This document shows positions 1-53,327 of a stretch of 53,327 bases of DNA, one piece after another; the first letter of the stretch is position 1; each line of letters starts with the position of its first letter. A program made the translations under genes and the position numbers. The stretch spans positions 1-53,327 of the forward strand of contig JASJBE010000019.1 in NCBI GenBank assembly GCA_030066655.1, given 5' to 3'. The notes under the pieces are model-generated. The model saw only the letters and a program-made list of their open reading frames with translations. It did no database searches and was not told where the DNA came from. The DNA is from Woeseiaceae bacterium. Lineage in GTDB: Bacteria; Pseudomonadota; Gammaproteobacteria; Steroidobacterales; Woeseiaceae.

Positions 1-1
1 C

Positions 2-1459
2 GAGGCCATGCTGCGCGACTGGGTCGGGGAAGCCCGCGGCGGCGATGGAGAGCATGCGCACCTGACGCGGGTGCAGCCGGCGATCGCCAACAAGCTCGAG
101 GAGTGGTTCGAGGCGGGACTGCAGGACTGGGACATCTCCCGCGACGCGCCCTACTTCGGGTTTGCGATTCCCGGCACGACAGACAAGTTTTTCTACGTCT
201 GGCTGGACGCGCCCGTGGGCTATCCCGCGAGCTTCAAGAACCTGTGCGAGCGCAGGGAGAACCTCGATTTCGACGACTACTGGCGACCCGGCAACGACAC
301 CGAGGTCTATCACTTCATCGGCAAGGACATCATGTATTTCCACACGTTGTTCTGGCCGGCCGTGCTGCACGGCTCGGGTTTCCGTACGCCGACCAGCGTC
401 TTCGCGCACGGCTTTTTGACCGTCAACGGCAAGAAGATGTCGAAGTCGCGTGGCACGTTCATCAAGGCGAGGACCTATCTCGACAACCTGGAACCAAGCT
501 ACCTCCGCTACTACTACGCGGCCAAGCTCGGCCCGACGATCGAGGACATCGACCTGAACCTCGAAGACTTCGTTGCGCGCGTCAATTCCGATCTCGTCGG
601 CAAGCTGGTCAACATCGCCAGTCGATGCGCGGGCTTTATCAACAAGCGTTTCGACGGCCGCCTGGCCGATACGCTGCCGGACGAACCGCTGTTCAAGCAG
701 GTTGCCGATGCTGCAGAGCCGGTCGCCGCGTTCATGGAGGGCCGCGAGTACTCGAAGGCCATGCGGCAAATCATGCTGCTCGCCGACGCGGCGAATCGTT
801 ACATCGATGAACACAAACCCTGGGTCATGATCAAGGACGAAGACAGGCAGTCCGAAGTACACGGCGTTTGCACGCAGGGCATCAACCTGTTCCGCAGCCT
901 CATGATCTACCTGTCCCCCGTCCTGCCGGCGGTGTCCGACAAGGCACGCACCTTCCTGGATGAAGCAACCTGGCAATGGTCGGATGCCACCACACCCCTG
1001 CTCGGTACGTCGATCAACAAGTTCGAGCCGCTGCTAACACGGGTCGAAAGCAAACAGGTCGAGAATATGGTCGAACAATCGAAACAAGCGCCGGCACCTG
1101 CCAAAGACGGTGAACCGGGCCCGGACGAGGAGCCAACGATCTCCATCGACGATTTTATGAAGGTGGATCTTCGGATCGCTCGTATTGAGAAAGCCGAGCC
1201 GGTCGAAGGCGCGGACAAGCTGCTTAAGCTGACGCTGGACGTCGGCGAATTCAAGCGACAGGTGTTTGCCGGCATCAAGGCGGCTTACGCGCCCGAAGAA
1301 CTGCTCGGCCGACACGTCATCGTCGTCGCCAATCTCGCACCGCGCAAGATGCGCTTCGGCGTCTCCGAGGGCATGGTGCTCGCGGCAGGTCCGGGCGGCA
1401 AGGACATCTTCCTGCTGTCGGCTGACGATGGGGCCGTGCCCGGTATGCGCGTCAAATAG
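2..1459 (+). CDS. metG: Methionyl-tRNA synthetase, 3' part (5' end outside window)
   Basis: This enzyme charges tRNA-Met with methionine in the cytoplasm. The reading frame is already open at the window edge, so about 190 N-terminal residues (first part of the Rossmann fold and zinc knuckle) are missing compared with the roughly 677-residue E. coli enzyme. Visible parts, counted from the ATG at position 8, are the class I core with [11 protein letters not shown] near residue 62, the KMSKS signature at 143-147, the helical anticodon-binding domain to about residue 340, and a C-terminal EMAP/Arc1p-like tRNA-binding domain starting at FMKVDLRIA. The C-terminal domain marks the long, dimeric form of MetG. 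The rsxA gene follows after 111 bp on the same strand, an order common in Gammaproteobacteria. The internal ATG at position 8 is not the true start. Confidence 0.97.
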
Positions 1460-1510
1460 GCTGCCGGGACCGCTGCAATCGCACGACTCGGCTTGCTGAC
1501 CCGCGATTCG

Positions 1511-1537
1511 CGGACAGCGCAGGCCACGGTTTACAAT
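1511..1537 (+). promoter_or_regulatory. Weak candidate promoter for the rsx operon
   Basis: In the metG-rsxA gap a TACAAT hexamer (1532-1537) is preceded by CGGACA (1511-1516) with only a 15-bp spacer. The -10 match is good and the -35 and spacing are poor. A clear Shine-Dalgarno GGGAGG lies at 1556-1561 before the rsxA ATG. The operon could instead be read through from metG. Confidence 0.25.
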
Positions 1538-1570
1538 AGCCCGATGAAAAGTCCTGGGAGGCTTGCCTGA

Positions 1571-2152
1571 ATGAGCGAGCTCTTCGTCATTCTCGTCAGC
1601 ACCGTGCTCGTCAACAACTTCGTCCTGGTCAGGTTCCTTGGCCTGTGTCCGTTCATGGGTGTATCGAGCAACCTCGAGGCCGCCGCCGGCATGTCACTCG
1701 CAACGGCGTTCGTGCTGACGCTGTCGTCGGCAACAGCCTACATGCTGCACCAGTACATCCTGGTCCCGCTGGGCATCGACTACTTAAGGACCTTAAGCTT
1801 CATTCTCGTCATCGCGGCCAGCGTCCAGTTCACCGAGATCATGGTCAGGCGCCTGAGCCCGATGCTGGAACAGGTGCTCGGCATCTACATCCCCCTGATC
1901 GCATCCAACTGCGCCGTACTCGGTGTTGCACTTCTGAACGTCCAGGAGTCGAGCAGCTTTGTCGAATCGCTGTTCTACGGCCTCGGCGCCGCCGGTGGAT
2001 TCGCCCTCGTCCTCGTCATGTTCTCTGCCGTGCGTGAGCGACTCGCGGCAGCCGACGTCCCGGTGCCGTTTCGCGGCCCGGCCATTGCATTAATGACGGC
2101 CGGCATCATGTCGCTTGCCTTCATGGGATTCGCGGGCATGGCGCGACTGTGA
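1571..2152 (+). CDS. rsxA: Electron transport complex subunit RsxA (RnfA)
   Basis: Integral membrane subunit of the Rsx/Rnf complex, which couples electron flow between NADH and ferredoxin-type carriers to ion movement; in E. coli it also keeps SoxR reduced. The 193-residue protein has the usual family length and about six hydrophobic segments. The start motif [16 protein letters not shown] and the central [14 protein letters not shown] are typical of the RnfA/RnfE/NqrD/NqrE family, whose half-membrane helices each contribute a cysteine to a membrane [2Fe-2S] cluster. It is the first of six rsx genes in the order A-B-C-D-G-E, followed by nth as in E. coli. GGGAGG lies nine bases before the ATG. 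Its stop overlaps the rsxB GTG start. Confidence 0.97.
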
Positions 2153-2646
2153 GTATGATTTTTGCCGCCATCACAACGATCAGCCTGATCGCACTCATCG
2201 CCGGACTGGCGCTCGGCTTCGCGTCGCGCTCGCTGCCGCCTGCCGAGAACGACCAGGTCGAACAGGTCAACGACCTGCTGCCACAAACCCAATGCGCCCA
2301 GTGCGGCTACCCGGGATGCCGTCCTTACGCGCAGGCAGTCGTTGAATCCGGGGAGGCGATCAACCTGTGCCCGCCGGGCGGCGATGCGACCGTCGAGAAA
2401 CTGGCGACGCTGCTTGGGCGGGAAGTCATTCCGCTAGCGAAAGCCGCACCGTCAAGGCGCGAGGTTGCCATCATCGACGAATCGTTGTGCATCGGTTGCC
2501 TGCATTGCCGGAACGCCTGTCCCGTCGACGCCATTTTCGGCGCCCAGACGCTGATGCACACCGTGATCGAATCGGAATGCACCGGCTGTGAACTCTGCGT
2601 GGCGCCCTGCCCCGTTGACTGCATCAGTATGCAGGCGGTCGCGTGA
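2149..2646 (+). CDS. rsxB: Electron transport complex subunit RsxB (RnfB), ferredoxin-type
   Basis: Iron-sulfur subunit that carries electrons in the Rsx/Rnf complex. The 165-residue protein has an N-terminal membrane anchor (about 1-25), a four-cysteine cluster domain (C49, C52, C57, C74; QCGYPGC motif) and two bacterial ferredoxin motifs (C114/C117/C120/C124 and C144/C147/C150/C154), so three [4Fe-4S] clusters are expected. It ends eleven residues after the last cysteine, shorter than the 192-residue E. coli protein. The GTG start overlaps the rsxA stop by four bases; an ATG two codons later (2155) is an alternative. The next gene also starts with an overlapping GTG, pointing to translational coupling through the operon. 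Confidence 0.96.
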
Positions 2647-4154
2647 GCGCCCCGACGTTCGATCTCGGGAAACTGCATGGCGGTATGCGGCTGGAGGCCC
2701 GGAAATCGCAGTCGACGACACAGGGGATTCGTGACGTACCCATACCGAAGCAGCTGATCATCCCGCTCAAGCAGCACGTCGGCGACGAAGCGCAGCCCGT
2801 CATCTCCATCGGCGAGCGCGTCCTTAAGGGTCAGCTGCTCGCCGAGCATTACGGCTCGCTTGGGGCCCCGGTCCATGCATCGTCATCCGGCAAAGTCATC
2901 GCGATCGAGCCATCGCCGGTCACGCGCAGGTACGGGGACAAAGCGCCCTGCATCATCATCGAGACCGACGGAGAGGACCAGGCGATCGAGGCCTGGGAAG
3001 ACCCGGTCGACTATCGCGAACTCGATCCTTCGTCGCTGATGCAGAAGATCCTGCAGGGCGGGATCGTCGGCCTCGGCGGCGCGGTCTTCCCGACGGCGCA
3101 AAAGCTCATGCAGGCGACGAGCGGCGAGATCGAGATGCTGATCCTAAACGGCGTCGAGTGCGAGCCTTACATCAGCTGCGATGACATGCTGATGCGCGAG
3201 AGTGCCGCATCGATCATTTCCGGCGCGCGGATACTGATGCACGCGATGTCCATCGAGCAGTGCCTGCTTGGCGTGGAGAGCGACAAGCCGGAAGCGATCC
3301 GGGCGCTGGAGGATGCGCTCTCGACCTACGATGACGATCGTGTCGTGCTGAAGCAGATACCGACGATCTACCCGTCCGGTGGCGAGGACCAGCTGATTCA
3401 GCTGCTCACCAATCGCGAGGTGCCCACCGGCGGCCTGCCCAGCGACGTGGGCTGCCTGGTGCAAAACGTCGGCACAGCCGCGGCCGTGCACGACTGGATC
3501 GTCGACGGCCAGCCGCTGTTGAGTCGCATCACGACCATCTCCGGGGACGGCGTCTTGAACCCGATCAATGTGCGCGCGAGGCTGGGTACACCGATAGCGG
3601 ATCTCGTCGAGGCTGCGGGTGGGTACACCGACAGGGCCGAGGTCCTGATCATCGGCGGCCCGATGACGGGCAAATCGATTTCCACCGACGAGGTACCGGT
3701 CGTCAAAGCGACCAACTGCGTGCTCGTGTTATCGGAGGCGCCGAGCCGGGAACGCGAGCTTCCGTGCATCCGCTGCGGCGAGTGTGCGGAGGTCTGCCCG
3801 GTCAACCTGCTGCCGCAGCAGCTGTACTGGCACGCCTGCGCCGACAACGAGGACAAGCTGCGCGAGTTCGGCCTTGTCGACTGCATCGAATGCGGCTGCT
3901 GTGACCTCGTCTGTCCGAGCCACATCCCGCTTACCTACGATTTCAGGATGGCGAAGGCCCGGATCCGGGAGCTTGAGGATGAGAAGGCACGCGCCGAGCG
4001 CGCGCGCCGACGATTCGAAGCGCGTGAACAACGCTTGAAACTGGAAGAACGGGAACGTGCCGAGGAGTTGCAGCGGCAGAAGGATCGGGCTCGCAAGACC
4101 GGCAAGGCGGCGATCGCCGAGATCTTGAAGCGCAAACGTAAGAAGGACGACTGA
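2643..4154 (+). CDS. rsxC: Electron transport complex subunit RsxC (RnfC)
   Basis: Peripheral subunit expected to bind NADH and FMN and to hold two [4Fe-4S] clusters at the cytoplasmic face. In this 503-residue protein the N-terminal RnfC barrel domain is followed by a glycine-rich nucleotide-binding region (GGIVGLGGAVFPT) and two ferredoxin motifs: CIRCGECAEVCP near residue 374 and CIECGCCDLVCP near 414. After residue 430 the protein is a highly charged Arg/Glu/Lys helix of about 70 residues. The E. coli homologue has a much longer repetitive C-terminal extension, which is absent here. The start is GTG, overlapping the rsxB stop by four bases. rsxD follows after three bases. Confidence 0.97.
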   Translation: MSAPTFDLGKLHGGMRLEARKSQSTTQGIRDVPIPKQLIIPLKQHVGDEAQPVISIGERVLKGQLLAEHYGSLGAPVHASSSGKVIAIEPSPVTRRYGDKAPCIIIETDGEDQAIEAWEDPVDYRELDPSSLMQKILQGGIVGLGGAVFPTAQKLMQATSGEIEMLILNGVECEPYISCDDMLMRESAASIISGARILMHAMSIEQCLLGVESDKPEAIRALEDALSTYDDDRVVLKQIPTIYPSGGEDQLIQLLTNREVPTGGLPSDVGCLVQNVGTAAAVHDWIVDGQPLLSRITTISGDGVLNPINVRARLGTPIADLVEAAGGYTDRAEVLIIGGPMTGKSISTDEVPVVKATNCVLVLSEAPSRERELPCIRCGECAEVCPVNLLPQQLYWHACADNEDKLREFGLVDCIECGCCDLVCPSHIPLTYDFRMAKARIRELEDEKARAERARRRFEAREQRLKLEERERAEELQRQKDRARKTGKAAIAEILKRKRKKDD

Positions 4155-4157
4155 GCG

Positions 4158-5207
4158 ATGCAATTCGAGCGACTCAACGCGCCTCATGTTCGATCGACAG
4201 CCAGCGTCCCTCGCATCATGTTGCAGGTCCTGCTCGCGCTGGTCCCGGCTGCCATCGCGCACGTCTGGTATTTCGGGCCGGGCTTTCTGTTCAACCTGAT
4301 CATTGCAACCGGATTCTGTGTGGCGAGCGAGTCCGCCATGATGGCGGCTCGGGGCCGACCGCCCGAGGATGCCCTGTCCGATTACAGCGCTATCGTTACC
4401 GCGGCGTTGATTGCCTTCGCGCTACCGTCGCTGACGCCGTGGTGGGTGACGGCGATCGCATCGACGTTCGGCATCGTCGTGGCGAAACACCTGTATGGCG
4501 GCATCGGGTTCAACGTATTCAACCCGGCGATGGCGGGTTACGTTGTCGTCCTGGTCGCATTCCCGGCGGACCTGAACCTGTGGGTCGCTCCCAGGATGGG
4601 CGACACAGACTACACGACGCTGAGCCTGGTCGAGACCCTGACCTTTACCCTGACCGGTGGGCTGCCGGATGCGCTGACGTACGACGCCGTCAGTCGGGCG
4701 ACACCGCTCGACCTGATGAAATCGGGACTGAACCAGATGCAGACCGTCGAGGAAATTCGCGCGTTACCGACTATGGGTGACTTTGGCGGACGGGGATGGG
4801 AATGGATCGGCAATTTCTTAGCATTGGGCGGGATCTGGCTGATGATCAAGCGCGTCATTCGCTGGCAGATACCGCTGGGTGTTCTCGCCGGCCTGCTGGT
4901 ACCCGCCACGATCGCATTCATGATCGATCCCGGCAGCAATCCCGGACCGGGCTACCATTTGTTCAGCGGCGCCACGATACTATGCGCGTTCTTCGTCGCG
5001 ACCGATCCCGTGTCGGCGGCGACGAGCACACGCGGTCGAATCGTCTACGGCATCGGCATCGGCTTTCTGATCTACGCCATCCGTAAGTGGGGTGCTTATG
5101 CAGACGGCGCCGCCTTCGGTGTTCTGCTGATGAACATGGCCGTTCCGGCGATCGACGCAATCACTCGACCGAGAATCGTCGGACACGGAGGTGCCAGTCG
5201 TGAGTAA
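4158..5207 (+). CDS. rsxD: Electron transport complex subunit RsxD (RnfD)
   Basis: Polytopic membrane subunit homologous to NqrB, expected to carry covalently bound FMN on a threonine. The 349-residue protein has about nine to ten hydrophobic segments. The motif NVFNPAMAGYV (about 119-129) and the FMN-site region VSRATPLD (T182) are visible; an Arg occupies the place where Gly or Ser is more often seen before AT, so the flavinylation site is slightly atypical. The family C-terminal segment FFVATDPVSAATS is intact. The ATG is three bases after the rsxC stop. Its 3' end overlaps the rsxG start by eight bases. Confidence 0.96.
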   Translation: MQFERLNAPHVRSTASVPRIMLQVLLALVPAAIAHVWYFGPGFLFNLIIATGFCVASESAMMAARGRPPEDALSDYSAIVTAALIAFALPSLTPWWVTAIASTFGIVVAKHLYGGIGFNVFNPAMAGYVVVLVAFPADLNLWVAPRMGDTDYTTLSLVETLTFTLTGGLPDALTYDAVSRATPLDLMKSGLNQMQTVEEIRALPTMGDFGGRGWEWIGNFLALGGIWLMIKRVIRWQIPLGVLAGLLVPATIAFMIDPGSNPGPGYHLFSGATILCAFFVATDPVSAATSTRGRIVYGIGIGFLIYAIRKWGAYADGAAFGVLLMNMAVPAIDAITRPRIVGHGGASRE

Positions 5208-5832
5208 TCCTTCTGTACTGAAAAACGGGCTCACCCTCGCGCTGATCGCGGGCGTTTGCTCGGGCCTCGTGGCCGTTACCTACGCATTCACGGAAGACAA
5301 GATCGAAGACAATCGCAAAGCCTTCCTCGAGCAAAAACTCAAGCCGGCGCTTTCAGGCCTTTTCTTCGAGGGCGACGTCACGGAATCGGTGGTGACACTG
5401 AAAGCGCCGCATGGGCTGCCCGGCAAGGACGACGCGCTGATCTACCGTCTGTATGCCTCCGGCGAACCCGTAGCAGCACTCTTCATCGTCACGGCAAGAA
5501 ACGGTTATTCGGGTCCGATCCGCATCCTGCTGGGCGTGGACATATCAGGCGTCGTCACCGGGCTTCGAATTCTCGAGCACAGTGAGACGCCGGGGCTCGG
5601 CGACAAGATCGACGAAGACAAATCGGACTGGGTGCAGCAGTTTGCCGGTCGCTCACTCGAAGACCCTGCGATCGACGGCTGGCAAATCAGAAACGACGGT
5701 GGCGAGTTCGATCAGCTCACGGGCGCGTCGATCACACCACGCGCCGTCATCCAGGCCGTCAGGGAGACATTGGTCTATTTCGCCGAAAACAAGGAACAGG
5801 TCTTCGCCATGCCGGGGGACTCAGCACAGTGA
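5200..5832 (+). CDS. rsxG: Electron transport complex subunit RsxG (RnfG)
   Basis: Membrane-anchored subunit with a large periplasmic FMN-binding domain, homologous to NqrC. The 210-residue protein has one N-terminal transmembrane helix (about 7-29). The FMN-binding domain includes GYSGPIRILLGVD and HSETPGLGDKI, and the flavinylation motif DQLTGASIT is at 171-179. The residue at the usual covalent FMN position is Ser177, where Thr is commonest. I chose the GTG at 5200 because GGAGG (5186-5190) lies nine bases ahead; a GTG at 5191 would add three residues. An ApbE-type flavin transferase would be needed and is not in the window. Confidence 0.94.
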   Translation: MSNPSVLKNGLTLALIAGVCSGLVAVTYAFTEDKIEDNRKAFLEQKLKPALSGLFFEGDVTESVVTLKAPHGLPGKDDALIYRLYASGEPVAALFIVTARNGYSGPIRILLGVDISGVVTGLRILEHSETPGLGDKIDEDKSDWVQQFAGRSLEDPAIDGWQIRNDGGEFDQLTGASITPRAVIQAVRETLVYFAENKEQVFAMPGDSAQ

Positions 5833-6491
5833 CGGAAGGACGCCACTTGCAGGGGATCGCCACCGCCCTGTGGCGAGACAATCCCGGGCTGGTGCAACTG
5901 CTCGGACTGTGTCCACTGCTCGCCGTAACCGGCAGCTTCGTCAACGGCCTCGGCCTCGGTATCGCAACGCTTGCCGTGTTGACGGTATCCAACGGTCTTG
6001 TATCGGCAACGCGACGCTTCCTGCAGAAAGAGATCCGCATACCGATCTTCGTGCTGATCATTGCAAGTCTCGTCACCTGCGTGGAACTGCTGTTCGAGGC
6101 GTTTTTCCCGGCCCTGGATCGCGCGTTGGGAATCTTCATCCCGCTGATTGTCACCAACTGCGCCATCGTCGCGCGCGCGGAGGTGTTTGCATCGAGGAAC
6201 CCGGTCGTCTCGAGCATCGTTGACGGCTTCGGCATGGGACTCGGATTCCTGCTTGTACTCGTCACGATCGGGCTCATGCGCGAGCTCGTCGGCCAGGGAA
6301 CGGTGTTTGCCGACATGCACCTGCTGTTCGGCGGCGAGCCGGTCAACGGACTCGTCGTTGCAGACGCCGGATGGCTGATCGCGATCCTGCCGCCGGGAGC
6401 GTTTTTCGCTCTGGCCGTCGCCATCGCCGCAAAGAACGCGATGGACCGGCGACGCAGCGTGCGACTTCGCGAGCGGACGGGTCTGCGATGA
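5829..6491 (+). CDS. rsxE: Electron transport complex subunit RsxE (RnfE)
   Basis: Membrane subunit paired with RsxA; the two are homologous and inserted in opposite orientations. This 220-residue protein shows LLGLCPLLAVTGSFVNGLGLG near residue 24 and the mirror motif IFIPLIVTNCAIVARAE near 103, each with the conserved cysteine of the intramembrane [2Fe-2S] site, and about six hydrophobic stretches. The GTG start overlaps the rsxG stop by four bases and the 3' end overlaps the nth ATG by four bases, so translation is probably coupled. It completes a full A-B-C-D-G-E set. Confidence 0.96.
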   Translation: MTEGRHLQGIATALWRDNPGLVQLLGLCPLLAVTGSFVNGLGLGIATLAVLTVSNGLVSATRRFLQKEIRIPIFVLIIASLVTCVELLFEAFFPALDRALGIFIPLIVTNCAIVARAEVFASRNPVVSSIVDGFGMGLGFLLVLVTIGLMRELVGQGTVFADMHLLFGGEPVNGLVVADAGWLIAILPPGAFFALAVAIAAKNAMDRRRSVRLRERTGLR

Positions 6492-7123
6492 ACCGGGATA
6501 AGCGAACAGCGATCTTCTCGACCCTTCGAGCAGCCGATCCGAACCCGACGACGGAGCTCAACTACGACACGCCCTTCCAGCTCCTAATCGCCGTCATCCT
6601 GTCGGCGCAGGCAACGGATGTCGGCGTCAACAAGGCAACGCGGCAGTTGTTCATCGATGCACCAGACGCGCAGACCATGCTGGCGCTCGGCGTCGATGGG
6701 CTGAAGTCCTACATCAAGACGATCGGTCTTTTTAACAGCAAGGCGGGCAACGTCATCAAGACCTGCCAGATCCTCGTCGACGACCATGACGGCGAGGTCC
6801 CTCGCGACCGCAGTGCGCTCGAGGCTCTGCCGGGCGTCGGGCGCAAGACCGCCAACGTCGTCCTGAACACGGCGTTTGGCGAACCGACGATTGCCGTCGA
6901 TACGCACATCTTCCGCGTGTCGAATCGAACCGGCATCGCACACGGCAAGACGCCGCTGGAGGTCGAGAAGCGCCTGCTGCGATTGACGCCCGATGAATTC
7001 AAGAAAGACGCGCACCACTGGCTGATCCTGCACGGTCGCTACGTCTGCAAGGCCCGGCGGCCGCTGTGCGGAGAATGCAGTATCCTCGAATGGTGTGAGT
7101 ACCGTCGCAAGGAACTGTCATGA
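6488..7123 (+). CDS. nth: Endonuclease III
   Basis: DNA glycosylase/AP lyase that removes oxidised pyrimidines in base excision repair. The 211-residue protein matches E. coli Nth in length and key positions: the helix-hairpin-helix LPGVGRKTANVVLN with catalytic Lys120, catalytic Asp138 in AVDTHIFRVSNR, and the C-terminal [4Fe-4S] motif C-x6-C-x2-C-x5-C. An open frame extends upstream to 6371, but the ATG at 6488 is the real start because it gives the standard N-terminus and overlaps the rsxE stop. Its own stop overlaps the next ATG. Location after rsxE is the same as in E. coli. Confidence 0.97.
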   Translation: MNRDKRTAIFSTLRAADPNPTTELNYDTPFQLLIAVILSAQATDVGVNKATRQLFIDAPDAQTMLALGVDGLKSYIKTIGLFNSKAGNVIKTCQILVDDHDGEVPRDRSALEALPGVGRKTANVVLNTAFGEPTIAVDTHIFRVSNRTGIAHGKTPLEVEKRLLRLTPDEFKKDAHHWLILHGRYVCKARRPLCGECSILEWCEYRRKELS

Positions 7124-7539
7124 TCTTCGGCCAGAACAGAGACCAGCTCCGCCGCATGTATGCGGACGCCTGGCGGAAGCTGACCTCCGGCGCTGTATTG
7201 ACGCCACTCGAAAGTCAAATCGCGACGGTTGTCCAGGAGCACCCGGAGTATCATCGATACCTGGGCGAGGATGGCTTCTCGGAGGAATTCACGCCGGAGC
7301 GTGGTGAGACGAACCCCTTCCTGCACATGGGCCTGCATCTGGCGATACGGGAACAGGTTGCGACCGACCGGCCGGCCGGCATCGCGGCGCTATTTGAGGG
7401 GCTCGTCGAGAAATCGGGTGACAAGCTTGAAACCGAACATCGCATGATCGATGTACTCGCTGAAGTCATGTGGGAATCGCAGCGATCCAACGCGCCGCCG
7501 GACGAACGGGCCTACCTGGAGCGGCTCAAAGCACTGTAG
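7120..7539 (+). CDS. DUF1841 family protein
   Basis: Small cytoplasmic protein of unknown function. The 139-residue sequence begins MIFGQNRDQLRRMYADAW and contains NPFLHMGLHLAIREQ, both characteristic of the DUF1841 family found in Gamma- and Betaproteobacteria. It has no signal peptide, membrane segment or cysteine, so it is not a candidate precursor for the modification operon just downstream. The ATG overlaps the nth stop by four bases, so it is the last gene of the rsx-nth transcription unit. A His/Glu-rich central part (HMGLHLAI, ETEHRMID) might bind metal, but this is speculative. Confidence 0.88.
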   Translation: MIFGQNRDQLRRMYADAWRKLTSGAVLTPLESQIATVVQEHPEYHRYLGEDGFSEEFTPERGETNPFLHMGLHLAIREQVATDRPAGIAALFEGLVEKSGDKLETEHRMIDVLAEVMWESQRSNAPPDERAYLERLKAL

Positions 7540-7603
7540 ACAATCATCGTGTAATAAATCCGCCGCCGCGCTGGTCTGATGAGCAAATGAACGGGAATGC
7601 AAA

Positions 7604-8458
7604 ATGACGGGCAAGAAACACAGTTATCCGGTTGAGGGTGCAGGACTGGGGCTTCGGCGACCGCTGCTCGACAAGCTGATGGCGAACCCGCCGACCGAGG
7701 TCGATTTCATGGAGGTGGCCCCGGAAAACTGGATCAACATCGGCGGCATCGCCGGCAGGAAATTTCGCTGGTTCACCGAACGCTACCCGTTCGTGCTGCA
7801 CGGACTGTCCCTGAACATAGGCTCGCCCTCGCCGCTGAACGAAGACCTCGTCCGCGACATACGCAAGTTCATGGACGAGCACGGCATCGAGCAGTACTCG
7901 GACCACCTGAGCTATACCGGCGATCATGGCCAGCTCTATGACCTGATGCCGATTCCGTTCACCGAAGAGGCCGTCAAATACGTCGCGGAGCGAGTGCTTC
8001 GTGTCCAGGAGATCCTCGGACGACGCATGGCGCTCGAGAACGTGTCCTTTTACGCGCCGACCGAAGAAGGCATGGGCGAGCTCGAATTCCTGCTCGCCGT
8101 CCTCGATGCGGCGGACTGCGACCTGATGCTCGACATCAACAACATCGTCGTCAACAGCATTAATCATCGCTACGACGCGCTCGAATTCCTGAAGCGCATG
8201 CCGGCTGACAAGATTCGCTATTTCCACATCGCCGGTCATCACGTCGAAGCGGAGGACCTGAGGATCGACACCCACGGTGCGCCGGTCGACGAACAGTCCT
8301 GGCAATTGCTGGCGGAAGCCTACGCGCATTTCGGGCCCGTACCGACGCTTCTGGAAAGAGATTTCAATTTCCCGCCGCTTGAGGAATTGCTCGACGAGGT
8401 CCGGGAAATCAGAAAGCTGCAGCAGGACGCCGTCCCGGCGGAGGCGGCCCATGGCTGA
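7604..8458 (+). CDS. MNIO-family (DUF692) peptide-modifying iron oxidase
   Basis: Member of the multinuclear non-heme iron-dependent oxidases (DUF692; BufB/HvfB/MbnB relatives), which modify cysteines in ribosomally made peptides to metal-binding heterocycles. The 284-residue TIM-barrel protein shows the expected metal-ligand set: H66 (HGLSLNIGS), H101 (DHLSYTG), E145 (LEN), D177 (DINN), H208 and H212 (HIAGHH), D222/H224 (DTHG) and E251 (LERD). It overlaps the partner gene by eight bases and a DoxX gene follows, the usual bufferin/Hvf layout. No DUF2282-type or other cysteine-rich precursor is seen upstream or downstream. The enzyme class is clear; the substrate is unknown. Confidence 0.93.
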   Translation: MTGKKHSYPVEGAGLGLRRPLLDKLMANPPTEVDFMEVAPENWINIGGIAGRKFRWFTERYPFVLHGLSLNIGSPSPLNEDLVRDIRKFMDEHGIEQYSDHLSYTGDHGQLYDLMPIPFTEEAVKYVAERVLRVQEILGRRMALENVSFYAPTEEGMGELEFLLAVLDAADCDLMLDINNIVVNSINHRYDALEFLKRMPADKIRYFHIAGHHVEAEDLRIDTHGAPVDEQSWQLLAEAYAHFGPVPTLLERDFNFPPLEELLDEVREIRKLQQDAVPAEAAHG

Positions 8459-9224
8459 CAAGCCGGCATTCCAGGACATCCAGAATGCGTTTGCGGCGCA
8501 TATTCGCGACCCGGCGAACGTGCCGGCACCGGAACACATCGAAGATCGCCGTATGGCCGTCTACCGGGACCTGTTCTTCAACAATCTCAAGAGCCTGCTG
8601 TCGACCACGTTTCCGGTCCTGAAAGCCCTGCACGATGATCGGAAGTGGCGTCACATGATTCGTGAGTTCATGAAGAAACACTCCTCCCAGACGCCCTACT
8701 TTCTTAAGCTGCCTGCAGAGTTCCTCGAATTCCTGCAGACGGAATATGAGATCAGTGACGACGACTTCCCGTTCCTGCTGGAACTCGCGCACTATGAGTA
8801 CATCGAACTGGCGCTGTCGATCTCCGATGCAGAAATCGACTACAGCGGCGTCGACCCGGACGGAGACCTCATCGCCGGCGTACCGGTCAAATCGGAGCTG
8901 TCCTGGGTGTATGCCTACCAGTACCCGGTTCATCGAATCTCGAAGGACTTTATTCCGGACGCGCCCGCCGAACAGCCCGTCTACCTGGCCGTGACCCGGA
9001 ACGCTGAAGACCGCGTTCGATTCACCGAGCTCAATCCCGTGACGGCCGGGCTGGTCGATGCCATCGAACAGAACAGCGACGACCTGACAGGCGAGGACTT
9101 GCTGCGGCGCCTGGCACAGCAGATCCAGTACCCGGACGCCGACGCGTTCATCGAACACGGGCAGGCCGCGTTTAGCGAACTCAAAGCCGCCGAGATCGTC
9201 ATCGGCACCAAACTGCCAGAATAA
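8451..9224 (+). CDS. DUF2063 (HvfC/BufC-like) partner protein
   Basis: Partner of the DUF692 oxidase, thought to bind and present the precursor peptide. The 257-residue protein has the N-terminal DUF2063 helical domain (FQDIQNAFAAHIRDP, then RMAVYRDLFFNNL and TFPVL) and a C-terminal winged-helix-like part (about 150-257) with VYAYQYPVHRIS. I chose the ATG at 8451 because it gives a standard family N-terminus and an eight-base overlap with the upstream oxidase gene; a longer in-frame opening from 8277 is only overlap with that gene. Co-occurrence of DUF692 and DUF2063 is established for copper-linked peptide pathways such as Haemophilus Hvf. Confidence 0.93.
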   Translation: MADKPAFQDIQNAFAAHIRDPANVPAPEHIEDRRMAVYRDLFFNNLKSLLSTTFPVLKALHDDRKWRHMIREFMKKHSSQTPYFLKLPAEFLEFLQTEYEISDDDFPFLLELAHYEYIELALSISDAEIDYSGVDPDGDLIAGVPVKSELSWVYAYQYPVHRISKDFIPDAPAEQPVYLAVTRNAEDRVRFTELNPVTAGLVDAIEQNSDDLTGEDLLRRLAQQIQYPDADAFIEHGQAAFSELKAAEIVIGTKLPE

Positions 9225-9234
9225 GGAATTACGC

Positions 9235-9762
9235 ATGCAAGCTTTTGCGAGACAGTGTGACCGCGTTATCTCTCACTTAAACCCCGCCGGCGAATGGGTC
9301 GGACTGCTCGTCATCCGCCTGTTGATGGCCTATGAATTTGCCAAGGCCGGATTCAACAAGCTCGGCGCGTCCGACACGCTGTGGGGTGATGTGCCGTCCT
9401 GGTTCGTCAGGAACATGGCCAACGCACCGTTTCCGTTCAACGTGCTGCCGAGCGAACTGAACTGGTTTCTCGTCACCTGGGCCGAGATTCTTGGCGGCCT
9501 TGCACTGGTCATCGGGTTGTTTACGCGATTCTGGGCCTTCAGCCTCGTCATCGTCACGATCGTCGCGATCTTCAGCACGCACTGGCCGGCAGAGTGGAAC
9601 AGCCTCGGCGAACTCTGGGAGGGCTATCGAATCAGCGCGAAAGACGGCTCGGGGAACTATCGCGTTCCGCTGCTGTTCCTCGCGATGCTAATCCCGCTGG
9701 TACTGATCGGACCGGGAAGGCTCAGCGTCGATAACCTGATCAACCGGTATATCAAGCGCTAG
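9235..9762 (+). CDS. DoxX-family membrane protein (HvfX-like)
   Basis: Integral membrane protein of the DoxX superfamily. The 175-residue protein has about four hydrophobic segments: one near residue 20 starting WVGLLVIRLLMAYEF, one near 75-95, one near 100-115 and a C-terminal one around LLFLAMLIPLVLIGPGRLSVD. Members next to DUF692/DUF2063 genes (HvfX/BufX type) are assumed to act in the same metal-stress pathway, possibly handling electrons or export, but the biochemical role is not established. The gene starts ten bases after the DUF2063 stop and is the last of the three-gene operon. Confidence 0.9.
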   Translation: MQAFARQCDRVISHLNPAGEWVGLLVIRLLMAYEFAKAGFNKLGASDTLWGDVPSWFVRNMANAPFPFNVLPSELNWFLVTWAEILGGLALVIGLFTRFWAFSLVIVTIVAIFSTHWPAEWNSLGELWEGYRISAKDGSGNYRVPLLFLAMLIPLVLIGPGRLSVDNLINRYIKR

Positions 9763-9774
9763 GAGTCTGCGAGG

Positions 9775-9815
9775 TAGAAGCCGAATAGGCTGCGACACTC
9801 CCAATTCGGCCTCTA
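9775..9815. repeat. Imperfect inverted repeat in the intergenic gap
   Basis: Arms 9775-9786 (TAGAAGCCGAAT) and 9804-9815 (ATTCGGCCTCTA) pair over twelve positions with one mismatch, around a 17-base loop. No T-run follows on either strand, so it is not a typical intrinsic terminator. It lies just after the MNIO operon and about 70 bases before the glutamate-synthase-like gene. Confidence 0.4.
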
Positions 9816-9887
9816 TCGCGCTGACTGCCGGGAAAACCTAAAGTCCTGTCGGCCGCGGCCGATGGACGATGTATGGGAGTAGAACTG

Positions 9888-11396
9888 ATGGCAGAAACTG
9901 TTGCGGGCGCTCTGAGCGTTCTCGAGTGGCTGGCGACGCTGTTCGTCATCGCCGTCGGCATAGGCGTGCTGGTCGTTATCGCCCTGTACGTTATCGACGT
10001 GACCCAGACGACGCATACGGTCAGGCGGAATTTTCCCGTCATCGGTCGCTTCCGCTACTTTTTCGAGCATCTCGGCGAGTTCTTCCGCCAGTACTTCTTT
10101 GCCGGCGACCGCGAGGAGATGCCGTTCAACCGGGCGCAGCGCTCGTGGGTGTATCGCGCCGCCAAGGGTGTGGACGCAACCATTGCCTTCGGTTCGACGC
10201 TGAACCTGAGCACGACCGGCACGCCCGTGTTCGTCAACTGTGCCTACCCGACACTCGAGGAGGACTCGGTCGATTGCCCGCCGGTCGTCATCGGGCCGAA
10301 CACCCGGCACCCGTATGAAGCCCCGTCTTTCTTCAACATCTCCGGCATGAGCTACGGCGCACTGTCGAAACCCGCCGTGCAGGCACTTTCCCGCGGCGCA
10401 AAGATGTCGAATATGTGGATGAACACCGGCGAGGGCGCGATTTCCGACTGGCACCTCGAAGGCGGCTGCGACATCGTCTACCAGATCGGTACGGCAAAGT
10501 ACGGCGTCCGCGATGACAATGGCGGAATCGACTGGGACAAGCTGAAACAGATCGGCGAGATCGAACAGGTCCGGATGATCGAACTCAAGCTCTCGCAGGG
10601 CGCGAAGCCCGGCAAAGGTGGCATCCTGCCTGGCGAGAAGGTCACCGACGAGATCGCTCGTGTCCGTGGCATCGTCGCGGGCGAGGACTCGATCAGCCCG
10701 AACCGTCATCCGGAGATAAACTCCGCCGAAGACCTGCACGACATGATCAACCGCATCCGAGACGTCTCGGGTCGTCCGACCGGCTTCAAGGCCGTGATCG
10801 GTTCCTATGGCTGGCTCGACGAGTTGTTCAAGCTGATACAGAAACGTGGCATCGACAGCGCCCCGGACTTCATCACGGTCGACAGCGGCGATGGCGGCAC
10901 CGGCGCGGCGCCCATGAGCCTGATGGACAACGTTGGCCTGACCGTCCGCGAGTCGCTGCCGCTGGTCGTCGACAAGTTAAACGAGTACGGGCTGCGTGAT
11001 CGCGTCAAGGTGATCGCGAGCGGCAAGCTGATCAATCCGGCCGACGTGGCCTGGGCGTTGTGCGCCGGCGCAGACTTCGTCAACTGCGCGCGCGGCTTCA
11101 TGTTCGCGCTGGGCTGTATCCAGGCGCTGCAGTGCAACAAGAACACCTGCCCCACCGGCATCACGACCCACGACAAGCGACTGCAGCGGGGGCTCGTGCC
11201 TGAAGACAAGGCCGAGCGCGTACGCAAGTTCTCCGAGACGATGCGCAAGGAGGTCGGCACGATCGCCCACTCCTGCGGCGTCAGCGGACCGCGCCAGCTG
11301 CGTCGCTATCACTGCCGCATCGTGCAGGACGACGGTCGTTCGATTCCGTTTGACCAACTCTACCCAGACGTAACGCCCAGGGTCCGCGCCGCCTGA
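9888..11396 (+). CDS. FMN-binding glutamate synthase family protein
   Basis: Membrane-anchored protein with the FMN-binding barrel of glutamate synthase (Glu_synthase family) but without the glutaminase and C-terminal GltB domains. The 502-residue protein has an N-terminal membrane helix (about 10-40), SGMSYGALSKPAVQALSRGA as the barrel entry, ISPNRHPEI, VDSGDGGTGAAP for FMN phosphate binding, and CIQALQCNKNTCPTGITTHD, which holds the cysteines resembling the [3Fe-4S] site. Such stand-alone proteins are often annotated as glutamate synthase, but their real substrate is not established. I preferred the ATG at 9888 over 9873 because GGGAG lies about nine bases ahead of it. Confidence 0.88.
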   Translation: MAETVAGALSVLEWLATLFVIAVGIGVLVVIALYVIDVTQTTHTVRRNFPVIGRFRYFFEHLGEFFRQYFFAGDREEMPFNRAQRSWVYRAAKGVDATIAFGSTLNLSTTGTPVFVNCAYPTLEEDSVDCPPVVIGPNTRHPYEAPSFFNISGMSYGALSKPAVQALSRGAKMSNMWMNTGEGAISDWHLEGGCDIVYQIGTAKYGVRDDNGGIDWDKLKQIGEIEQVRMIELKLSQGAKPGKGGILPGEKVTDEIARVRGIVAGEDSISPNRHPEINSAEDLHDMINRIRDVSGRPTGFKAVIGSYGWLDELFKLIQKRGIDSAPDFITVDSGDGGTGAAPMSLMDNVGLTVRESLPLVVDKLNEYGLRDRVKVIASGKLINPADVAWALCAGADFVNCARGFMFALGCIQALQCNKNTCPTGITTHDKRLQRGLVPEDKAERVRKFSETMRKEVGTIAHSCGVSGPRQLRRYHCRIVQDDGRSIPFDQLYPDVTPRVRAA

Positions 11397-11467
11397 CAGC
11401 AGAAGCCGCCGCGACTCGCGCGGTAGCTCAAGACAACGACTGGCGACAGCGTCGCGTCTTCCGCCGT

Positions 11468-11908
11468 TTAAGCGAGATGAAAGATCATAACGGCGATACT
11501 GACACCGACGATCAACGTCACGGTGAATCGCATCCGAAAGTAGTACGGGGTGATCAAGCCTGCCTTGTGCAGGTTGTAGTCGACGAACAGCAGGTACAGG
11601 AACGCCAGCAGCAATACGAACTGCGTCAGTACCGGAATCGTAAACAGGAAAGCAAACCATGCCGCGAGCACGACAGCATTGCTCGTCAGGAACAGGTTCG
11701 CCGGAGACGCCTCGCGATTGTAAAGGTAGGTTCCCCAGTGACTGCCGGCGACGAAACTGACGATCGCGAGACCGTACAAGCGCGCAATGTACTCGAAGCT
11801 GCCGACATTCTGCCACTCGTCGATACCCGCAAACGGCAGCAGCGCGCACAGGACGAAAGGCACTGCGCCGGCATAGGTCAGCAAGGTGTAGAGCTTGTTT
11901 TCCTGCAT
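11468..11908 (-). CDS. DUF3429 family membrane protein
   Basis: Inner-membrane protein of unknown function. The 146-residue sequence has about five hydrophobic segments and the DUF3429 features LYGLAIVSFVAGSHWG and a central NLFLTSNAVVLAAW. I took the ATG at 11908 as the start; a TTG four codons upstream (11920) is the alternative. It is convergent with the glutamate-synthase-like gene and divergent from the HAD gene with only about 40 bp between. In the 71-bp gap downstream, an imperfect inverted repeat (11430-11440 with 11451-11460) without a T-run may separate the two convergent transcripts. Confidence 0.85.
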   Translation of the reverse strand: MQENKLYTLLTYAGAVPFVLCALLPFAGIDEWQNVGSFEYIARLYGLAIVSFVAGSHWGTYLYNREASPANLFLTSNAVVLAAWFAFLFTIPVLTQFVLLLAFLYLLFVDYNLHKAGLITPYYFRMRFTVTLIVGVSIAVMIFHLA

Positions 11909-11949
11909 GGCGTTGTTCAACGTCTCACGATGTCTTTATTCTACGTCGA

Positions 11950-12582
11950 ATGAGACATCCGCACAGTGTGTTCTTCGACCTGGACGGGACGCTGACCGAC
12001 CCGTGGCTGGGGATCAGTCGCTCAATCGAGTACGCGCTTGATGCACTCGATCTAGAACGTGACCCCGGCGATGACTACCGCTGGTGCATCGGTCCGCCGT
12101 TGAGGGAGAGCTTTTCGATGCTCGCTGGCGGCGAACTCGCCGAGCGCGCGCTGTCGATCTACCGGGAACGGTATTCGGAGGTAGGTTGGCGAGAGAACAC
12201 ACCCTACGACGGGATACCTGCGACGCTTGCTGCGCTGACCGACAGTGGACGCAAGCTGTATGTCGCAACCAGCAAGCCACACGTCTTCGCCACTCGCATT
12301 CTCGAACACTTCGAACTGCTGCCGTTCTTCACGGCGGTCTACGGCGCCGAGCTGGACGGGACTCGATCAGACAAGTCCGAGCTGCTGGCCTACGCTCTGT
12401 CGCAGCACACGGTGAACGAACCGGCCATGGTCGGCGATCGTCGTTACGACATGATCGGGGCCGCCGCCAATGCGATGCGGGCAATCGGGGTCAGTTACGG
12501 CTATGGGAGCACCGAGGAGCTGTCCGAGGCCGGGGCCGAGCATATCGTCGACAGCCCGGCGGGTCTTATCGACGTGCTTTAG
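11950..12582 (+). CDS. HAD hydrolase, phosphoglycolate phosphatase-like
   Basis: Haloacid-dehalogenase superfamily phosphatase with a helical cap of the phosphoglycolate phosphatase/PpaX type. In the 210-residue protein, motif I is FFDLDGTLTD, motif II is in YVATSKP, motif III Lys is in SDKSELL, and motif IV is MVGDRRYDMIGA, so all catalytic positions are present. Substrate cannot be told from sequence; phosphoglycolate, pyrophosphate or another small phosphate ester are possible. The start is very close to the divergent gene: a TATTCT hexamer at 11938-11943 sits only six bases before the ATG, so the mRNA could be leaderless. Confidence 0.9.
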   Translation: MRHPHSVFFDLDGTLTDPWLGISRSIEYALDALDLERDPGDDYRWCIGPPLRESFSMLAGGELAERALSIYRERYSEVGWRENTPYDGIPATLAALTDSGRKLYVATSKPHVFATRILEHFELLPFFTAVYGAELDGTRSDKSELLAYALSQHTVNEPAMVGDRRYDMIGAAANAMRAIGVSYGYGSTEELSEAGAEHIVDSPAGLIDVL

Positions 12583-12623
12583 CGTTGATGACTCGCCCGG
12601 CGAGGCGGGCGTCAACGCTTTTT
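12582..12623 (+). terminator. Intrinsic terminator of the HAD gene, overlapping the end of lpd
   Basis: Outer arms 12582-12588 (GCGTTGA) and 12612-12618 (TCAACGC) enclose an inner GC-rich hairpin (GCCCG with CGGGC), followed by TTTTT at 12619-12623. The distal arm and T-run fall inside the last codons of lpdA on the other strand, where the T-run reads as the Lys-Lys codons. Confidence 0.75.
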
Positions 12624-14354
12624 CGGCAGGTAGAGATCGGTCAGCGTGCCTTCGAACGCCTCTGCCGTGAAGCCGACCGTCTCCGACAAGGTCGGATGCG
12701 GATGAATCGTCAATCCCACGTCCGTCGCGTCAGCGCCCATCTCGACAGCGAGGCCGATCTCGGCGATGAGGTCGCCGGCCGTAGGCCCGACCATGGCGCC
12801 GCCCAACACGCGACCCGTGTCAGGATCGAACAGCATCTTCGTGAAGCCCTCGTCACGACCGAGCGCCAGGGCTCGTCCGCTCGCCGCCCACGGGAACTGG
12901 GCCTTCTCGTACTTGATGCCCTTCTCTTTCGCCTCGAGCTCGGTCAGTCCGACCCAGGCCACTTCGGGATCGGTGTAGGCGACGCTCGGTATCGTGCGGG
13001 CATCGAAGTAACTCTTCTCGCCGTGTGCCACCTCGGCGGCGACCTTGGCTTCATGCGTCGCCTTGTGCGCGAGCATCGGCCCGCCTGCGAGATCGCCAAT
13101 CGCGAAAATGTTCGGCACGTTGGTCCGCATCTGCTTGTCCACGGCGATAATGCCGCGCTGATCGACATTGACGCCGGCTTTCTCCGCATCCAGCTTATCG
13201 CCGTTGGCGCGTCGACCGATCGCGACGAGCACCTTGTCGTACACGCCACTCGAAGCACCGTCCTTGCCCTCGAACTGCACCTCGATGCCATCGTCACGAG
13301 CCGTCATTCCGGTGACTTTCGTCGACACCATAATGTTCGAGTAGCGTTTCTTGACGACCTTCAGGAACGGTCGAATCAGGTCCGGGTCCGTGCCCGGCAT
13401 CAGCGAATCCGTCAGCTCGACAACGCTGACTTCAGAACCCAGCGCCGCGTACACGCAGGCCATCTCGAGGCCGATAATGCCGCCGCCGACGACGAGCATG
13501 CGACCAGGCACGGGGTCGATCTGCAGCGCACCGGTCGAGTCGACGATGCGCGGGTCGTCCGGCAGTCCGGGCAGCATGGCCGCCTGCGAACCGGCTGCGA
13601 TAATGCACTGCTTGAAGGCGACGGTCTCACCATTGTCCAGCCGCAGGTGGCTGGCTGACTCGAACTTCGCTGTCGCGGTGATGACGCGCACCTTGCGCCG
13701 CTTGGCCAGCATGTCGATGCCGCCGGTCAGGCGGCCGACGACGCCGGCCTTCCAGTCATTCAGCTTCGACGCATCGATCTCGGGCTGTCCAAAGCTGACG
13801 CCGTGGTCCGCCATATCACGCGCATCGTCGATGAGCTTGGCGGCATGCAGCAAAGCCTTGGACGGAATACAGCCGACGTTGAGACAGACACCACCGAGCG
13901 ACGGGTAGCGCTCGATCATGATGACGTCCATGCCGAGGTCCGCAGCCCGGAACGCCGCGGTGTAGCCGCCGGGGCCCGAGCCGATGACAACGAGTTCGGC
14001 GCTGTGATCGGCGTCGCCTTTAAGCGCGGGCGCTGCCTGAGCGGCCGGGGCCGCTTCGGACGGCGCTGATTCAGCGGCAGGTTCAGCCGCCTCAGGTGTC
14101 TCTTCGACAGCCGCATCGGCGACTTTGGCCGTAGCGACGACGTCGCCCGTCGACACCTTGTCGCCGACGCTGACGTCGACCGACACGATGGTCCCCGCGT
14201 GCGATGCGGGTACGTCCATGGCGGCCTTGTCCGTTTCGAGCGTGACCAGTCCGTCCTCTACTGCAACAGTATCGCCGGGCGAAACCAGTACCTCGATGAC
14301 TTCGACGTCCGCGAAGTCCCCGAGATCGGGAACAGTCAGTTTGATATCAGTCAC
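12612..14354 (-). CDS. lpdA: Dihydrolipoyl dehydrogenase (E3) with N-terminal lipoyl domain
   Basis: E3 component of the pyruvate dehydrogenase complex; it reoxidises dihydrolipoamide with FAD and NAD+. The 580-residue protein is about 110 residues longer than E. coli Lpd because it carries its own lipoyl domain (about 1-78, LVTLETDKAAMDVPA with the lipoylated Lys), then an Ala/Glu/Pro linker. The core shows the FAD motif VIGSGPGGYTAAFRAAD, the redox disulfide in GGVCLNVGCIPSK, the NAD motif VGGGIIGLEMA, and the C-terminal HPHPTLSE with catalytic His and Glu. The GTG start overlaps the last base of the aceF stop. Third gene of the aceE-aceF-lpdA operon. Confidence 0.96.
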   Translation of the reverse strand: MTDIKLTVPDLGDFADVEVIEVLVSPGDTVAVEDGLVTLETDKAAMDVPASHAGTIVSVDVSVGDKVSTGDVVATAKVADAAVEETPEAAEPAAESAPSEAAPAAQAAPALKGDADHSAELVVIGSGPGGYTAAFRAADLGMDVIMIERYPSLGGVCLNVGCIPSKALLHAAKLIDDARDMADHGVSFGQPEIDASKLNDWKAGVVGRLTGGIDMLAKRRKVRVITATAKFESASHLRLDNGETVAFKQCIIAAGSQAAMLPGLPDDPRIVDSTGALQIDPVPGRMLVVGGGIIGLEMACVYAALGSEVSVVELTDSLMPGTDPDLIRPFLKVVKKRYSNIMVSTKVTGMTARDDGIEVQFEGKDGASSGVYDKVLVAIGRRANGDKLDAEKAGVNVDQRGIIAVDKQMRTNVPNIFAIGDLAGGPMLAHKATHEAKVAAEVAHGEKSYFDARTIPSVAYTDPEVAWVGLTELEAKEKGIKYEKAQFPWAASGRALALGRDEGFTKMLFDPDTGRVLGGAMVGPTAGDLIAEIGLAVEMGADATDVGLTIHPHPTLSETVGFTAEAFEGTLTDLYLPKKR

Positions 14355-16063
14355 TATGGGATCGCCTGAAGCAGTTCGTCGACATTGGCTAAACGGGCCG
14401 CGAGCGATGTCGTAAACCTGACCGCGAGAGCGCCGTCGATGACACGATGGTCATAGGACAAGGCATACGGCAGCATCAGCCGAGGCTGGAACTGCTCGCC
14501 GTCCCAAACCGGCTTCATCGTCGAACGGGAAACCCCGAGAATGGCCACCTCGGGCGCGTTGACGATTGGCGTAAACGCGGTCCCGCCGATGCCGCCCAGG
14601 CTCGAGATGGTAAAACACGCGCCCTGCAACTGCGGCGCCTTCAACTTGCCTTCCCGCGCCAGCGCCGACAGCTCGGCCAGTTCGGCCGCGAGCTCGTAGA
14701 CGTCTTTTTTGTCGGCGTCGCGAATGACCGGCACCACGAGACCCTGGTCCGTATCGGCGGCAAATCCAATGTGGCAATACTTCTTCATGACGAGATTTTC
14801 GCCATCCTCTGCCAGCGAGGAGTTGACCTTCGGGTACTCCTTCAGCGTGCTGACACAAGCCTTGATGATGAACGCCAGCGGCGTCAGCGGGATGCCCCGC
14901 TCCTTCGCCGGCCCCTTCAGCAGCTGCCGGCGCTCCTCGAGCGCTGTGATATCGGCCTCGTCGTGCTGAGTGACGTGCGGGATGTTGATCCAGCTCGCCT
15001 GCAGGCGCGGGCCGGAGATCTTCTGGATGCGCGTCAGCGGTTCGAGTTCGATCTCGCCGAACTTCGAGAAGTCGACGCTCGGCGTCTTCGGCAGGGTTGC
15101 GCTACCGACTGGCGCGGCAGACTGGCCGGTCATCACCGACTTGACGAAAGCCTTGACGTCATCGTGCAGGATTCGGCCCTTGGCGCCGCTGCCCTTCACG
15201 CGAACGAGATCGACGCCGAGTTCACGAGCGAGCTTGCGCACAGACGGACTCGCGTGAGAGCGGGCGAAGCCGGCCTCGTCAATGCGAGCCGGGTTGCTGG
15301 CTGAGGCGGGTGCCGCAGCCGGCTCTGGCGCTTTTTCCGGTGCTGGCGGCGCAGGCGGTGCTGTTTCTACACTGGCGGCCGGCGCGGGCGCTGCTTCAGC
15401 TGCAGGCTTCGTCGCCTCTTCTTTCAATGGCGCCGGCGCGGCACCACTGGTCCGGACGACAGCAACGTCGGACCCCGACGAGACCTTGTCACCGACCGAC
15501 ACGAGCAGTTCCTCGATGACGCCGCCGACGCTGGCCGGAACGTCCATCGCCGCCTTATCGGTCTCGAGCGTCACGAGGCCGTCCTCGACGGCAACCTCGT
15601 CGCCCTTTGCGACCAGCACTTCGATGACCTCGACGTCCGAGAAGTCACCAAGATCGGGTACGCGTAGGGTTTCGAGACCGCCGGCGGCGGGCGCCTCACT
15701 CGTGGCCGCGGGTGCCTCCTCTGTCGCGGCCGGCGCTGCCGCGGGCTCCTCCTGCGCGGCCGGCGTTGCCTGGGCCTTGAGCGCCTTGGACGGCGGTGGG
15801 ATCACGACGGTGTCGCCGCCCACATCAATTTCCATCTGCCCGATAACGTCGCCGGACGACACGGTATCGCCGACGGACACGGTCAGTGATTGAAGCGAGC
15901 CGGATTCGGGCGCCGGGACGTCCATCGCCGCCTTGTCGGTCTCCAGCGTGATCAGCCCGTCTTCCTTTGCGATTTCGTCGCCGTCGGAAACGAGGATTTC
16001 GATGACCTCGACGTCTGCGAAGTCGCCGAGATCCGGCACGACTATATCGATCGTTTTTGCCAA
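14354..16063 (-). CDS. aceF: Dihydrolipoyl acetyltransferase (E2) of pyruvate dehydrogenase
   Basis: E2 core of the pyruvate dehydrogenase complex; it transfers acetyl groups from lipoyl-lysine to CoA. The 569-residue protein has two lipoyl domains (about 1-80 and 130-205, both with ETDKAAMDVPA), long Ala/Pro linkers, a peripheral subunit-binding domain (ASPSVRKLARELGVDL, then GAKGRILHDDV) and a C-terminal acyltransferase domain with the catalytic LSYDHRVIDGA. The start codon appears to be TTG (MAKTIDIVV) preceded by GGAGAAGAG. With the extra lipoyl domain on E3, the complex carries three lipoyl domain types. It follows aceE by 12 bases. Confidence 0.96.
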   Translation of the reverse strand: MAKTIDIVVPDLGDFADVEVIEILVSDGDEIAKEDGLITLETDKAAMDVPAPESGSLQSLTVSVGDTVSSGDVIGQMEIDVGGDTVVIPPPSKALKAQATPAAQEEPAAAPAATEEAPAATSEAPAAGGLETLRVPDLGDFSDVEVIEVLVAKGDEVAVEDGLVTLETDKAAMDVPASVGGVIEELLVSVGDKVSSGSDVAVVRTSGAAPAPLKEEATKPAAEAAPAPAASVETAPPAPPAPEKAPEPAAAPASASNPARIDEAGFARSHASPSVRKLARELGVDLVRVKGSGAKGRILHDDVKAFVKSVMTGQSAAPVGSATLPKTPSVDFSKFGEIELEPLTRIQKISGPRLQASWINIPHVTQHDEADITALEERRQLLKGPAKERGIPLTPLAFIIKACVSTLKEYPKVNSSLAEDGENLVMKKYCHIGFAADTDQGLVVPVIRDADKKDVYELAAELAELSALAREGKLKAPQLQGACFTISSLGGIGGTAFTPIVNAPEVAILGVSRSTMKPVWDGEQFQPRLMLPYALSYDHRVIDGALAVRFTTSLAARLANVDELLQAIP

Positions 16064-16075
16064 GTCTCTTCTCCG

Positions 16076-18742
16076 CTACACGCCGACCGGGTCCGGCTTT
16101 TCCGGATCGATGCCGTACTTCTCGATCGCCTGTGCGACCGTCTTCTGGTCGAGGACGCCGTCGTCGGCGAGCGCTTTCAGGGTCGTGACAACAATGTATC
16201 GCTTGTCGACTTCGAAATGCTCTCGCAGGGGGCCGCGTGCATCGCTGCGGCCGTAGCCGTCGGTGCCCAACGAGACGAAAGAACCCGGGATCCAGCGCTG
16301 AATCTGGTCGGGTACGATCTTCATGTAGTCCGTCGCAGCGATGTAGGGGCCCGGGCGGTCGGCAAAGCACTTCTCCACGTAGCTCTTACGCGGCGGCTCG
16401 TCCGGATGCAGTATGTTCCAGCGCTCGGTCTCCAGCGCCTCGCGACGCAGTTCATTGAAGCTGGTCACCGACCAGACGTCGCTGACGATACCGAAGTCGT
16501 CATACAGCATCTTCGACGCCTCGATCACCTCGCGGAGGATCGTGCCGCTGCCCATCAGCTGCGCACGAATCTTGCCGGGGCTCTTGTTAACCTCGAGCAG
16601 GTACATGCCCTTCAGGATGCCGTCTTCGACGCCGGCGGGCATCGGCGGGTGCACGTAGTTCTCGTTCATGCAGGTGATGTAGTAGAAGATGTTCTCCTGC
16701 TCACCCACCATGCGCCGCAGACCGTCCTGGATGATGACCGCCAGCTCATAGGCGTAGGTCGGGTCGTAGCTGCGGCAGTTAGGCACCGTCGACGACAGCA
16801 CGAGGCTGTGACCGTCCTGGTGTTGCAGGCCCTCGCCGGCGAGCGTCGTTCGTCCCGCCGTGCCGCCGATGAGGAATCCGCGCGCCTGCTGATCGCCGCC
16901 CGCCCAGATGAAATCGCCGATACGCTGGAAACCGAACATCGAGTAGTAGATGTAGAACGGCACCATCTGGGTGTTGTGATTCGCATAGGCGGTACCGGCC
17001 GCGGCCCAGGAACAATACGCGCCGGCCTCGTTGATGCCCTCCTCGAGAATCTGGCCGGTCTTGTCTTCCCGGTAATACATCAGCTCGCCGGCATCCTCGG
17101 GCTCGTAGAGCTGCCCCTTCGACGCGTAGATGCCAACCTGTCGGAACATGCCCTCCATGCCGAAGGTGCGCGCCTCGTCCGGCACGATGGGCACGATGTG
17201 CTTGCCGATCTGCTTGTCGCGCGTCAGCGCGGTGAGCATGCGAACGAACGCCATCGTCGTCGACGCCTCGCGTTCGCCGGTGCCGTCCAGCTGGGTCTTG
17301 AAGATTTCGAGCGGCGGCACCTGCACCGCCGGCGCTTTGCGGCGACGCTGCGGCAGGTAACCGCTGAGCGTCTGTCGACGCTCATGCAGGTATTCGAGCT
17401 CGGCGCTGTCGGCGTCCGGCTTGTAGAACGGTACGTCTTCGAGATCCTTGTCCGCGACAGGGATGTTGAAGCGATCGCGGAAGTGACGCAGCGCCTCTAC
17501 ATCCATCTTCTTCTGCTGGTGAGCCGTGTTCTGGCCCTCGCCCGCCGCGCCCATGCCGTAACCCTTGACGGTCTTGACGAGGATCACCGTAGGCTGGCCA
17601 TTGTGCCGCGTGGCCGCATCGTAGGCCGCGTAGACCTTGCGCGGGTCGTGGCCACCGCGATTCAGTCGCCAGACTTCTTCGTCGGACATGTTGGCCACCA
17701 TCGCCGCGGTCTCGTCGTGCTTGCCGAAGAACTTCTCGCGGACGTAGGCGCCCGATCGCGCTTTGTACACCTGGTACTCGCCGTCGACCGTCTCCTCCAT
17801 CAACTTGCGCAGGTTGCCGCTGTGGTCTTGCGCCAGCAGCGGGTCCCAGCGTGAGCCCCAGACGACCTTGATGACGTTCCATCCGGCACCGCCGAAGGCG
17901 GCCTCGAGTTCCTGGATGATCTTGCCGTTGCCGCGGACCGGACCGTCCAGCCGCTGCAGGTTGCAGTTCACGACGAACACGAGGTTATCGAGACCCTCCC
18001 GTACCGGCATCGTGATGGCGCCGAGGGACTCGGGCTCGTCCATCTCGCCGTCGCCGAGGAAGGTCCAGATCTTGCGGTCGGTCGGTTCGACCATGCCGCG
18101 GTTTTCCATGTAGCGCATGAAGCGCGCCTGGTAGATCGCCATCATCGGGCCGAGACCCATCGAGACGGTTGGGAACTGCCAGAAATCCGGCATCAGCCAC
18201 GGGTGCGGGTAGGAGGACAGTCCACCACCCCCGACCTCCTGGCGGAAGCGCGACAGGTCGGCCTCGTCGAGGCGGCCTTCGAGGAACGCACGCGCATAGA
18301 TACCGGGTGACGAGTGGCCCTGGAAGAAGATCATGTCACCGCCGTGATTTTCGGTAGGGCCTCGCCAGAAATGGTTGAAGCCAACCTCGTACAGCGTTGC
18401 CGACGAGGCATAGCTCGAGATGTGCCCCCCGTACTCGGTGCTGACCTTGTTCGCCCGCACGACCATCGCCATCGCGTTCCAGCGCAGGATCGCCTCGATC
18501 CGGCGCTCTAGAGAACGGTCGCCCGGGTACTCCGGCTGGCGCCCCGGCGAGATCGTGTTCAGGTAAGCCGTGTTCGGACTGTACGGCAGGTACGCGCCCG
18601 ATCGCCGGGCGAAATCGATCATGCGATTGAGCAGGAAGTGGGCTCGTTCCGGACCATGCTGCGTCAGCACGGAATCAATGGACTCGAGCCATTCGGTGGT
18701 CTCGAGCGGATCGATGTCGTCGTAGGGATTGAACTTGGTCAT
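16076..18742 (-). CDS. aceE: Pyruvate dehydrogenase E1 component, homodimeric
   Basis: Thiamine-diphosphate-dependent E1 of the pyruvate dehydrogenase complex; it decarboxylates pyruvate and acetylates the E2 lipoyl groups. The 888-residue length matches E. coli AceE. The TPP-binding motif GDGEMDEPES followed by NCNLQRLDGPVRGN near residue 235-270 is intact, as are GHSSPGIYARAFLEGR and the C-terminal part GYGRSDARGPLREHFEVD. It is the first gene of the aceE-aceF-lpdA operon and is divergent from the aminopeptidase gene. A candidate promoter lies about 130 bases upstream. No PdhR gene is next to it. Confidence 0.97.
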   Translation of the reverse strand: MTKFNPYDDIDPLETTEWLESIDSVLTQHGPERAHFLLNRMIDFARRSGAYLPYSPNTAYLNTISPGRQPEYPGDRSLERRIEAILRWNAMAMVVRANKVSTEYGGHISSYASSATLYEVGFNHFWRGPTENHGGDMIFFQGHSSPGIYARAFLEGRLDEADLSRFRQEVGGGGLSSYPHPWLMPDFWQFPTVSMGLGPMMAIYQARFMRYMENRGMVEPTDRKIWTFLGDGEMDEPESLGAITMPVREGLDNLVFVVNCNLQRLDGPVRGNGKIIQELEAAFGGAGWNVIKVVWGSRWDPLLAQDHSGNLRKLMEETVDGEYQVYKARSGAYVREKFFGKHDETAAMVANMSDEEVWRLNRGGHDPRKVYAAYDAATRHNGQPTVILVKTVKGYGMGAAGEGQNTAHQQKKMDVEALRHFRDRFNIPVADKDLEDVPFYKPDADSAELEYLHERRQTLSGYLPQRRRKAPAVQVPPLEIFKTQLDGTGEREASTTMAFVRMLTALTRDKQIGKHIVPIVPDEARTFGMEGMFRQVGIYASKGQLYEPEDAGELMYYREDKTGQILEEGINEAGAYCSWAAAGTAYANHNTQMVPFYIYYSMFGFQRIGDFIWAGGDQQARGFLIGGTAGRTTLAGEGLQHQDGHSLVLSSTVPNCRSYDPTYAYELAVIIQDGLRRMVGEQENIFYYITCMNENYVHPPMPAGVEDGILKGMYLLEVNKSPGKIRAQLMGSGTILREVIEASKMLYDDFGIVSDVWSVTSFNELRREALETERWNILHPDEPPRKSYVEKCFADRPGPYIAATDYMKIVPDQIQRWIPGSFVSLGTDGYGRSDARGPLREHFEVDKRYIVVTTLKALADDGVLDQKTVAQAIEKYGIDPEKPDPVGV

Positions 18743-18874
18743 GAATCTGTCCGGTGGCGGTTATTCTCGTCAGGGTCCCGCGGCGAAACGAACACGGAAG
18801 CGTCGCGTGAATTCAGGGTTTCGTCCTGCTAGGATCGTCGCTGTTACTGATTGTCAGCGCGTTTCTTGTGAGCG

Positions 18875-18904
18875 CATATTCCGGGTTTGCGGGGCGACGG
18901 TCAA
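18875..18904 (-). promoter_or_regulatory. Candidate promoter for aceE-aceF-lpdA
   Basis: Read on the minus strand, TTGACC (18904-18899) and AATATG (18880-18875) are separated by 18 bases. This places a start site about 125 bases before the aceE ATG, in the 187-bp divergent region shared with the aminopeptidase gene. The -35 match is good; the -10 is moderate. Confidence 0.35.
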
Positions 18905-18929
18905 GCAATCGCAGGATATTTCATACACC

Positions 18930-20438
18930 ATGCATTCTCTCCTACCCGACGCGAAAGAACTCCGCGTTAATCAACAGCTTGGACGCCTGACGAACAAGTC
19001 GGCAGACACGCTGAATCAGTTGCTTTTGATACTGCCTGACCGCATCCCGGCGGCGCTGTGGAAGAGCCTTCCGCAAGGGCCTCGCCTGAAGACCCTGATG
19101 GCCCGAAAAAAGCCCGGTGCGACTCTCGCGATTCAGTTCCGTCTGAGCAACAAGCGACAGACGCAGGTGTCCGTTGCAACCTGCAAGCCGGACGCGAGCG
19201 CCTTCGAGCAGCTGGAGATGGGACGCCAGCTCGTCGGGGCGGCGTTGGCGGAAAAGGCAGGCCCGCTCGGGATCTGTGTCGCCGGATTCGACGCGCCGTC
19301 GCAGGCGACCATCGCGAAGAACGTGCTGGCCGCCGCGTTAGCTGCCGGCTTCAGCCTGCCCGCGTACAAAAAGAAGCCGACGCCGCCGAGCATCGGCAGC
19401 CTTCGCCTGCTCGGTCTTGACGAGAAACTCGACGTCGATCGCATCGTGGCGGAAGCGGCGGGCAACAATCTCGCCCGGTGGCTGACCTCGATGCCGCCGA
19501 ACAAGCTGAATGCCGAGTCCTATGCCGCACTGGCGAAAGACCTTGCCGCCGAGCACGGCTGGCAGTTCAAGCGGTTCGCGACGCGAGAGCTCGACAAACT
19601 GGGCGCCGGCGCGTTTTTGGCCGTAGCACAAGGCAATGAAGACGACAGCGCATCCATCGTCAGGCTGCGCTATCGGCCCGGCAGCAAGTCGGAAAAAGCC
19701 GCGCTGAGCCTGGTCGGCAAGGGCATCATCTTTGACACCGGCGGTACCAACCTGAAGCCCTTCCAGTCCATGCTGGACATGCATGGCGACATGCAGGGCA
19801 GCGCGGTCGCGCTGGGCACGTTGCTTGCGATGACGAAAATGAAGCTGCCGATCGCGGTGGATTGCTGGCTCGCGTTGACCGAGAACCGGACCGGCCCGTC
19901 GGCCTACAAGTCGCAGGACGTGGTCACGGCCGCGAACGGCAAGACCATCCAGACCATACACACCGATGCCGAAGGCCGCATGGCGCTCGCCGACACACTG
20001 GTGCTCGCGAGCCGCGACGAGCCGGGCATGATTATCGACTATGCGACGCTGACGGGGACCTGTATCAGCGCGATAACCAAGCGCTACTCCGGCGTGTTTA
20101 CCAATCGACCGGGCTGGCATCCGCGCCTGAAGCGCAACGGTCAGGCCTGCGGCGAGCGCGTCTGGCCCTTCCCGATCGGCGATGAATTCCTCGAAGCGCT
20201 GAAGTCACCGGTTGCCGACCTGATGCAATGCTCACCCAATGGCGCCGGCGATCACATCCTGGCCGCGAGCTTTCTCGGGGAATTTGTCGAGAACGACATT
20301 CCTTGGGTGCACGTCGACCTGTCGTCCGGCAATCACAAAGGTGGGCTCGGACACATCCCCACCGAAATAACGGGCTTCGGCGTTCGCTACACGATGGCGC
20401 TGATCCTCGACGAGTGTCTGCACGAGGCCACGAGCTAG
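18930..20438 (+). CDS. M17 family leucyl aminopeptidase
   Basis: Cytosolic two-metal aminopeptidase of family M17 that trims N-terminal residues from peptides. The 502-residue protein has a variable N-terminal domain and a conserved catalytic domain with all metal and catalytic residues: K264 and D269 (VGKGIIFDTGG), K276, D287 (MHGDMQG), D346 and E348 and R350 (HTDAEGR). The last motif has His where NTDAEGR is usual, and the zinc-site loop reads MHGDMQG, so it belongs to a divergent subgroup. I chose the ATG at 18930, giving MHSLLPDAKE; the frame is open further upstream into the aceE promoter region. The stop touches the rnt start. Confidence 0.93.
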   Translation: MHSLLPDAKELRVNQQLGRLTNKSADTLNQLLLILPDRIPAALWKSLPQGPRLKTLMARKKPGATLAIQFRLSNKRQTQVSVATCKPDASAFEQLEMGRQLVGAALAEKAGPLGICVAGFDAPSQATIAKNVLAAALAAGFSLPAYKKKPTPPSIGSLRLLGLDEKLDVDRIVAEAAGNNLARWLTSMPPNKLNAESYAALAKDLAAEHGWQFKRFATRELDKLGAGAFLAVAQGNEDDSASIVRLRYRPGSKSEKAALSLVGKGIIFDTGGTNLKPFQSMLDMHGDMQGSAVALGTLLAMTKMKLPIAVDCWLALTENRTGPSAYKSQDVVTAANGKTIQTIHTDAEGRMALADTLVLASRDEPGMIIDYATLTGTCISAITKRYSGVFTNRPGWHPRLKRNGQACGERVWPFPIGDEFLEALKSPVADLMQCSPNGAGDHILAASFLGEFVENDIPWVHVDLSSGNHKGGLGHIPTEITGFGVRYTMALILDECLHEATS

Positions 20439-21062
20439 GTGGCAGACAGCCCGTCAATGGCGAACCGCTTCCGCGGCTTCCTGCCCGTGGTCGTCGATGT
20501 TGAAACCGGCGGCTTTAATGCGAAGACCGATGCCTTGCTCGAGATAGCCGCGGTGTTTGTCGAATACCACGCCGATGGAGAACTTCGCCGCGGCCAGACA
20601 TTAAGGTTTCACGTCAAGCCGTTCGAGGGCGCGAACATGGAACCCGCGTCGCTGGCGGTGAACGGCATCGATCCCGATCACCCGCTGCGGCCGGCGATCG
20701 AAGAGCGCGACGCATTGCAGCGGGTGTTTCGCGATGTGCGGCGCGAGATTCGTGAGAACAATTGCTCCCGCGCCGTGCTGGTCGGGCACAACGCGTCATT
20801 CGACTTAGGATTCCTCAACGAAGCCGTCGAGCGAACCGCGATCAAGCGGAACCCGTTCCATCCGTTCAGCTGCTTCGACACCGCGACGCTGTGCGGCGTT
20901 GCGTTCGGGCAGACGGTGCTGTCCCGCGCCGTCAAGGCGGCAGGCTTTGAATGGGATGAGGATGCGGCGCACTCTGCCGCGTACGACGCTGAAGTAACGG
21001 CAGACCTGTTCTGCGAAATCGTCAACCGGTTCAAGCCGGTCTTCAACTCCAGGGTCCGCTAG
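20439..21062 (+). CDS. rnt: Ribonuclease T
   Basis: 3'-5' exoribonuclease of the DEDDh family that trims tRNA CCA ends and matures 5S and 23S rRNA. The 207-residue protein has [20 protein letters not shown] as Exo I (Asp and Glu), [15 protein letters not shown] as Exo II, and [14 protein letters not shown] as Exo III with the catalytic His. The N-terminal extension before RFRGF is about as long as in E. coli RNase T, which favours the GTG at 20439 directly after the aminopeptidase stop; an ATG at 20457 is the alternative. It is convergent with grxD, with 20 bp between. Pairing of rnt with a monothiol glutaredoxin gene is common in Gammaproteobacteria. Confidence 0.95.
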
Positions 21063-21082
21063 TCCGGCTGGGCCGGGTGCCG

Positions 21083-21412
21083 CTACTCGTCTGATTCGGT
21101 CTCGTCGGTCGCGCCGAGTACCTTGTGCAGCTCGCCGGAGTGATACATCTCGATGACGATGTCACTGCCGCCGATTAACTCACCGTCGACGTAGAGCTGT
21201 GGAAAGGTCGGCCAGTTCGAATACACCTTGAGCCCCTCGCGAATCTCCGGGTCCTCGAAGATGTTCACGTAGGCAAACGGCTTGCCGACCGCGTTCAGGG
21301 CGGCAACGGCCTGGCCCGAGAAGCCACATTGCGGGAAGTCGGGCGTCCCCTTCATGTAGAGGATGACCGGGTTGCTGTTCAGCTGTTCTTCGATGCGAGC
21401 GTTGATTTCCAA
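21083..21412 (-). CDS. grxD: Monothiol glutaredoxin (Grx4 type)
   Basis: Monothiol CGFS glutaredoxin that binds a [2Fe-2S] cluster with glutathione and delivers it in iron-sulfur assembly. The 109-residue protein has MKGTPDFPQCGFSGQAVAAL with the CGFS active site near residue 31, the cis-Pro motif in WPTFPQLYVDGELIGGSDI, and a short acidic C-terminus. The start codon is TTG, spaced about seven bases from an AAAGG that is part of the last codons of the small lipoprotein gene just upstream; no ATG gives a plausible family N-terminus. The two genes are therefore likely co-transcribed. Confidence 0.95.
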   Translation of the reverse strand: MEINARIEEQLNSNPVILYMKGTPDFPQCGFSGQAVAALNAVGKPFAYVNIFEDPEIREGLKVYSNWPTFPQLYVDGELIGGSDIVIEMYHSGELHKVLGATDETESDE

Positions 21413-21417
21413 AACGG

Positions 21418-21540
21418 TTACCTTTTCTTTGACTCTTCGTCTTCGGTGGTCTCTTCAGCCGGAGCGACGTCGCCGCCCAGCAGCATGCCCGTGCAACCGG
21501 ACAGTAACAATCCGAGCAACATGGTGACTAAAATTCGCAT
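21418..21540 (-). CDS. Small lipoprotein, 40 residues
   Basis: A short gene encodes a 40-residue protein with a classic lipoprotein signal: MRILVTMLLGLLLSGC, where LSGC is the lipobox and Cys16 the lipidated residue. The mature part would be only 25 residues, ending in an acidic and then basic tail (ETTEDEESKKR). A strong Shine-Dalgarno GGGAG lies about six bases upstream of the ATG. Its stop is five bases from the grxD TTG start, and its last codons supply the grxD ribosome-binding site. Position next to an iron-sulfur glutaredoxin is noted but no function can be assigned. The signal, RBS and spacing make a real gene likely. Confidence 0.72.
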   Translation of the reverse strand: MRILVTMLLGLLLSGCTGMLLGGDVAPAEETTEDEESKKR

Positions 21541-21563
21541 ATCAACTCCCTAACACCCGATGG

Positions 21564-21794
21564 CTAGTCATCCGGGGTCCAGTCGGCCAACTCGTCGATC
21601 ACCGCCCACTGTTGTTCCTTGCTCATCAGCGCCCAGCCGGAGATCTGCTCCAGCGTTCGGCCACAGCCCAGGCAGCGGTCATCGTCGTCCAGGGTACAGA
21701 TCATGACACACGGAGACAGCGGCCAGGTATTCCTGTCGTCGCTCTGCTGCTCCACCGTAGTGATGCCGGTTCCGTCCGGCTCGCTCAAACTCAT
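21564..21794 (-). CDS. DUF1289 family protein
   Basis: Small cysteine-containing protein of the DUF1289 family (76 residues). The core reads SPCVMICTLDDDDRCLGCGRTLEQISGW, here described by its conserved cysteines at C28, C32, C40 and C43 and the GCGRT turn; these four cysteines are the family signature and could bind zinc or a cluster. It precedes the small lipoprotein and grxD on the same strand with 23 bp between, so the three may form one operon. Function is unknown; an Fe-S or redox link is only suggested by context. Confidence 0.88.
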   Translation of the reverse strand: MSLSEPDGTGITTVEQQSDDRNTWPLSPCVMICTLDDDDRCLGCGRTLEQISGWALMSKEQQWAVIDELADWTPDD

Positions 21795-21810
21795 TGTATT
21801 TCAGTGCCTT

Positions 21811-21847
21811 AGGTATTGAATACCTGCATCGCGGGCGCACATTGTGC
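21811..21847. promoter_or_regulatory. Two palindromes in a divergent promoter region
   Basis: AGGTATTGAATACCT (21811-21825) is a perfect inverted repeat with a single central base. GCACATTGTGC (21837-21847) is a second perfect one, twelve bases later. Both lie between the divergently read DUF1289 and PuuD-like genes and look like operators. No regulator can be named. Confidence 0.45.
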
Positions 21848-21901
21848 CTGTTAGCCGCGGCGCAGGCGAGTCAAACGCCTTCATTCGGCGCTGCTATTCC
21901 C

Positions 21902-21907
21902 TATAAT
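21902..21907 (+). promoter_or_regulatory. Candidate -10 box for the PuuD-like gene
   Basis: A perfect TATAAT lies 64 bases before the ATG at 21972. The -35 region 17 to 18 bases upstream has no good TTGACA match. A Shine-Dalgarno-like GCGGAG precedes the start codon. Confidence 0.45.
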
Positions 21908-21971
21908 ACGGCCAACATTTGACCCAGCGTCAACATAACTAACGAAAAAACAATCGCGGAGTACCGAAATC

Positions 21972-22577
21972 ATGAACCCACTCAAGAGCATCGGCGGGAC
22001 CGTCACCGTCGGCGTCATACTGTCCGTGGTGATCGCTGCGGCGACATCAGGATTCAGCTTTAACTTCCACAGCTTCATCGTCTGGATTCACGTACTCGCC
22101 GGCATCATGTGGATCGGTCTGCTGTACTACTTCAACTTCGTGCAGGTTCCCGCGCTGGCAGAAGCCGTCGGCGACGAAGGCGGCCCGGGTGGCGCAGGCA
22201 TCACCAAATACGTTGCTCCGCGAGCGCTCTGGTGGTTCCGCTGGGGCGCGGTTGTCACGTGGGTCAGCGGCGCTATCACGCTGTGGTACCTCGGACTGCT
22301 TCACGATGCATTTACGCTCGGACTGATGTCCGACGTACCGAATCCGGCCGCCATGTGGATCGGCGTCGGCGCCTGGCTGGGCACCATCATGTTGTTCAAC
22401 GTCTGGGTGCTGATCTGGCCGAACCAGAAGAAGGTGCTCGGCATGGTCGAGGCCAGCGCTGACGAGATCGCCAAGGCTAAGAACACCGCCCTGCTCGCGT
22501 CCCGCACCAACACGCTGCTGTCGATCCCGATGCTGATGAGCATGGTCGGCTACGGCCACGGCGGTTTCTTCCTCTGA
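21972..22577 (+). CDS. PuuD-like (urate oxidase N-terminal) membrane protein, stand-alone
   Basis: Membrane protein matching the N-terminal domain of the urate hydroxylase PuuD (Urate_ox_N family). The 201-residue protein has about five hydrophobic segments, conserved His residues in SFIVWIHVLAGIMWIG, a PRALWWFRWGAVVTW segment, and IMLFNVWVLIWPNQKK. Known PuuD proteins continue into a C-terminal cytochrome c domain; this one ends after the membrane part, so it cannot be assumed to oxidise urate on its own. No other purine-degradation genes are near. An intrinsic terminator follows the stop by about 25 bases. Confidence 0.85.
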   Translation: MNPLKSIGGTVTVGVILSVVIAAATSGFSFNFHSFIVWIHVLAGIMWIGLLYYFNFVQVPALAEAVGDEGGPGGAGITKYVAPRALWWFRWGAVVTWVSGAITLWYLGLLHDAFTLGLMSDVPNPAAMWIGVGAWLGTIMLFNVWVLIWPNQKKVLGMVEASADEIAKAKNTALLASRTNTLLSIPMLMSMVGYGHGGFFL

Positions 22578-22602
22578 TTGTTTGATCGGAAAAAACGCGA
22601 GG

Positions 22603-22626
22603 AGCCCGGCTTGTCCGGGCTTTTTT
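22603..22626 (+). terminator. Intrinsic terminator placed directly before nadC
   Basis: Arms 22603-22609 (AGCCCGG) and 22615-22621 (CCGGGCT) form a perfect hairpin with a five-base loop, followed by six Ts (22621-22626). The nadC ATG is at 22628. GAGGAG at 22599-22604 sits at the base of the stem. Confidence 0.85.
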
Positions 22627-22627
22627 G

Positions 22628-23482
22628 ATGATGAATGACGAGCTGAAGAAAGAGATCGAGGCAAGCGTTGCCAACGCGCTGAGAGAGGACGTGGGTTCTG
22701 GCGACCTGACGGCGGCGCTGGTCGACGCAGATGCAATCAGTGGGGCAACGGTCGTCGCCCGCGAGTCGATGACACTTGCCGGTATGCACTGGTTCGACGA
22801 GGTCTTCCGCCAGCTGGACGACAGCATCGTCATCGACTGGTATGTCGCCGACGGTGAGCGGGCCGAGGCGGATGACGTGATCTGCAAGCTCGTCGGCAAC
22901 TCCAGGGCGTTGCTGACCGGTGAGCGGACTGCGCTGAACTTCCTGCAGACGCTGTCGGGTACCGCTACGGCGACGGCCCGCTTTGTCGCTGCGATAGAAG
23001 GCACGACGGCGAAGATCCTGGACACGCGGAAGACGCTGCCCGGCTTGCGCCTGGCACAGAAGTACGCCGTTCGCTGCGGTGGCGGCCACAATCATCGCGT
23101 TGGCCTGTACGACGGCATCCTGATTAAGGAGAACCACCTGAAAAGCGCGGGCGGCATTGCCAACGCACTTGCAGCCGCGCAGCGCGCCGATCAGGACGTC
23201 ATGGTCGAGATTGAGGTCGAGTCGCTGGATGAGCTGAAGGCTGCTCTGGACGCGGGAGCCGTTCGCATCCTGCTCGATAACTTCGCTCTCGACGACATTC
23301 GCGAGGCGGTCTCCATCAATGCCGACTATGGTTTCGTCGGCGCCGAGCTCGAGGTATCGGGCAATGTCGACATCGACTCGGTCCGCGAGCTCGCCGAAGC
23401 GGGCGTCGATTACATCTCGATCGGCGCGTTAACGAAGCACGTTCGCGCCGCTGACCTGTCAATGCGATTCAGTATTGGTTAA
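22628..23482 (+). CDS. nadC: Nicotinate-nucleotide pyrophosphorylase (carboxylating)
   Basis: Converts quinolinate and PRPP to nicotinate mononucleotide in de novo NAD synthesis. The 284-residue protein shows the N-terminal REDVGSGDLTAALV, the central LNFLQTLSGTATATARFV, the DTRKTLPGLRLAQKYAVRCGGGHNHR region that binds substrate phosphates, IKENHL, and the C-terminal YISIGALTKH. The start is ATG at 22628 or 22631; both follow immediately after the T-run of a terminator hairpin, with no normally spaced Shine-Dalgarno. The only candidate is GAGGAG at the hairpin base. nadA and nadB are not in the window. Confidence 0.96.
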   Translation: MMNDELKKEIEASVANALREDVGSGDLTAALVDADAISGATVVARESMTLAGMHWFDEVFRQLDDSIVIDWYVADGERAEADDVICKLVGNSRALLTGERTALNFLQTLSGTATATARFVAAIEGTTAKILDTRKTLPGLRLAQKYAVRCGGGHNHRVGLYDGILIKENHLKSAGGIANALAAAQRADQDVMVEIEVESLDELKAALDAGAVRILLDNFALDDIREAVSINADYGFVGAELEVSGNVDIDSVRELAEAGVDYISIGALTKHVRAADLSMRFSIG

Positions 23483-23670
23483 GGCGCCGAGTTCTCTTTC
23501 GAAAACGCAGAAATGCACTGATCGGCGAGGTCCGCCCGTCGACCTGTTGTCAGCGCCCGTTGGTGTACTCACAACCGTTCGTGAATTAATGCTGCCATTC
23601 ATACATGAACGCGTGATCTCTCATCCGCTTGCTCCTACCGTGCGACCTGTAGACCAAACAGGAGGCAGCA

Positions 23671-24477
23671 ATGATGAACACTTCAGATTTTCTTTTGCTT
23701 GTGCTGTTGCTTGCTGGCTGCTCGGCCAGCGCCAACACGCTATTCCCTACACCGTCGGTTCCTGACATCACCAACGGCGATGGCTGGACGATCGGCGTAG
23801 GCGCCGGCTTCGAGTACGAGTCGGAGTATGACGGCTCCGATGACTACGGTGTGGAGGTGGAACCCTCGTTCATAGTCCAAAAGCGGCAAGGGCGGCACAT
23901 GTGGTTTCTCGAAGGCCAGGAACTGGGATGGCGCGGGCGTCTGAATGGCCTTTGGCTGGTTCAGGGCGGGATACGCTTCGAAGGCGGACGAGAAGAATCC
24001 GAGTCACCCCTGCTCGCCGGTCTTGGTGACACTGACGACGAGATCATGGGGATGGCGGAGATTCGCCGTGCCATCGGAGGCAACTGGTCCAACTGGGGCG
24101 CCGCCCGGCTCATGGCCGGAGACAGCGATATCGGATGGCTTGGCGTTCTTGCCGCCGGCCACACCTTCGGCGCCAGCGAGACGGGAACGGGCATCGACCT
24201 GTACGCGTTCGCGACGTTCGCTTCGGACGAGTTCATCAATCGGGATTTCGGCATTACGCAAGAGAAGAGCCTGAGCTCCGGCTTGAGCGTGACAAATCTC
24301 GATGGCGGCTACCGGTCAGTCGGCGTGCAGGCGACCGGCCGGTGGCGGTTCGGCAAACACTGGCAGCTACAGGCAGAGGCCGGTTACGAGAAGTACAACG
24401 GCGATATATCCGACAGCCCGATTGTCCTCGATGATTACGAGGCAGAGGTGGCCGTCAATCTACTCTACAGATTCTGA
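23671..24477 (+). CDS. MipA/OmpV family outer membrane protein
   Basis: Predicted outer-membrane beta-barrel of the MipA/OmpV family (268 residues). It has an N-terminal signal (about 1-22) that contains LLLAGCSASA; it could be cut after ASA by signal peptidase I, or lipidated at the Cys, and I favour the former because family members are barrels. Typical features are GWTIGVGAGFEYESEYDGSD near the mature start, alternating strand patterns, and a C-terminal Phe in VNLLYRF for barrel assembly. The Shine-Dalgarno CAGGAGG is about eight bases before the ATG. The upstream 188-bp gap has no clear promoter. Repeat cluster 1 begins 27 bases after the stop. Confidence 0.85.
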   Translation: MMNTSDFLLLVLLLAGCSASANTLFPTPSVPDITNGDGWTIGVGAGFEYESEYDGSDDYGVEVEPSFIVQKRQGRHMWFLEGQELGWRGRLNGLWLVQGGIRFEGGREESESPLLAGLGDTDDEIMGMAEIRRAIGGNWSNWGAARLMAGDSDIGWLGVLAAGHTFGASETGTGIDLYAFATFASDEFINRDFGITQEKSLSSGLSVTNLDGGYRSVGVQATGRWRFGKHWQLQAEAGYEKYNGDISDSPIVLDDYEAEVAVNLLYRF

Positions 24478-24503
24478 CGTCGCTGCAGGTTATGAGCTAT
24501 TTA

Positions 24504-24665
24504 GGGGTCGAACCGCATTTTCTCGGTCGCATTAAATTCGCGGTCCCAAATTTGGGGTCGAACCGCAACCAATCAACCATTTAAGCGTCGAACCGCATAT
24601 TTTCGGTCGGGGCGGCAGTCGTTTCTGGGTCGAGAAATTCGGTTCGACCCCTTTTTCACGACCCC
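24504..24665. repeat. GGGGTCGAACCG repeat cluster 1
   Basis: Fills the gap between the mipA-like gene and the orphan gene. Forward copies of GGGGTCGAACCG are at 24504-24515 and 24554-24565, and a degenerate one at 24585-24595. Inverted copies are at 24640-24651 (CGGTTCGACCCC), a half copy at 24659-24665, and a worn copy near 24541. The stretch 24585-24651 is a unit with outward inverted ends and an internal GGGGCGGCAGTC (24609-24620); it recurs in cluster 2. Confidence 0.85.
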
Positions 24666-24677
24666 TTTTTCACTTTT

Positions 24678-25136
24678 TCAGGCTATGAGCTCGCGTAGTA
24701 TTGAGACGAACTCCCGCCGCTTCCAGTACAGTTCGGAGTAGATCGCCTTTGTCGGATCATCGTCGGGAGTCGCGTTGTCGAGCCAGTTGGCCGACTTCAT
24801 ATTTTGTTTCGCGATTGTCAGGATCTCTTTAAGCACGGCGACCGCCGAGTCGGCGCGATTGCACTTTCGCGTCAGCAGCCGGTCGATCTCCCGGGCGGCA
24901 TCTGACGACGTTGCGATAGCCTCGCCCGCCGCTTTGGACAGAGGTCGCTTCTCAATGCCGGCGTCGGCCTGGGCCTTGGCCACACGCTCCGGTGTGCTGC
25001 GCTCGAGTTCATCCAGCTCGCGCACGGCGTCGACCAGGGGCTCGAGGTTCAGGCGTTCATCTGCTGTTGCCTTGTCGATAGCAACCTGAATGTGTTCCAG
25101 CCTGATTACGTATCCCGCGGATTCAGCAGCATGCAT
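24678..25136 (-). CDS. Hypothetical protein bracketed by repeat clusters
   Basis: Unrecognised 152-residue protein. It is predicted to be mostly alpha-helical and soluble, with charged heptad-like stretches (LEHIQVAIDKATADERLNLE; AVRELDELERSTPERVAKAQ), one Cys in LLTRKCNRAD, and no signal peptide or membrane segment. I placed the start at the ATG at 25136 (MHAAESAGYVIRLEH). The open frame continues to 25277, but that part simply translates the flanking repeats and is unlikely to be coding. On the minus strand TGCTATAGT (near 25170-25178) looks like an extended -10. Repeat clusters lie on both sides, so it may be cargo of a mobile or recombining unit. Function unknown. Confidence 0.6.
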   Translation of the reverse strand: MHAAESAGYVIRLEHIQVAIDKATADERLNLEPLVDAVRELDELERSTPERVAKAQADAGIEKRPLSKAAGEAIATSSDAAREIDRLLTRKCNRADSAVAVLKEILTIAKQNMKSANWLDNATPDDDPTKAIYSELYWKRREFVSILRELIA

Positions 25137-25183
25137 TTGTTCCAGATTCTCGTTTCCTGTCGCGGTCCGCACTATAGCATTAA

Positions 25184-25347
25184 GGGGTCGAACCGATTTT
25201 TTGGGGCCGAACCGGTTTGTTCGCTCGGGCACTTTCCTGGGGATCGAACCGATTTCTTCGGTTGGGGCGGCAGTCAATTTGCGGTTGAGCTATTCGGTTC
25301 GACCCGTTTTTCCATTTCCCCCGTTTCGAGAAATTCGGTTCGACCCC
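25184..25347. repeat. GGGGTCGAACCG repeat cluster 2
   Basis: Forward copies: 25184-25195, 25203-25214 (GGGGCCGAACCG) and 25241-25251. Inverted copies: 25295-25305 and 25336-25347. The unit 25241-25305 is an imperfect direct duplicate of 24585-24651 in cluster 1, sharing the internal GGGGCGGCAGTC (25264-25275). The downstream part 25322-25356 repeats the end of cluster 1 (CGAGAAATTCGGTTCGACCC). The two clusters bracket the orphan gene. Confidence 0.85.
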
Positions 25348-25382
25348 TTTTTCCACGGGCGGGGGCAATAGAACGTCAGCAA

Positions 25383-25418
25383 TAAAGAAAGGGCGACCGA
25401 CTAGTGTCGGCCGCCCTT
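25383..25418 (-). terminator. Intrinsic terminator of the subtilase gene
   Basis: Arms 25391-25401 and 25406-25416 pair over eleven positions with one G-T wobble around a four-base loop. On the minus strand the hairpin is followed by TTTCTTT. It lies 37 bases past the subtilase stop. Confidence 0.8.
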
Positions 25419-25454
25419 GCTGCTCTTGCTGCTTCTGCTTGCGCGAACAGGGGA

Positions 25455-28034
25455 TCAGTCGTCGTCGTTGAGCTGCATGGACTGACCCGACGCGTTGTAG
25501 AGCGGATCGTAGTCGGTCACGGCATCTGCCCACAAATAGCTGTCTGTCCAGAGGAAGGCGTCCGTCCACAGGAAGCCGTCCGTCCACAGGAAGGCATCGG
25601 TCCAGAGGAAGGCGTCCGTCCACAGGAACGCGTCCGTCCACAGGTAGCCGTCAGTCCACAGGAAGCTGTCAGTCCACAGGAAGGCGTCGGTCCACAGGAA
25701 GCCGGCGCCCCAGCCGTTGCTGGTGTCGGGCGTTGTGTTCGTGTCTGTCGTCTGTGTCGTGTCTGTCGTCTGAGTCGTTTCAGTCACCGGATCGGGCTGA
25801 CCTGACCACAGCACTGCAGTGTCCTGGACCAGGATGACCGGCCCTTCCTCGGAGCGCGCCATGGCGGGCGACGGCGCCGTCTCTGCGACGAAACCGCCCG
25901 CGGCAATCGCTGCCTCGATGTCGAGAACGCCGGCGCCGGCGGCGGTCGGTTCTGCGTCAATGTTGCGTGCCGACGTCATCAGCCTTGCTTTGACTGAACC
26001 CGGGTTCAGCGTCGGGTCCTGCGTCAGCATCAAGGCCGCCGCGCCTGACGCCATGCCGGCTGCCATGCTGGTTCCCGAGATCTCGAGGTACTGCTTCGAA
26101 CAAACAGCACCACAAGCAGGCTCGCGGTCCGGAAGCTCGATACGCATCTTGCCGTTGCTCGGCATAGCCGCGACGATACGGTTGCCCGGCGCGACGAGGT
26201 CCGGCTTCAGGATGTGGTCAATCAGCGTCGGGCCCATCGACGAGAACGTAGACACGAAGTCGTCGCTGAAATCGTTGCCCGTACCCTTGTCGGTCAACGA
26301 ACCAACGGTAAGGACGAGGGGCGAGTTGCCCGGGCTCGTGATCGTCATGTGCCCGTCGCGGCCGTAGTTGCCGGCAGAAGCCACAACGACATAGCCGGCA
26401 TCGACCAGCGCTTCGGCGGCCAGCGCCAGCGGATCGCTGGTCACGCTTTCCTCCACGGCCTTGCCGAGGGACATGTTGACAACGCGGATGCCGTTGGCGG
26501 CGCCGTTGCTCAGGACCCAGTCGAGACCGGCGATGAGGTCCGACGTGACGCCGCTGCCCTGCTCGTCGAGCACGCGCACCGAGTGCAGCGTCGCGCCGGG
26601 CGCGACGCCCTGGTACAGGCCGTCGGACTGTGCGCCGTTGCCGCCAATGATGCCGGCGACGTGCGTACCGTGACCGTAGGGATCGTAAGGGTCGTCACCC
26701 ATGACCTCGACCTGCAGATTGTCGACATACAGGTAACGCGAAAGCTCCTCGGGGAAGTAGCCCTCGACCGAGAAACGCAACGTGACCGGTGCGTCCAGCC
26801 CCAGGTGATTCTCGAGGGGGATGCTCATCGTTTGTTGTGAGCTGTCCCGCGAGTTAAGCACGTGCGTTGCGAGCGTGGCCCACGTCGCTCCGCCGTCGCT
26901 CGACCCTTCCAGCGTTACCGTTACCGAGCCTGACGAGCCGCCGCGGCGACGAAAATCGTACGTCAGTGTCGCGCTTGCGAAGCCCGTGACGTTGAGATCG
27001 CGCGAAACGCCGGTGATACCGAACGATCCTTCGTCATCGTCATCATCGTCGTCACTCTGGATGCCTGTGGCATTGCCAACGTAGCCGCCGTCATCCATAT
27101 TGGCGCCGAGACGAAGGCAGTAGCCGCTCGCGCAGTACGACGAGGAAATGACGCGTGCAAATCCCGACGTGGCGCTGTTCCACTCACCGAAGTCCTGCCA
27201 CGGGCCTGTCCAGTCGAGGTGGCCGTCCGATCCTGAGTAGTTGTAGGTGCGGAATTCGTCGCGATAGGCGCCAAGTCCGGCCGATTCGGCAACCGCGGCG
27301 CACGCGCCGGATGACGCGACGCAGTCCACGCGCGTGGCGACGTTCAGATCAGGATGCTGGCTGACGCCCGAGTCCAGCACGGCGACGCCAATGGACGGGT
27401 CGACGGGGAATGAGTAGCTGGATCCGGTCGCCGGCTGGCGTGCAGTCTGGAGCGACGCAACCGAGGTAGCGCTGACGGGCAGGTCGCGGCTGACAAACTT
27501 GACGTTGTTGTCGATTGCGAGATCGATCAGCGCGGCAGCCGGAAGACGAACCGCCCGCATCTTGAGGCTTGCGTAGCTGCGGACGATCGAACCACCGAGG
27601 CTCTCGATGCGGTCACTTTCGAAGAGCTCAGGGTGTGTCTCATAGCTGACGAGGATCTCGATCTCTTCGTCGCCGCCGGCCGCAGCGATGGAAGCGAGTT
27701 GCGGGCCCATCTTGGCTTGCGCGCGGGACAGGCGTTCCGCCGGCGCAGACTCGGCCGCATTTCCGCCAGCCGACGTCGGAACGACCACGACGTCCGGGAG
27801 TCGTATGATTGAATCCGCAAACGCCCCAGGTGCCGATTCAGCAGCGGACTCGATCGTCGAGCGTTTGGCGTCCGGTACAACGGTGTTCTGATCAGCCGTC
27901 GGCGCGACGTCGACGGTCGTTACGGTGACCGCGTCGTAGGCACTCGTTGCCGTGTCGTCTTTCGCGACTATCAGGCCGATCGAACAGATACCGGTGATGA
28001 TGGCCATCGTGCACAAGGCTGATTTGAACTTCAT
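25455..28034 (-). CDS. Secreted subtilase (S8) with insert domain and FLWTD-repeat tail
   Basis: Serine protease of family S8, exported by an N-terminal signal (about 1-25). The 859-residue protein has an I9-like prodomain (about 120-190), catalytic Asp221 (VAVLDSGVSQHPDL), His455 (GHGTHVAGIIGG), oxyanion Asn556 (SAGN) and Ser656 (SGTSMAAGMASG). Asp and His are 234 residues apart, against a few tens in ordinary subtilisins; residues about 232-450 form an inserted beta-rich domain with a seven-Asp run at 328-334. After a Thr-rich linker (749-773), ten hexapeptides of the form [AGS][FY]LWTD occupy 778-836. I chose the ATG at 28034, which gives a good signal peptide; a GTG at 28070 is possible. 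A perfect CRP-type site lies upstream. Confidence 0.93.
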   Translation of the reverse strand: MKFKSALCTMAIITGICSIGLIVAKDDTATSAYDAVTVTTVDVAPTADQNTVVPDAKRSTIESAAESAPGAFADSIIRLPDVVVVPTSAGGNAAESAPAERLSRAQAKMGPQLASIAAAGGDEEIEILVSYETHPELFESDRIESLGGSIVRSYASLKMRAVRLPAAALIDLAIDNNVKFVSRDLPVSATSVASLQTARQPATGSSYSFPVDPSIGVAVLDSGVSQHPDLNVATRVDCVASSGACAAVAESAGLGAYRDEFRTYNYSGSDGHLDWTGPWQDFGEWNSATSGFARVISSSYCASGYCLRLGANMDDGGYVGNATGIQSDDDDDDDEGSFGITGVSRDLNVTGFASATLTYDFRRRGGSSGSVTVTLEGSSDGGATWATLATHVLNSRDSSQQTMSIPLENHLGLDAPVTLRFSVEGYFPEELSRYLYVDNLQVEVMGDDPYDPYGHGTHVAGIIGGNGAQSDGLYQGVAPGATLHSVRVLDEQGSGVTSDLIAGLDWVLSNGAANGIRVVNMSLGKAVEESVTSDPLALAAEALVDAGYVVVASAGNYGRDGHMTITSPGNSPLVLTVGSLTDKGTGNDFSDDFVSTFSSMGPTLIDHILKPDLVAPGNRIVAAMPSNGKMRIELPDREPACGAVCSKQYLEISGTSMAAGMASGAAALMLTQDPTLNPGSVKARLMTSARNIDAEPTAAGAGVLDIEAAIAAGGFVAETAPSPAMARSEEGPVILVQDTAVLWSGQPDPVTETTQTTDTTQTTDTNTTPDTSNGWGAGFLWTDAFLWTDSFLWTDGYLWTDAFLWTDAFLWTDAFLWTDGFLWTDAFLWTDSYLWADAVTDYDPLYNASGQSMQLNDDD
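25527..25703 (-). repeat. 18-bp tandem repeat encoding the FLWTD tail
   Basis: About ten 18-bp units in frame within the subtilase gene, encoding [AGS][FY]LWTD. Most units read FLWTD; units 4 and 10 have Tyr for Phe, and the last reads YLWAD. Codons differ slightly between units, so the repeat is kept at the protein level. Confidence 0.95.
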
Positions 28035-28123
28035 GGCGCCTGCCCTTTCGAAATGTTGGGGCAATTTCACCAGACGGGACTACTTTTGAGAGTTGCGTGG
28101 CTTGCGCGGTGCCGGCTCACGAG

Positions 28124-28139
28124 TGTGAAGCGCGTCACA
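28124..28139. promoter_or_regulatory. Perfect CRP/Vfr-type operator upstream of the subtilase
   Basis: TGTGA (28124-28128), six bases AGCGCG, and TCACA (28135-28139) match the CRP half-site consensus exactly. The centre is about 97 bases before the subtilase ATG. The nearest gene on the other side ends 200 bp away and reads the same way, so the subtilase is the likely target. Confidence 0.6.
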
Positions 28140-28168
28140 TAATGTCTCGGTTAAATCAGGAAGGGAAA

Positions 28169-28332
28169 GGGGTCGGACCGATTCTTAGCGAACTGGGAAA
28201 GGGGTCGAACCGATTTTTCGAATCAACCGAGGAATACTGCTGATTCGAAAAATCGGTTCGACCCCTAATTGCTAATAGCTAGACCTAGAAAAATCGGTTC
28301 GACCCCTATTTCTGAAAAATCGGTTCGACCCC
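28169..28332. repeat. GGGGTCGAACCG repeat cluster 3 with a perfect palindrome
   Basis: Copies at 28169-28180 (GGGGTCGGACCG), 28201-28212 (forward), 28254-28265, 28295-28306 and 28321-28332 (inverted). The pair 28201-28225 and 28241-28265 is a perfect 25-bp inverted repeat around a 15-base loop. The last copy ends five bases before the stop codon of the GGDEF-EAL gene. The cluster fills most of the 300-bp gap between that gene and the subtilase. Confidence 0.9.
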
Positions 28333-28337
28333 TATTG

Positions 28338-30989
28338 CTAGGCTACAGCGCGGGTCACCCGCTTCGGCTCGGAAACCCCGTACCCTTGCGCATAGTCGAT
28401 GCCCATGCCGCGAAGCATCGTGATGATCTCTTCGTTCTCGGCGAACTCGGCAATGGTCTTCTTGCCGGTCAGGTGACCGATCTCGTTGATCGAGCGCACC
28501 ATCTCGCGGTCGATCGGGTCGTGCAGGATCTCCTTGACGAAGCTGCCGTCGATCTTCAGGAAATCGACCGGGAAGTGCTTCAGGTAACCGAATGAGGACA
28601 GGCCGGTACCGAAGTCGTCCAGTGCGAACAGGCAGCCCAATTCCTTCAGCGCATTGATGAAACGATTCGCCTGCGAATAGCTGGCGATGGCTGCGGTCTC
28701 GGTAATCTCGAAGCAGATCTTGGTCGCGTCGAGCCCGCTCATCTGGAACTGCTCGACAACGAACGGCAGGAACTTTTCGTCGCCGAGACTCTGGCCCGAC
28801 AGGTTGATCGAACACATTGCCAGGCGTTCGCGCTCATCGGCCTCAGACACCAGCCAGCGGAACGCGCTGCGGATGACCCAGCGGTCGATGCTCGGCGTGA
28901 TGCCGTAGCGCTCCGCCGCTTCGATGAACAAGGCCGGAGAGATGACTCCGCCGTTCTCATCGCGCATACGCAACAGGATCTCGTAGTGCGCGCCCTCTTC
29001 CTCAGCCTGCAGCGGCTTGATCGTCTGCCGGTACAGCTCGAAGCGGTTCTCCTCCAGCGCGTTGTTGATGCGGGCCGCCCACTGCAGTTCGCGGCGCCTG
29101 CGCATCAGGTCGATGTCGTTTTCCTGGAAGCTGTGGATACGGTTGCGGCCGGCCTCTTTCGCGGTGGCGCAGGCACTGTCGGCCGCGCTCAACAGCGCGG
29201 CTACGTCTTCATTGTCGGCAGTAATCGGGACCACGCCGATACTGACGCCGAGCCGGAATGTCCGATCGTCCCACAGGAATTTGTAGTCACCGATCGCGAT
29301 ACGCAGCGCCTCGGCGGTCTGCATTGCCTCATCGAGACTGCAGCTCTCCAGCAGCACGCCGAATTCGTCACCGCCGAGACGCGCCAGCGTGTCACGCCAG
29401 CGAATCTTCGATTTGAGTAACGCGCCAAGCTGTCCGAGCAGTGCGTCGCCGGCGCTGTGGCCGCAGGAGTCGTTGACAATCTTGAACTGGTCGAGGTCCA
29501 GGTACAGCAGCGCATAGGACGTCTCGCGCGCCCGGGCGCTCTTCAGCGCACGCTCGAGACGATTTTCAAACTCACGGCGATTGACGAGGCCGGTCAGTAT
29601 GTCGTGACTCGCGTGATAGCTGAGACGACGATTCAACTCGCGGGATTCCGAGACGTCGTGGAAGACGAGCACGCCGCCGGTCACCTGGCCCTTGCCGTCG
29701 CGAATCGGGGACGCCGTGTTTTCGATGTAGAGCTCGTTGCCGTCGCGGCGTATCAGCAGCGTCGGTCGCACCGACTTGATCGCCCGGTCACGACGAATCG
29801 CGACGACCAGTGGGTTTTCAAGCGGCTCGCAGGTCTCCTCGTGGAAGCCGCGGAAGATCTCGTCCAGCGGCCGACCGCTGGCGTCGTCGACCTTCCAGCC
29901 GGTCAACTCCTCGGCGACAGGATTCACGTACTCGACGTTGCCGTCCGCATCCGTCGTGATGACGCCGTCGCCGATGGACTGCAGCGTGATCTGTGCGCTC
30001 TCCTTCTGCCGGAACAGCGCCTCCTCGTACAGCTTGCGCTCCGTGATATCGACTTCGACGCCGAGCAGCCGGATCAGGCGGCCGTTCTTGTCCGTGATCC
30101 CCTTCGCGCGACTGCTCATCCACCGCCATTCGCCGCTGCGATGGCGCATGCGATGCATCGACTCGAAAAACGGCGTCTTCCCCTCGAGGTGCTCACGCAT
30201 CTTGGCCTGCACGCGGGCCATGTCATCGGGGTGCACCAGCGTGTACCAATCGAGCGCAATGTCGTCGTCATCGACGTCATAGCCGAGCATGGTCTTCCAG
30301 CGCGGGGACAGCTCGACGTGCTTGGTCTGGCCGTCAAAGTCCCAGATCCCGTCATTGGCGGTCATGTCAACGAGCTCGCTGCGCTGGTCGATATCGCCCA
30401 GTATCGACCGGTCTTCGAGCAGCTCGAGGCCCGACGCCAGCGACGCACCGATCAGCTTGATCAGCAGGTGGAAGTTCGCGTCCCAACTGTCGGTCGCATG
30501 CTCGTTGCCGAGAGCGAGAAAGCCGCAGATGTTCCCTTTCACCGCGATGCCGATGACCAGCAGCGACCCGAAATGCAGTTCAGCGAGGCGTTCGAACTCC
30601 GCCTGTGCGGCGGTTGGCGCCTCGGTGGAGTTGTCGATCTCGATGACACGCAGGTGCCCAAGTCGATCGGTCAGCCAAGGCCAGTTTGAGAGCGGTTCGC
30701 CGGCGAGCACGTCGCTGGAACATTGAGCGAAGCCGCTGCGGCCCGAGTGGACGGTCTCGATCTTGTCACTGTCATCAGACAGCAGCGCGAGAAAAGCCGC
30801 GTCGCAACCGGCCGCCTCCGGCAGTTCGGCGATGTTCGCCGCCAGCTGTTCGCTCGAATCTTCGAGAGACAGATTCTGGAGATTGACGGCTATCTTGGTT
30901 TGCAGCGCATCGACGGTGCCGCGGGTACGCGTACCAGCGCGAGGTCGTCGCGGTCGGATTCCCGTTTGGTGATCAGTCGAATCGGTCAC
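28338..30989 (-). CDS. GAF-PAS-PAS-GGDEF-EAL cyclic-di-GMP signalling protein
   Basis: Cytoplasmic cyclic-di-GMP enzyme with sensory domains. The 883-residue protein has a GAF domain (about 40-190), PAS/PAC domains (about 205-320 and 330-450), a GGDEF domain (455-610) with intact GGDEF at 539-543, and an EAL domain (625-880). The EAL signature reads EILLR, and the catalytic FALDDFGTG, ICFEITETA and LKIDGSFV motifs are present, so both cyclase and phosphodiesterase activity are possible. No membrane segment is visible. The start appears to be GTG at 30989. It is divergent from the flavin reductase gene. The stop codon abuts repeat cluster 3. Confidence 0.93.
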   Translation of the reverse strand: MTDSTDHQTGIRPRRPRAGTRTRGTVDALQTKIAVNLQNLSLEDSSEQLAANIAELPEAAGCDAAFLALLSDDSDKIETVHSGRSGFAQCSSDVLAGEPLSNWPWLTDRLGHLRVIEIDNSTEAPTAAQAEFERLAELHFGSLLVIGIAVKGNICGFLALGNEHATDSWDANFHLLIKLIGASLASGLELLEDRSILGDIDQRSELVDMTANDGIWDFDGQTKHVELSPRWKTMLGYDVDDDDIALDWYTLVHPDDMARVQAKMREHLEGKTPFFESMHRMRHRSGEWRWMSSRAKGITDKNGRLIRLLGVEVDITERKLYEEALFRQKESAQITLQSIGDGVITTDADGNVEYVNPVAEELTGWKVDDASGRPLDEIFRGFHEETCEPLENPLVVAIRRDRAIKSVRPTLLIRRDGNELYIENTASPIRDGKGQVTGGVLVFHDVSESRELNRRLSYHASHDILTGLVNRREFENRLERALKSARARETSYALLYLDLDQFKIVNDSCGHSAGDALLGQLGALLKSKIRWRDTLARLGGDEFGVLLESCSLDEAMQTAEALRIAIGDYKFLWDDRTFRLGVSIGVVPITADNEDVAALLSAADSACATAKEAGRNRIHSFQENDIDLMRRRRELQWAARINNALEENRFELYRQTIKPLQAEEEGAHYEILLRMRDENGGVISPALFIEAAERYGITPSIDRWVIRSAFRWLVSEADERERLAMCSINLSGQSLGDEKFLPFVVEQFQMSGLDATKICFEITETAAIASYSQANRFINALKELGCLFALDDFGTGLSSFGYLKHFPVDFLKIDGSFVKEILHDPIDREMVRSINEIGHLTGKKTIAEFAENEEIITMLRGMGIDYAQGYGVSEPKRVTRAVA

Positions 30990-31141
30990 GTCGTCACCCG
31001 GGCATCGAGGCGGATTATTGCGGCAGAGGTTCGCAAGCGTCGTTATCAGCAGCCTGAAACCAGCATTTTCTCATGAATCGAACACATTACAAGCACTTAC
31101 GGCTTGCCCCATCGCGCCGGCGAACGCATACTGCGCCCGCT

Positions 31142-31618
31142 ATGACAGACGCGACCTCATTGAACTTAAGGAAAAGTCTCGGAAAGTTCGCCACTGGCGT
31201 GACCGTGGTGACCTGCCGCTCCGGCGACGGGCGCTCGTGTGGCATTACGGCCAACAGCTTCAGCTCGGTCTCGCTGGACCCGCCGCTGATCCTGTGGAAC
31301 ATCGCCAAGACCTGTAATTCGCTGGACGCATTCCTTGAGGCCGAGCACTACGCGATTCATGTATTGACCAACGATCAGATACACCTCGCGAGTCATTTTG
31401 CGCAGACCGACCACAAGTCCTACGAGCGAATCGTGCACACCATCTCCGACGATGGGGTGCCCATCCTGCCGGATGTGCTGGCGCGCTTCGACTGCCGCAC
31501 CTACCAGATCCACGACTCGGGAGACCACCACATCATCGTGGGTGAAGTGCTGCACCATGAACACCGCGCGGGCAACCCGCTGCTGTATTTTTCGAGTAAC
31601 TACGCCTCACTCGACTGA
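31142..31618 (+). CDS. Flavin reductase family protein
   Basis: Flavin reductase of the HpaC/RutF-like split-barrel FMN-binding family, which supplies reduced flavin to partner monooxygenases or acts on its own. The 158-residue protein has FATGVTVVTC near the start, GITANSFSSVSLDPPLILW for FMN binding, and the C-terminal HHIIVGEVLHHEH and PLLYFSSNYASL. I chose the ATG at 31142 (MTDATSLNLRKSL); the frame opens earlier at 31073 but that part is not family-like. No partner oxygenase gene is adjacent. A 7-bp stem (31618-31624 with 31635-31641) follows the stop but lacks a T-run. Confidence 0.9.
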   Translation: MTDATSLNLRKSLGKFATGVTVVTCRSGDGRSCGITANSFSSVSLDPPLILWNIAKTCNSLDAFLEAEHYAIHVLTNDQIHLASHFAQTDHKSYERIVHTISDDGVPILPDVLARFDCRTYQIHDSGDHHIIVGEVLHHEHRAGNPLLYFSSNYASLD

Positions 31619-31665
31619 CGAAGCTGCACGCCCGGCTTCGTTACTCCACACCACTTTTGCGATCC

Positions 31666-31695
31666 CAAAAAAAACGCGCCGCAGATGCGGCGCGT
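31666..31695 (-). terminator. Intrinsic terminator of the TonB receptor gene
   Basis: Arms 31674-31683 (ACGCGCCGCA) and 31686-31695 (TGCGGCGCGT) form a perfect 10-bp stem. On the minus strand it is followed by eight Ts (31674-31667). It lies 28 bases after the receptor stop. Confidence 0.92.
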
Positions 31696-31722
31696 CCTGG
31701 TTTCAGCGAAGCGAGTTCCGAC

Positions 31723-34242
31723 CTAGTTGAAGTCCTTGCGGAACGTGACGCCCCACGTCCGCGGCTCCAGCGGGTAGGCATTCTGCTTACCGTCCTGGAT
31801 GGGCACGTCAAACACCGTCTCGTAAAAGTTCTCGTCGGTCAGGTTGCGTACCCAGATGGCAAGCTGCGCATTCCAGGCATCGAAGTCCATACCGGCACGC
31901 AGGTTGACGAAGTCAAACGACGGACGGAGCTTCAACGGGTCGTTGTTGCCGTCGGTCATCGTGTCCGAGTAATGAATGTACTCGAGCTTCGTGAACATGC
32001 CGGTCGTCGAACTTAGCTCAAAGTAGCGTTCCAGCCCGAGGTAGAACGAATGTTCCGGGTTGGACGGTACACGTCCGCCGCTGCGGTCGCAGACCGGGAT
32101 GGCCGGATCGGTCTGACCCGGGTCCGGGACACCAGTCTGGAACGGTGTAGCTACCCAGCACGTGCCGTTCTCGAAGTTCTCGAAGTCAGCCGTGTTGTAG
32201 GCATAAGACATCTGGACATCCCAATCGACGGTCGGCTTCCACCAGGCTTCGATCTCGATTCCCTGGGTGTCAGCATCACCGGCGTTCTGCAGGTTAAAGC
32301 CGTTGCCCGAGAAGGCGCTGGTCTGTAGGTCTTCTACCTGCGTGTCGTGGACGGCCACGTTGACGATCATCCTGGCGTCCGGAATCTCCGTCTTCAGGCC
32401 GATCTCGATCGCGGTCGACGTCTCAGCCTGGAAGATCTGGTTGAAGAACGGATCGATACGGTCCGTGTTGGTGCCGCCGGACTTGTAGCCCGTGCCGTAG
32501 GACACGTACCACATCGTGATGTCGCTCGGCATGTAGGACAGCTTGATCGTGCCGGTCACCTGGTCGTCGTCCAGAATATCGACGCCGCTGGCCTGCGGTG
32601 CCAGCGCCGGCTGCAGGTAGAAACCCCAGCTCGGCACGTAGAACGGCCCGAACGCGCCGAGAATCGTCGGCTGGTTGGCCGGGTCGGTCGGATCCAGCGC
32701 ACCCGGTGCTGCCGGGTCGGCCTGCCAGATGCCGATGCCGGTCAGCACACCAAGGGCTGCCACAACATCGGGGGCGGGACCCAGTGGACTGTTAAGGAAG
32801 GTGGAGTTCAGTGTCTTCTCTTCGTCCGTGTAGCGAGCGCCCGCCGTCAGGATCCAGTTATCGCCAAGGGCGAAGTCGGCCTGCGCGAATACCGCATAGC
32901 TCTCGTGTTCCTGCCGCATGTCGTCCGTTGCGAAGGAACCGTCCGGGAAGGAGTCAGCAACCAGCGGCAACGCACCGGCAGTCGCCGCGCTGACCGCATT
33001 GATGCCGTCAATCAGGTCTGTCAGCGGGATGTTGAGTACCGCGCTGGTGTTGGCGAGGCCGGTCAACGTTGAAACGTTGTCCAGGTCCTGCTGGAAGTAG
33101 TAAGCGCCGACGACGTAGTTGTTGCCTTCACCGAACGTGCCGTCGAGACGAAACTCCTGCGAGAACGAGCTCTGCTCGGAGAGGTTTTCGTCGGTCAGGA
33201 TCTGCGCGGCGCTGAAGTCGGCGTCGATCACGTCGGTGCTGTCGAAAGAGCGCGCGGCGCTGATCGACGTGAATCTCGCATTCTCGAATTGGTAATTCAG
33301 TTCGAGTGACACGCCGGAATCCTCATTGGTCGAACGCGGCAGGCTGTTCAGCGCCATGACGTTGTCTTCGAAGCGATCCGCCGTGACGACGGGCACGCCA
33401 AGACCGAACTGCAACAGGGCGTCAGAACCCGGGTTACCCTCGAAGTCCTGGAAGTTATTCAGGCGCGTTACGGCGGCACAGCAGACTTCATCGATTTCAG
33501 CCGTATCCCAGATCAGGCGCGCCGTCAGGTCGTCGTTGGGCGTCCACAGGAACTGCACTCGGCCACCGATGCGATCGCGATCGTTGATCAGATCGTCGCC
33601 GATGCCGATCACATCCACATAGCCATCGCGCTGGCCCGAGAAACCCGTAACGCGCATGGCCAGAACTTTGTCGATCAGCGAGAAATTCATCGCTGCCGAA
33701 ATATTCGCGAGCCCCAGGTTTCCGGCTGTCGCCTCGAAGAATCCGTCCTGCTCGTGATCCGGAGTGACGGTCCGAATGTTCAACGCGCCTGACGGCGTGT
33801 TCTTACCGAAAAGCGTGCCCTGCGGGCCTCGCAGTACCTCAACGGCCTCGATATCAACGAGGTTGTTGATGATAGCGCTCTGCCGCGATCGATAGACGCC
33901 GTCGATGTAGATACCGACGGACGACTCGAGGCCGAAGTTCTGCGCACTGGTGCCGATGCCACGAATCGAGAAGCTCGACGTCGTCGAGTTCTGGCTCTGG
34001 CTGGAAACCAGTGACGGCGAGATCGTCGCGAGATCACGCATGTCTTTGATGGCAGAATCCTGCAGGATCTGGGCGCTGTAAGCCGTCACCGCAATAGGAA
34101 CTTCCTGCAGGGGCTGCTCGCGCTTCTGAGACGTGACGACGATCTCTTCGAAGATATCGTCCTGTGCGACCGCAACGGTGAATGGTGCGGCCACGGCTGC
34201 GGCAAGCAGCACACTCGCACAACGGCGGATGGTCTGTTTCAT
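31723..34242 (-). CDS. TonB-dependent receptor
   Basis: Outer-membrane, energy-dependent importer. The 839-residue protein has a signal peptide (about 1-26), a TonB-box-like EEIVVTSQKREQPLQEVP, a plug domain with SIRGIGTSAQNFGLE and VEVLRGPQGTLFGKNTPSGAL, and a 22-strand barrel ending in Phe-Asn (VTFRKDFN), close to the usual aromatic end. The family cannot tell the substrate; the sequence resembles the broad group of CirA/FecA-like receptors common in marine Gammaproteobacteria. I chose the ATG at 34242 because it starts the signal peptide and follows GAAGGGGG; the frame is open to 34494 without a signal. The neighbouring TPR lipoprotein may work with it. Confidence 0.94.
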   Translation of the reverse strand: MKQTIRRCASVLLAAAVAAPFTVAVAQDDIFEEIVVTSQKREQPLQEVPIAVTAYSAQILQDSAIKDMRDLATISPSLVSSQSQNSTTSSFSIRGIGTSAQNFGLESSVGIYIDGVYRSRQSAIINNLVDIEAVEVLRGPQGTLFGKNTPSGALNIRTVTPDHEQDGFFEATAGNLGLANISAAMNFSLIDKVLAMRVTGFSGQRDGYVDVIGIGDDLINDRDRIGGRVQFLWTPNDDLTARLIWDTAEIDEVCCAAVTRLNNFQDFEGNPGSDALLQFGLGVPVVTADRFEDNVMALNSLPRSTNEDSGVSLELNYQFENARFTSISAARSFDSTDVIDADFSAAQILTDENLSEQSSFSQEFRLDGTFGEGNNYVVGAYYFQQDLDNVSTLTGLANTSAVLNIPLTDLIDGINAVSAATAGALPLVADSFPDGSFATDDMRQEHESYAVFAQADFALGDNWILTAGARYTDEEKTLNSTFLNSPLGPAPDVVAALGVLTGIGIWQADPAAPGALDPTDPANQPTILGAFGPFYVPSWGFYLQPALAPQASGVDILDDDQVTGTIKLSYMPSDITMWYVSYGTGYKSGGTNTDRIDPFFNQIFQAETSTAIEIGLKTEIPDARMIVNVAVHDTQVEDLQTSAFSGNGFNLQNAGDADTQGIEIEAWWKPTVDWDVQMSYAYNTADFENFENGTCWVATPFQTGVPDPGQTDPAIPVCDRSGGRVPSNPEHSFYLGLERYFELSSTTGMFTKLEYIHYSDTMTDGNNDPLKLRPSFDFVNLRAGMDFDAWNAQLAIWVRNLTDENFYETVFDVPIQDGKQNAYPLEPRTWGVTFRKDFN

Positions 34243-34330
34243 GGAACCCCCTTCGGGTGTTTGCCAGAGTCTTTGAAACTGTATCGCGATGCCGTCGGCC
34301 CAAACGAAGACGACTTTCCGATACCTGAAA

Positions 34331-34360
34331 AGTGTAGGCCATACACGGACATATAGCCAA
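34331..34360 (-). promoter_or_regulatory. Candidate promoter for the TonB receptor
   Basis: On the minus strand TTGGCT (34360-34355) and TACACT (34336-34331) are separated by 18 bases, with a leader of about 85 bases to the ATG. Confidence 0.35.
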
Positions 34361-34739
34361 ACCTTCGCAAGGAAGCTTAACAGTTTGACGAGATTTGGCG
34401 AGCCGTAATCCGCGACAATCGCTGCGACGCCGGGCGGATCGGCCTCGCATTTGGCGCGTGAACATCGGATCGTGGCTTTCAATACGCGGTGCACGACCGG
34501 TTACCCATCCGTGAAACGTGGAAATGATGCGTTTTTTCAGTGATTTACAGCGTGCGACCGCGTGTCAGAACGGGGCATCGGACCGAACAGACGATTTCGG
34601 GTGACAGTTCACTAGCCAATGAAGGCACCCGTCCGGGGAGCGGAGTGACAGCCGAGAGCGCGTTCCCCGCTGCCCCAGACCGTGATTATGTAAGCGAAAT
34701 ACGCGGCGTAGTGCCGACCACGAAAGTAATCCGCCGCCC
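34361..34739. other. Gene-free gap between TonB receptor and TPR lipoprotein
   Basis: No convincing gene is seen here on either strand; short open frames lack ribosome-binding sites and recognisable features. An inverted repeat (34635-34643 with 34667-34676, one bulged base, no T-run) lies about 65 bases past the TPR gene stop and may help end its transcript. Confidence 0.4.
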
Positions 34740-36251
34740 TTATTCGGGGGCAGCCTCCTGCTCGCCAATGGCCTCGATCATGGCCAGCGCCTGCTTGCGA
34801 AAATACGGCAGGCTCGGCGACAGCGTGTTCCGGTAGGCGGCGATATGCGCATGTTTGCGCGCGGCCTCGAGATCGCCGGCACCCTGGTAGGCGACCGCCG
34901 TGAAGTAGTGGACGACGGGTGACAGCGGGTTCGCGAGAATCAGGCGATCGATCGCTTTCTCGTAGTCCTCCTGCACCAGCGCAGCGTAGCCCTCTAGCTC
35001 GTGGATTCGCTGCCGCTCTCGCGCATTGCCGCCCGAACTCGCTTCCGAGCGATAACGCGCGACGAATTCTGCCGCTCGCATCGACCAACCGGACTGCAGG
35101 GCCGCAAGCGTCGCACGGTACAGGAACAGGCGCCTTGCCTCTGCCTTCACGGGCGGCTGCAGGTCCGACGCGAGCCGTCGCTTGCGTGCCGACTCGTACA
35201 GCGTCATCGCCGCGTCGGCGTCACCCTGCAACAGCAGGATATCGGCGGCGAGTTCCTCTGCGTCGGCGACGACCAGAGCGTCCTCAACAATGTTGCCCTC
35301 CTCGGCCAGTTTGTCGATAGCCTTGAGCGCCGCCTCGTGATCGTCATTGTGAAGATGTGCGCCCACCAGTCGATAGGTCGCCCACTGGCGCTCATGCAGG
35401 TTGCGCGACTGCTCGAGCATCTGGCGCCCCAACTCAACGGCCCGAGCCGGGCGACCTCGAAGCGCTTCGTTGATCGCAATACCGGCAAGCGACGGATAAA
35501 AGTCCGGATCGATTTCCAGCGACTTCCGGTAGTTTGCGATCGATTCCTCGTAGTCTCCGGCCTCCATCAATAACTCGGCGTAGGAATCGTACGGGTTGGG
35601 CTCATCAGGCACGAGTTCGATATAGCGCTTGAACGCCTGCCGCGCCGAGTCAAAGTCATTGAGTCCGCGGTGGGCGTAGCCAAGCATGTTGTAGGCAGGG
35701 GCGTACTCGGTATTCAGTTCGATGGCGTGACCGAAATGCTCGACGGCCAGTTCGAACTGCTGCTCGATCAGGTGATGGTTACCGAGGCGCATGTGCGCCG
35801 TTTCATCGGCCGGGTACAGGGCGACCAGCTTTCGCAGAATCGCGAGCTGCGAGTCGGCATCGCCGTTCGTCGCCGCGCGGAACGCCTTGATCACGAGCTG
35901 TTCGCCGAGACTGACCTGGTCGACAACGCGCTCGGCATTCTCGAGGCTCGTGAAGAATTCCTCGGCCGATACCGCCGTGCGTGCCTTCAGCAAGTGAGCC
36001 AACGCGAAATCGGGATCCTTCGACAGGGCCTCATCGAGCCTTTCTCGCGCCTCATTGGCGTGCAGCGAATCCATCAACTCGACGGCCTGTTCGTAGGCGG
36101 CCCGGGCATCGAAGGAAGTCGTCGTAACGGGGATCCGATCGGTCTCCGTTACCGAACTGTCGGGGGCTGCCGGTAACCGGTCCGAGTCACCGCAGCCGGC
36201 AAGCAGCAACAACGCTGCGAGCAGTCCAATTTTTTTCTCAGCCTTGAACAA
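34740..36251 (-). CDS. TPR-repeat lipoprotein
   Basis: Secreted tetratricopeptide-repeat protein of 503 residues. The N-terminus carries a lipoprotein signal with LAGC (Cys20), so it is probably anchored to a membrane facing the periplasm. TPR-like helical pairs run through most of the protein; clear ones are YPADETAHMRLGNHHLIEQQ, FGHAIELNTEYAPAYNMLGY, FKRYIELVPDEPNPYDSYAE and YRKSLEIDPDFYPSLAGIAI. No enzymatic domain is visible. It lies between the GST gene and the TonB receptor on the same strand, 59 bp after the GST. Likely a scaffold; partner unknown. Confidence 0.88.
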   Translation of the reverse strand: MFKAEKKIGLLAALLLLAGCGDSDRLPAAPDSSVTETDRIPVTTTSFDARAAYEQAVELMDSLHANEARERLDEALSKDPDFALAHLLKARTAVSAEEFFTSLENAERVVDQVSLGEQLVIKAFRAATNGDADSQLAILRKLVALYPADETAHMRLGNHHLIEQQFELAVEHFGHAIELNTEYAPAYNMLGYAHRGLNDFDSARQAFKRYIELVPDEPNPYDSYAELLMEAGDYEESIANYRKSLEIDPDFYPSLAGIAINEALRGRPARAVELGRQMLEQSRNLHERQWATYRLVGAHLHNDDHEAALKAIDKLAEEGNIVEDALVVADAEELAADILLLQGDADAAMTLYESARKRRLASDLQPPVKAEARRLFLYRATLAALQSGWSMRAAEFVARYRSEASSGGNARERQRIHELEGYAALVQEDYEKAIDRLILANPLSPVVHYFTAVAYQGAGDLEAARKHAHIAAYRNTLSPSLPYFRKQALAMIEAIGEQEAAPE

Positions 36252-36310
36252 GGGATTCCGCCATTAGCTCAGTCCACGCCAGCATTTGGCCAAAAAACTG
36301 CGAATAAGTT

Positions 36311-36985
36311 CTACGCGAAACTCGGTATCGAGGCCGGACCGCCGGCCGACATCGCGCGCTGGTAAGCCTCCCGAGCCCGGATACGGGCCAGGAAGTCACT
36401 GATATTCGGATACTCGTTCGCGACGTCGGTTCGGACCTCCGCCGCTTCGAGGCAGTAACTCATCTGTATATCGGCCGCCGTGAAGCGATCGCCGCAAAAC
36501 CAGCCGCCTGCCGACAGCGATGCCTCGATGAAGCCCAGGTGCCTGTCCAGGTTCGCGTTCAGGAAGCCTGAGCGAACCTTGCCGGCGATACCTTTGGCGA
36601 TCGGCTTCACGAAAAATGGCATCGGCGCCGTCTCGATTCGATTCAGGATCAACGAGATGATCATCAACGGCATGAATGAGCCCTCGGCGTAGTGCAGCCA
36701 GTAGTTCAGCGCGCGCCTGCCAGGCTCATCGGCGGGCTGGAGCCGACCGTCGTCATACTTGTCGAGCAGGTACTCGATGATCGCGCCGGATTCGGCAACG
36801 GTCACATCGTAGTCAGTCAGTACCGGCGACTTGCCCAGCGGGTGAACCTCCTGCAGCTCCGGCGGCGCCAGCATCGTCTCCGAGTCGCGCTGGTAGCGCT
36901 TCACTTCATAGTCGACGCCGAGTTCCTCCAGCAGCCAGATGGGGCGCTGGGAGCGGGAGTAGTCAAGGTGATGGATCGTGATCAT
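36311..36985 (-). CDS. Glutathione S-transferase family protein
   Basis: Cytoplasmic GST of 224 residues. The N-terminal thioredoxin-like domain has SRSQRPIWLLEELGVDYE, the cis-Pro in LGKSPVLTDYD, and the glutathione-binding AESGAIIEYLLDKY. The C-terminal helical domain contains FTAADIQMSYCLEAAE, the usual Asp-containing N-capping motif. Ser11 or Ser13 could activate glutathione. It starts eight bases after the aldo/keto-reductase-like gene, so it belongs to the same operon as that gene and the prolyl oligopeptidase. Substrate cannot be predicted. Confidence 0.92.
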   Translation of the reverse strand: MITIHHLDYSRSQRPIWLLEELGVDYEVKRYQRDSETMLAPPELQEVHPLGKSPVLTDYDVTVAESGAIIEYLLDKYDDGRLQPADEPGRRALNYWLHYAEGSFMPLMIISLILNRIETAPMPFFVKPIAKGIAGKVRSGFLNANLDRHLGFIEASLSAGGWFCGDRFTAADIQMSYCLEAAEVRTDVANEYPNISDFLARIRAREAYQRAMSAGGPASIPSFA

Positions 36986-36992
36986 GGCAGGC

Positions 36993-37868
36993 TCACGTCA
37001 GTGACAGCAGGTGCTCGCGCATGCGCCGTCGCATCTTCTCGTCTGGCAGGCGGCCGAGGCCGGCGCGAAGGTTGTCGATCGCATGTATCGGGTTTTCCGT
37101 TTCTGTCAGCACGCAGCTGACGGTCGGATGCGACAGGATGTATTTCAATGAAAACTGGGCCCAGGACTCACAGTCGAACTCGCCGGCCCACTCCGGCAAG
37201 GTCTTGCCTCGAACCACGCCGAAATAACGCCCGTTGATAAACGGCCGGTTGATCATGACGGCAATCCCCTGGTCCAGCGCTGTCGGCAGCACGCGCTCGG
37301 CGGCCTCGGGCTCCAGCATCGAATAATTGACCTGCAGCACGTCGAGCGTGCCGGTCTTCATCAGGTTGATCATCGTGTCGTAGTAGTCGCTGGTGTGCCT
37401 TGCCGTGCCGATGAACTTGGTCAGGCCCGCTTCCTTGAAGCCCTGCATGACGCCCCAGTGCTCGTCGACCTGGTCGGTAAAGCAATTCATCAACGTCATC
37501 GAGCCTGAGTCTCCCGCGAGCCGGGCTACGTCCAGCTTCGCTATCTCCGGCTTCTCGAGGTCGAAGTAGGCGCCCAGCAGAACGTCGCCAAACTCCAGGC
37601 GCCGGGCTGCCTCGGCCGCAACGTAGCGACTGTCGCCGATGCAGTCGATGTAGCGGCCGCCGAATTGCATCAGTCGTTCAATGACCTCCATGCTCGCTTC
37701 GACGTCACCGCGGCGGAACGCATTTGAGTTGCCGAGGCCGATCACCGGCAGCTGCTCGCTGGTGCCCGGAATGGTCCTCGACGCAATCGTCTCTGCGAAC
37801 GCCGGTTTCGCCAGCGTCGCAAGGCAAGCCGCCCCCGTGAGCCTCAGGAATTCACGGCGCTGCATCAT
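36993..37868 (-). CDS. Tat-exported aldo/keto-reductase-like protein
   Basis: Aldo/keto reductase superfamily barrel of 291 residues with a twin-arginine signal (MMQRREFLRLTGAACLATLA). The N-terminal half follows the AKR plan, with YIDCIGDSRYVAAEAARRLE where the family has IDTA..YG..E. The usual catalytic Lys region reads DVLLGAYFDLE, and the usual catalytic His region reads SMTLMNCFTDQ, so by position neither Lys nor His is present. It may be catalytically inactive or have a different chemistry. The ATG at 37868 overlaps the stop of the prolyl oligopeptidase gene by four bases. Confidence 0.83.
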   Translation of the reverse strand: MMQRREFLRLTGAACLATLAKPAFAETIASRTIPGTSEQLPVIGLGNSNAFRRGDVEASMEVIERLMQFGGRYIDCIGDSRYVAAEAARRLEFGDVLLGAYFDLEKPEIAKLDVARLAGDSGSMTLMNCFTDQVDEHWGVMQGFKEAGLTKFIGTARHTSDYYDTMINLMKTGTLDVLQVNYSMLEPEAAERVLPTALDQGIAVMINRPFINGRYFGVVRGKTLPEWAGEFDCESWAQFSLKYILSHPTVSCVLTETENPIHAIDNLRAGLGRLPDEKMRRRMREHLLSLT

Positions 37869-39994
37869 GACTCGGGCGGCGACCCTTCGCCCAGCTGATA
37901 CCACAGGTAGCTGTAGATCAGCGCCTCGTTCCTCGCCGCCTGCGTGAAGTCGGATGCGCCCGCGTGACCACCGACCATGTTCTCGAAGTAAAACAGGTCA
38001 TGTCCCATCTCCTTCATACGGGCGACCATTTTTCTCGCATGGGCAGGATGGACTCGGTCGTCGCGGGTCGACGTCGTGAAAAACGCCTTCGGGTAGTCGG
38101 CGTCCGGATCGATGTTGTGATATGGCGAGTACTCCTTGATGAACTTCCAGTCGTCGGTATCCGGATCACCGTATTCACCCATCCACGAGGCGCCGGCCAG
38201 CATCTTGTTGAATCGCTTCATATCCAGCAATGGCACCTGGACGACCACGCCATTCCACAGGTCAGGGCGCTGCGTCAGCATGACACCGGTCAACAGCCCG
38301 CCATTCGAACCGCCACGAATGCCTAAGTGTTGCGGCGTCGAGATGCCGCGCTCGATGACGTCCTCGGCGACGGCGATAAAGTCGTCAAAGGCATTCTGGC
38401 GTTTCTCCTTCAATGCCGCCTGGTGCCAGGCCGGACCGTACTCACCGCCACCGCGAATGTTCGCAAGGACATAGGCGCCGCCACGCTCGAGCCAGCTGTG
38501 GCCCAGCGTTGTGCTGTAGAACGGATTGCGGCTCACCTGGAAACCGCCGTAGGCGCCGATCAACGTCGGCGTCTTGCCGTTCGCTTTGAAGTCCTTCGGC
38601 ACGATGACGAAGTAAGGCACGCGCGTGCCGTCTTTACTCGTCGCAAAATACTGGTCGACCGTCATGCCGCTGGCATCGAAGAACTCGGGCAATGACTGCA
38701 GCGGAGTGATGGTCTCGCCGGCATCGTCAGAGACGTACAGCGTGTCGGGCTTTAAGAAACTCTCGTAGTAGAAAAAGAACAAATTGGAGTTGTCGTCGGC
38801 ACTGCTGAATGTGATGTTGCCGAAAGGCTCGACGTCGACCTGCTCGCCGACCCATTCGCCTTCGACGATGGACAAGCGCTCTACCTTGCTGACGACGTCT
38901 TCCATGATATTCAGCAACAGGTAGTCCCGAGTCGACGCAACGCCGCCCCGTTTCAGCGCCCTGGTCTCGGTGGGCTCGAAGAGCACGTCGAAGTCCCGTT
39001 CACCGCGCATGAAGTCGGCAAAGTCAATCGAGACGAGTGTGCCCTGCTCGTAGGTCGTGTCGCCCGGCGTCCAGTCCGACTTCAGGTCAACCAGCATCTG
39101 GCCGCGGAAGACGCCGTACAGCGACGCATCGTCGGGAATATCGATTTTTGAAAGCTCACCATCGACGTACAGAAAGCGCGTCGACGTGAAGGTGGTCAGG
39201 CTGCGATAGGCGATGTCGTAGGCATCGTCGAGGTCCCAGGTCCGGTAGATGCCGGCGGCAACGTCGGTCTGCTCACCGGCGAAGACTTCCTCGGCCTCCT
39301 CGATCGGTACGCCGCGCTTCCACAGTCTCGCCGTGCGGGCGTAGCCGGAATCCGTCATGGATCCGTCACCGAAGTCCGTACCGACGAACAGCGTGTCTTC
39401 ATCGACCCACGACACTCTCGACTTTGCCTCGACGAGGAAAAAGCCGTTCTCGACGAAGGCCGCAGTATCGGTGTCGAATTCACGAACGACGACCGCATCC
39501 GCACCTCCGCGCGACAGGCGAAGCAGGCACTTTTTATAGGCAGGTCTCATGCAGGTCGAGCCTTTCCAGACCCAGTCCTCGCCCTCGGCGTCGGCCAGCG
39601 CGTCGAGGTCCAGAACGACCTGCCAGTTGTCGCCACCGGCGACATAGTTTTCGACGCTCATTCGTCGCCAGACGCCGCGGACGTTGGTTGCGTCACGCCA
39701 GAAGTTGTAGACGAAGTCACCGCGAATCGTCGGTCCGGCGATGCGCTTGTCTGAATTATAGTTCTCGAGGTTTTGCGCCTTCAGCGGTTCGAACGTCGGC
39801 AGGGATTCGAGATAGGCCAGCGATTCGGCATTCTGCTCTTCCACCCAGTCAAGCGCATTTTCACCCTCGACCTCTTCGAGCCAGAGGTAGGGGTCGGCGT
39901 CGGTAGCAGACATGCCGTCAACCGCGTCTTCGTCAGTGTTGCTGCCGCACGCAGCGATCGCCAGGGTCAGGAAAAGCAGGCTGAAACGATGCAT
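37865..39994 (-). CDS. Prolyl oligopeptidase family (S9A) lipoprotein
   Basis: Serine peptidase that cleaves short peptides after proline. The 709-residue protein has a lipoprotein signal (MHRFSLLFLTLAIAACGS, Cys16), an N-terminal PYLWLEEVEGENALDWVEEQ that is typical of POP, a beta-propeller, and a C-terminal hydrolase domain with Ser563 in GGSNGG, the Asp in STRDDRVHP (about 645-646), and His677 in GGHAGAS. Activity is expected in the periplasm or at the cell surface. It starts a run of same-strand genes: POP, Tat AKR-like and GST, with overlap or small gaps. Confidence 0.95.
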   Translation of the reverse strand: MHRFSLLFLTLAIAACGSNTDEDAVDGMSATDADPYLWLEEVEGENALDWVEEQNAESLAYLESLPTFEPLKAQNLENYNSDKRIAGPTIRGDFVYNFWRDATNVRGVWRRMSVENYVAGGDNWQVVLDLDALADAEGEDWVWKGSTCMRPAYKKCLLRLSRGGADAVVVREFDTDTAAFVENGFFLVEAKSRVSWVDEDTLFVGTDFGDGSMTDSGYARTARLWKRGVPIEEAEEVFAGEQTDVAAGIYRTWDLDDAYDIAYRSLTTFTSTRFLYVDGELSKIDIPDDASLYGVFRGQMLVDLKSDWTPGDTTYEQGTLVSIDFADFMRGERDFDVLFEPTETRALKRGGVASTRDYLLLNIMEDVVSKVERLSIVEGEWVGEQVDVEPFGNITFSSADDNSNLFFFYYESFLKPDTLYVSDDAGETITPLQSLPEFFDASGMTVDQYFATSKDGTRVPYFVIVPKDFKANGKTPTLIGAYGGFQVSRNPFYSTTLGHSWLERGGAYVLANIRGGGEYGPAWHQAALKEKRQNAFDDFIAVAEDVIERGISTPQHLGIRGGSNGGLLTGVMLTQRPDLWNGVVVQVPLLDMKRFNKMLAGASWMGEYGDPDTDDWKFIKEYSPYHNIDPDADYPKAFFTTSTRDDRVHPAHARKMVARMKEMGHDLFYFENMVGGHAGASDFTQAARNEALIYSYLWYQLGEGSPPES

Positions 39995-40086
39995 CAGGGT
40001 ACCTCGGAGCTTCGAAAGCCGGTCAGGATAGCACCTCTGACGCTCCCGTCAGAATGGAAAGGCGAGCGAGGGAGGGGCCTGCCCTT

Positions 40087-40092
40087 TATAAT
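40087..40092 (+). promoter_or_regulatory. Candidate -10 box for icd
   Basis: A perfect TATAAT lies 57 bases before the icd ATG. The expected -35 position has no good match, so an activator may be used. AAGGT near 40140 serves as Shine-Dalgarno. Confidence 0.4.
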
Positions 40093-40145
40093 GCGCCGTC
40101 CCGAGCCCGTCCCAGGGCGCCGGAGAAGCAAGAAAAACAAGGTAA

Positions 40146-42383
<2,238 letters not shown>

Positions 42384-42458
42384 GGCATGGCAGTAGCAAA
42401 CATCGACCGCCAACGGGTCGACACACCGGTCCCTTGGGATCGCTAACGCCTGGGATTC

Positions 42459-43502
42459 ATGGATTCGGTCACGCAGATAGCCCTCGGCGCCGGTATTGCC
42501 GGCGCCTGTGCTCCAAAAGAACATCGGCGCAAGGCGCTGCTCGCCGGCGCTGCGCTGGGCACCCTGCCGGATCTGGACGTACTCATCGACTATGGCGATG
42601 CCGTCAGGAACTTCACCTATCACCGTGGATTCAGCCATTCTCTGTTCGTGTTGGCGCCATTTTCGATCGTGCTGTGGCTGGCGCTAAAGAAAATCTGGGC
42701 GCCGGTGCGGGAAGCGCCGCGACGGTGGCTCGCAGCCATATCGATCACGCTGTTGACGCATCCGTTGCTGGACGCTCATACCGCCTACGGCACCCAGCTG
42801 CTGTGGCCATTGCAAACGCCGCCGGTCAGCTGGTCGACACTGTTCATCATTGACCCGCTCTATACGCTGCCGCTGCTGGTTGGGGCAATCTATGCCGCGG
42901 TCCGGCCGCTGACGGTAAGGTCGGACACGCTGTTGCGCGCCGGACTTGCGCTGAGCAGCGTCTATCTCGCGTGGTCCTGGGCAGCCAAGCTGCACGTAGA
43001 GAACCTGGTGCAGGAGGCGATGGCGGAAAGCGGTCTCGGTTCAGCGCCGTTATTCTCGACACCGAGCCCGTTTAACACGTTGATGTGGCGTGTCGTCGTG
43101 CCGACCGATGACGGTTACCTCGAAGGCAACTACTCGCTGTATGCCGACAACGGTGAACTGAACCTGGTCCACTACCCTTTCGATCGTGAGCTGCTTGAAC
43201 GCTCGAACGACCTCTGGTCCGCTCGGCGGCTTCGGTGGTTCGCACAGGACTTCGTGCGCGCTGACCTGGTCGATGGCGAGCTGGTGCTGTCTGATCTGCG
43301 GATGGGACAGGCGCCAACTTACGTCTTCTCGCATGCAATTGCGCGCGACAACGGTTCGGGTTTTGAGCCGACGCCGACCCGGCTGATCCCGGCGAGCTTC
43401 GAAGCCAGGCAGCTGGGTGAGGTTTGGATTGCGATCTGGGAAGGCAATGCGCCGGCAGGCGGTATCGAGTTACGCGATCCGGCGATTAGCGCAGACGACT
43501 AG
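42459..43502 (+). CDS. Membrane-bound metal-dependent hydrolase (YdjM family)
   Basis: Inner-membrane protein of the YdjM/DUF457 family, annotated as metal-dependent hydrolases. The 347-residue protein begins MDSVTQIALGAGIAGA, then has LGTLPDLDVLIDY and HRGFSHSLFVLAPF with conserved Asp and His residues that could bind a metal, THPLLDAHTAYGTQLLWPL, and four to five hydrophobic segments in the first 190 residues. The C-terminal half is soluble and of unknown role. It follows icd by 75 bp on the same strand and is convergent with the oxidoreductase gene. Confidence 0.88.
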   Translation: MDSVTQIALGAGIAGACAPKEHRRKALLAGAALGTLPDLDVLIDYGDAVRNFTYHRGFSHSLFVLAPFSIVLWLALKKIWAPVREAPRRWLAAISITLLTHPLLDAHTAYGTQLLWPLQTPPVSWSTLFIIDPLYTLPLLVGAIYAAVRPLTVRSDTLLRAGLALSSVYLAWSWAAKLHVENLVQEAMAESGLGSAPLFSTPSPFNTLMWRVVVPTDDGYLEGNYSLYADNGELNLVHYPFDRELLERSNDLWSARRLRWFAQDFVRADLVDGELVLSDLRMGQAPTYVFSHAIARDNGSGFEPTPTRLIPASFEARQLGEVWIAIWEGNAPAGGIELRDPAISADD

Positions 43503-43551
43503 GGCCTGCTGATGCCGTCGGGTGAATCCTGTCACGCCCTAAATTACGTCA

Positions 43552-45162
43552 TCAGGCGTAGATCTTCTTCATAAGGGGCCCGACTTTGCGCATGCCGGCC
43601 AGCGCCATAGTCGTCAAGACGCCTGACATCATCGCGCCGGTCACGCCACAGGTCAGCGTGTCCTGCCCCGTCAGCCAGAGGCCCTTGATCCGGGTTCTCG
43701 GCCCCAGCCAGTCGAGCTGCAGCCGTTCCGGCGTGTGATCCAGGCCATACAACTCGCCGTGACGGTAGCCGGCGAACCAGTTTGTCGATAGCGGTGTCGA
43801 GACTTCGTAGTAATCCACCTTGCCCTCGAGCTGCGGCAACTTGTCGTAGACATAGCGCATCAGTCGCCCACCGAGTTCATCCTTGAACTGCTCGTAGTCA
43901 TCGCCCCGCTTGCCCCAGGTCGAGCCTGCCCATTGTTCGAACCAGGCGTACGGCGCCGGCGCGACGATTTCAATCGTCGCCGTGCCCGGGTGTCGGTTCA
44001 GGTAGTCCGGATCCTTGGCCGACGGGAACGAAAGGTAGACGACCGGAAACTCGGCGTCGGGGCCTTCCTCGAAGGCGTCGACCGCCGCGTCGTAGTCGTT
44101 GGAGGAATAGATCCAGAAGTTGGTCTTCGGCAGGCCCAGTTCTTCTGCCGTTCCCTTACACCCGATGTAGACGCCCAGGTGCGCGAAGCTCGGCTGCACC
44201 GATTCCATCTGCTTCGCGTATCCCGTAGCGCGCACGAGGTCGACCGGCAGCAGGCCGGCAAAGGTATTGTGGATGCCGGCAGACGAAATGATGCAGTCAC
44301 AGTCTATCCGGTGGCCGTCTTCCATCTCGACGCCGGTGACCCTGCCGTCGACCGCTGTAATCGCATTGACGCGAGCGTACGTGAAGACCTCACCGCCGCT
44401 TTTCTTTATCTTCGGGATGATCGTATCGGCAATCTTCCAACTGCCGCCCACCGGGTAGAAACCACCGTACATGTAGTGCCTTGCGATCATCGCGTGCGCC
44501 ATGAACGCCGATCGCTTCGGCGGCAGACCCATGTCCCCCCACTGGCCGCACAACGTGGCAATGAGGTCCGGATCGTCCGTCAGTTCACTGAGCACGTCCC
44601 AGGTTGTTCGATACAGGCTGTCCGGCGTCTTCATTCGAGCCAGCGGCGCCGTCAGCTTTCGCTGCCAGGGCTTCATGACGCGCTGCATCGCCTGGCCGAA
44701 CATCGCGCCGCTGGCTTCGTTCAGCAAGCCGATGTAACGATCGATCGCGTCGACTTCGTTGGGGAACTGCCGGATCAGGTTGTCGCGGAACTCCCGCTTG
44801 CCGGCCATCGCATTAAAGACCTTGTCGCCGACGTAGAAACGATCGTACTCGGCATCCATCGGCGCCCAGTCGAGATTACCGTCGGAGAGAAAATCAAACA
44901 GCTTGCGGGTACGCGTCGGCGCACCCACATCGCCGATGTAGTGCACGCCGACATCCCATTCGTAACCGTGTCGCTCGTAGGAGTGCGTGTATCCGCCGGC
45001 CGTGTAGTGCTGCTCCAGCACGCAGACCCGCCAGCCGAGTTCGCTCAACAGCGCAGCGGTCGTCAGCCCGCCCATGCCCGAACCGATGACGAGGGCGTCG
45101 TACTCGCCGGCCAGCCGGTTGGGCCGGTAGCGCTTGCCGATTCTAAGCGGACTCGCTCTCAT
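43552..45162 (-). CDS. FAD-dependent oxidoreductase, CrtI/RetSat-like
   Basis: Flavoprotein of the phytoene-desaturase/all-trans-retinol 13,14-reductase superfamily. The 536-residue protein shows the FAD motif VIGSGMGGLTTAALLSELGW, the following Glu in CVLEQHYTAGG, and GYEWDVGVHYIGD. The C-terminal part GLWLTGQDTLTCGVTGAMMS is the second FAD-contacting region. Bacterial members may saturate or desaturate polyprenoid or lipid substrates; the substrate here is unknown. No carotenoid synthesis genes are near. It follows the DPP4-like gene by 24 bp on the same strand. Confidence 0.88.
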   Translation of the reverse strand: MRASPLRIGKRYRPNRLAGEYDALVIGSGMGGLTTAALLSELGWRVCVLEQHYTAGGYTHSYERHGYEWDVGVHYIGDVGAPTRTRKLFDFLSDGNLDWAPMDAEYDRFYVGDKVFNAMAGKREFRDNLIRQFPNEVDAIDRYIGLLNEASGAMFGQAMQRVMKPWQRKLTAPLARMKTPDSLYRTTWDVLSELTDDPDLIATLCGQWGDMGLPPKRSAFMAHAMIARHYMYGGFYPVGGSWKIADTIIPKIKKSGGEVFTYARVNAITAVDGRVTGVEMEDGHRIDCDCIISSAGIHNTFAGLLPVDLVRATGYAKQMESVQPSFAHLGVYIGCKGTAEELGLPKTNFWIYSSNDYDAAVDAFEEGPDAEFPVVYLSFPSAKDPDYLNRHPGTATIEIVAPAPYAWFEQWAGSTWGKRGDDYEQFKDELGGRLMRYVYDKLPQLEGKVDYYEVSTPLSTNWFAGYRHGELYGLDHTPERLQLDWLGPRTRIKGLWLTGQDTLTCGVTGAMMSGVLTTMALAGMRKVGPLMKKIYA

Positions 45163-45186
45163 ACGTGGCTCTCGCGGCGCGTAGAC

Positions 45187-47424
45187 TCAAGGGTCGAGGT
45201 GTGTCTCGAAAAACGTCAGCGTCTTGCTGATCGAGTGCTGTCCCGTGCCGGGAATCCGGATCAGCGAATGCTTGCTGCCCGGATAGGTCATCGAGTCGAA
45301 GTCCTTCTGCTGCGCCTGCAACTCGGCGAACAATTTGGTGCTGTTGGTAAACAGCACGTTGTCGTCAGCCATGCCGTGTATCACCAGCAGCGGCGACTTG
45401 AGGTCCTGGACGTACGGGAAAACGCTCCCGGCTTCATAACCCTCCGGGTTGTCCTCAGGCGTGCTCATGAAGCGCTCGGTGTAGTGCGTGTCGTAAAGCG
45501 TCCAGTCCGTGACCGGCGCGCCGGACACGGCCGCCGCAAACACGTCCGGCTCCTGCATGGTCGCCATCAGCGCCAGGTAACCGCCGTAGCTCCAGCCGAA
45601 AATCCCGAGCCGATCGGCATCGACGTAGGGTTTGCTCTTCAGAAACTCGACGCCCGCCATCTGGTCGACGACTTCGATGTTGCCCAGGCGTCGGTAGATC
45701 GGCGCGTCGAACTCAACGCCGCGAAAGCTCGTGCCGCGATTATCGAGCGTGAACACGAGGAACCCGCGATTGACCATGATGTGTTCCAGCGGGTCACGCC
45801 AACGCTTCGTTACGCGCTGACCGGACGGGCCGCCGTAGACATACACGATTACCGGGTACTTCTTCTCAGGATCGAAGTCGGCCGGCTTGAGAAATTCGTA
45901 GTAAAGGTCCTGGCCATCCTCAGCCTTGATCGTGCCGTACTCGATGTCCGGCATCTCGTGCACGTACGGCGCAAACGGATGGCTGCTGTCCAGGGCATTT
46001 TCTTCGATATATCGAATCAGGTCGCCGTCCGCGGAATGCACGGCGACCTGCGTCGGTGTGGTCGGGCTCTGGAAGACGTCGACGTAGAAATCGCCGCTTT
46101 TCGCGAAGACCGCGCTGTGCCAGCCTTCCCTCTGGCTGATGCGTTCAGGCTTCGATTTGTCCCTGGCGTCGAAACTGATGCGGTAGACATGCCGCTCGAG
46201 CGGGCTCTGGGCCGTCGCGGCGAACACGACCTCGCGCGCCTCCTCGTCGACGTGCAGTACCGCCCGCTGGTAGCGATTGCCGGTGACTTCCCAGTCGCCC
46301 GCGGTTAGCGGTTGTATCAGCTTGCCGTCGTTGTCATACAGGTACAGGTGCTTGAAACCGCTGCGCTCGGAAGCCCATATGAATCCGTCGCCGGATTGGA
46401 GAAAACTCAGGTCGTTGTAAAGACTCAACCACGTGTCCGCTGTCTCGGTCAGCAGCGTCCTGGACTGGCCGTTGCGTCGATCGATTTTCAAGAAATCCAG
46501 CGTCTTCTGATCGCGGGACTGCCGCTGCACGGCGACGTGATTCCCGTCCGGGAACCAGTTGACGCGCGCGAGGTAGATGTCGCTGTCGATGCCGAGGTCC
46601 ATCCACGTCGTCTCTCCCGTATCGAGTTCGATAACGCCGAGTTCGACCTCCGCGTTGGGCGTGCCGGTCGACGGATACCGCTGCAGGAATACCTTGAAGC
46701 CCTCGGCATAGACTTCGAAGCGCTCCTCGAGCGTTACGGGCGACTCGTCGACGCGAGCGTAGGCGATCGCGTCGCTGTCCGGCGCCCACCAGTAGCCCGT
46801 CAGGCGATCCATCTCTTCCTGGGCGACGAATTCGGCCATGCCGTTCTTGATCGTGCCGCCGCCGTCAGTTGTAAGCTGTCGCTCCTCTTCCTTGTCGAGG
46901 TCGTAGACATACAGGTCCTGGCTGCGAATGAACGAGACGTAGCGACCCGACGGGCTGAGCTTCGGATCGGTCTCCGTCTCGTCCGTCTCCGTGATGCGCG
47001 TGCTTTTTCGACGCTCGAGGTCGTAGACGTACAGGTCGCCCGCGATCGGAAACAGCAGCAACTTGCCGTCGGTCGAGAAGTCGTAGCCGACGATGCCGGT
47101 GGACCCCGAGATGCGCAATCGCTCGCGTCGCGCCAGCTCCTCATCGGACAACTGCTCAGGGCCACTGGACAAATCCTTAGAGTCGACGAGCAACCGCAGT
47201 TCATTATCGTCCAGGCTGTATTCCCAGAGGTTGCCGCGCTGCACATCGGACTCGCTCGCCCGGATGAAAGTCACGCGCGACGAGTCCGGCGATATCTTCA
47301 GCTGGCTCGGCGACGGGCCGGACAGGCCCGGGGCCTCGAATATTCGCTCTATGGTCAGTGTGTCATCAGCCATCGCCGTCGCCACCAGGAAAAGGGCGTT
47401 GGCCGCCATCAAACGTCGGATCAT
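45187..47424 (-). CDS. Dipeptidyl peptidase IV family (S9B) serine peptidase
   Basis: Secreted peptidase that removes X-Pro dipeptides from peptide N-termini. The 745-residue protein has a signal peptide (MIRRLMAANALFLVATAMA), a DPP4 beta-propeller including the Glu motif EFVAQEEMDRLTGYWWAPDS that anchors the substrate N-terminus, and a hydrolase domain with Ser612 in GWSYGG, Asp in HGMADDNVLF (about 687-688) and His719 in SKHSLIR. I chose the ATG at 47424, which starts a clean signal; an ATG at 47439 adds five residues. It follows the Tat-exported SDR gene by about 25 bp. Confidence 0.95.
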   Translation of the reverse strand: MIRRLMAANALFLVATAMADDTLTIERIFEAPGLSGPSPSQLKISPDSSRVTFIRASESDVQRGNLWEYSLDDNELRLLVDSKDLSSGPEQLSDEELARRERLRISGSTGIVGYDFSTDGKLLLFPIAGDLYVYDLERRKSTRITETDETETDPKLSPSGRYVSFIRSQDLYVYDLDKEEERQLTTDGGGTIKNGMAEFVAQEEMDRLTGYWWAPDSDAIAYARVDESPVTLEERFEVYAEGFKVFLQRYPSTGTPNAEVELGVIELDTGETTWMDLGIDSDIYLARVNWFPDGNHVAVQRQSRDQKTLDFLKIDRRNGQSRTLLTETADTWLSLYNDLSFLQSGDGFIWASERSGFKHLYLYDNDGKLIQPLTAGDWEVTGNRYQRAVLHVDEEAREVVFAATAQSPLERHVYRISFDARDKSKPERISQREGWHSAVFAKSGDFYVDVFQSPTTPTQVAVHSADGDLIRYIEENALDSSHPFAPYVHEMPDIEYGTIKAEDGQDLYYEFLKPADFDPEKKYPVIVYVYGGPSGQRVTKRWRDPLEHIMVNRGFLVFTLDNRGTSFRGVEFDAPIYRRLGNIEVVDQMAGVEFLKSKPYVDADRLGIFGWSYGGYLALMATMQEPDVFAAAVSGAPVTDWTLYDTHYTERFMSTPEDNPEGYEAGSVFPYVQDLKSPLLVIHGMADDNVLFTNSTKLFAELQAQQKDFDSMTYPGSKHSLIRIPGTGQHSISKTLTFFETHLDP

Positions 47425-47448
47425 TTGAGTTTCTCGCATTGCAGGTGT

Positions 47449-48531
47449 TCAGGATTTCAGTCGCTCCAGCACGGCGGCTTCTTGTTCGGGTGTCGGCCAG
47501 CGTCTCGGATTAGCGCGACGTTCTGCCGGCTGGCTCTGCCACCATTCGTGGGTGTCTCGCACAGTATCGGCCAGCGGTCGAGAGCTCAGGCCCGCCTTTT
47601 GCGCGTTGGACGAGTCGATGCGTCGGGAAAAATCCCGGCTTGGAAACATCGGCGTCGGGTACTCGAATTCTTGCAGGATCTCAGCGGACGGCCAGTGCAG
47701 ACGGGAGCCTGCCGTCGTCGTGGCCTTGATACCGTGCATGACTTCTTCACGCGTGACCGGCATTTCGGGAGCCACGGCGTTGAATATGCCCGGCGTATCG
47801 TTCTCGCCCAAAGACACCAGCCAGTGACACAGGTCCCGCACGTCGATCCACTGGGCGTCCTGCTTCGGGCCGCTGGGACAGACGATATCGCCGCCGCGGT
47901 GAAAGCGCTCGACCCAGTACGTGAATCGGTCCGTCGTGTCGCCGGGGCCGACGATGTAAGTGGGGCGGACAATCGTCAACCGCTCACCGAGGATGTCAAT
48001 CGCAACGCGATCGCACTCGGCTTTTAGCGGGCCATAGGTCTGGCCGGTGACCATTTCGGTCGCCGGCGCCGGGGCCGGCAGCAGCGGGCTGTTGATATCG
48101 ACCGAATTGGCCTTCTCGAAATCGTAGACGGCGACTGTGGATGTGTAGATGTATCGTCCGCAACGGTCTTTCAACAAACCGGCCGAATCCGCGACGTGAC
48201 GCGGCACGTAGCCGGAGTTGTCGACGACGACGTCCCAGGTGCGATCGCCCTCCAGCACTGACAGCCCGTCATCGACCTTTGCATCCCTGTTTCCGACCAG
48301 CTGCTCAACCTTGCCACCGTACATGCCCGAGCGCCGGCCGCGATTGAACATGCTGACATTGTGTCCGCGCGCCAACGCGTATTCGATCTGGTGCGGCCCA
48401 ATGAAGCCGGTGCCGCCGAGAAACAGGATGTCCAGCTTCTCGGAAGCCGCCGCGAGCGTGGCATCACCCGGAACCATCGAGGATGCTATCAATGCGGATG
48501 ACCCGCCGATGAACTGCCGTCTTGTAGTCAT
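47449..48531 (-). CDS. Tat-exported NAD-dependent epimerase/dehydratase-like protein
   Basis: Extended short-chain dehydrogenase-type protein of 360 residues with a twin-arginine signal (MTTRRQFIGGSSALIASSM). The mature part starts with a Rossmann fold (ILFLGGTGFIGPHQIEYALA) and keeps the catalytic pair in TYGPLKAECD (Tyr and Lys), with the Thr/Ser region in YIYTSTVAVYD. Export of a nucleotide-cofactor fold by Tat, which moves folded proteins, is consistent with cofactor loading in the cytoplasm. Likely carbohydrate-related, but the substrate is unknown. It leads an operon with DPP4 and the CrtI-like oxidoreductase. Confidence 0.9.
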   Translation of the reverse strand: MTTRRQFIGGSSALIASSMVPGDATLAAASEKLDILFLGGTGFIGPHQIEYALARGHNVSMFNRGRRSGMYGGKVEQLVGNRDAKVDDGLSVLEGDRTWDVVVDNSGYVPRHVADSAGLLKDRCGRYIYTSTVAVYDFEKANSVDINSPLLPAPAPATEMVTGQTYGPLKAECDRVAIDILGERLTIVRPTYIVGPGDTTDRFTYWVERFHRGGDIVCPSGPKQDAQWIDVRDLCHWLVSLGENDTPGIFNAVAPEMPVTREEVMHGIKATTTAGSRLHWPSAEILQEFEYPTPMFPSRDFSRRIDSSNAQKAGLSSRPLADTVRDTHEWWQSQPAERRANPRRWPTPEQEAAVLERLKS

Positions 48532-48748
48532 TTTTATTCTCCTGGTGCCCGGCCCGAGAACAGTCTCGACGGGTCGTGGACGGACGGTGTGGCGCGCAGA
48601 TGTCGATGAATGGCCGAGGCGTTCTCGGGCGCGGCGCCAGATTCGACTGCAGATGCTACCGCATCGACCCCCTTAGTCACAGCTGCGCTGCCGTTGCCCT
48701 CGCGGTCACAAAAACCTGGATCGTGTAACCGAACCTGCCGTGTGCTGC

Positions 48749-48754
48749 TATAAA
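48749..48754 (+). promoter_or_regulatory. Candidate extended -10 promoter for the secreted hypothetical
   Basis: TGCTATAAA gives an extended -10 (TATAAA at 48749-48754, TG one base upstream), 32 bases before the ATG at 48786. The 254-bp divergent gap (48532-48785) holds no credible gene. Confidence 0.45.
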
Positions 48755-48785
48755 AGGTAGTCATCCAAACAGGATATCCAGATCG

Positions 48786-49532
48786 ATGAAAACCCGCGTC
48801 GTAACTGCATTGCTGCTATGCGCGCTGATGGTTCTGCCGTCGCCGGTCGTCGCCGATGACGGATCGCCGCAGGCCATTGTGACCGAGGCCTTAGAGCAGG
48901 TGGAATGGAATCCGGGCCGATCCTGGGCCTACACACGGACCGGCTTCGAGGATGAAACGCTGGTCGTCAGCCGCTTTGACCCCTCCAGAATCGAAGGCGA
49001 TCGATGGACGCTGATATCGGTCGATAACCGCCCGCCGACGCTTGAGGAGACCGAAGCGTTCGAAGAGGAAAAGCAATACGAACAGGACGTTCCGGAAGAC
49101 GACAGCGACATACCGTCAATGATCGATTTCGATTCCCTGTCGCTGGCAGATGAAGATGCGAAAAGCTGGACTTACAGTTTCCAGCCCATCATGGACGGCA
49201 GTGAAGCGGAGTTTGCCGACAAGTTGAGCGGCGAGCTTAAGATCGGCAAACCCAGCGGCGCATTGGAGTATCTCGACATTCGAAATACCGGGTCCATCCG
49301 CCCGGCGTTCGGCGTCAAGATCAGGACGATGCACATGCATTTCGACTTCGCCCCGGCAACCCCAAACGGGCCGCAGGTGATCAGTGAAATCACGGCAGAG
49401 GTCAAAGGTGGCGCCTACTTCCTGGTCTCCTTTGATGAGAAGGAGTCGACGCGCTTCAGCGAGTTCCGCTACGTCGGCGATCAGAGCGAATCGCAGCGAG
49501 GGTCAAACCGGTCGGACGACAGCAGCCCGTGA
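48786..49532 (+). CDS. Secreted protein of unknown function
   Basis: A 248-residue protein with a clear signal peptide (MKTRVVTALLLCALMVLPSP, probable cut after VVA). I do not recognise a family. The mature part is acidic around residues 75-115 (FEEEKQYEQDVPEDDSD), then has alternating beta-strand patterns (AEFADKLSGELKIGKPSGAL; IRTMHMHFDFAPAT; VISEITAEVKGGAYFLVSFD), which suggests a beta-rich lipocalin- or LolA-like fold; this is only a guess from pattern. The C-terminus is Ser/Asp/Arg-rich. The gene is single, with its own promoter candidate and a strong terminator after it. Confidence 0.75.
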   Translation: MKTRVVTALLLCALMVLPSPVVADDGSPQAIVTEALEQVEWNPGRSWAYTRTGFEDETLVVSRFDPSRIEGDRWTLISVDNRPPTLEETEAFEEEKQYEQDVPEDDSDIPSMIDFDSLSLADEDAKSWTYSFQPIMDGSEAEFADKLSGELKIGKPSGALEYLDIRNTGSIRPAFGVKIRTMHMHFDFAPATPNGPQVISEITAEVKGGAYFLVSFDEKESTRFSEFRYVGDQSESQRGSNRSDDSSP

Positions 49533-49551
49533 CAGATTCCGGACCCGGAAT

Positions 49552-49585
49552 AAAAAAAAGGCCCCTTGCGAACAAGGGGCCTTTT
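49552..49585. terminator. Bidirectional intrinsic terminator
   Basis: Arms 49556-49568 and 49573-49585 pair perfectly (core AAGGCCCCTTG) around CGAA. A/T runs on both sides (A8 before, TTTT after) let it end both the plus-strand secreted-protein gene and the minus-strand tRNA gene. Confidence 0.9.
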
Positions 49586-49591
49586 GCTACC

Positions 49592-49667
<76 letters not shown>

Positions 49668-49677
49668 GAGGCCGCGA

Positions 49678-49706
49678 AGTATAGCGGCGCATCCAAGTCC
49701 CGAAAA
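49678..49706 (-). promoter_or_regulatory. Promoter of tRNA-Thr
   Basis: On the minus strand TTTTCG (49706-49701) and TATACT (49683-49678) are separated by 17 bases, and a GC-rich stretch follows the -10, as is usual for stringently controlled stable-RNA promoters. The mature tRNA begins about eleven bases after the -10. Confidence 0.55.
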
Positions 49707-49718
49707 GCCCGGCAGGGC

Positions 49719-50126
49719 CTAATTTCGACGATTTTTGACCCGAATCACGATATCCACACCCAAAGGCTCGGTGCCTTCAGGCAAATCCGGCTGCCGACCG
49801 AGTTCCAAGTCATCGGCCGGAATGTCCTGGAGCTCACCGGTATCGACATTAAAAAAGTGGTAATGGTGGCCTCGGGTCGAGTCGTAAATCCTGCGTATCG
49901 GGTCCACCTTGACCTCACGCGCGATGCCCCGTTCGCCGAACAGGTTCAGCGTGTTGTACACGGTGGCCTTCGAAACCCGGCTGCCCGAACCACGCAGCCG
50001 GTCGATAATCTGGTCGGCTGACAAATGCTGCGGTTTCTCCAACAGGATAGCTGCCACCTCCAGCCTCTGCGGCGTCACCTTGACGCCACGTTCGGCAAAC
50101 AGATCCAGTATGTCTTCTCGCGTCAT
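49719..50126 (-). CDS. Fur-family transcriptional regulator, Irr-like
   Basis: DNA-binding metalloregulator of 135 residues. The winged helix includes VTPQRLEVAAILLEKPQHLS and the recognition helix VSKATVYNTLNLFGE. The PerR/Irr-type regulatory metal residues are present: H34, D82, the HHYH cluster at 87-90, and D101. The CxxC structural-zinc pairs of Fur and PerR are absent, and the C-terminus GVDIVIRVKNRRN resembles that of rhizobial Irr, a haem/iron-responsive regulator. I chose the ATG at 50126; the frame continues upstream through the promoter. A palindrome overlapping its own -35 suggests autoregulation. Confidence 0.88.
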   Translation of the reverse strand: MTREDILDLFAERGVKVTPQRLEVAAILLEKPQHLSADQIIDRLRGSGSRVSKATVYNTLNLFGERGIAREVKVDPIRRIYDSTRGHHYHFFNVDTGELQDIPADDLELGRQPDLPEGTEPLGVDIVIRVKNRRN

Positions 50127-50156
50127 ATCCCCATTCCGCCAAAGAGCCCCGGGGAC

Positions 50157-50185
50157 AGTATAAATGATGCTTAGACGAAGTCTAA
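50157..50185 (-). promoter_or_regulatory. Promoter and palindromic operator of the Irr-like regulator
   Basis: TTAGAC-GAA-GTCTAA (50171-50185) is a perfect inverted repeat that resembles the Irr control element (TTAGAA-N3-TTCTAA). On the minus strand its outer arm occupies the -35 position, 17 bases before TATACT (50162-50157). Binding would block transcription of the regulator gene. On the plus strand the same AT-rich core reads TATAAA and could serve fimT. Confidence 0.6.
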
Positions 50186-50288
50186 CGCCGCCCCGAGAGC
50201 GCCAAAACTGCGCCTCCGCCCCACTTTCCGACATCGCATCCAGGCACGCCAGGTGCCACTGTCACCGTCAATGACAAGGAGGTCATCG

Positions 50289-50822
50289 ATGCTGAAGTTG
50301 TCCGGAGGCTACACCCTTTACGAACTGCTGGTCACGGTCGTCATCATTTCGGCGGTGCTGACGCTGGGCATCCCGTCTTTTTCGGACGTGCTGGCTCGGC
50401 AGCGGCAGCGCGTCGAACTCAATGCGCTGTTTCACGCGATTCATCTCGCCAAGAAGGAATCAATCGTCAGGAATCGCGTCGTTACGATCTGCCCGAGCCG
50501 TGACCTCGAGCAGTGTGACTCGACCACAAACTGGTCGGAAGGCTGGCTCATTTTCGAGAATACGGACAAGGACCATCCGGCACGCATCGACGACGCCGAA
50601 CCGATTGTCGCGCGCCACAAGGTGGGCCGAAACGTCACACTGAAGTCCAATCGTCGCAGCTACACGTTTCGCTCGACACAGAAACGGGCAACCAACGGCA
50701 CCATCGTCGTATGCGATAACACCGCACGGATCAGACCCCGGGCCCTCGTGCTGAGCTATACGGGACGTCCGAGGATTACGCATGACAATCGCTATGGGAC
50801 CCCGTATTCATGCTCGGATTAA
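50289..50822 (+). CDS. fimT: Type IV minor pilin, GspH/FimT family
   Basis: Minor pseudopilin of 177 residues that helps prime type IV pilus assembly. The prepilin-like N-terminus reads MLKLSGGYTLYELLVTVVII: cleavage after the Gly-Gly would leave Tyr, then Glu near position 5 of the mature protein. The C-terminal GspH domain includes ICPSRDLEQC and VVCDNTARIRPRA. A strong Shine-Dalgarno AAGGAGG (50276-50282) fixes the ATG at 50289. It is the first of five minor pilin genes in the order fimT-fimU-pilV-pilW-pilX. Confidence 0.88.
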   Translation: MLKLSGGYTLYELLVTVVIISAVLTLGIPSFSDVLARQRQRVELNALFHAIHLAKKESIVRNRVVTICPSRDLEQCDSTTNWSEGWLIFENTDKDHPARIDDAEPIVARHKVGRNVTLKSNRRSYTFRSTQKRATNGTIVVCDNTARIRPRALVLSYTGRPRITHDNRYGTPYSCSD

Positions 50823-50909
50823 GTAAAGCTTAGACGTGAATTTAGTACCGTTTGTCGGTGCGATTCGCCCGCTCGTCGGGATTCGGGGCGATGTTCGTCC
50901 CAATTCCCC

Positions 50910-50915
50910 TATATT
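50910..50915 (+). promoter_or_regulatory. -10-like box just before fimU
   Basis: TATATT ends six bases before the fimU ATG (50922), in a 99-bp gap after fimT. If used, transcription would start at or next to the ATG, giving a leaderless mRNA. No Shine-Dalgarno is visible before this ATG. Confidence 0.3.
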
Positions 50916-50921
50916 GCGCGC

Positions 50922-51548
50922 ATGACAACGCAAACACGTAAACGCCAGACGAGAAAGTTCGAGCAAGGCTTCACCTTGTATGAACTGCTGATCACGGTAC
51001 TTGTTATAGGCGTCGTGCTCGCGCTCGGCATTCCGAACTTCGCTGAGTTCACTCAGAACAGCCGAATGACGGCCTCGGCGAACGATATGCACGCGGCCTT
51101 CCAGCTGGCGCGCACCGAGGCAGCTCGTGCGAAGAACAACGTAACGATCTGCGCCAGCAACAATGCGTTGGCTGCAACGCCGACCTGCAGCGGAGACTGG
51201 GACGACGGCTACATTGTGTTCTTCGATGACGACGGTAATGCCGCACGGGCAACGACAGAGGCGATCCTTCGCGTACACGGGCCCGCGGAGCGCAACGTCG
51301 TTTTCGCCATCGCCGATGACGCTAAGTTCTTCAGCTTCGCATCGACCGGGCTTGGCCGCGGCGATGTGGGCGGCAACCCGGCGCTCACGCAGATTGTCAT
51401 GTGCGACGACCGCGGCAACATCACCGGCGCCGGCGGCAACTCCGCTGCCCGGCTGTTCGTGTCGACGCCTTTGGGGCGCGCGACCATCGTTCGTGACCAG
51501 ACCCAGATTGGCCAGGCGCTGACTGACATGAGCAAGACCTGTCCGTGA
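50922..51548 (+). CDS. fimU: Type IV minor pilin, GspH family (FimU-like)
   Basis: Second GspH-type minor pilin (208 residues). The leader is long and basic (MTTQTRKRQTRKFEQG) and is followed by FTLYELLITVLVIGVVLALG, the canonical type IV pilin helix with Glu5. The soluble domain has two cysteine pairs (ICASNN/TPTCSGDW and VMCDDRGN/KTCP). Gene order supports FimU rather than a second FimT. The stop overlaps the pilV region, and the gene probably heads a pilV-pilW-pilX unit. Confidence 0.87.
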   Translation: MTTQTRKRQTRKFEQGFTLYELLITVLVIGVVLALGIPNFAEFTQNSRMTASANDMHAAFQLARTEAARAKNNVTICASNNALAATPTCSGDWDDGYIVFFDDDGNAARATTEAILRVHGPAERNVVFAIADDAKFFSFASTGLGRGDVGGNPALTQIVMCDDRGNITGAGGNSAARLFVSTPLGRATIVRDQTQIGQALTDMSKTCP

Positions 51549-51562
51549 TGAGGAAGCTCGAT

Positions 51563-52015
51563 ATGACCATACTCAAATTGCAACGCGGCTTTAACCTGGT
51601 CGAGGTGCTGATCGCGCTGATCATCATGTCGGTCGGCATGCTGGGGATCGCCGGGCTGTATGTGCAGAGCCTGCAGGCCGGACGGACCTCGATGTTCCGC
51701 CACAACGCGATCACGCTCGCCGGCGACGTCGCGGACCGCATACGCGCCAATCCGCGGGCCCTGGACGCTTACGAAGCTGCCACTGGCGCGGATAACGGCT
51801 GCATTGCCGGCACGAAGAACTGCACGCCGGCCGAGATGGCCGGTAATGACATCCTGCTGTGGCAGCAACAGGCTGTCGACACGCTGCCAGCCGGCGATGT
51901 CGAAATAATCTTCGACGACACAGTTACGCCGCCGGAATACGAGATTAACGTGACCTGGGAAGAACCCGGCGAAACACCAAACTACACGGTCACGATTCCG
52001 GTGATGGGGATATAG
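51563..52015 (+). CDS. pilV: Type IV pilus modification/minor pilin PilV
   Basis: Minor pilin of 150 residues. The prepilin signal is MTILKLQRGFNLVEVLIALI, cleaved after Gly before Phe-Asn-Leu-Val-Glu. Later parts match PilV: MLGIAGLYVQSLQAGRTSMF, AGDVADRIRANP and a Cys pair in GCIAGTKNC. I chose the ATG at 51563 because GAGGAAG lies about seven bases ahead; a GTG at 51545 or ATG at 51548 would lengthen the leader and overlap fimU. pilW starts three bases after the stop. Confidence 0.9.
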   Translation: MTILKLQRGFNLVEVLIALIIMSVGMLGIAGLYVQSLQAGRTSMFRHNAITLAGDVADRIRANPRALDAYEAATGADNGCIAGTKNCTPAEMAGNDILLWQQQAVDTLPAGDVEIIFDDTVTPPEYEINVTWEEPGETPNYTVTIPVMGI

Positions 52016-52018
52016 ACG

Positions 52019-52996
52019 ATGCGTATGATGAAAAACAGACAGCAGGGCATCACGCTCGTCGAGCTCATGGTCGCGCTCGCCATCGGATCGTTCCTGATGA
52101 TCGGCGCCGTCCAGATCTATAACCAGAGTCGCCAGGCATTCGTGATCAACGAGTCCATCGCGCGGGTCCAGGAGACCGCACAGTTCGCGATGGACATTAT
52201 CGAGAGCGACGTGCGCATGGCCAGCAACTGGGGCCGCACGAGCCGCCCCCTGACGATCGTTGGGCGCTCCGTCGACGGCGACGCCAATCCGACGAACCTC
52301 GATATACCGACAGACTGCGGCGAGGCCTGGGTGCTGAACCTGGCGCTGCCCGTCGATGGCGTCAACACCACGTACAACCTGTCCTGCGGTGCAGACGGCA
52401 CCGCGATGGCAAACTCCGATGTGCTGACGGTCCGCCGTGCCAGCATCGCCCAGTCTGCGACTCCGCTGGTTAACGGCAGCCTGAAGATCCAGAGCACGCG
52501 AACACAGGGCGAGATGTTTACCGGCACGACGGTCCCCGCGGCCCTGGCGACGGCAGACGCACAGACCCATGACTATATGGTCAGCAGCTACTACGTCACG
52601 ACGAGCTCCGACCTGATTCCCGGGGTGCCAACCTTACGCAGGAAGACCCTGCAGATGGACGGCGGCGCACTTGAAGTCGTCGATCAGGAAGTCGCACCCG
52701 GTGTCGAGAACCTGCAGGTGCAGTTCGGCATCGATGTTAACGACGACAATACCGTCGATCGCTACGTAAACCCGTCGGCCGCCAGCATCTACGACCCGGC
52801 GTCGACGAACTACATCGCCGGCGCGCGCGTTATCACAGCCCGGATCTGGCTGGTTGTCCGAGGCACGACCCTGGAGGTGGGCATCCAGGACAACGTTGAC
52901 TACGAGCCGGGCGACGCGGACCTCGGCGTCCAGAACGATTCATTCCGACGCATGATGGTGTCCAAGACCATCCTGCTCCGAAACGCGAGATCATGA
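52019..52996 (+). CDS. pilW: Type IV minor pilin PilW
   Basis: Minor pilin of 325 residues, the usual size for PilW. The N-terminus MRMMKNRQQGITLVELMVAL carries the prepilin peptidase site after Gly and the Glu5. The soluble domain contains ETAQFAMDIIESDVRMA, typical of PilW, and the C-terminal RMMVSKTILLRNARS. It overlaps the pilX start by four bases (ATGA). Together with PilV and PilX it forms the tip complex expected to carry PilY1, whose gene should lie beyond the window. Confidence 0.93.
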   Translation: MRMMKNRQQGITLVELMVALAIGSFLMIGAVQIYNQSRQAFVINESIARVQETAQFAMDIIESDVRMASNWGRTSRPLTIVGRSVDGDANPTNLDIPTDCGEAWVLNLALPVDGVNTTYNLSCGADGTAMANSDVLTVRRASIAQSATPLVNGSLKIQSTRTQGEMFTGTTVPAALATADAQTHDYMVSSYYVTTSSDLIPGVPTLRRKTLQMDGGALEVVDQEVAPGVENLQVQFGIDVNDDNTVDRYVNPSAASIYDPASTNYIAGARVITARIWLVVRGTTLEVGIQDNVDYEPGDADLGVQNDSFRRMMVSKTILLRNARS

Positions 52997-53327
52997 TGAA
53001 ACAGACACTCAAAAACAGACAACAGGGCGCGGCGCTGGTCGTCGGCCTGATCCTGCTGGTCGTCATTACGGTACTGGCCGTGTCCGGCATGAATACCGCG
53101 ACGACGGAACTGGCCATGGCCAGAAACGACCAGACGTTCGAGAACGCGTTCCAGGCCGCCGAGAACGGCCTTGAGGAAGCACTCGCCCAGAACACGTTCG
53201 ACACTGGCAGTCCGACGACCGTAACGAAGCCGATCACGTCGAATGAGTCGGTGACCGCGACGATCGGTTTCGAAGATTCAACAATCGTGCCGGACAAGGC
53301 ATTCAGTCTCGGCGTCGGTTCGGGCAT
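52993..53327 (+). CDS. pilX: Type IV minor pilin PilX (3' end outside window)
   Basis: First 111 residues of a PilX-type minor pilin. The N-terminus MMKQTLKNRQQGAALVVGLI has a Gly before the hydrophobic helix, in which PilX proteins usually lack Glu5; here the segment is AALVVGLILLVVITVLAV. NTATTELAMARNDQTFENAFQAAENGLEE is the PilX signature region. The ATG overlaps the pilW stop by four bases; a second ATG at 52996 is equally possible. The frame is open at the window end. Confidence 0.9.
   Translation, partial: MMKQTLKNRQQGAALVVGLILLVVITVLAVSGMNTATTELAMARNDQTFENAFQAAENGLEEALAQNTFDTGSPTTVTKPITSNESVTATIGFEDSTIVPDKAFSLGVGSG

Follow-up and report, generated by a model that had tools for sequence, protein, structure and literature searches.

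A GGGG-ended palindromic repeat family and a RAYT-like Y1 transposase gene with the same ends in a Woeseiaceae genome

REPINs are reportedly treated by Bertels and Rainey (2011). Classical REP sequences with a RAYT are described as intergenic inverted doublets that are capable of forming hairpins and are tied to a Y1 transposase gene, and the Escherichia coli TnpA-REP protein is reported to process single-stranded REP in vitro (PMC8266576). The TIRtron, or TIRYT, is a RAYT-like Y1 gene with long flanking inverted repeats, which often carry a GGGG-type motif and some of which are dispersed families that occur as dimers and clusters (PMC3733652). The motif GGGGWSAS is given there as common to some, not all, of the terminal inverted repeats and as non-defining (PMC3733652). 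TnpA-Y1 subclass 2.1, which comprises long proteins with a C-terminal extension, has been suggested to correspond to TIRYT, and REP-like sequences near its genes were reported absent in that description (PMC6006769). The terms TIRYT and TIRtron are sparse in the literature searched, and the papers drawn on here pose as a matter for later work whether these transposases recognise and spread their flanking repeats.

The anatomy described here is that of a TIRtron plus its non-autonomous repeat family. We assign a probability of about 0.85 to the reading that three repeat clusters of the window (the whole stretch of DNA that was analysed, 53,327 nt, contig C36 of the home assembly) consist of palindromic terminal-inverted-repeat elements (REPIN- or MITE-like) that are non-autonomous and descend from a TIRtron with a RAYT-like Y1 transposase encoded on contig C142. 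This reading draws on the match of the cluster ends to the ends of the transposase gene, the covariation of ends and enzyme, the dispersed units in genome G054, their absence in genome G044, and the positions of the clusters, each of which is directly observed. As in TIRtrons, there is a Y1 protein with an HUH motif and a putative catalytic tyrosine, the flanking inverted repeats are not of GTAG type, and, as in some TIRtrons, they occur elsewhere as dimers and clusters (68 copies, 24 mixed clusters); unlike the GGGGWSAS of some TIRtrons, the motif is GGGGTCGA, with G for A at position 7. The intergenic, hairpin-capable inverted doublets and their association with a Y1 transposase gene are shared with REPIN/RAYT systems. 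Unlike classical REP/RAYT systems, base counts at the 68 exact sites show no GTAG (GT[AG]G) tag at the hairpin foot, and base pairing with the partner extends over the entire end. The literature searched contains no report of the exact end GGGGTCGAACCG.

Repeat clusters of the window and the genome-wide family

With up to one mismatch, the tolerance applied to copy counts unless stated otherwise, GGGGTCGAACCG occurs 13 times in the window, always inside three gaps between genes, whereas shuffled windows average 0.56 copies and never exceed 3. With two mismatches there are 22 copies against 9.8 expected, and the additional ones are 24584 in cluster 1 and eight scattered copies. An earlier note on this DNA had reported about 15 copies in three clusters and nowhere else in the window. 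The clusters that it named stand; because a single further in-cluster copy (24584) appears at two mismatches, the number is 13 to 14 instead, and the restriction to the clusters holds at up to one mismatch and is lost to the scattered copies at two.

The left-edge syntenic anchor of the locus is a nadC-like gene (22625-23482, plus strand) with QRPTase domains. Cluster 1 (24504-24665; like the others, assigned to no strand) occupies the gap that separates a MipA-like gene from an orphan gene and has three copies at up to one mismatch (24504>, 24554>, and 24640<, with > for forward and < for inverted half-sites), which span 24504-24651, plus 24584> at two. The orphan gene (24678-25190, minus strand, start not fixed) lies between clusters 1 and 2; at E 0.001 it matched nothing in Pfam or NCBIfam, and it has homologs in 2 of the 60 same-genus genomes searched. 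Cluster 2 (25184-25347), in the gap between the orphan gene and a subtilase gene, has five copies (25184>, 25203>, 25240>, 25295<, and 25336<) and is 81% similar to part of cluster 1 across 70 bp, interior included. The subtilase gene (Peptidase_S8; 25455-28070, minus strand), whose best match in G044 sits on a different contig, separates it from cluster 3 (28169-28332), which likewise has five copies (28169>, 28201>, 28254<, 28295<, and 28321<) and fills the gap to a GGDEF-EAL gene (28338-30989, minus strand), the right-edge syntenic anchor. Between the end of the last copy of cluster 3 (28332) and the GGDEF-EAL stop codon (28338-28340) there are 5 bp, just as had been noticed before. Inside the subtilase gene, positions 25542-25701 hold an 18-bp tandem array with 8.9 copies of GTCCGTCCACAGGAAGGC. 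When the bracketed genes were examined for a defence role, PADLOC models matched, among 10 proteins, the subtilase alone, via its protease domain.

In all three clusters forward copies stand before inverted ones without exception, a stricter order than the earlier note had given when it described copies in both orientations forming palindromic units, which they do. The GGGG half-sites point outward, so that pairs can fold into hairpins. A near-perfect hairpin is found at 28200-28266 in cluster 3, where the unit 28197-28270 has a predicted single-stranded DNA fold of -31 kcal/mol (z -10.2; none of 200 shuffles equally good). The folds of 24550-24656 in cluster 1 and 25236-25352 in cluster 2 both have a z of -2.5, with 3 of 200 shuffles equally good in each case.

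The home assembly (3.61 Mb, 167 contigs, 91% complete) contains 68 exact copies of GGGGTCGAACCG, 34 per direction, against 1 for a reversed control pattern, so the genome-wide count that had been proposed as a check finds many copies elsewhere. Clusters lie on C36, C142, C148, C121, C103, C128, and C1, and on C137 too if one-mismatch sites count; C72, C100, and C6 have lone exact copies. In the stretches read, sites with at most one mismatch form 40 groups (11 singletons, 5 one-direction, and 24 mixed), and the GGGG ends face outward in 24 of the 24 mixed groups, for which the product of chances is about 10^-12.5 if clusters are taken as independent. The 68 exact copies give the half-site consensus aaaGGGGTCGAACCGAwTT; position -1 is A in 93% of them and position +15 is T in 87%, and past about +17 they have little in common. 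The spacers between inner half-sites range from 13 to 85 bp. Among 24 units, spacers are more alike within than between contigs (0 of 5000 permutations), a pattern that local duplication would leave too. Over about 14 kb of C142 almost all gene gaps carry repeats. The previous suggestion of a REP- or MITE-like family is supported as regards non-autonomous palindromic elements, the kind being that of the GGGG-ended TIRtron rather than the classical GTAG REP.

At positions 8028-8269 of locus L005, six forward half-sites at 46-bp spacing are followed by one inverted half-site, a head-to-tail amplification of one end. On C148, a DUF2891 gene (L005 11146-12324) is flanked by >> and <<< without inner partners and is a candidate gene-carrying element.

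The transposase gene, its ends, and the dispersal of units

Two Y1_Tnp matches above the Pfam cut-off are present in the home genome, on C142 and C105, and none falls inside the window, in line with the earlier report of a window without a transposase; C121 has a third, weak match to the C142 transposase (33.8 bits). A RAYT (Y1) or other transposase gene flanked by the same ends as the clusters had been predicted, and a RAYT-like one was found on another contig of the same genome, at C142:8391-9110. Its surrounding sites are 8279> and 8312> on one side and 9079>, 9120>, 9179<, and 9213< on the other, of which 9079> overlaps the 3' end of the gene. The flanking inverted repeat is 16 bp long (AAAGGGGTCGAACCGA) and unrelated to the GTAG REP. 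Unlike IS200/IS605 elements, in which the gene is multicopy, a single Y1 gene with GGGGTCGAACCG ends occurs in this 91% complete assembly, the C105 gene having other ends. That second RAYT-like gene (L002, about 1388-2210) has its own flanking repeat, GGGGACATTCTGCTTTTT.

The C142 protein contains the HUH motif NHVH, the sequence RYIELNPVRA, whose tyrosine we take to be the putative catalytic one, and a GRP tail (Y1_Tnp E 5.9e-15). Against NCBIfam NF047646 (REP-associated tyrosine transposase) it scored 77.7 bits (E 7.9e-22), below the cut-off of 80. A profile of its family matched, among solved chains, 4er8 (E. coli RAYT) best and the ISDra2 transposase second, and the predicted model of an 80% identical homolog (pLDDT 86.7) has a fold matching 4er8 and then the ISDra2 and IS608 transposases. 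The C terminus of that model has predicted helices at 167-176, 184-195, and 203-213; no C-terminal Pfam domain was found for the transposase, and a Pfam search for a C-terminal HTH at E 5 gave no match in nine family members. The locus of this homolog (L046, from a Gammaproteobacteria MAG) is identical across 3716 bases to L017, a locus from a genome labelled as being of the same genus, which places the host in the Gammaproteobacteria.

A contig scan with the single C142 transposase sequence found no relative; from an alignment-based scan the best 80 loci among the matches listed were kept. The loci with a match numbered 111, and 109 of them had enough flank. A flanking inverted repeat with a score of at least 13 was found at 81 of these 109 loci among the matches listed, which include one duplicate (L017 = L046), against 13 of 150 mismatched pairs, a control that also contains pairs with related ends. 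The remaining 28 of the 109 listed loci had no repeat above the threshold. The 81 loci differ in this respect from what PMC6006769 describes for the genes of subclass 2.1. Across the 81 of 109 listed loci that score at least 13, transposase identity and repeat similarity were correlated (Mantel r 0.649, 0 of 2000 permutations; r 0.646 once two pairs with at least 90% identity were dropped), in statistics that ignore tree kinship. Mean end similarity rose from 0.22 under 30% protein identity to 0.88 over 70% in the same 81 listed loci. GGGGWSAS fits 46 of these 81 repeats, and GGGGTCGAACCG occurs in five, that is, four distinct loci and one duplicate. The GGGGTCGAACCG-ended loci (L016, L017/L046, L018, and L047) have transposases at least 63% identical, and homologs that are 58 to 60% identical have other ends (GGGGTCAGACC in L019, mixed in L020 and L021), which argues for a narrow cognate set.

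GGGGTCGAACCG is present in 55 of the 99 relatives searched, G000 included. The six genomes with a homolog of at least 57% identity have 68, 6, 5, 1, 94, and 7 exact copies, against a median of 1 in the other 93 (Mann-Whitney p 0.0006). Seven of those 93 (G024, G009, G037, G002, G090, G075, and G077) have 12 to 37 exact copies without a close homolog and are orphan repeat families; such high copy numbers suggest that copies outlive or outrun the enzyme, or that the enzyme is absent from draft assemblies. G044, 99% complete, has seven exact copies, and its sole transposase relative is partial and 33% identical.

Dispersal of whole units is seen in a relative, G054, which has 94 exact copies. In an alignment of 10 of its 17 close-pair loci, picked by eye from 20 stretches, seven units, spread over contigs C1, C9, C14, C17, and C21, have one 73-74-bp sequence in common that includes the interior; by eye, their flanks are unrelated past the first few A-rich bases. 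Together with the covariation over the 81 listed loci, these dispersed units make recognition directly testable with matched pairs of enzyme and end.

The site of the window clusters was compared with G044, the closest relative found as judged by the GGDEF-EAL gene (97% identity, against 85% for the next full-length match; G003, G009, and G037 have partial matches of 93-95%). G044 lacks all three clusters. Within 22601-29000 its homology covers 22601-23478 and 24678-25115 and then resumes from 28338 onward, restarting at most about 30 bp away from the cluster 1 and cluster 3 edges; in G044 nadC is followed by the orphan gene and then by the GGDEF-EAL gene, while the MipA-like gene and the subtilase are missing from the locus. 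The accessory segment that had been described as colonised by repeats does hold the clusters, with the correction that it has inserted genes too. Relatives at this locus comprised 16 of the 60 same-genus genomes searched, mostly from the top of the match list, and the 15 that hold the 3' side of the GGDEF-EAL gene have zero sites there at up to one mismatch. The clusters are thus absent in 15 of 16 relatives in the comparison of empty sites that had been suggested; the contig of the 16th, G022, breaks off inside the GGDEF-EAL gene, and a single site is present some 0.8 kb upstream of that gene. In G007, G038, G053, G049, and G003 the ends of nadC and the GGDEF-EAL gene are at most 50 bp apart. 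Two further clusters, C148:35135-35218 and C103:12250-12440, are absent in G044 with both neighbours conserved, at insertion points that are inexact, the spacers being too diverged.

The unit consists of aaaGGGGTCGAACCGAwTT, a variable spacer, and the inverse of the first sequence, and in the mechanism that we propose this outward-facing pair would fold into a hairpin when single-stranded. By analogy with E. coli TnpA-REP, the C142 transposase would bind the hairpin, cut at its foot, and paste the unit elsewhere, probably often nearby. New units would persist mainly just 3' of stop codons and in junctions already gaining or losing genes, presumably by tolerance rather than function, and later units would nest or stack at the junctions so occupied.

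Cluster positions, gene order, and alternative readings

The median distance from a cluster edge is 9 bp to a stop codon and 78.5 bp to a start codon (p 0.001), and certain clusters run into the 3' end of a called gene. Among convergent junctions clusters occupy 6 of 59, among tandem ones 14 of 161, and among divergent ones 3 of 56, the genes being called as the longest non-overlapping open frames of at least 100 codons, some of them false. The proximity to stop codons would also be expected if, whatever moved them, the palindromes were kept for a role in cis as bidirectional terminators, mRNA 3'-end protection, or protein-binding arrays. Several palindromes fold strongly, and, because GGGG is preceded by A-rich bases, CCCC at the other end is followed by a T-rich tail. 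Nevertheless, we regard such a role as unlikely, since a simple terminator scan of 24000-29000 (loops of 3 to 8 only) gave 5 sites versus 4.2 in shuffles, no excess, spacers differ between loci, and the equivalent G044 junctions are without palindromes.

Gene order relative to G044 is broken at 15 of 17 assessable junctions with clusters and at 41 of 208 others (Fisher 1.6e-8), in a comparison of five home contigs (327 kb) chosen for carrying clusters with only the fetched G044 stretches, in which single-site groups were left out, 51 of 276 junctions (7 of them with clusters) were unassessable, and a break was scored when a neighbour was unmatched in the fetched stretches, though possibly present elsewhere in G044. 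When cluster labels were rotated per contig, with clumping kept, the observed share was reached in 7 of 20,000 rotations. Gene-call cut-offs of 80 and 120 codons gave broken/unbroken counts of 15/2 at cluster junctions versus 45/171 and 37/158, respectively, at the others. This link suggests that the repeats mark, and possibly cause, hotspots in the genomes of these gammaproteobacteria.

The breaks are also what would be seen if outward end pairs were movable boundaries, such that a gene between a left > and a right < is carried and shuffled among palindrome-marked sites. Six C142 blocks (1-1817, 6251-8292, 9290-9687, 9838-10468, 13728-14953, and 15056-15885) recur on C20 of G044 with their order changed and in one orientation, as fork-linked single-strand transfer or chance would leave them, and palindromes (in G044 at up to two mismatches) are found at most block edges in both genomes. 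The palindromes of G044 C20 are its own, intergenic, with the same ends at up to two mismatches and different spacers; all six paired sites (up to one mismatch) in the G044 stretches lie in the non-collinear part of C20. On C121, a 4.1-kb palindrome-punctuated stretch of genes corresponds to about 4 kb of other DNA in G044; relatives of two genes of this C121 stretch (66% and 62% identity) lie on other contigs of G044. The subtilase segment bears outward ends at both limits, with its right edge 6 bp from the resumed G044 homology and its left edge 69 bp from where that homology stops, and the DUF2891 gene of C148 and the C142 transposase gene itself also lie between such ends. Against this, blocks on C148 have been reordered even though paired palindromes are missing from the G044 stretch, only one side of the MipA-like insertion carries a cluster, two clusters (on C148 and C103) stand alone between conserved neighbours, and no dispersed gene-carrying copy was seen.

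Moreover, the GTAG-type REP, a different family, favours breaks as well, which speaks for hotspots: 6 of its 8 assessable junctions were broken (397 of 20,000 rotations), counted with an 11-base pattern at one mismatch by which at least four sites stand alone, perhaps by chance. Settling of repeats in tolerant variable junctions is therefore likelier than shuffling by repeats, and we put it ahead of repeats causing the breaks. Carriage of genes between outward ends is accordingly improbable in our view, and there is an equally small chance that TIRtron ends both mark and help make the junctions where genes are gained, lost, and reordered between close species. If they did, the outcome would be integron-like by way of a single-strand Y1 transposase, and ordinary chromosomal genes would be movable single-gene modules. 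In the TIRtron account of PMC3733652 we encountered neither the polarity rule nor the covariation of ends with transposases nor a link to synteny breaks, and its main text yielded no mention of synteny, rearrangement, or hotspots.

An integron-like or CRISPR-like array, which the repeats in nearly all gene gaps of the C142 stretch might call to mind, has next to no probability: the units are symmetric and of variable length, a Y1 transposase lies inside the array, genes run in both directions, and among 30 proteins scanned near clusters those matched by Pfam are ordinary enzymes, transporters, and receptors, so the integron-like reading was dropped on unit structure and gene content.

A repeat of about 45 bp beside clusters had been considered as a recombination site and was dropped, as it reads as a GTAG-type REPIN. 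REPINs of this type (GTAGGAGCGGCTTCCAGCCGCGATCGCGGCAAGATGCCGCTCCTAC) are located at C142:10537-10585, 13582-13629 (L003), and 34075-34121 (L004), at C121:63790-63840, and at C103:12469-12502. They occur in four junctions that also hold GGGGTC clusters, a weak co-occurrence (1420 of 20,000 rotations).
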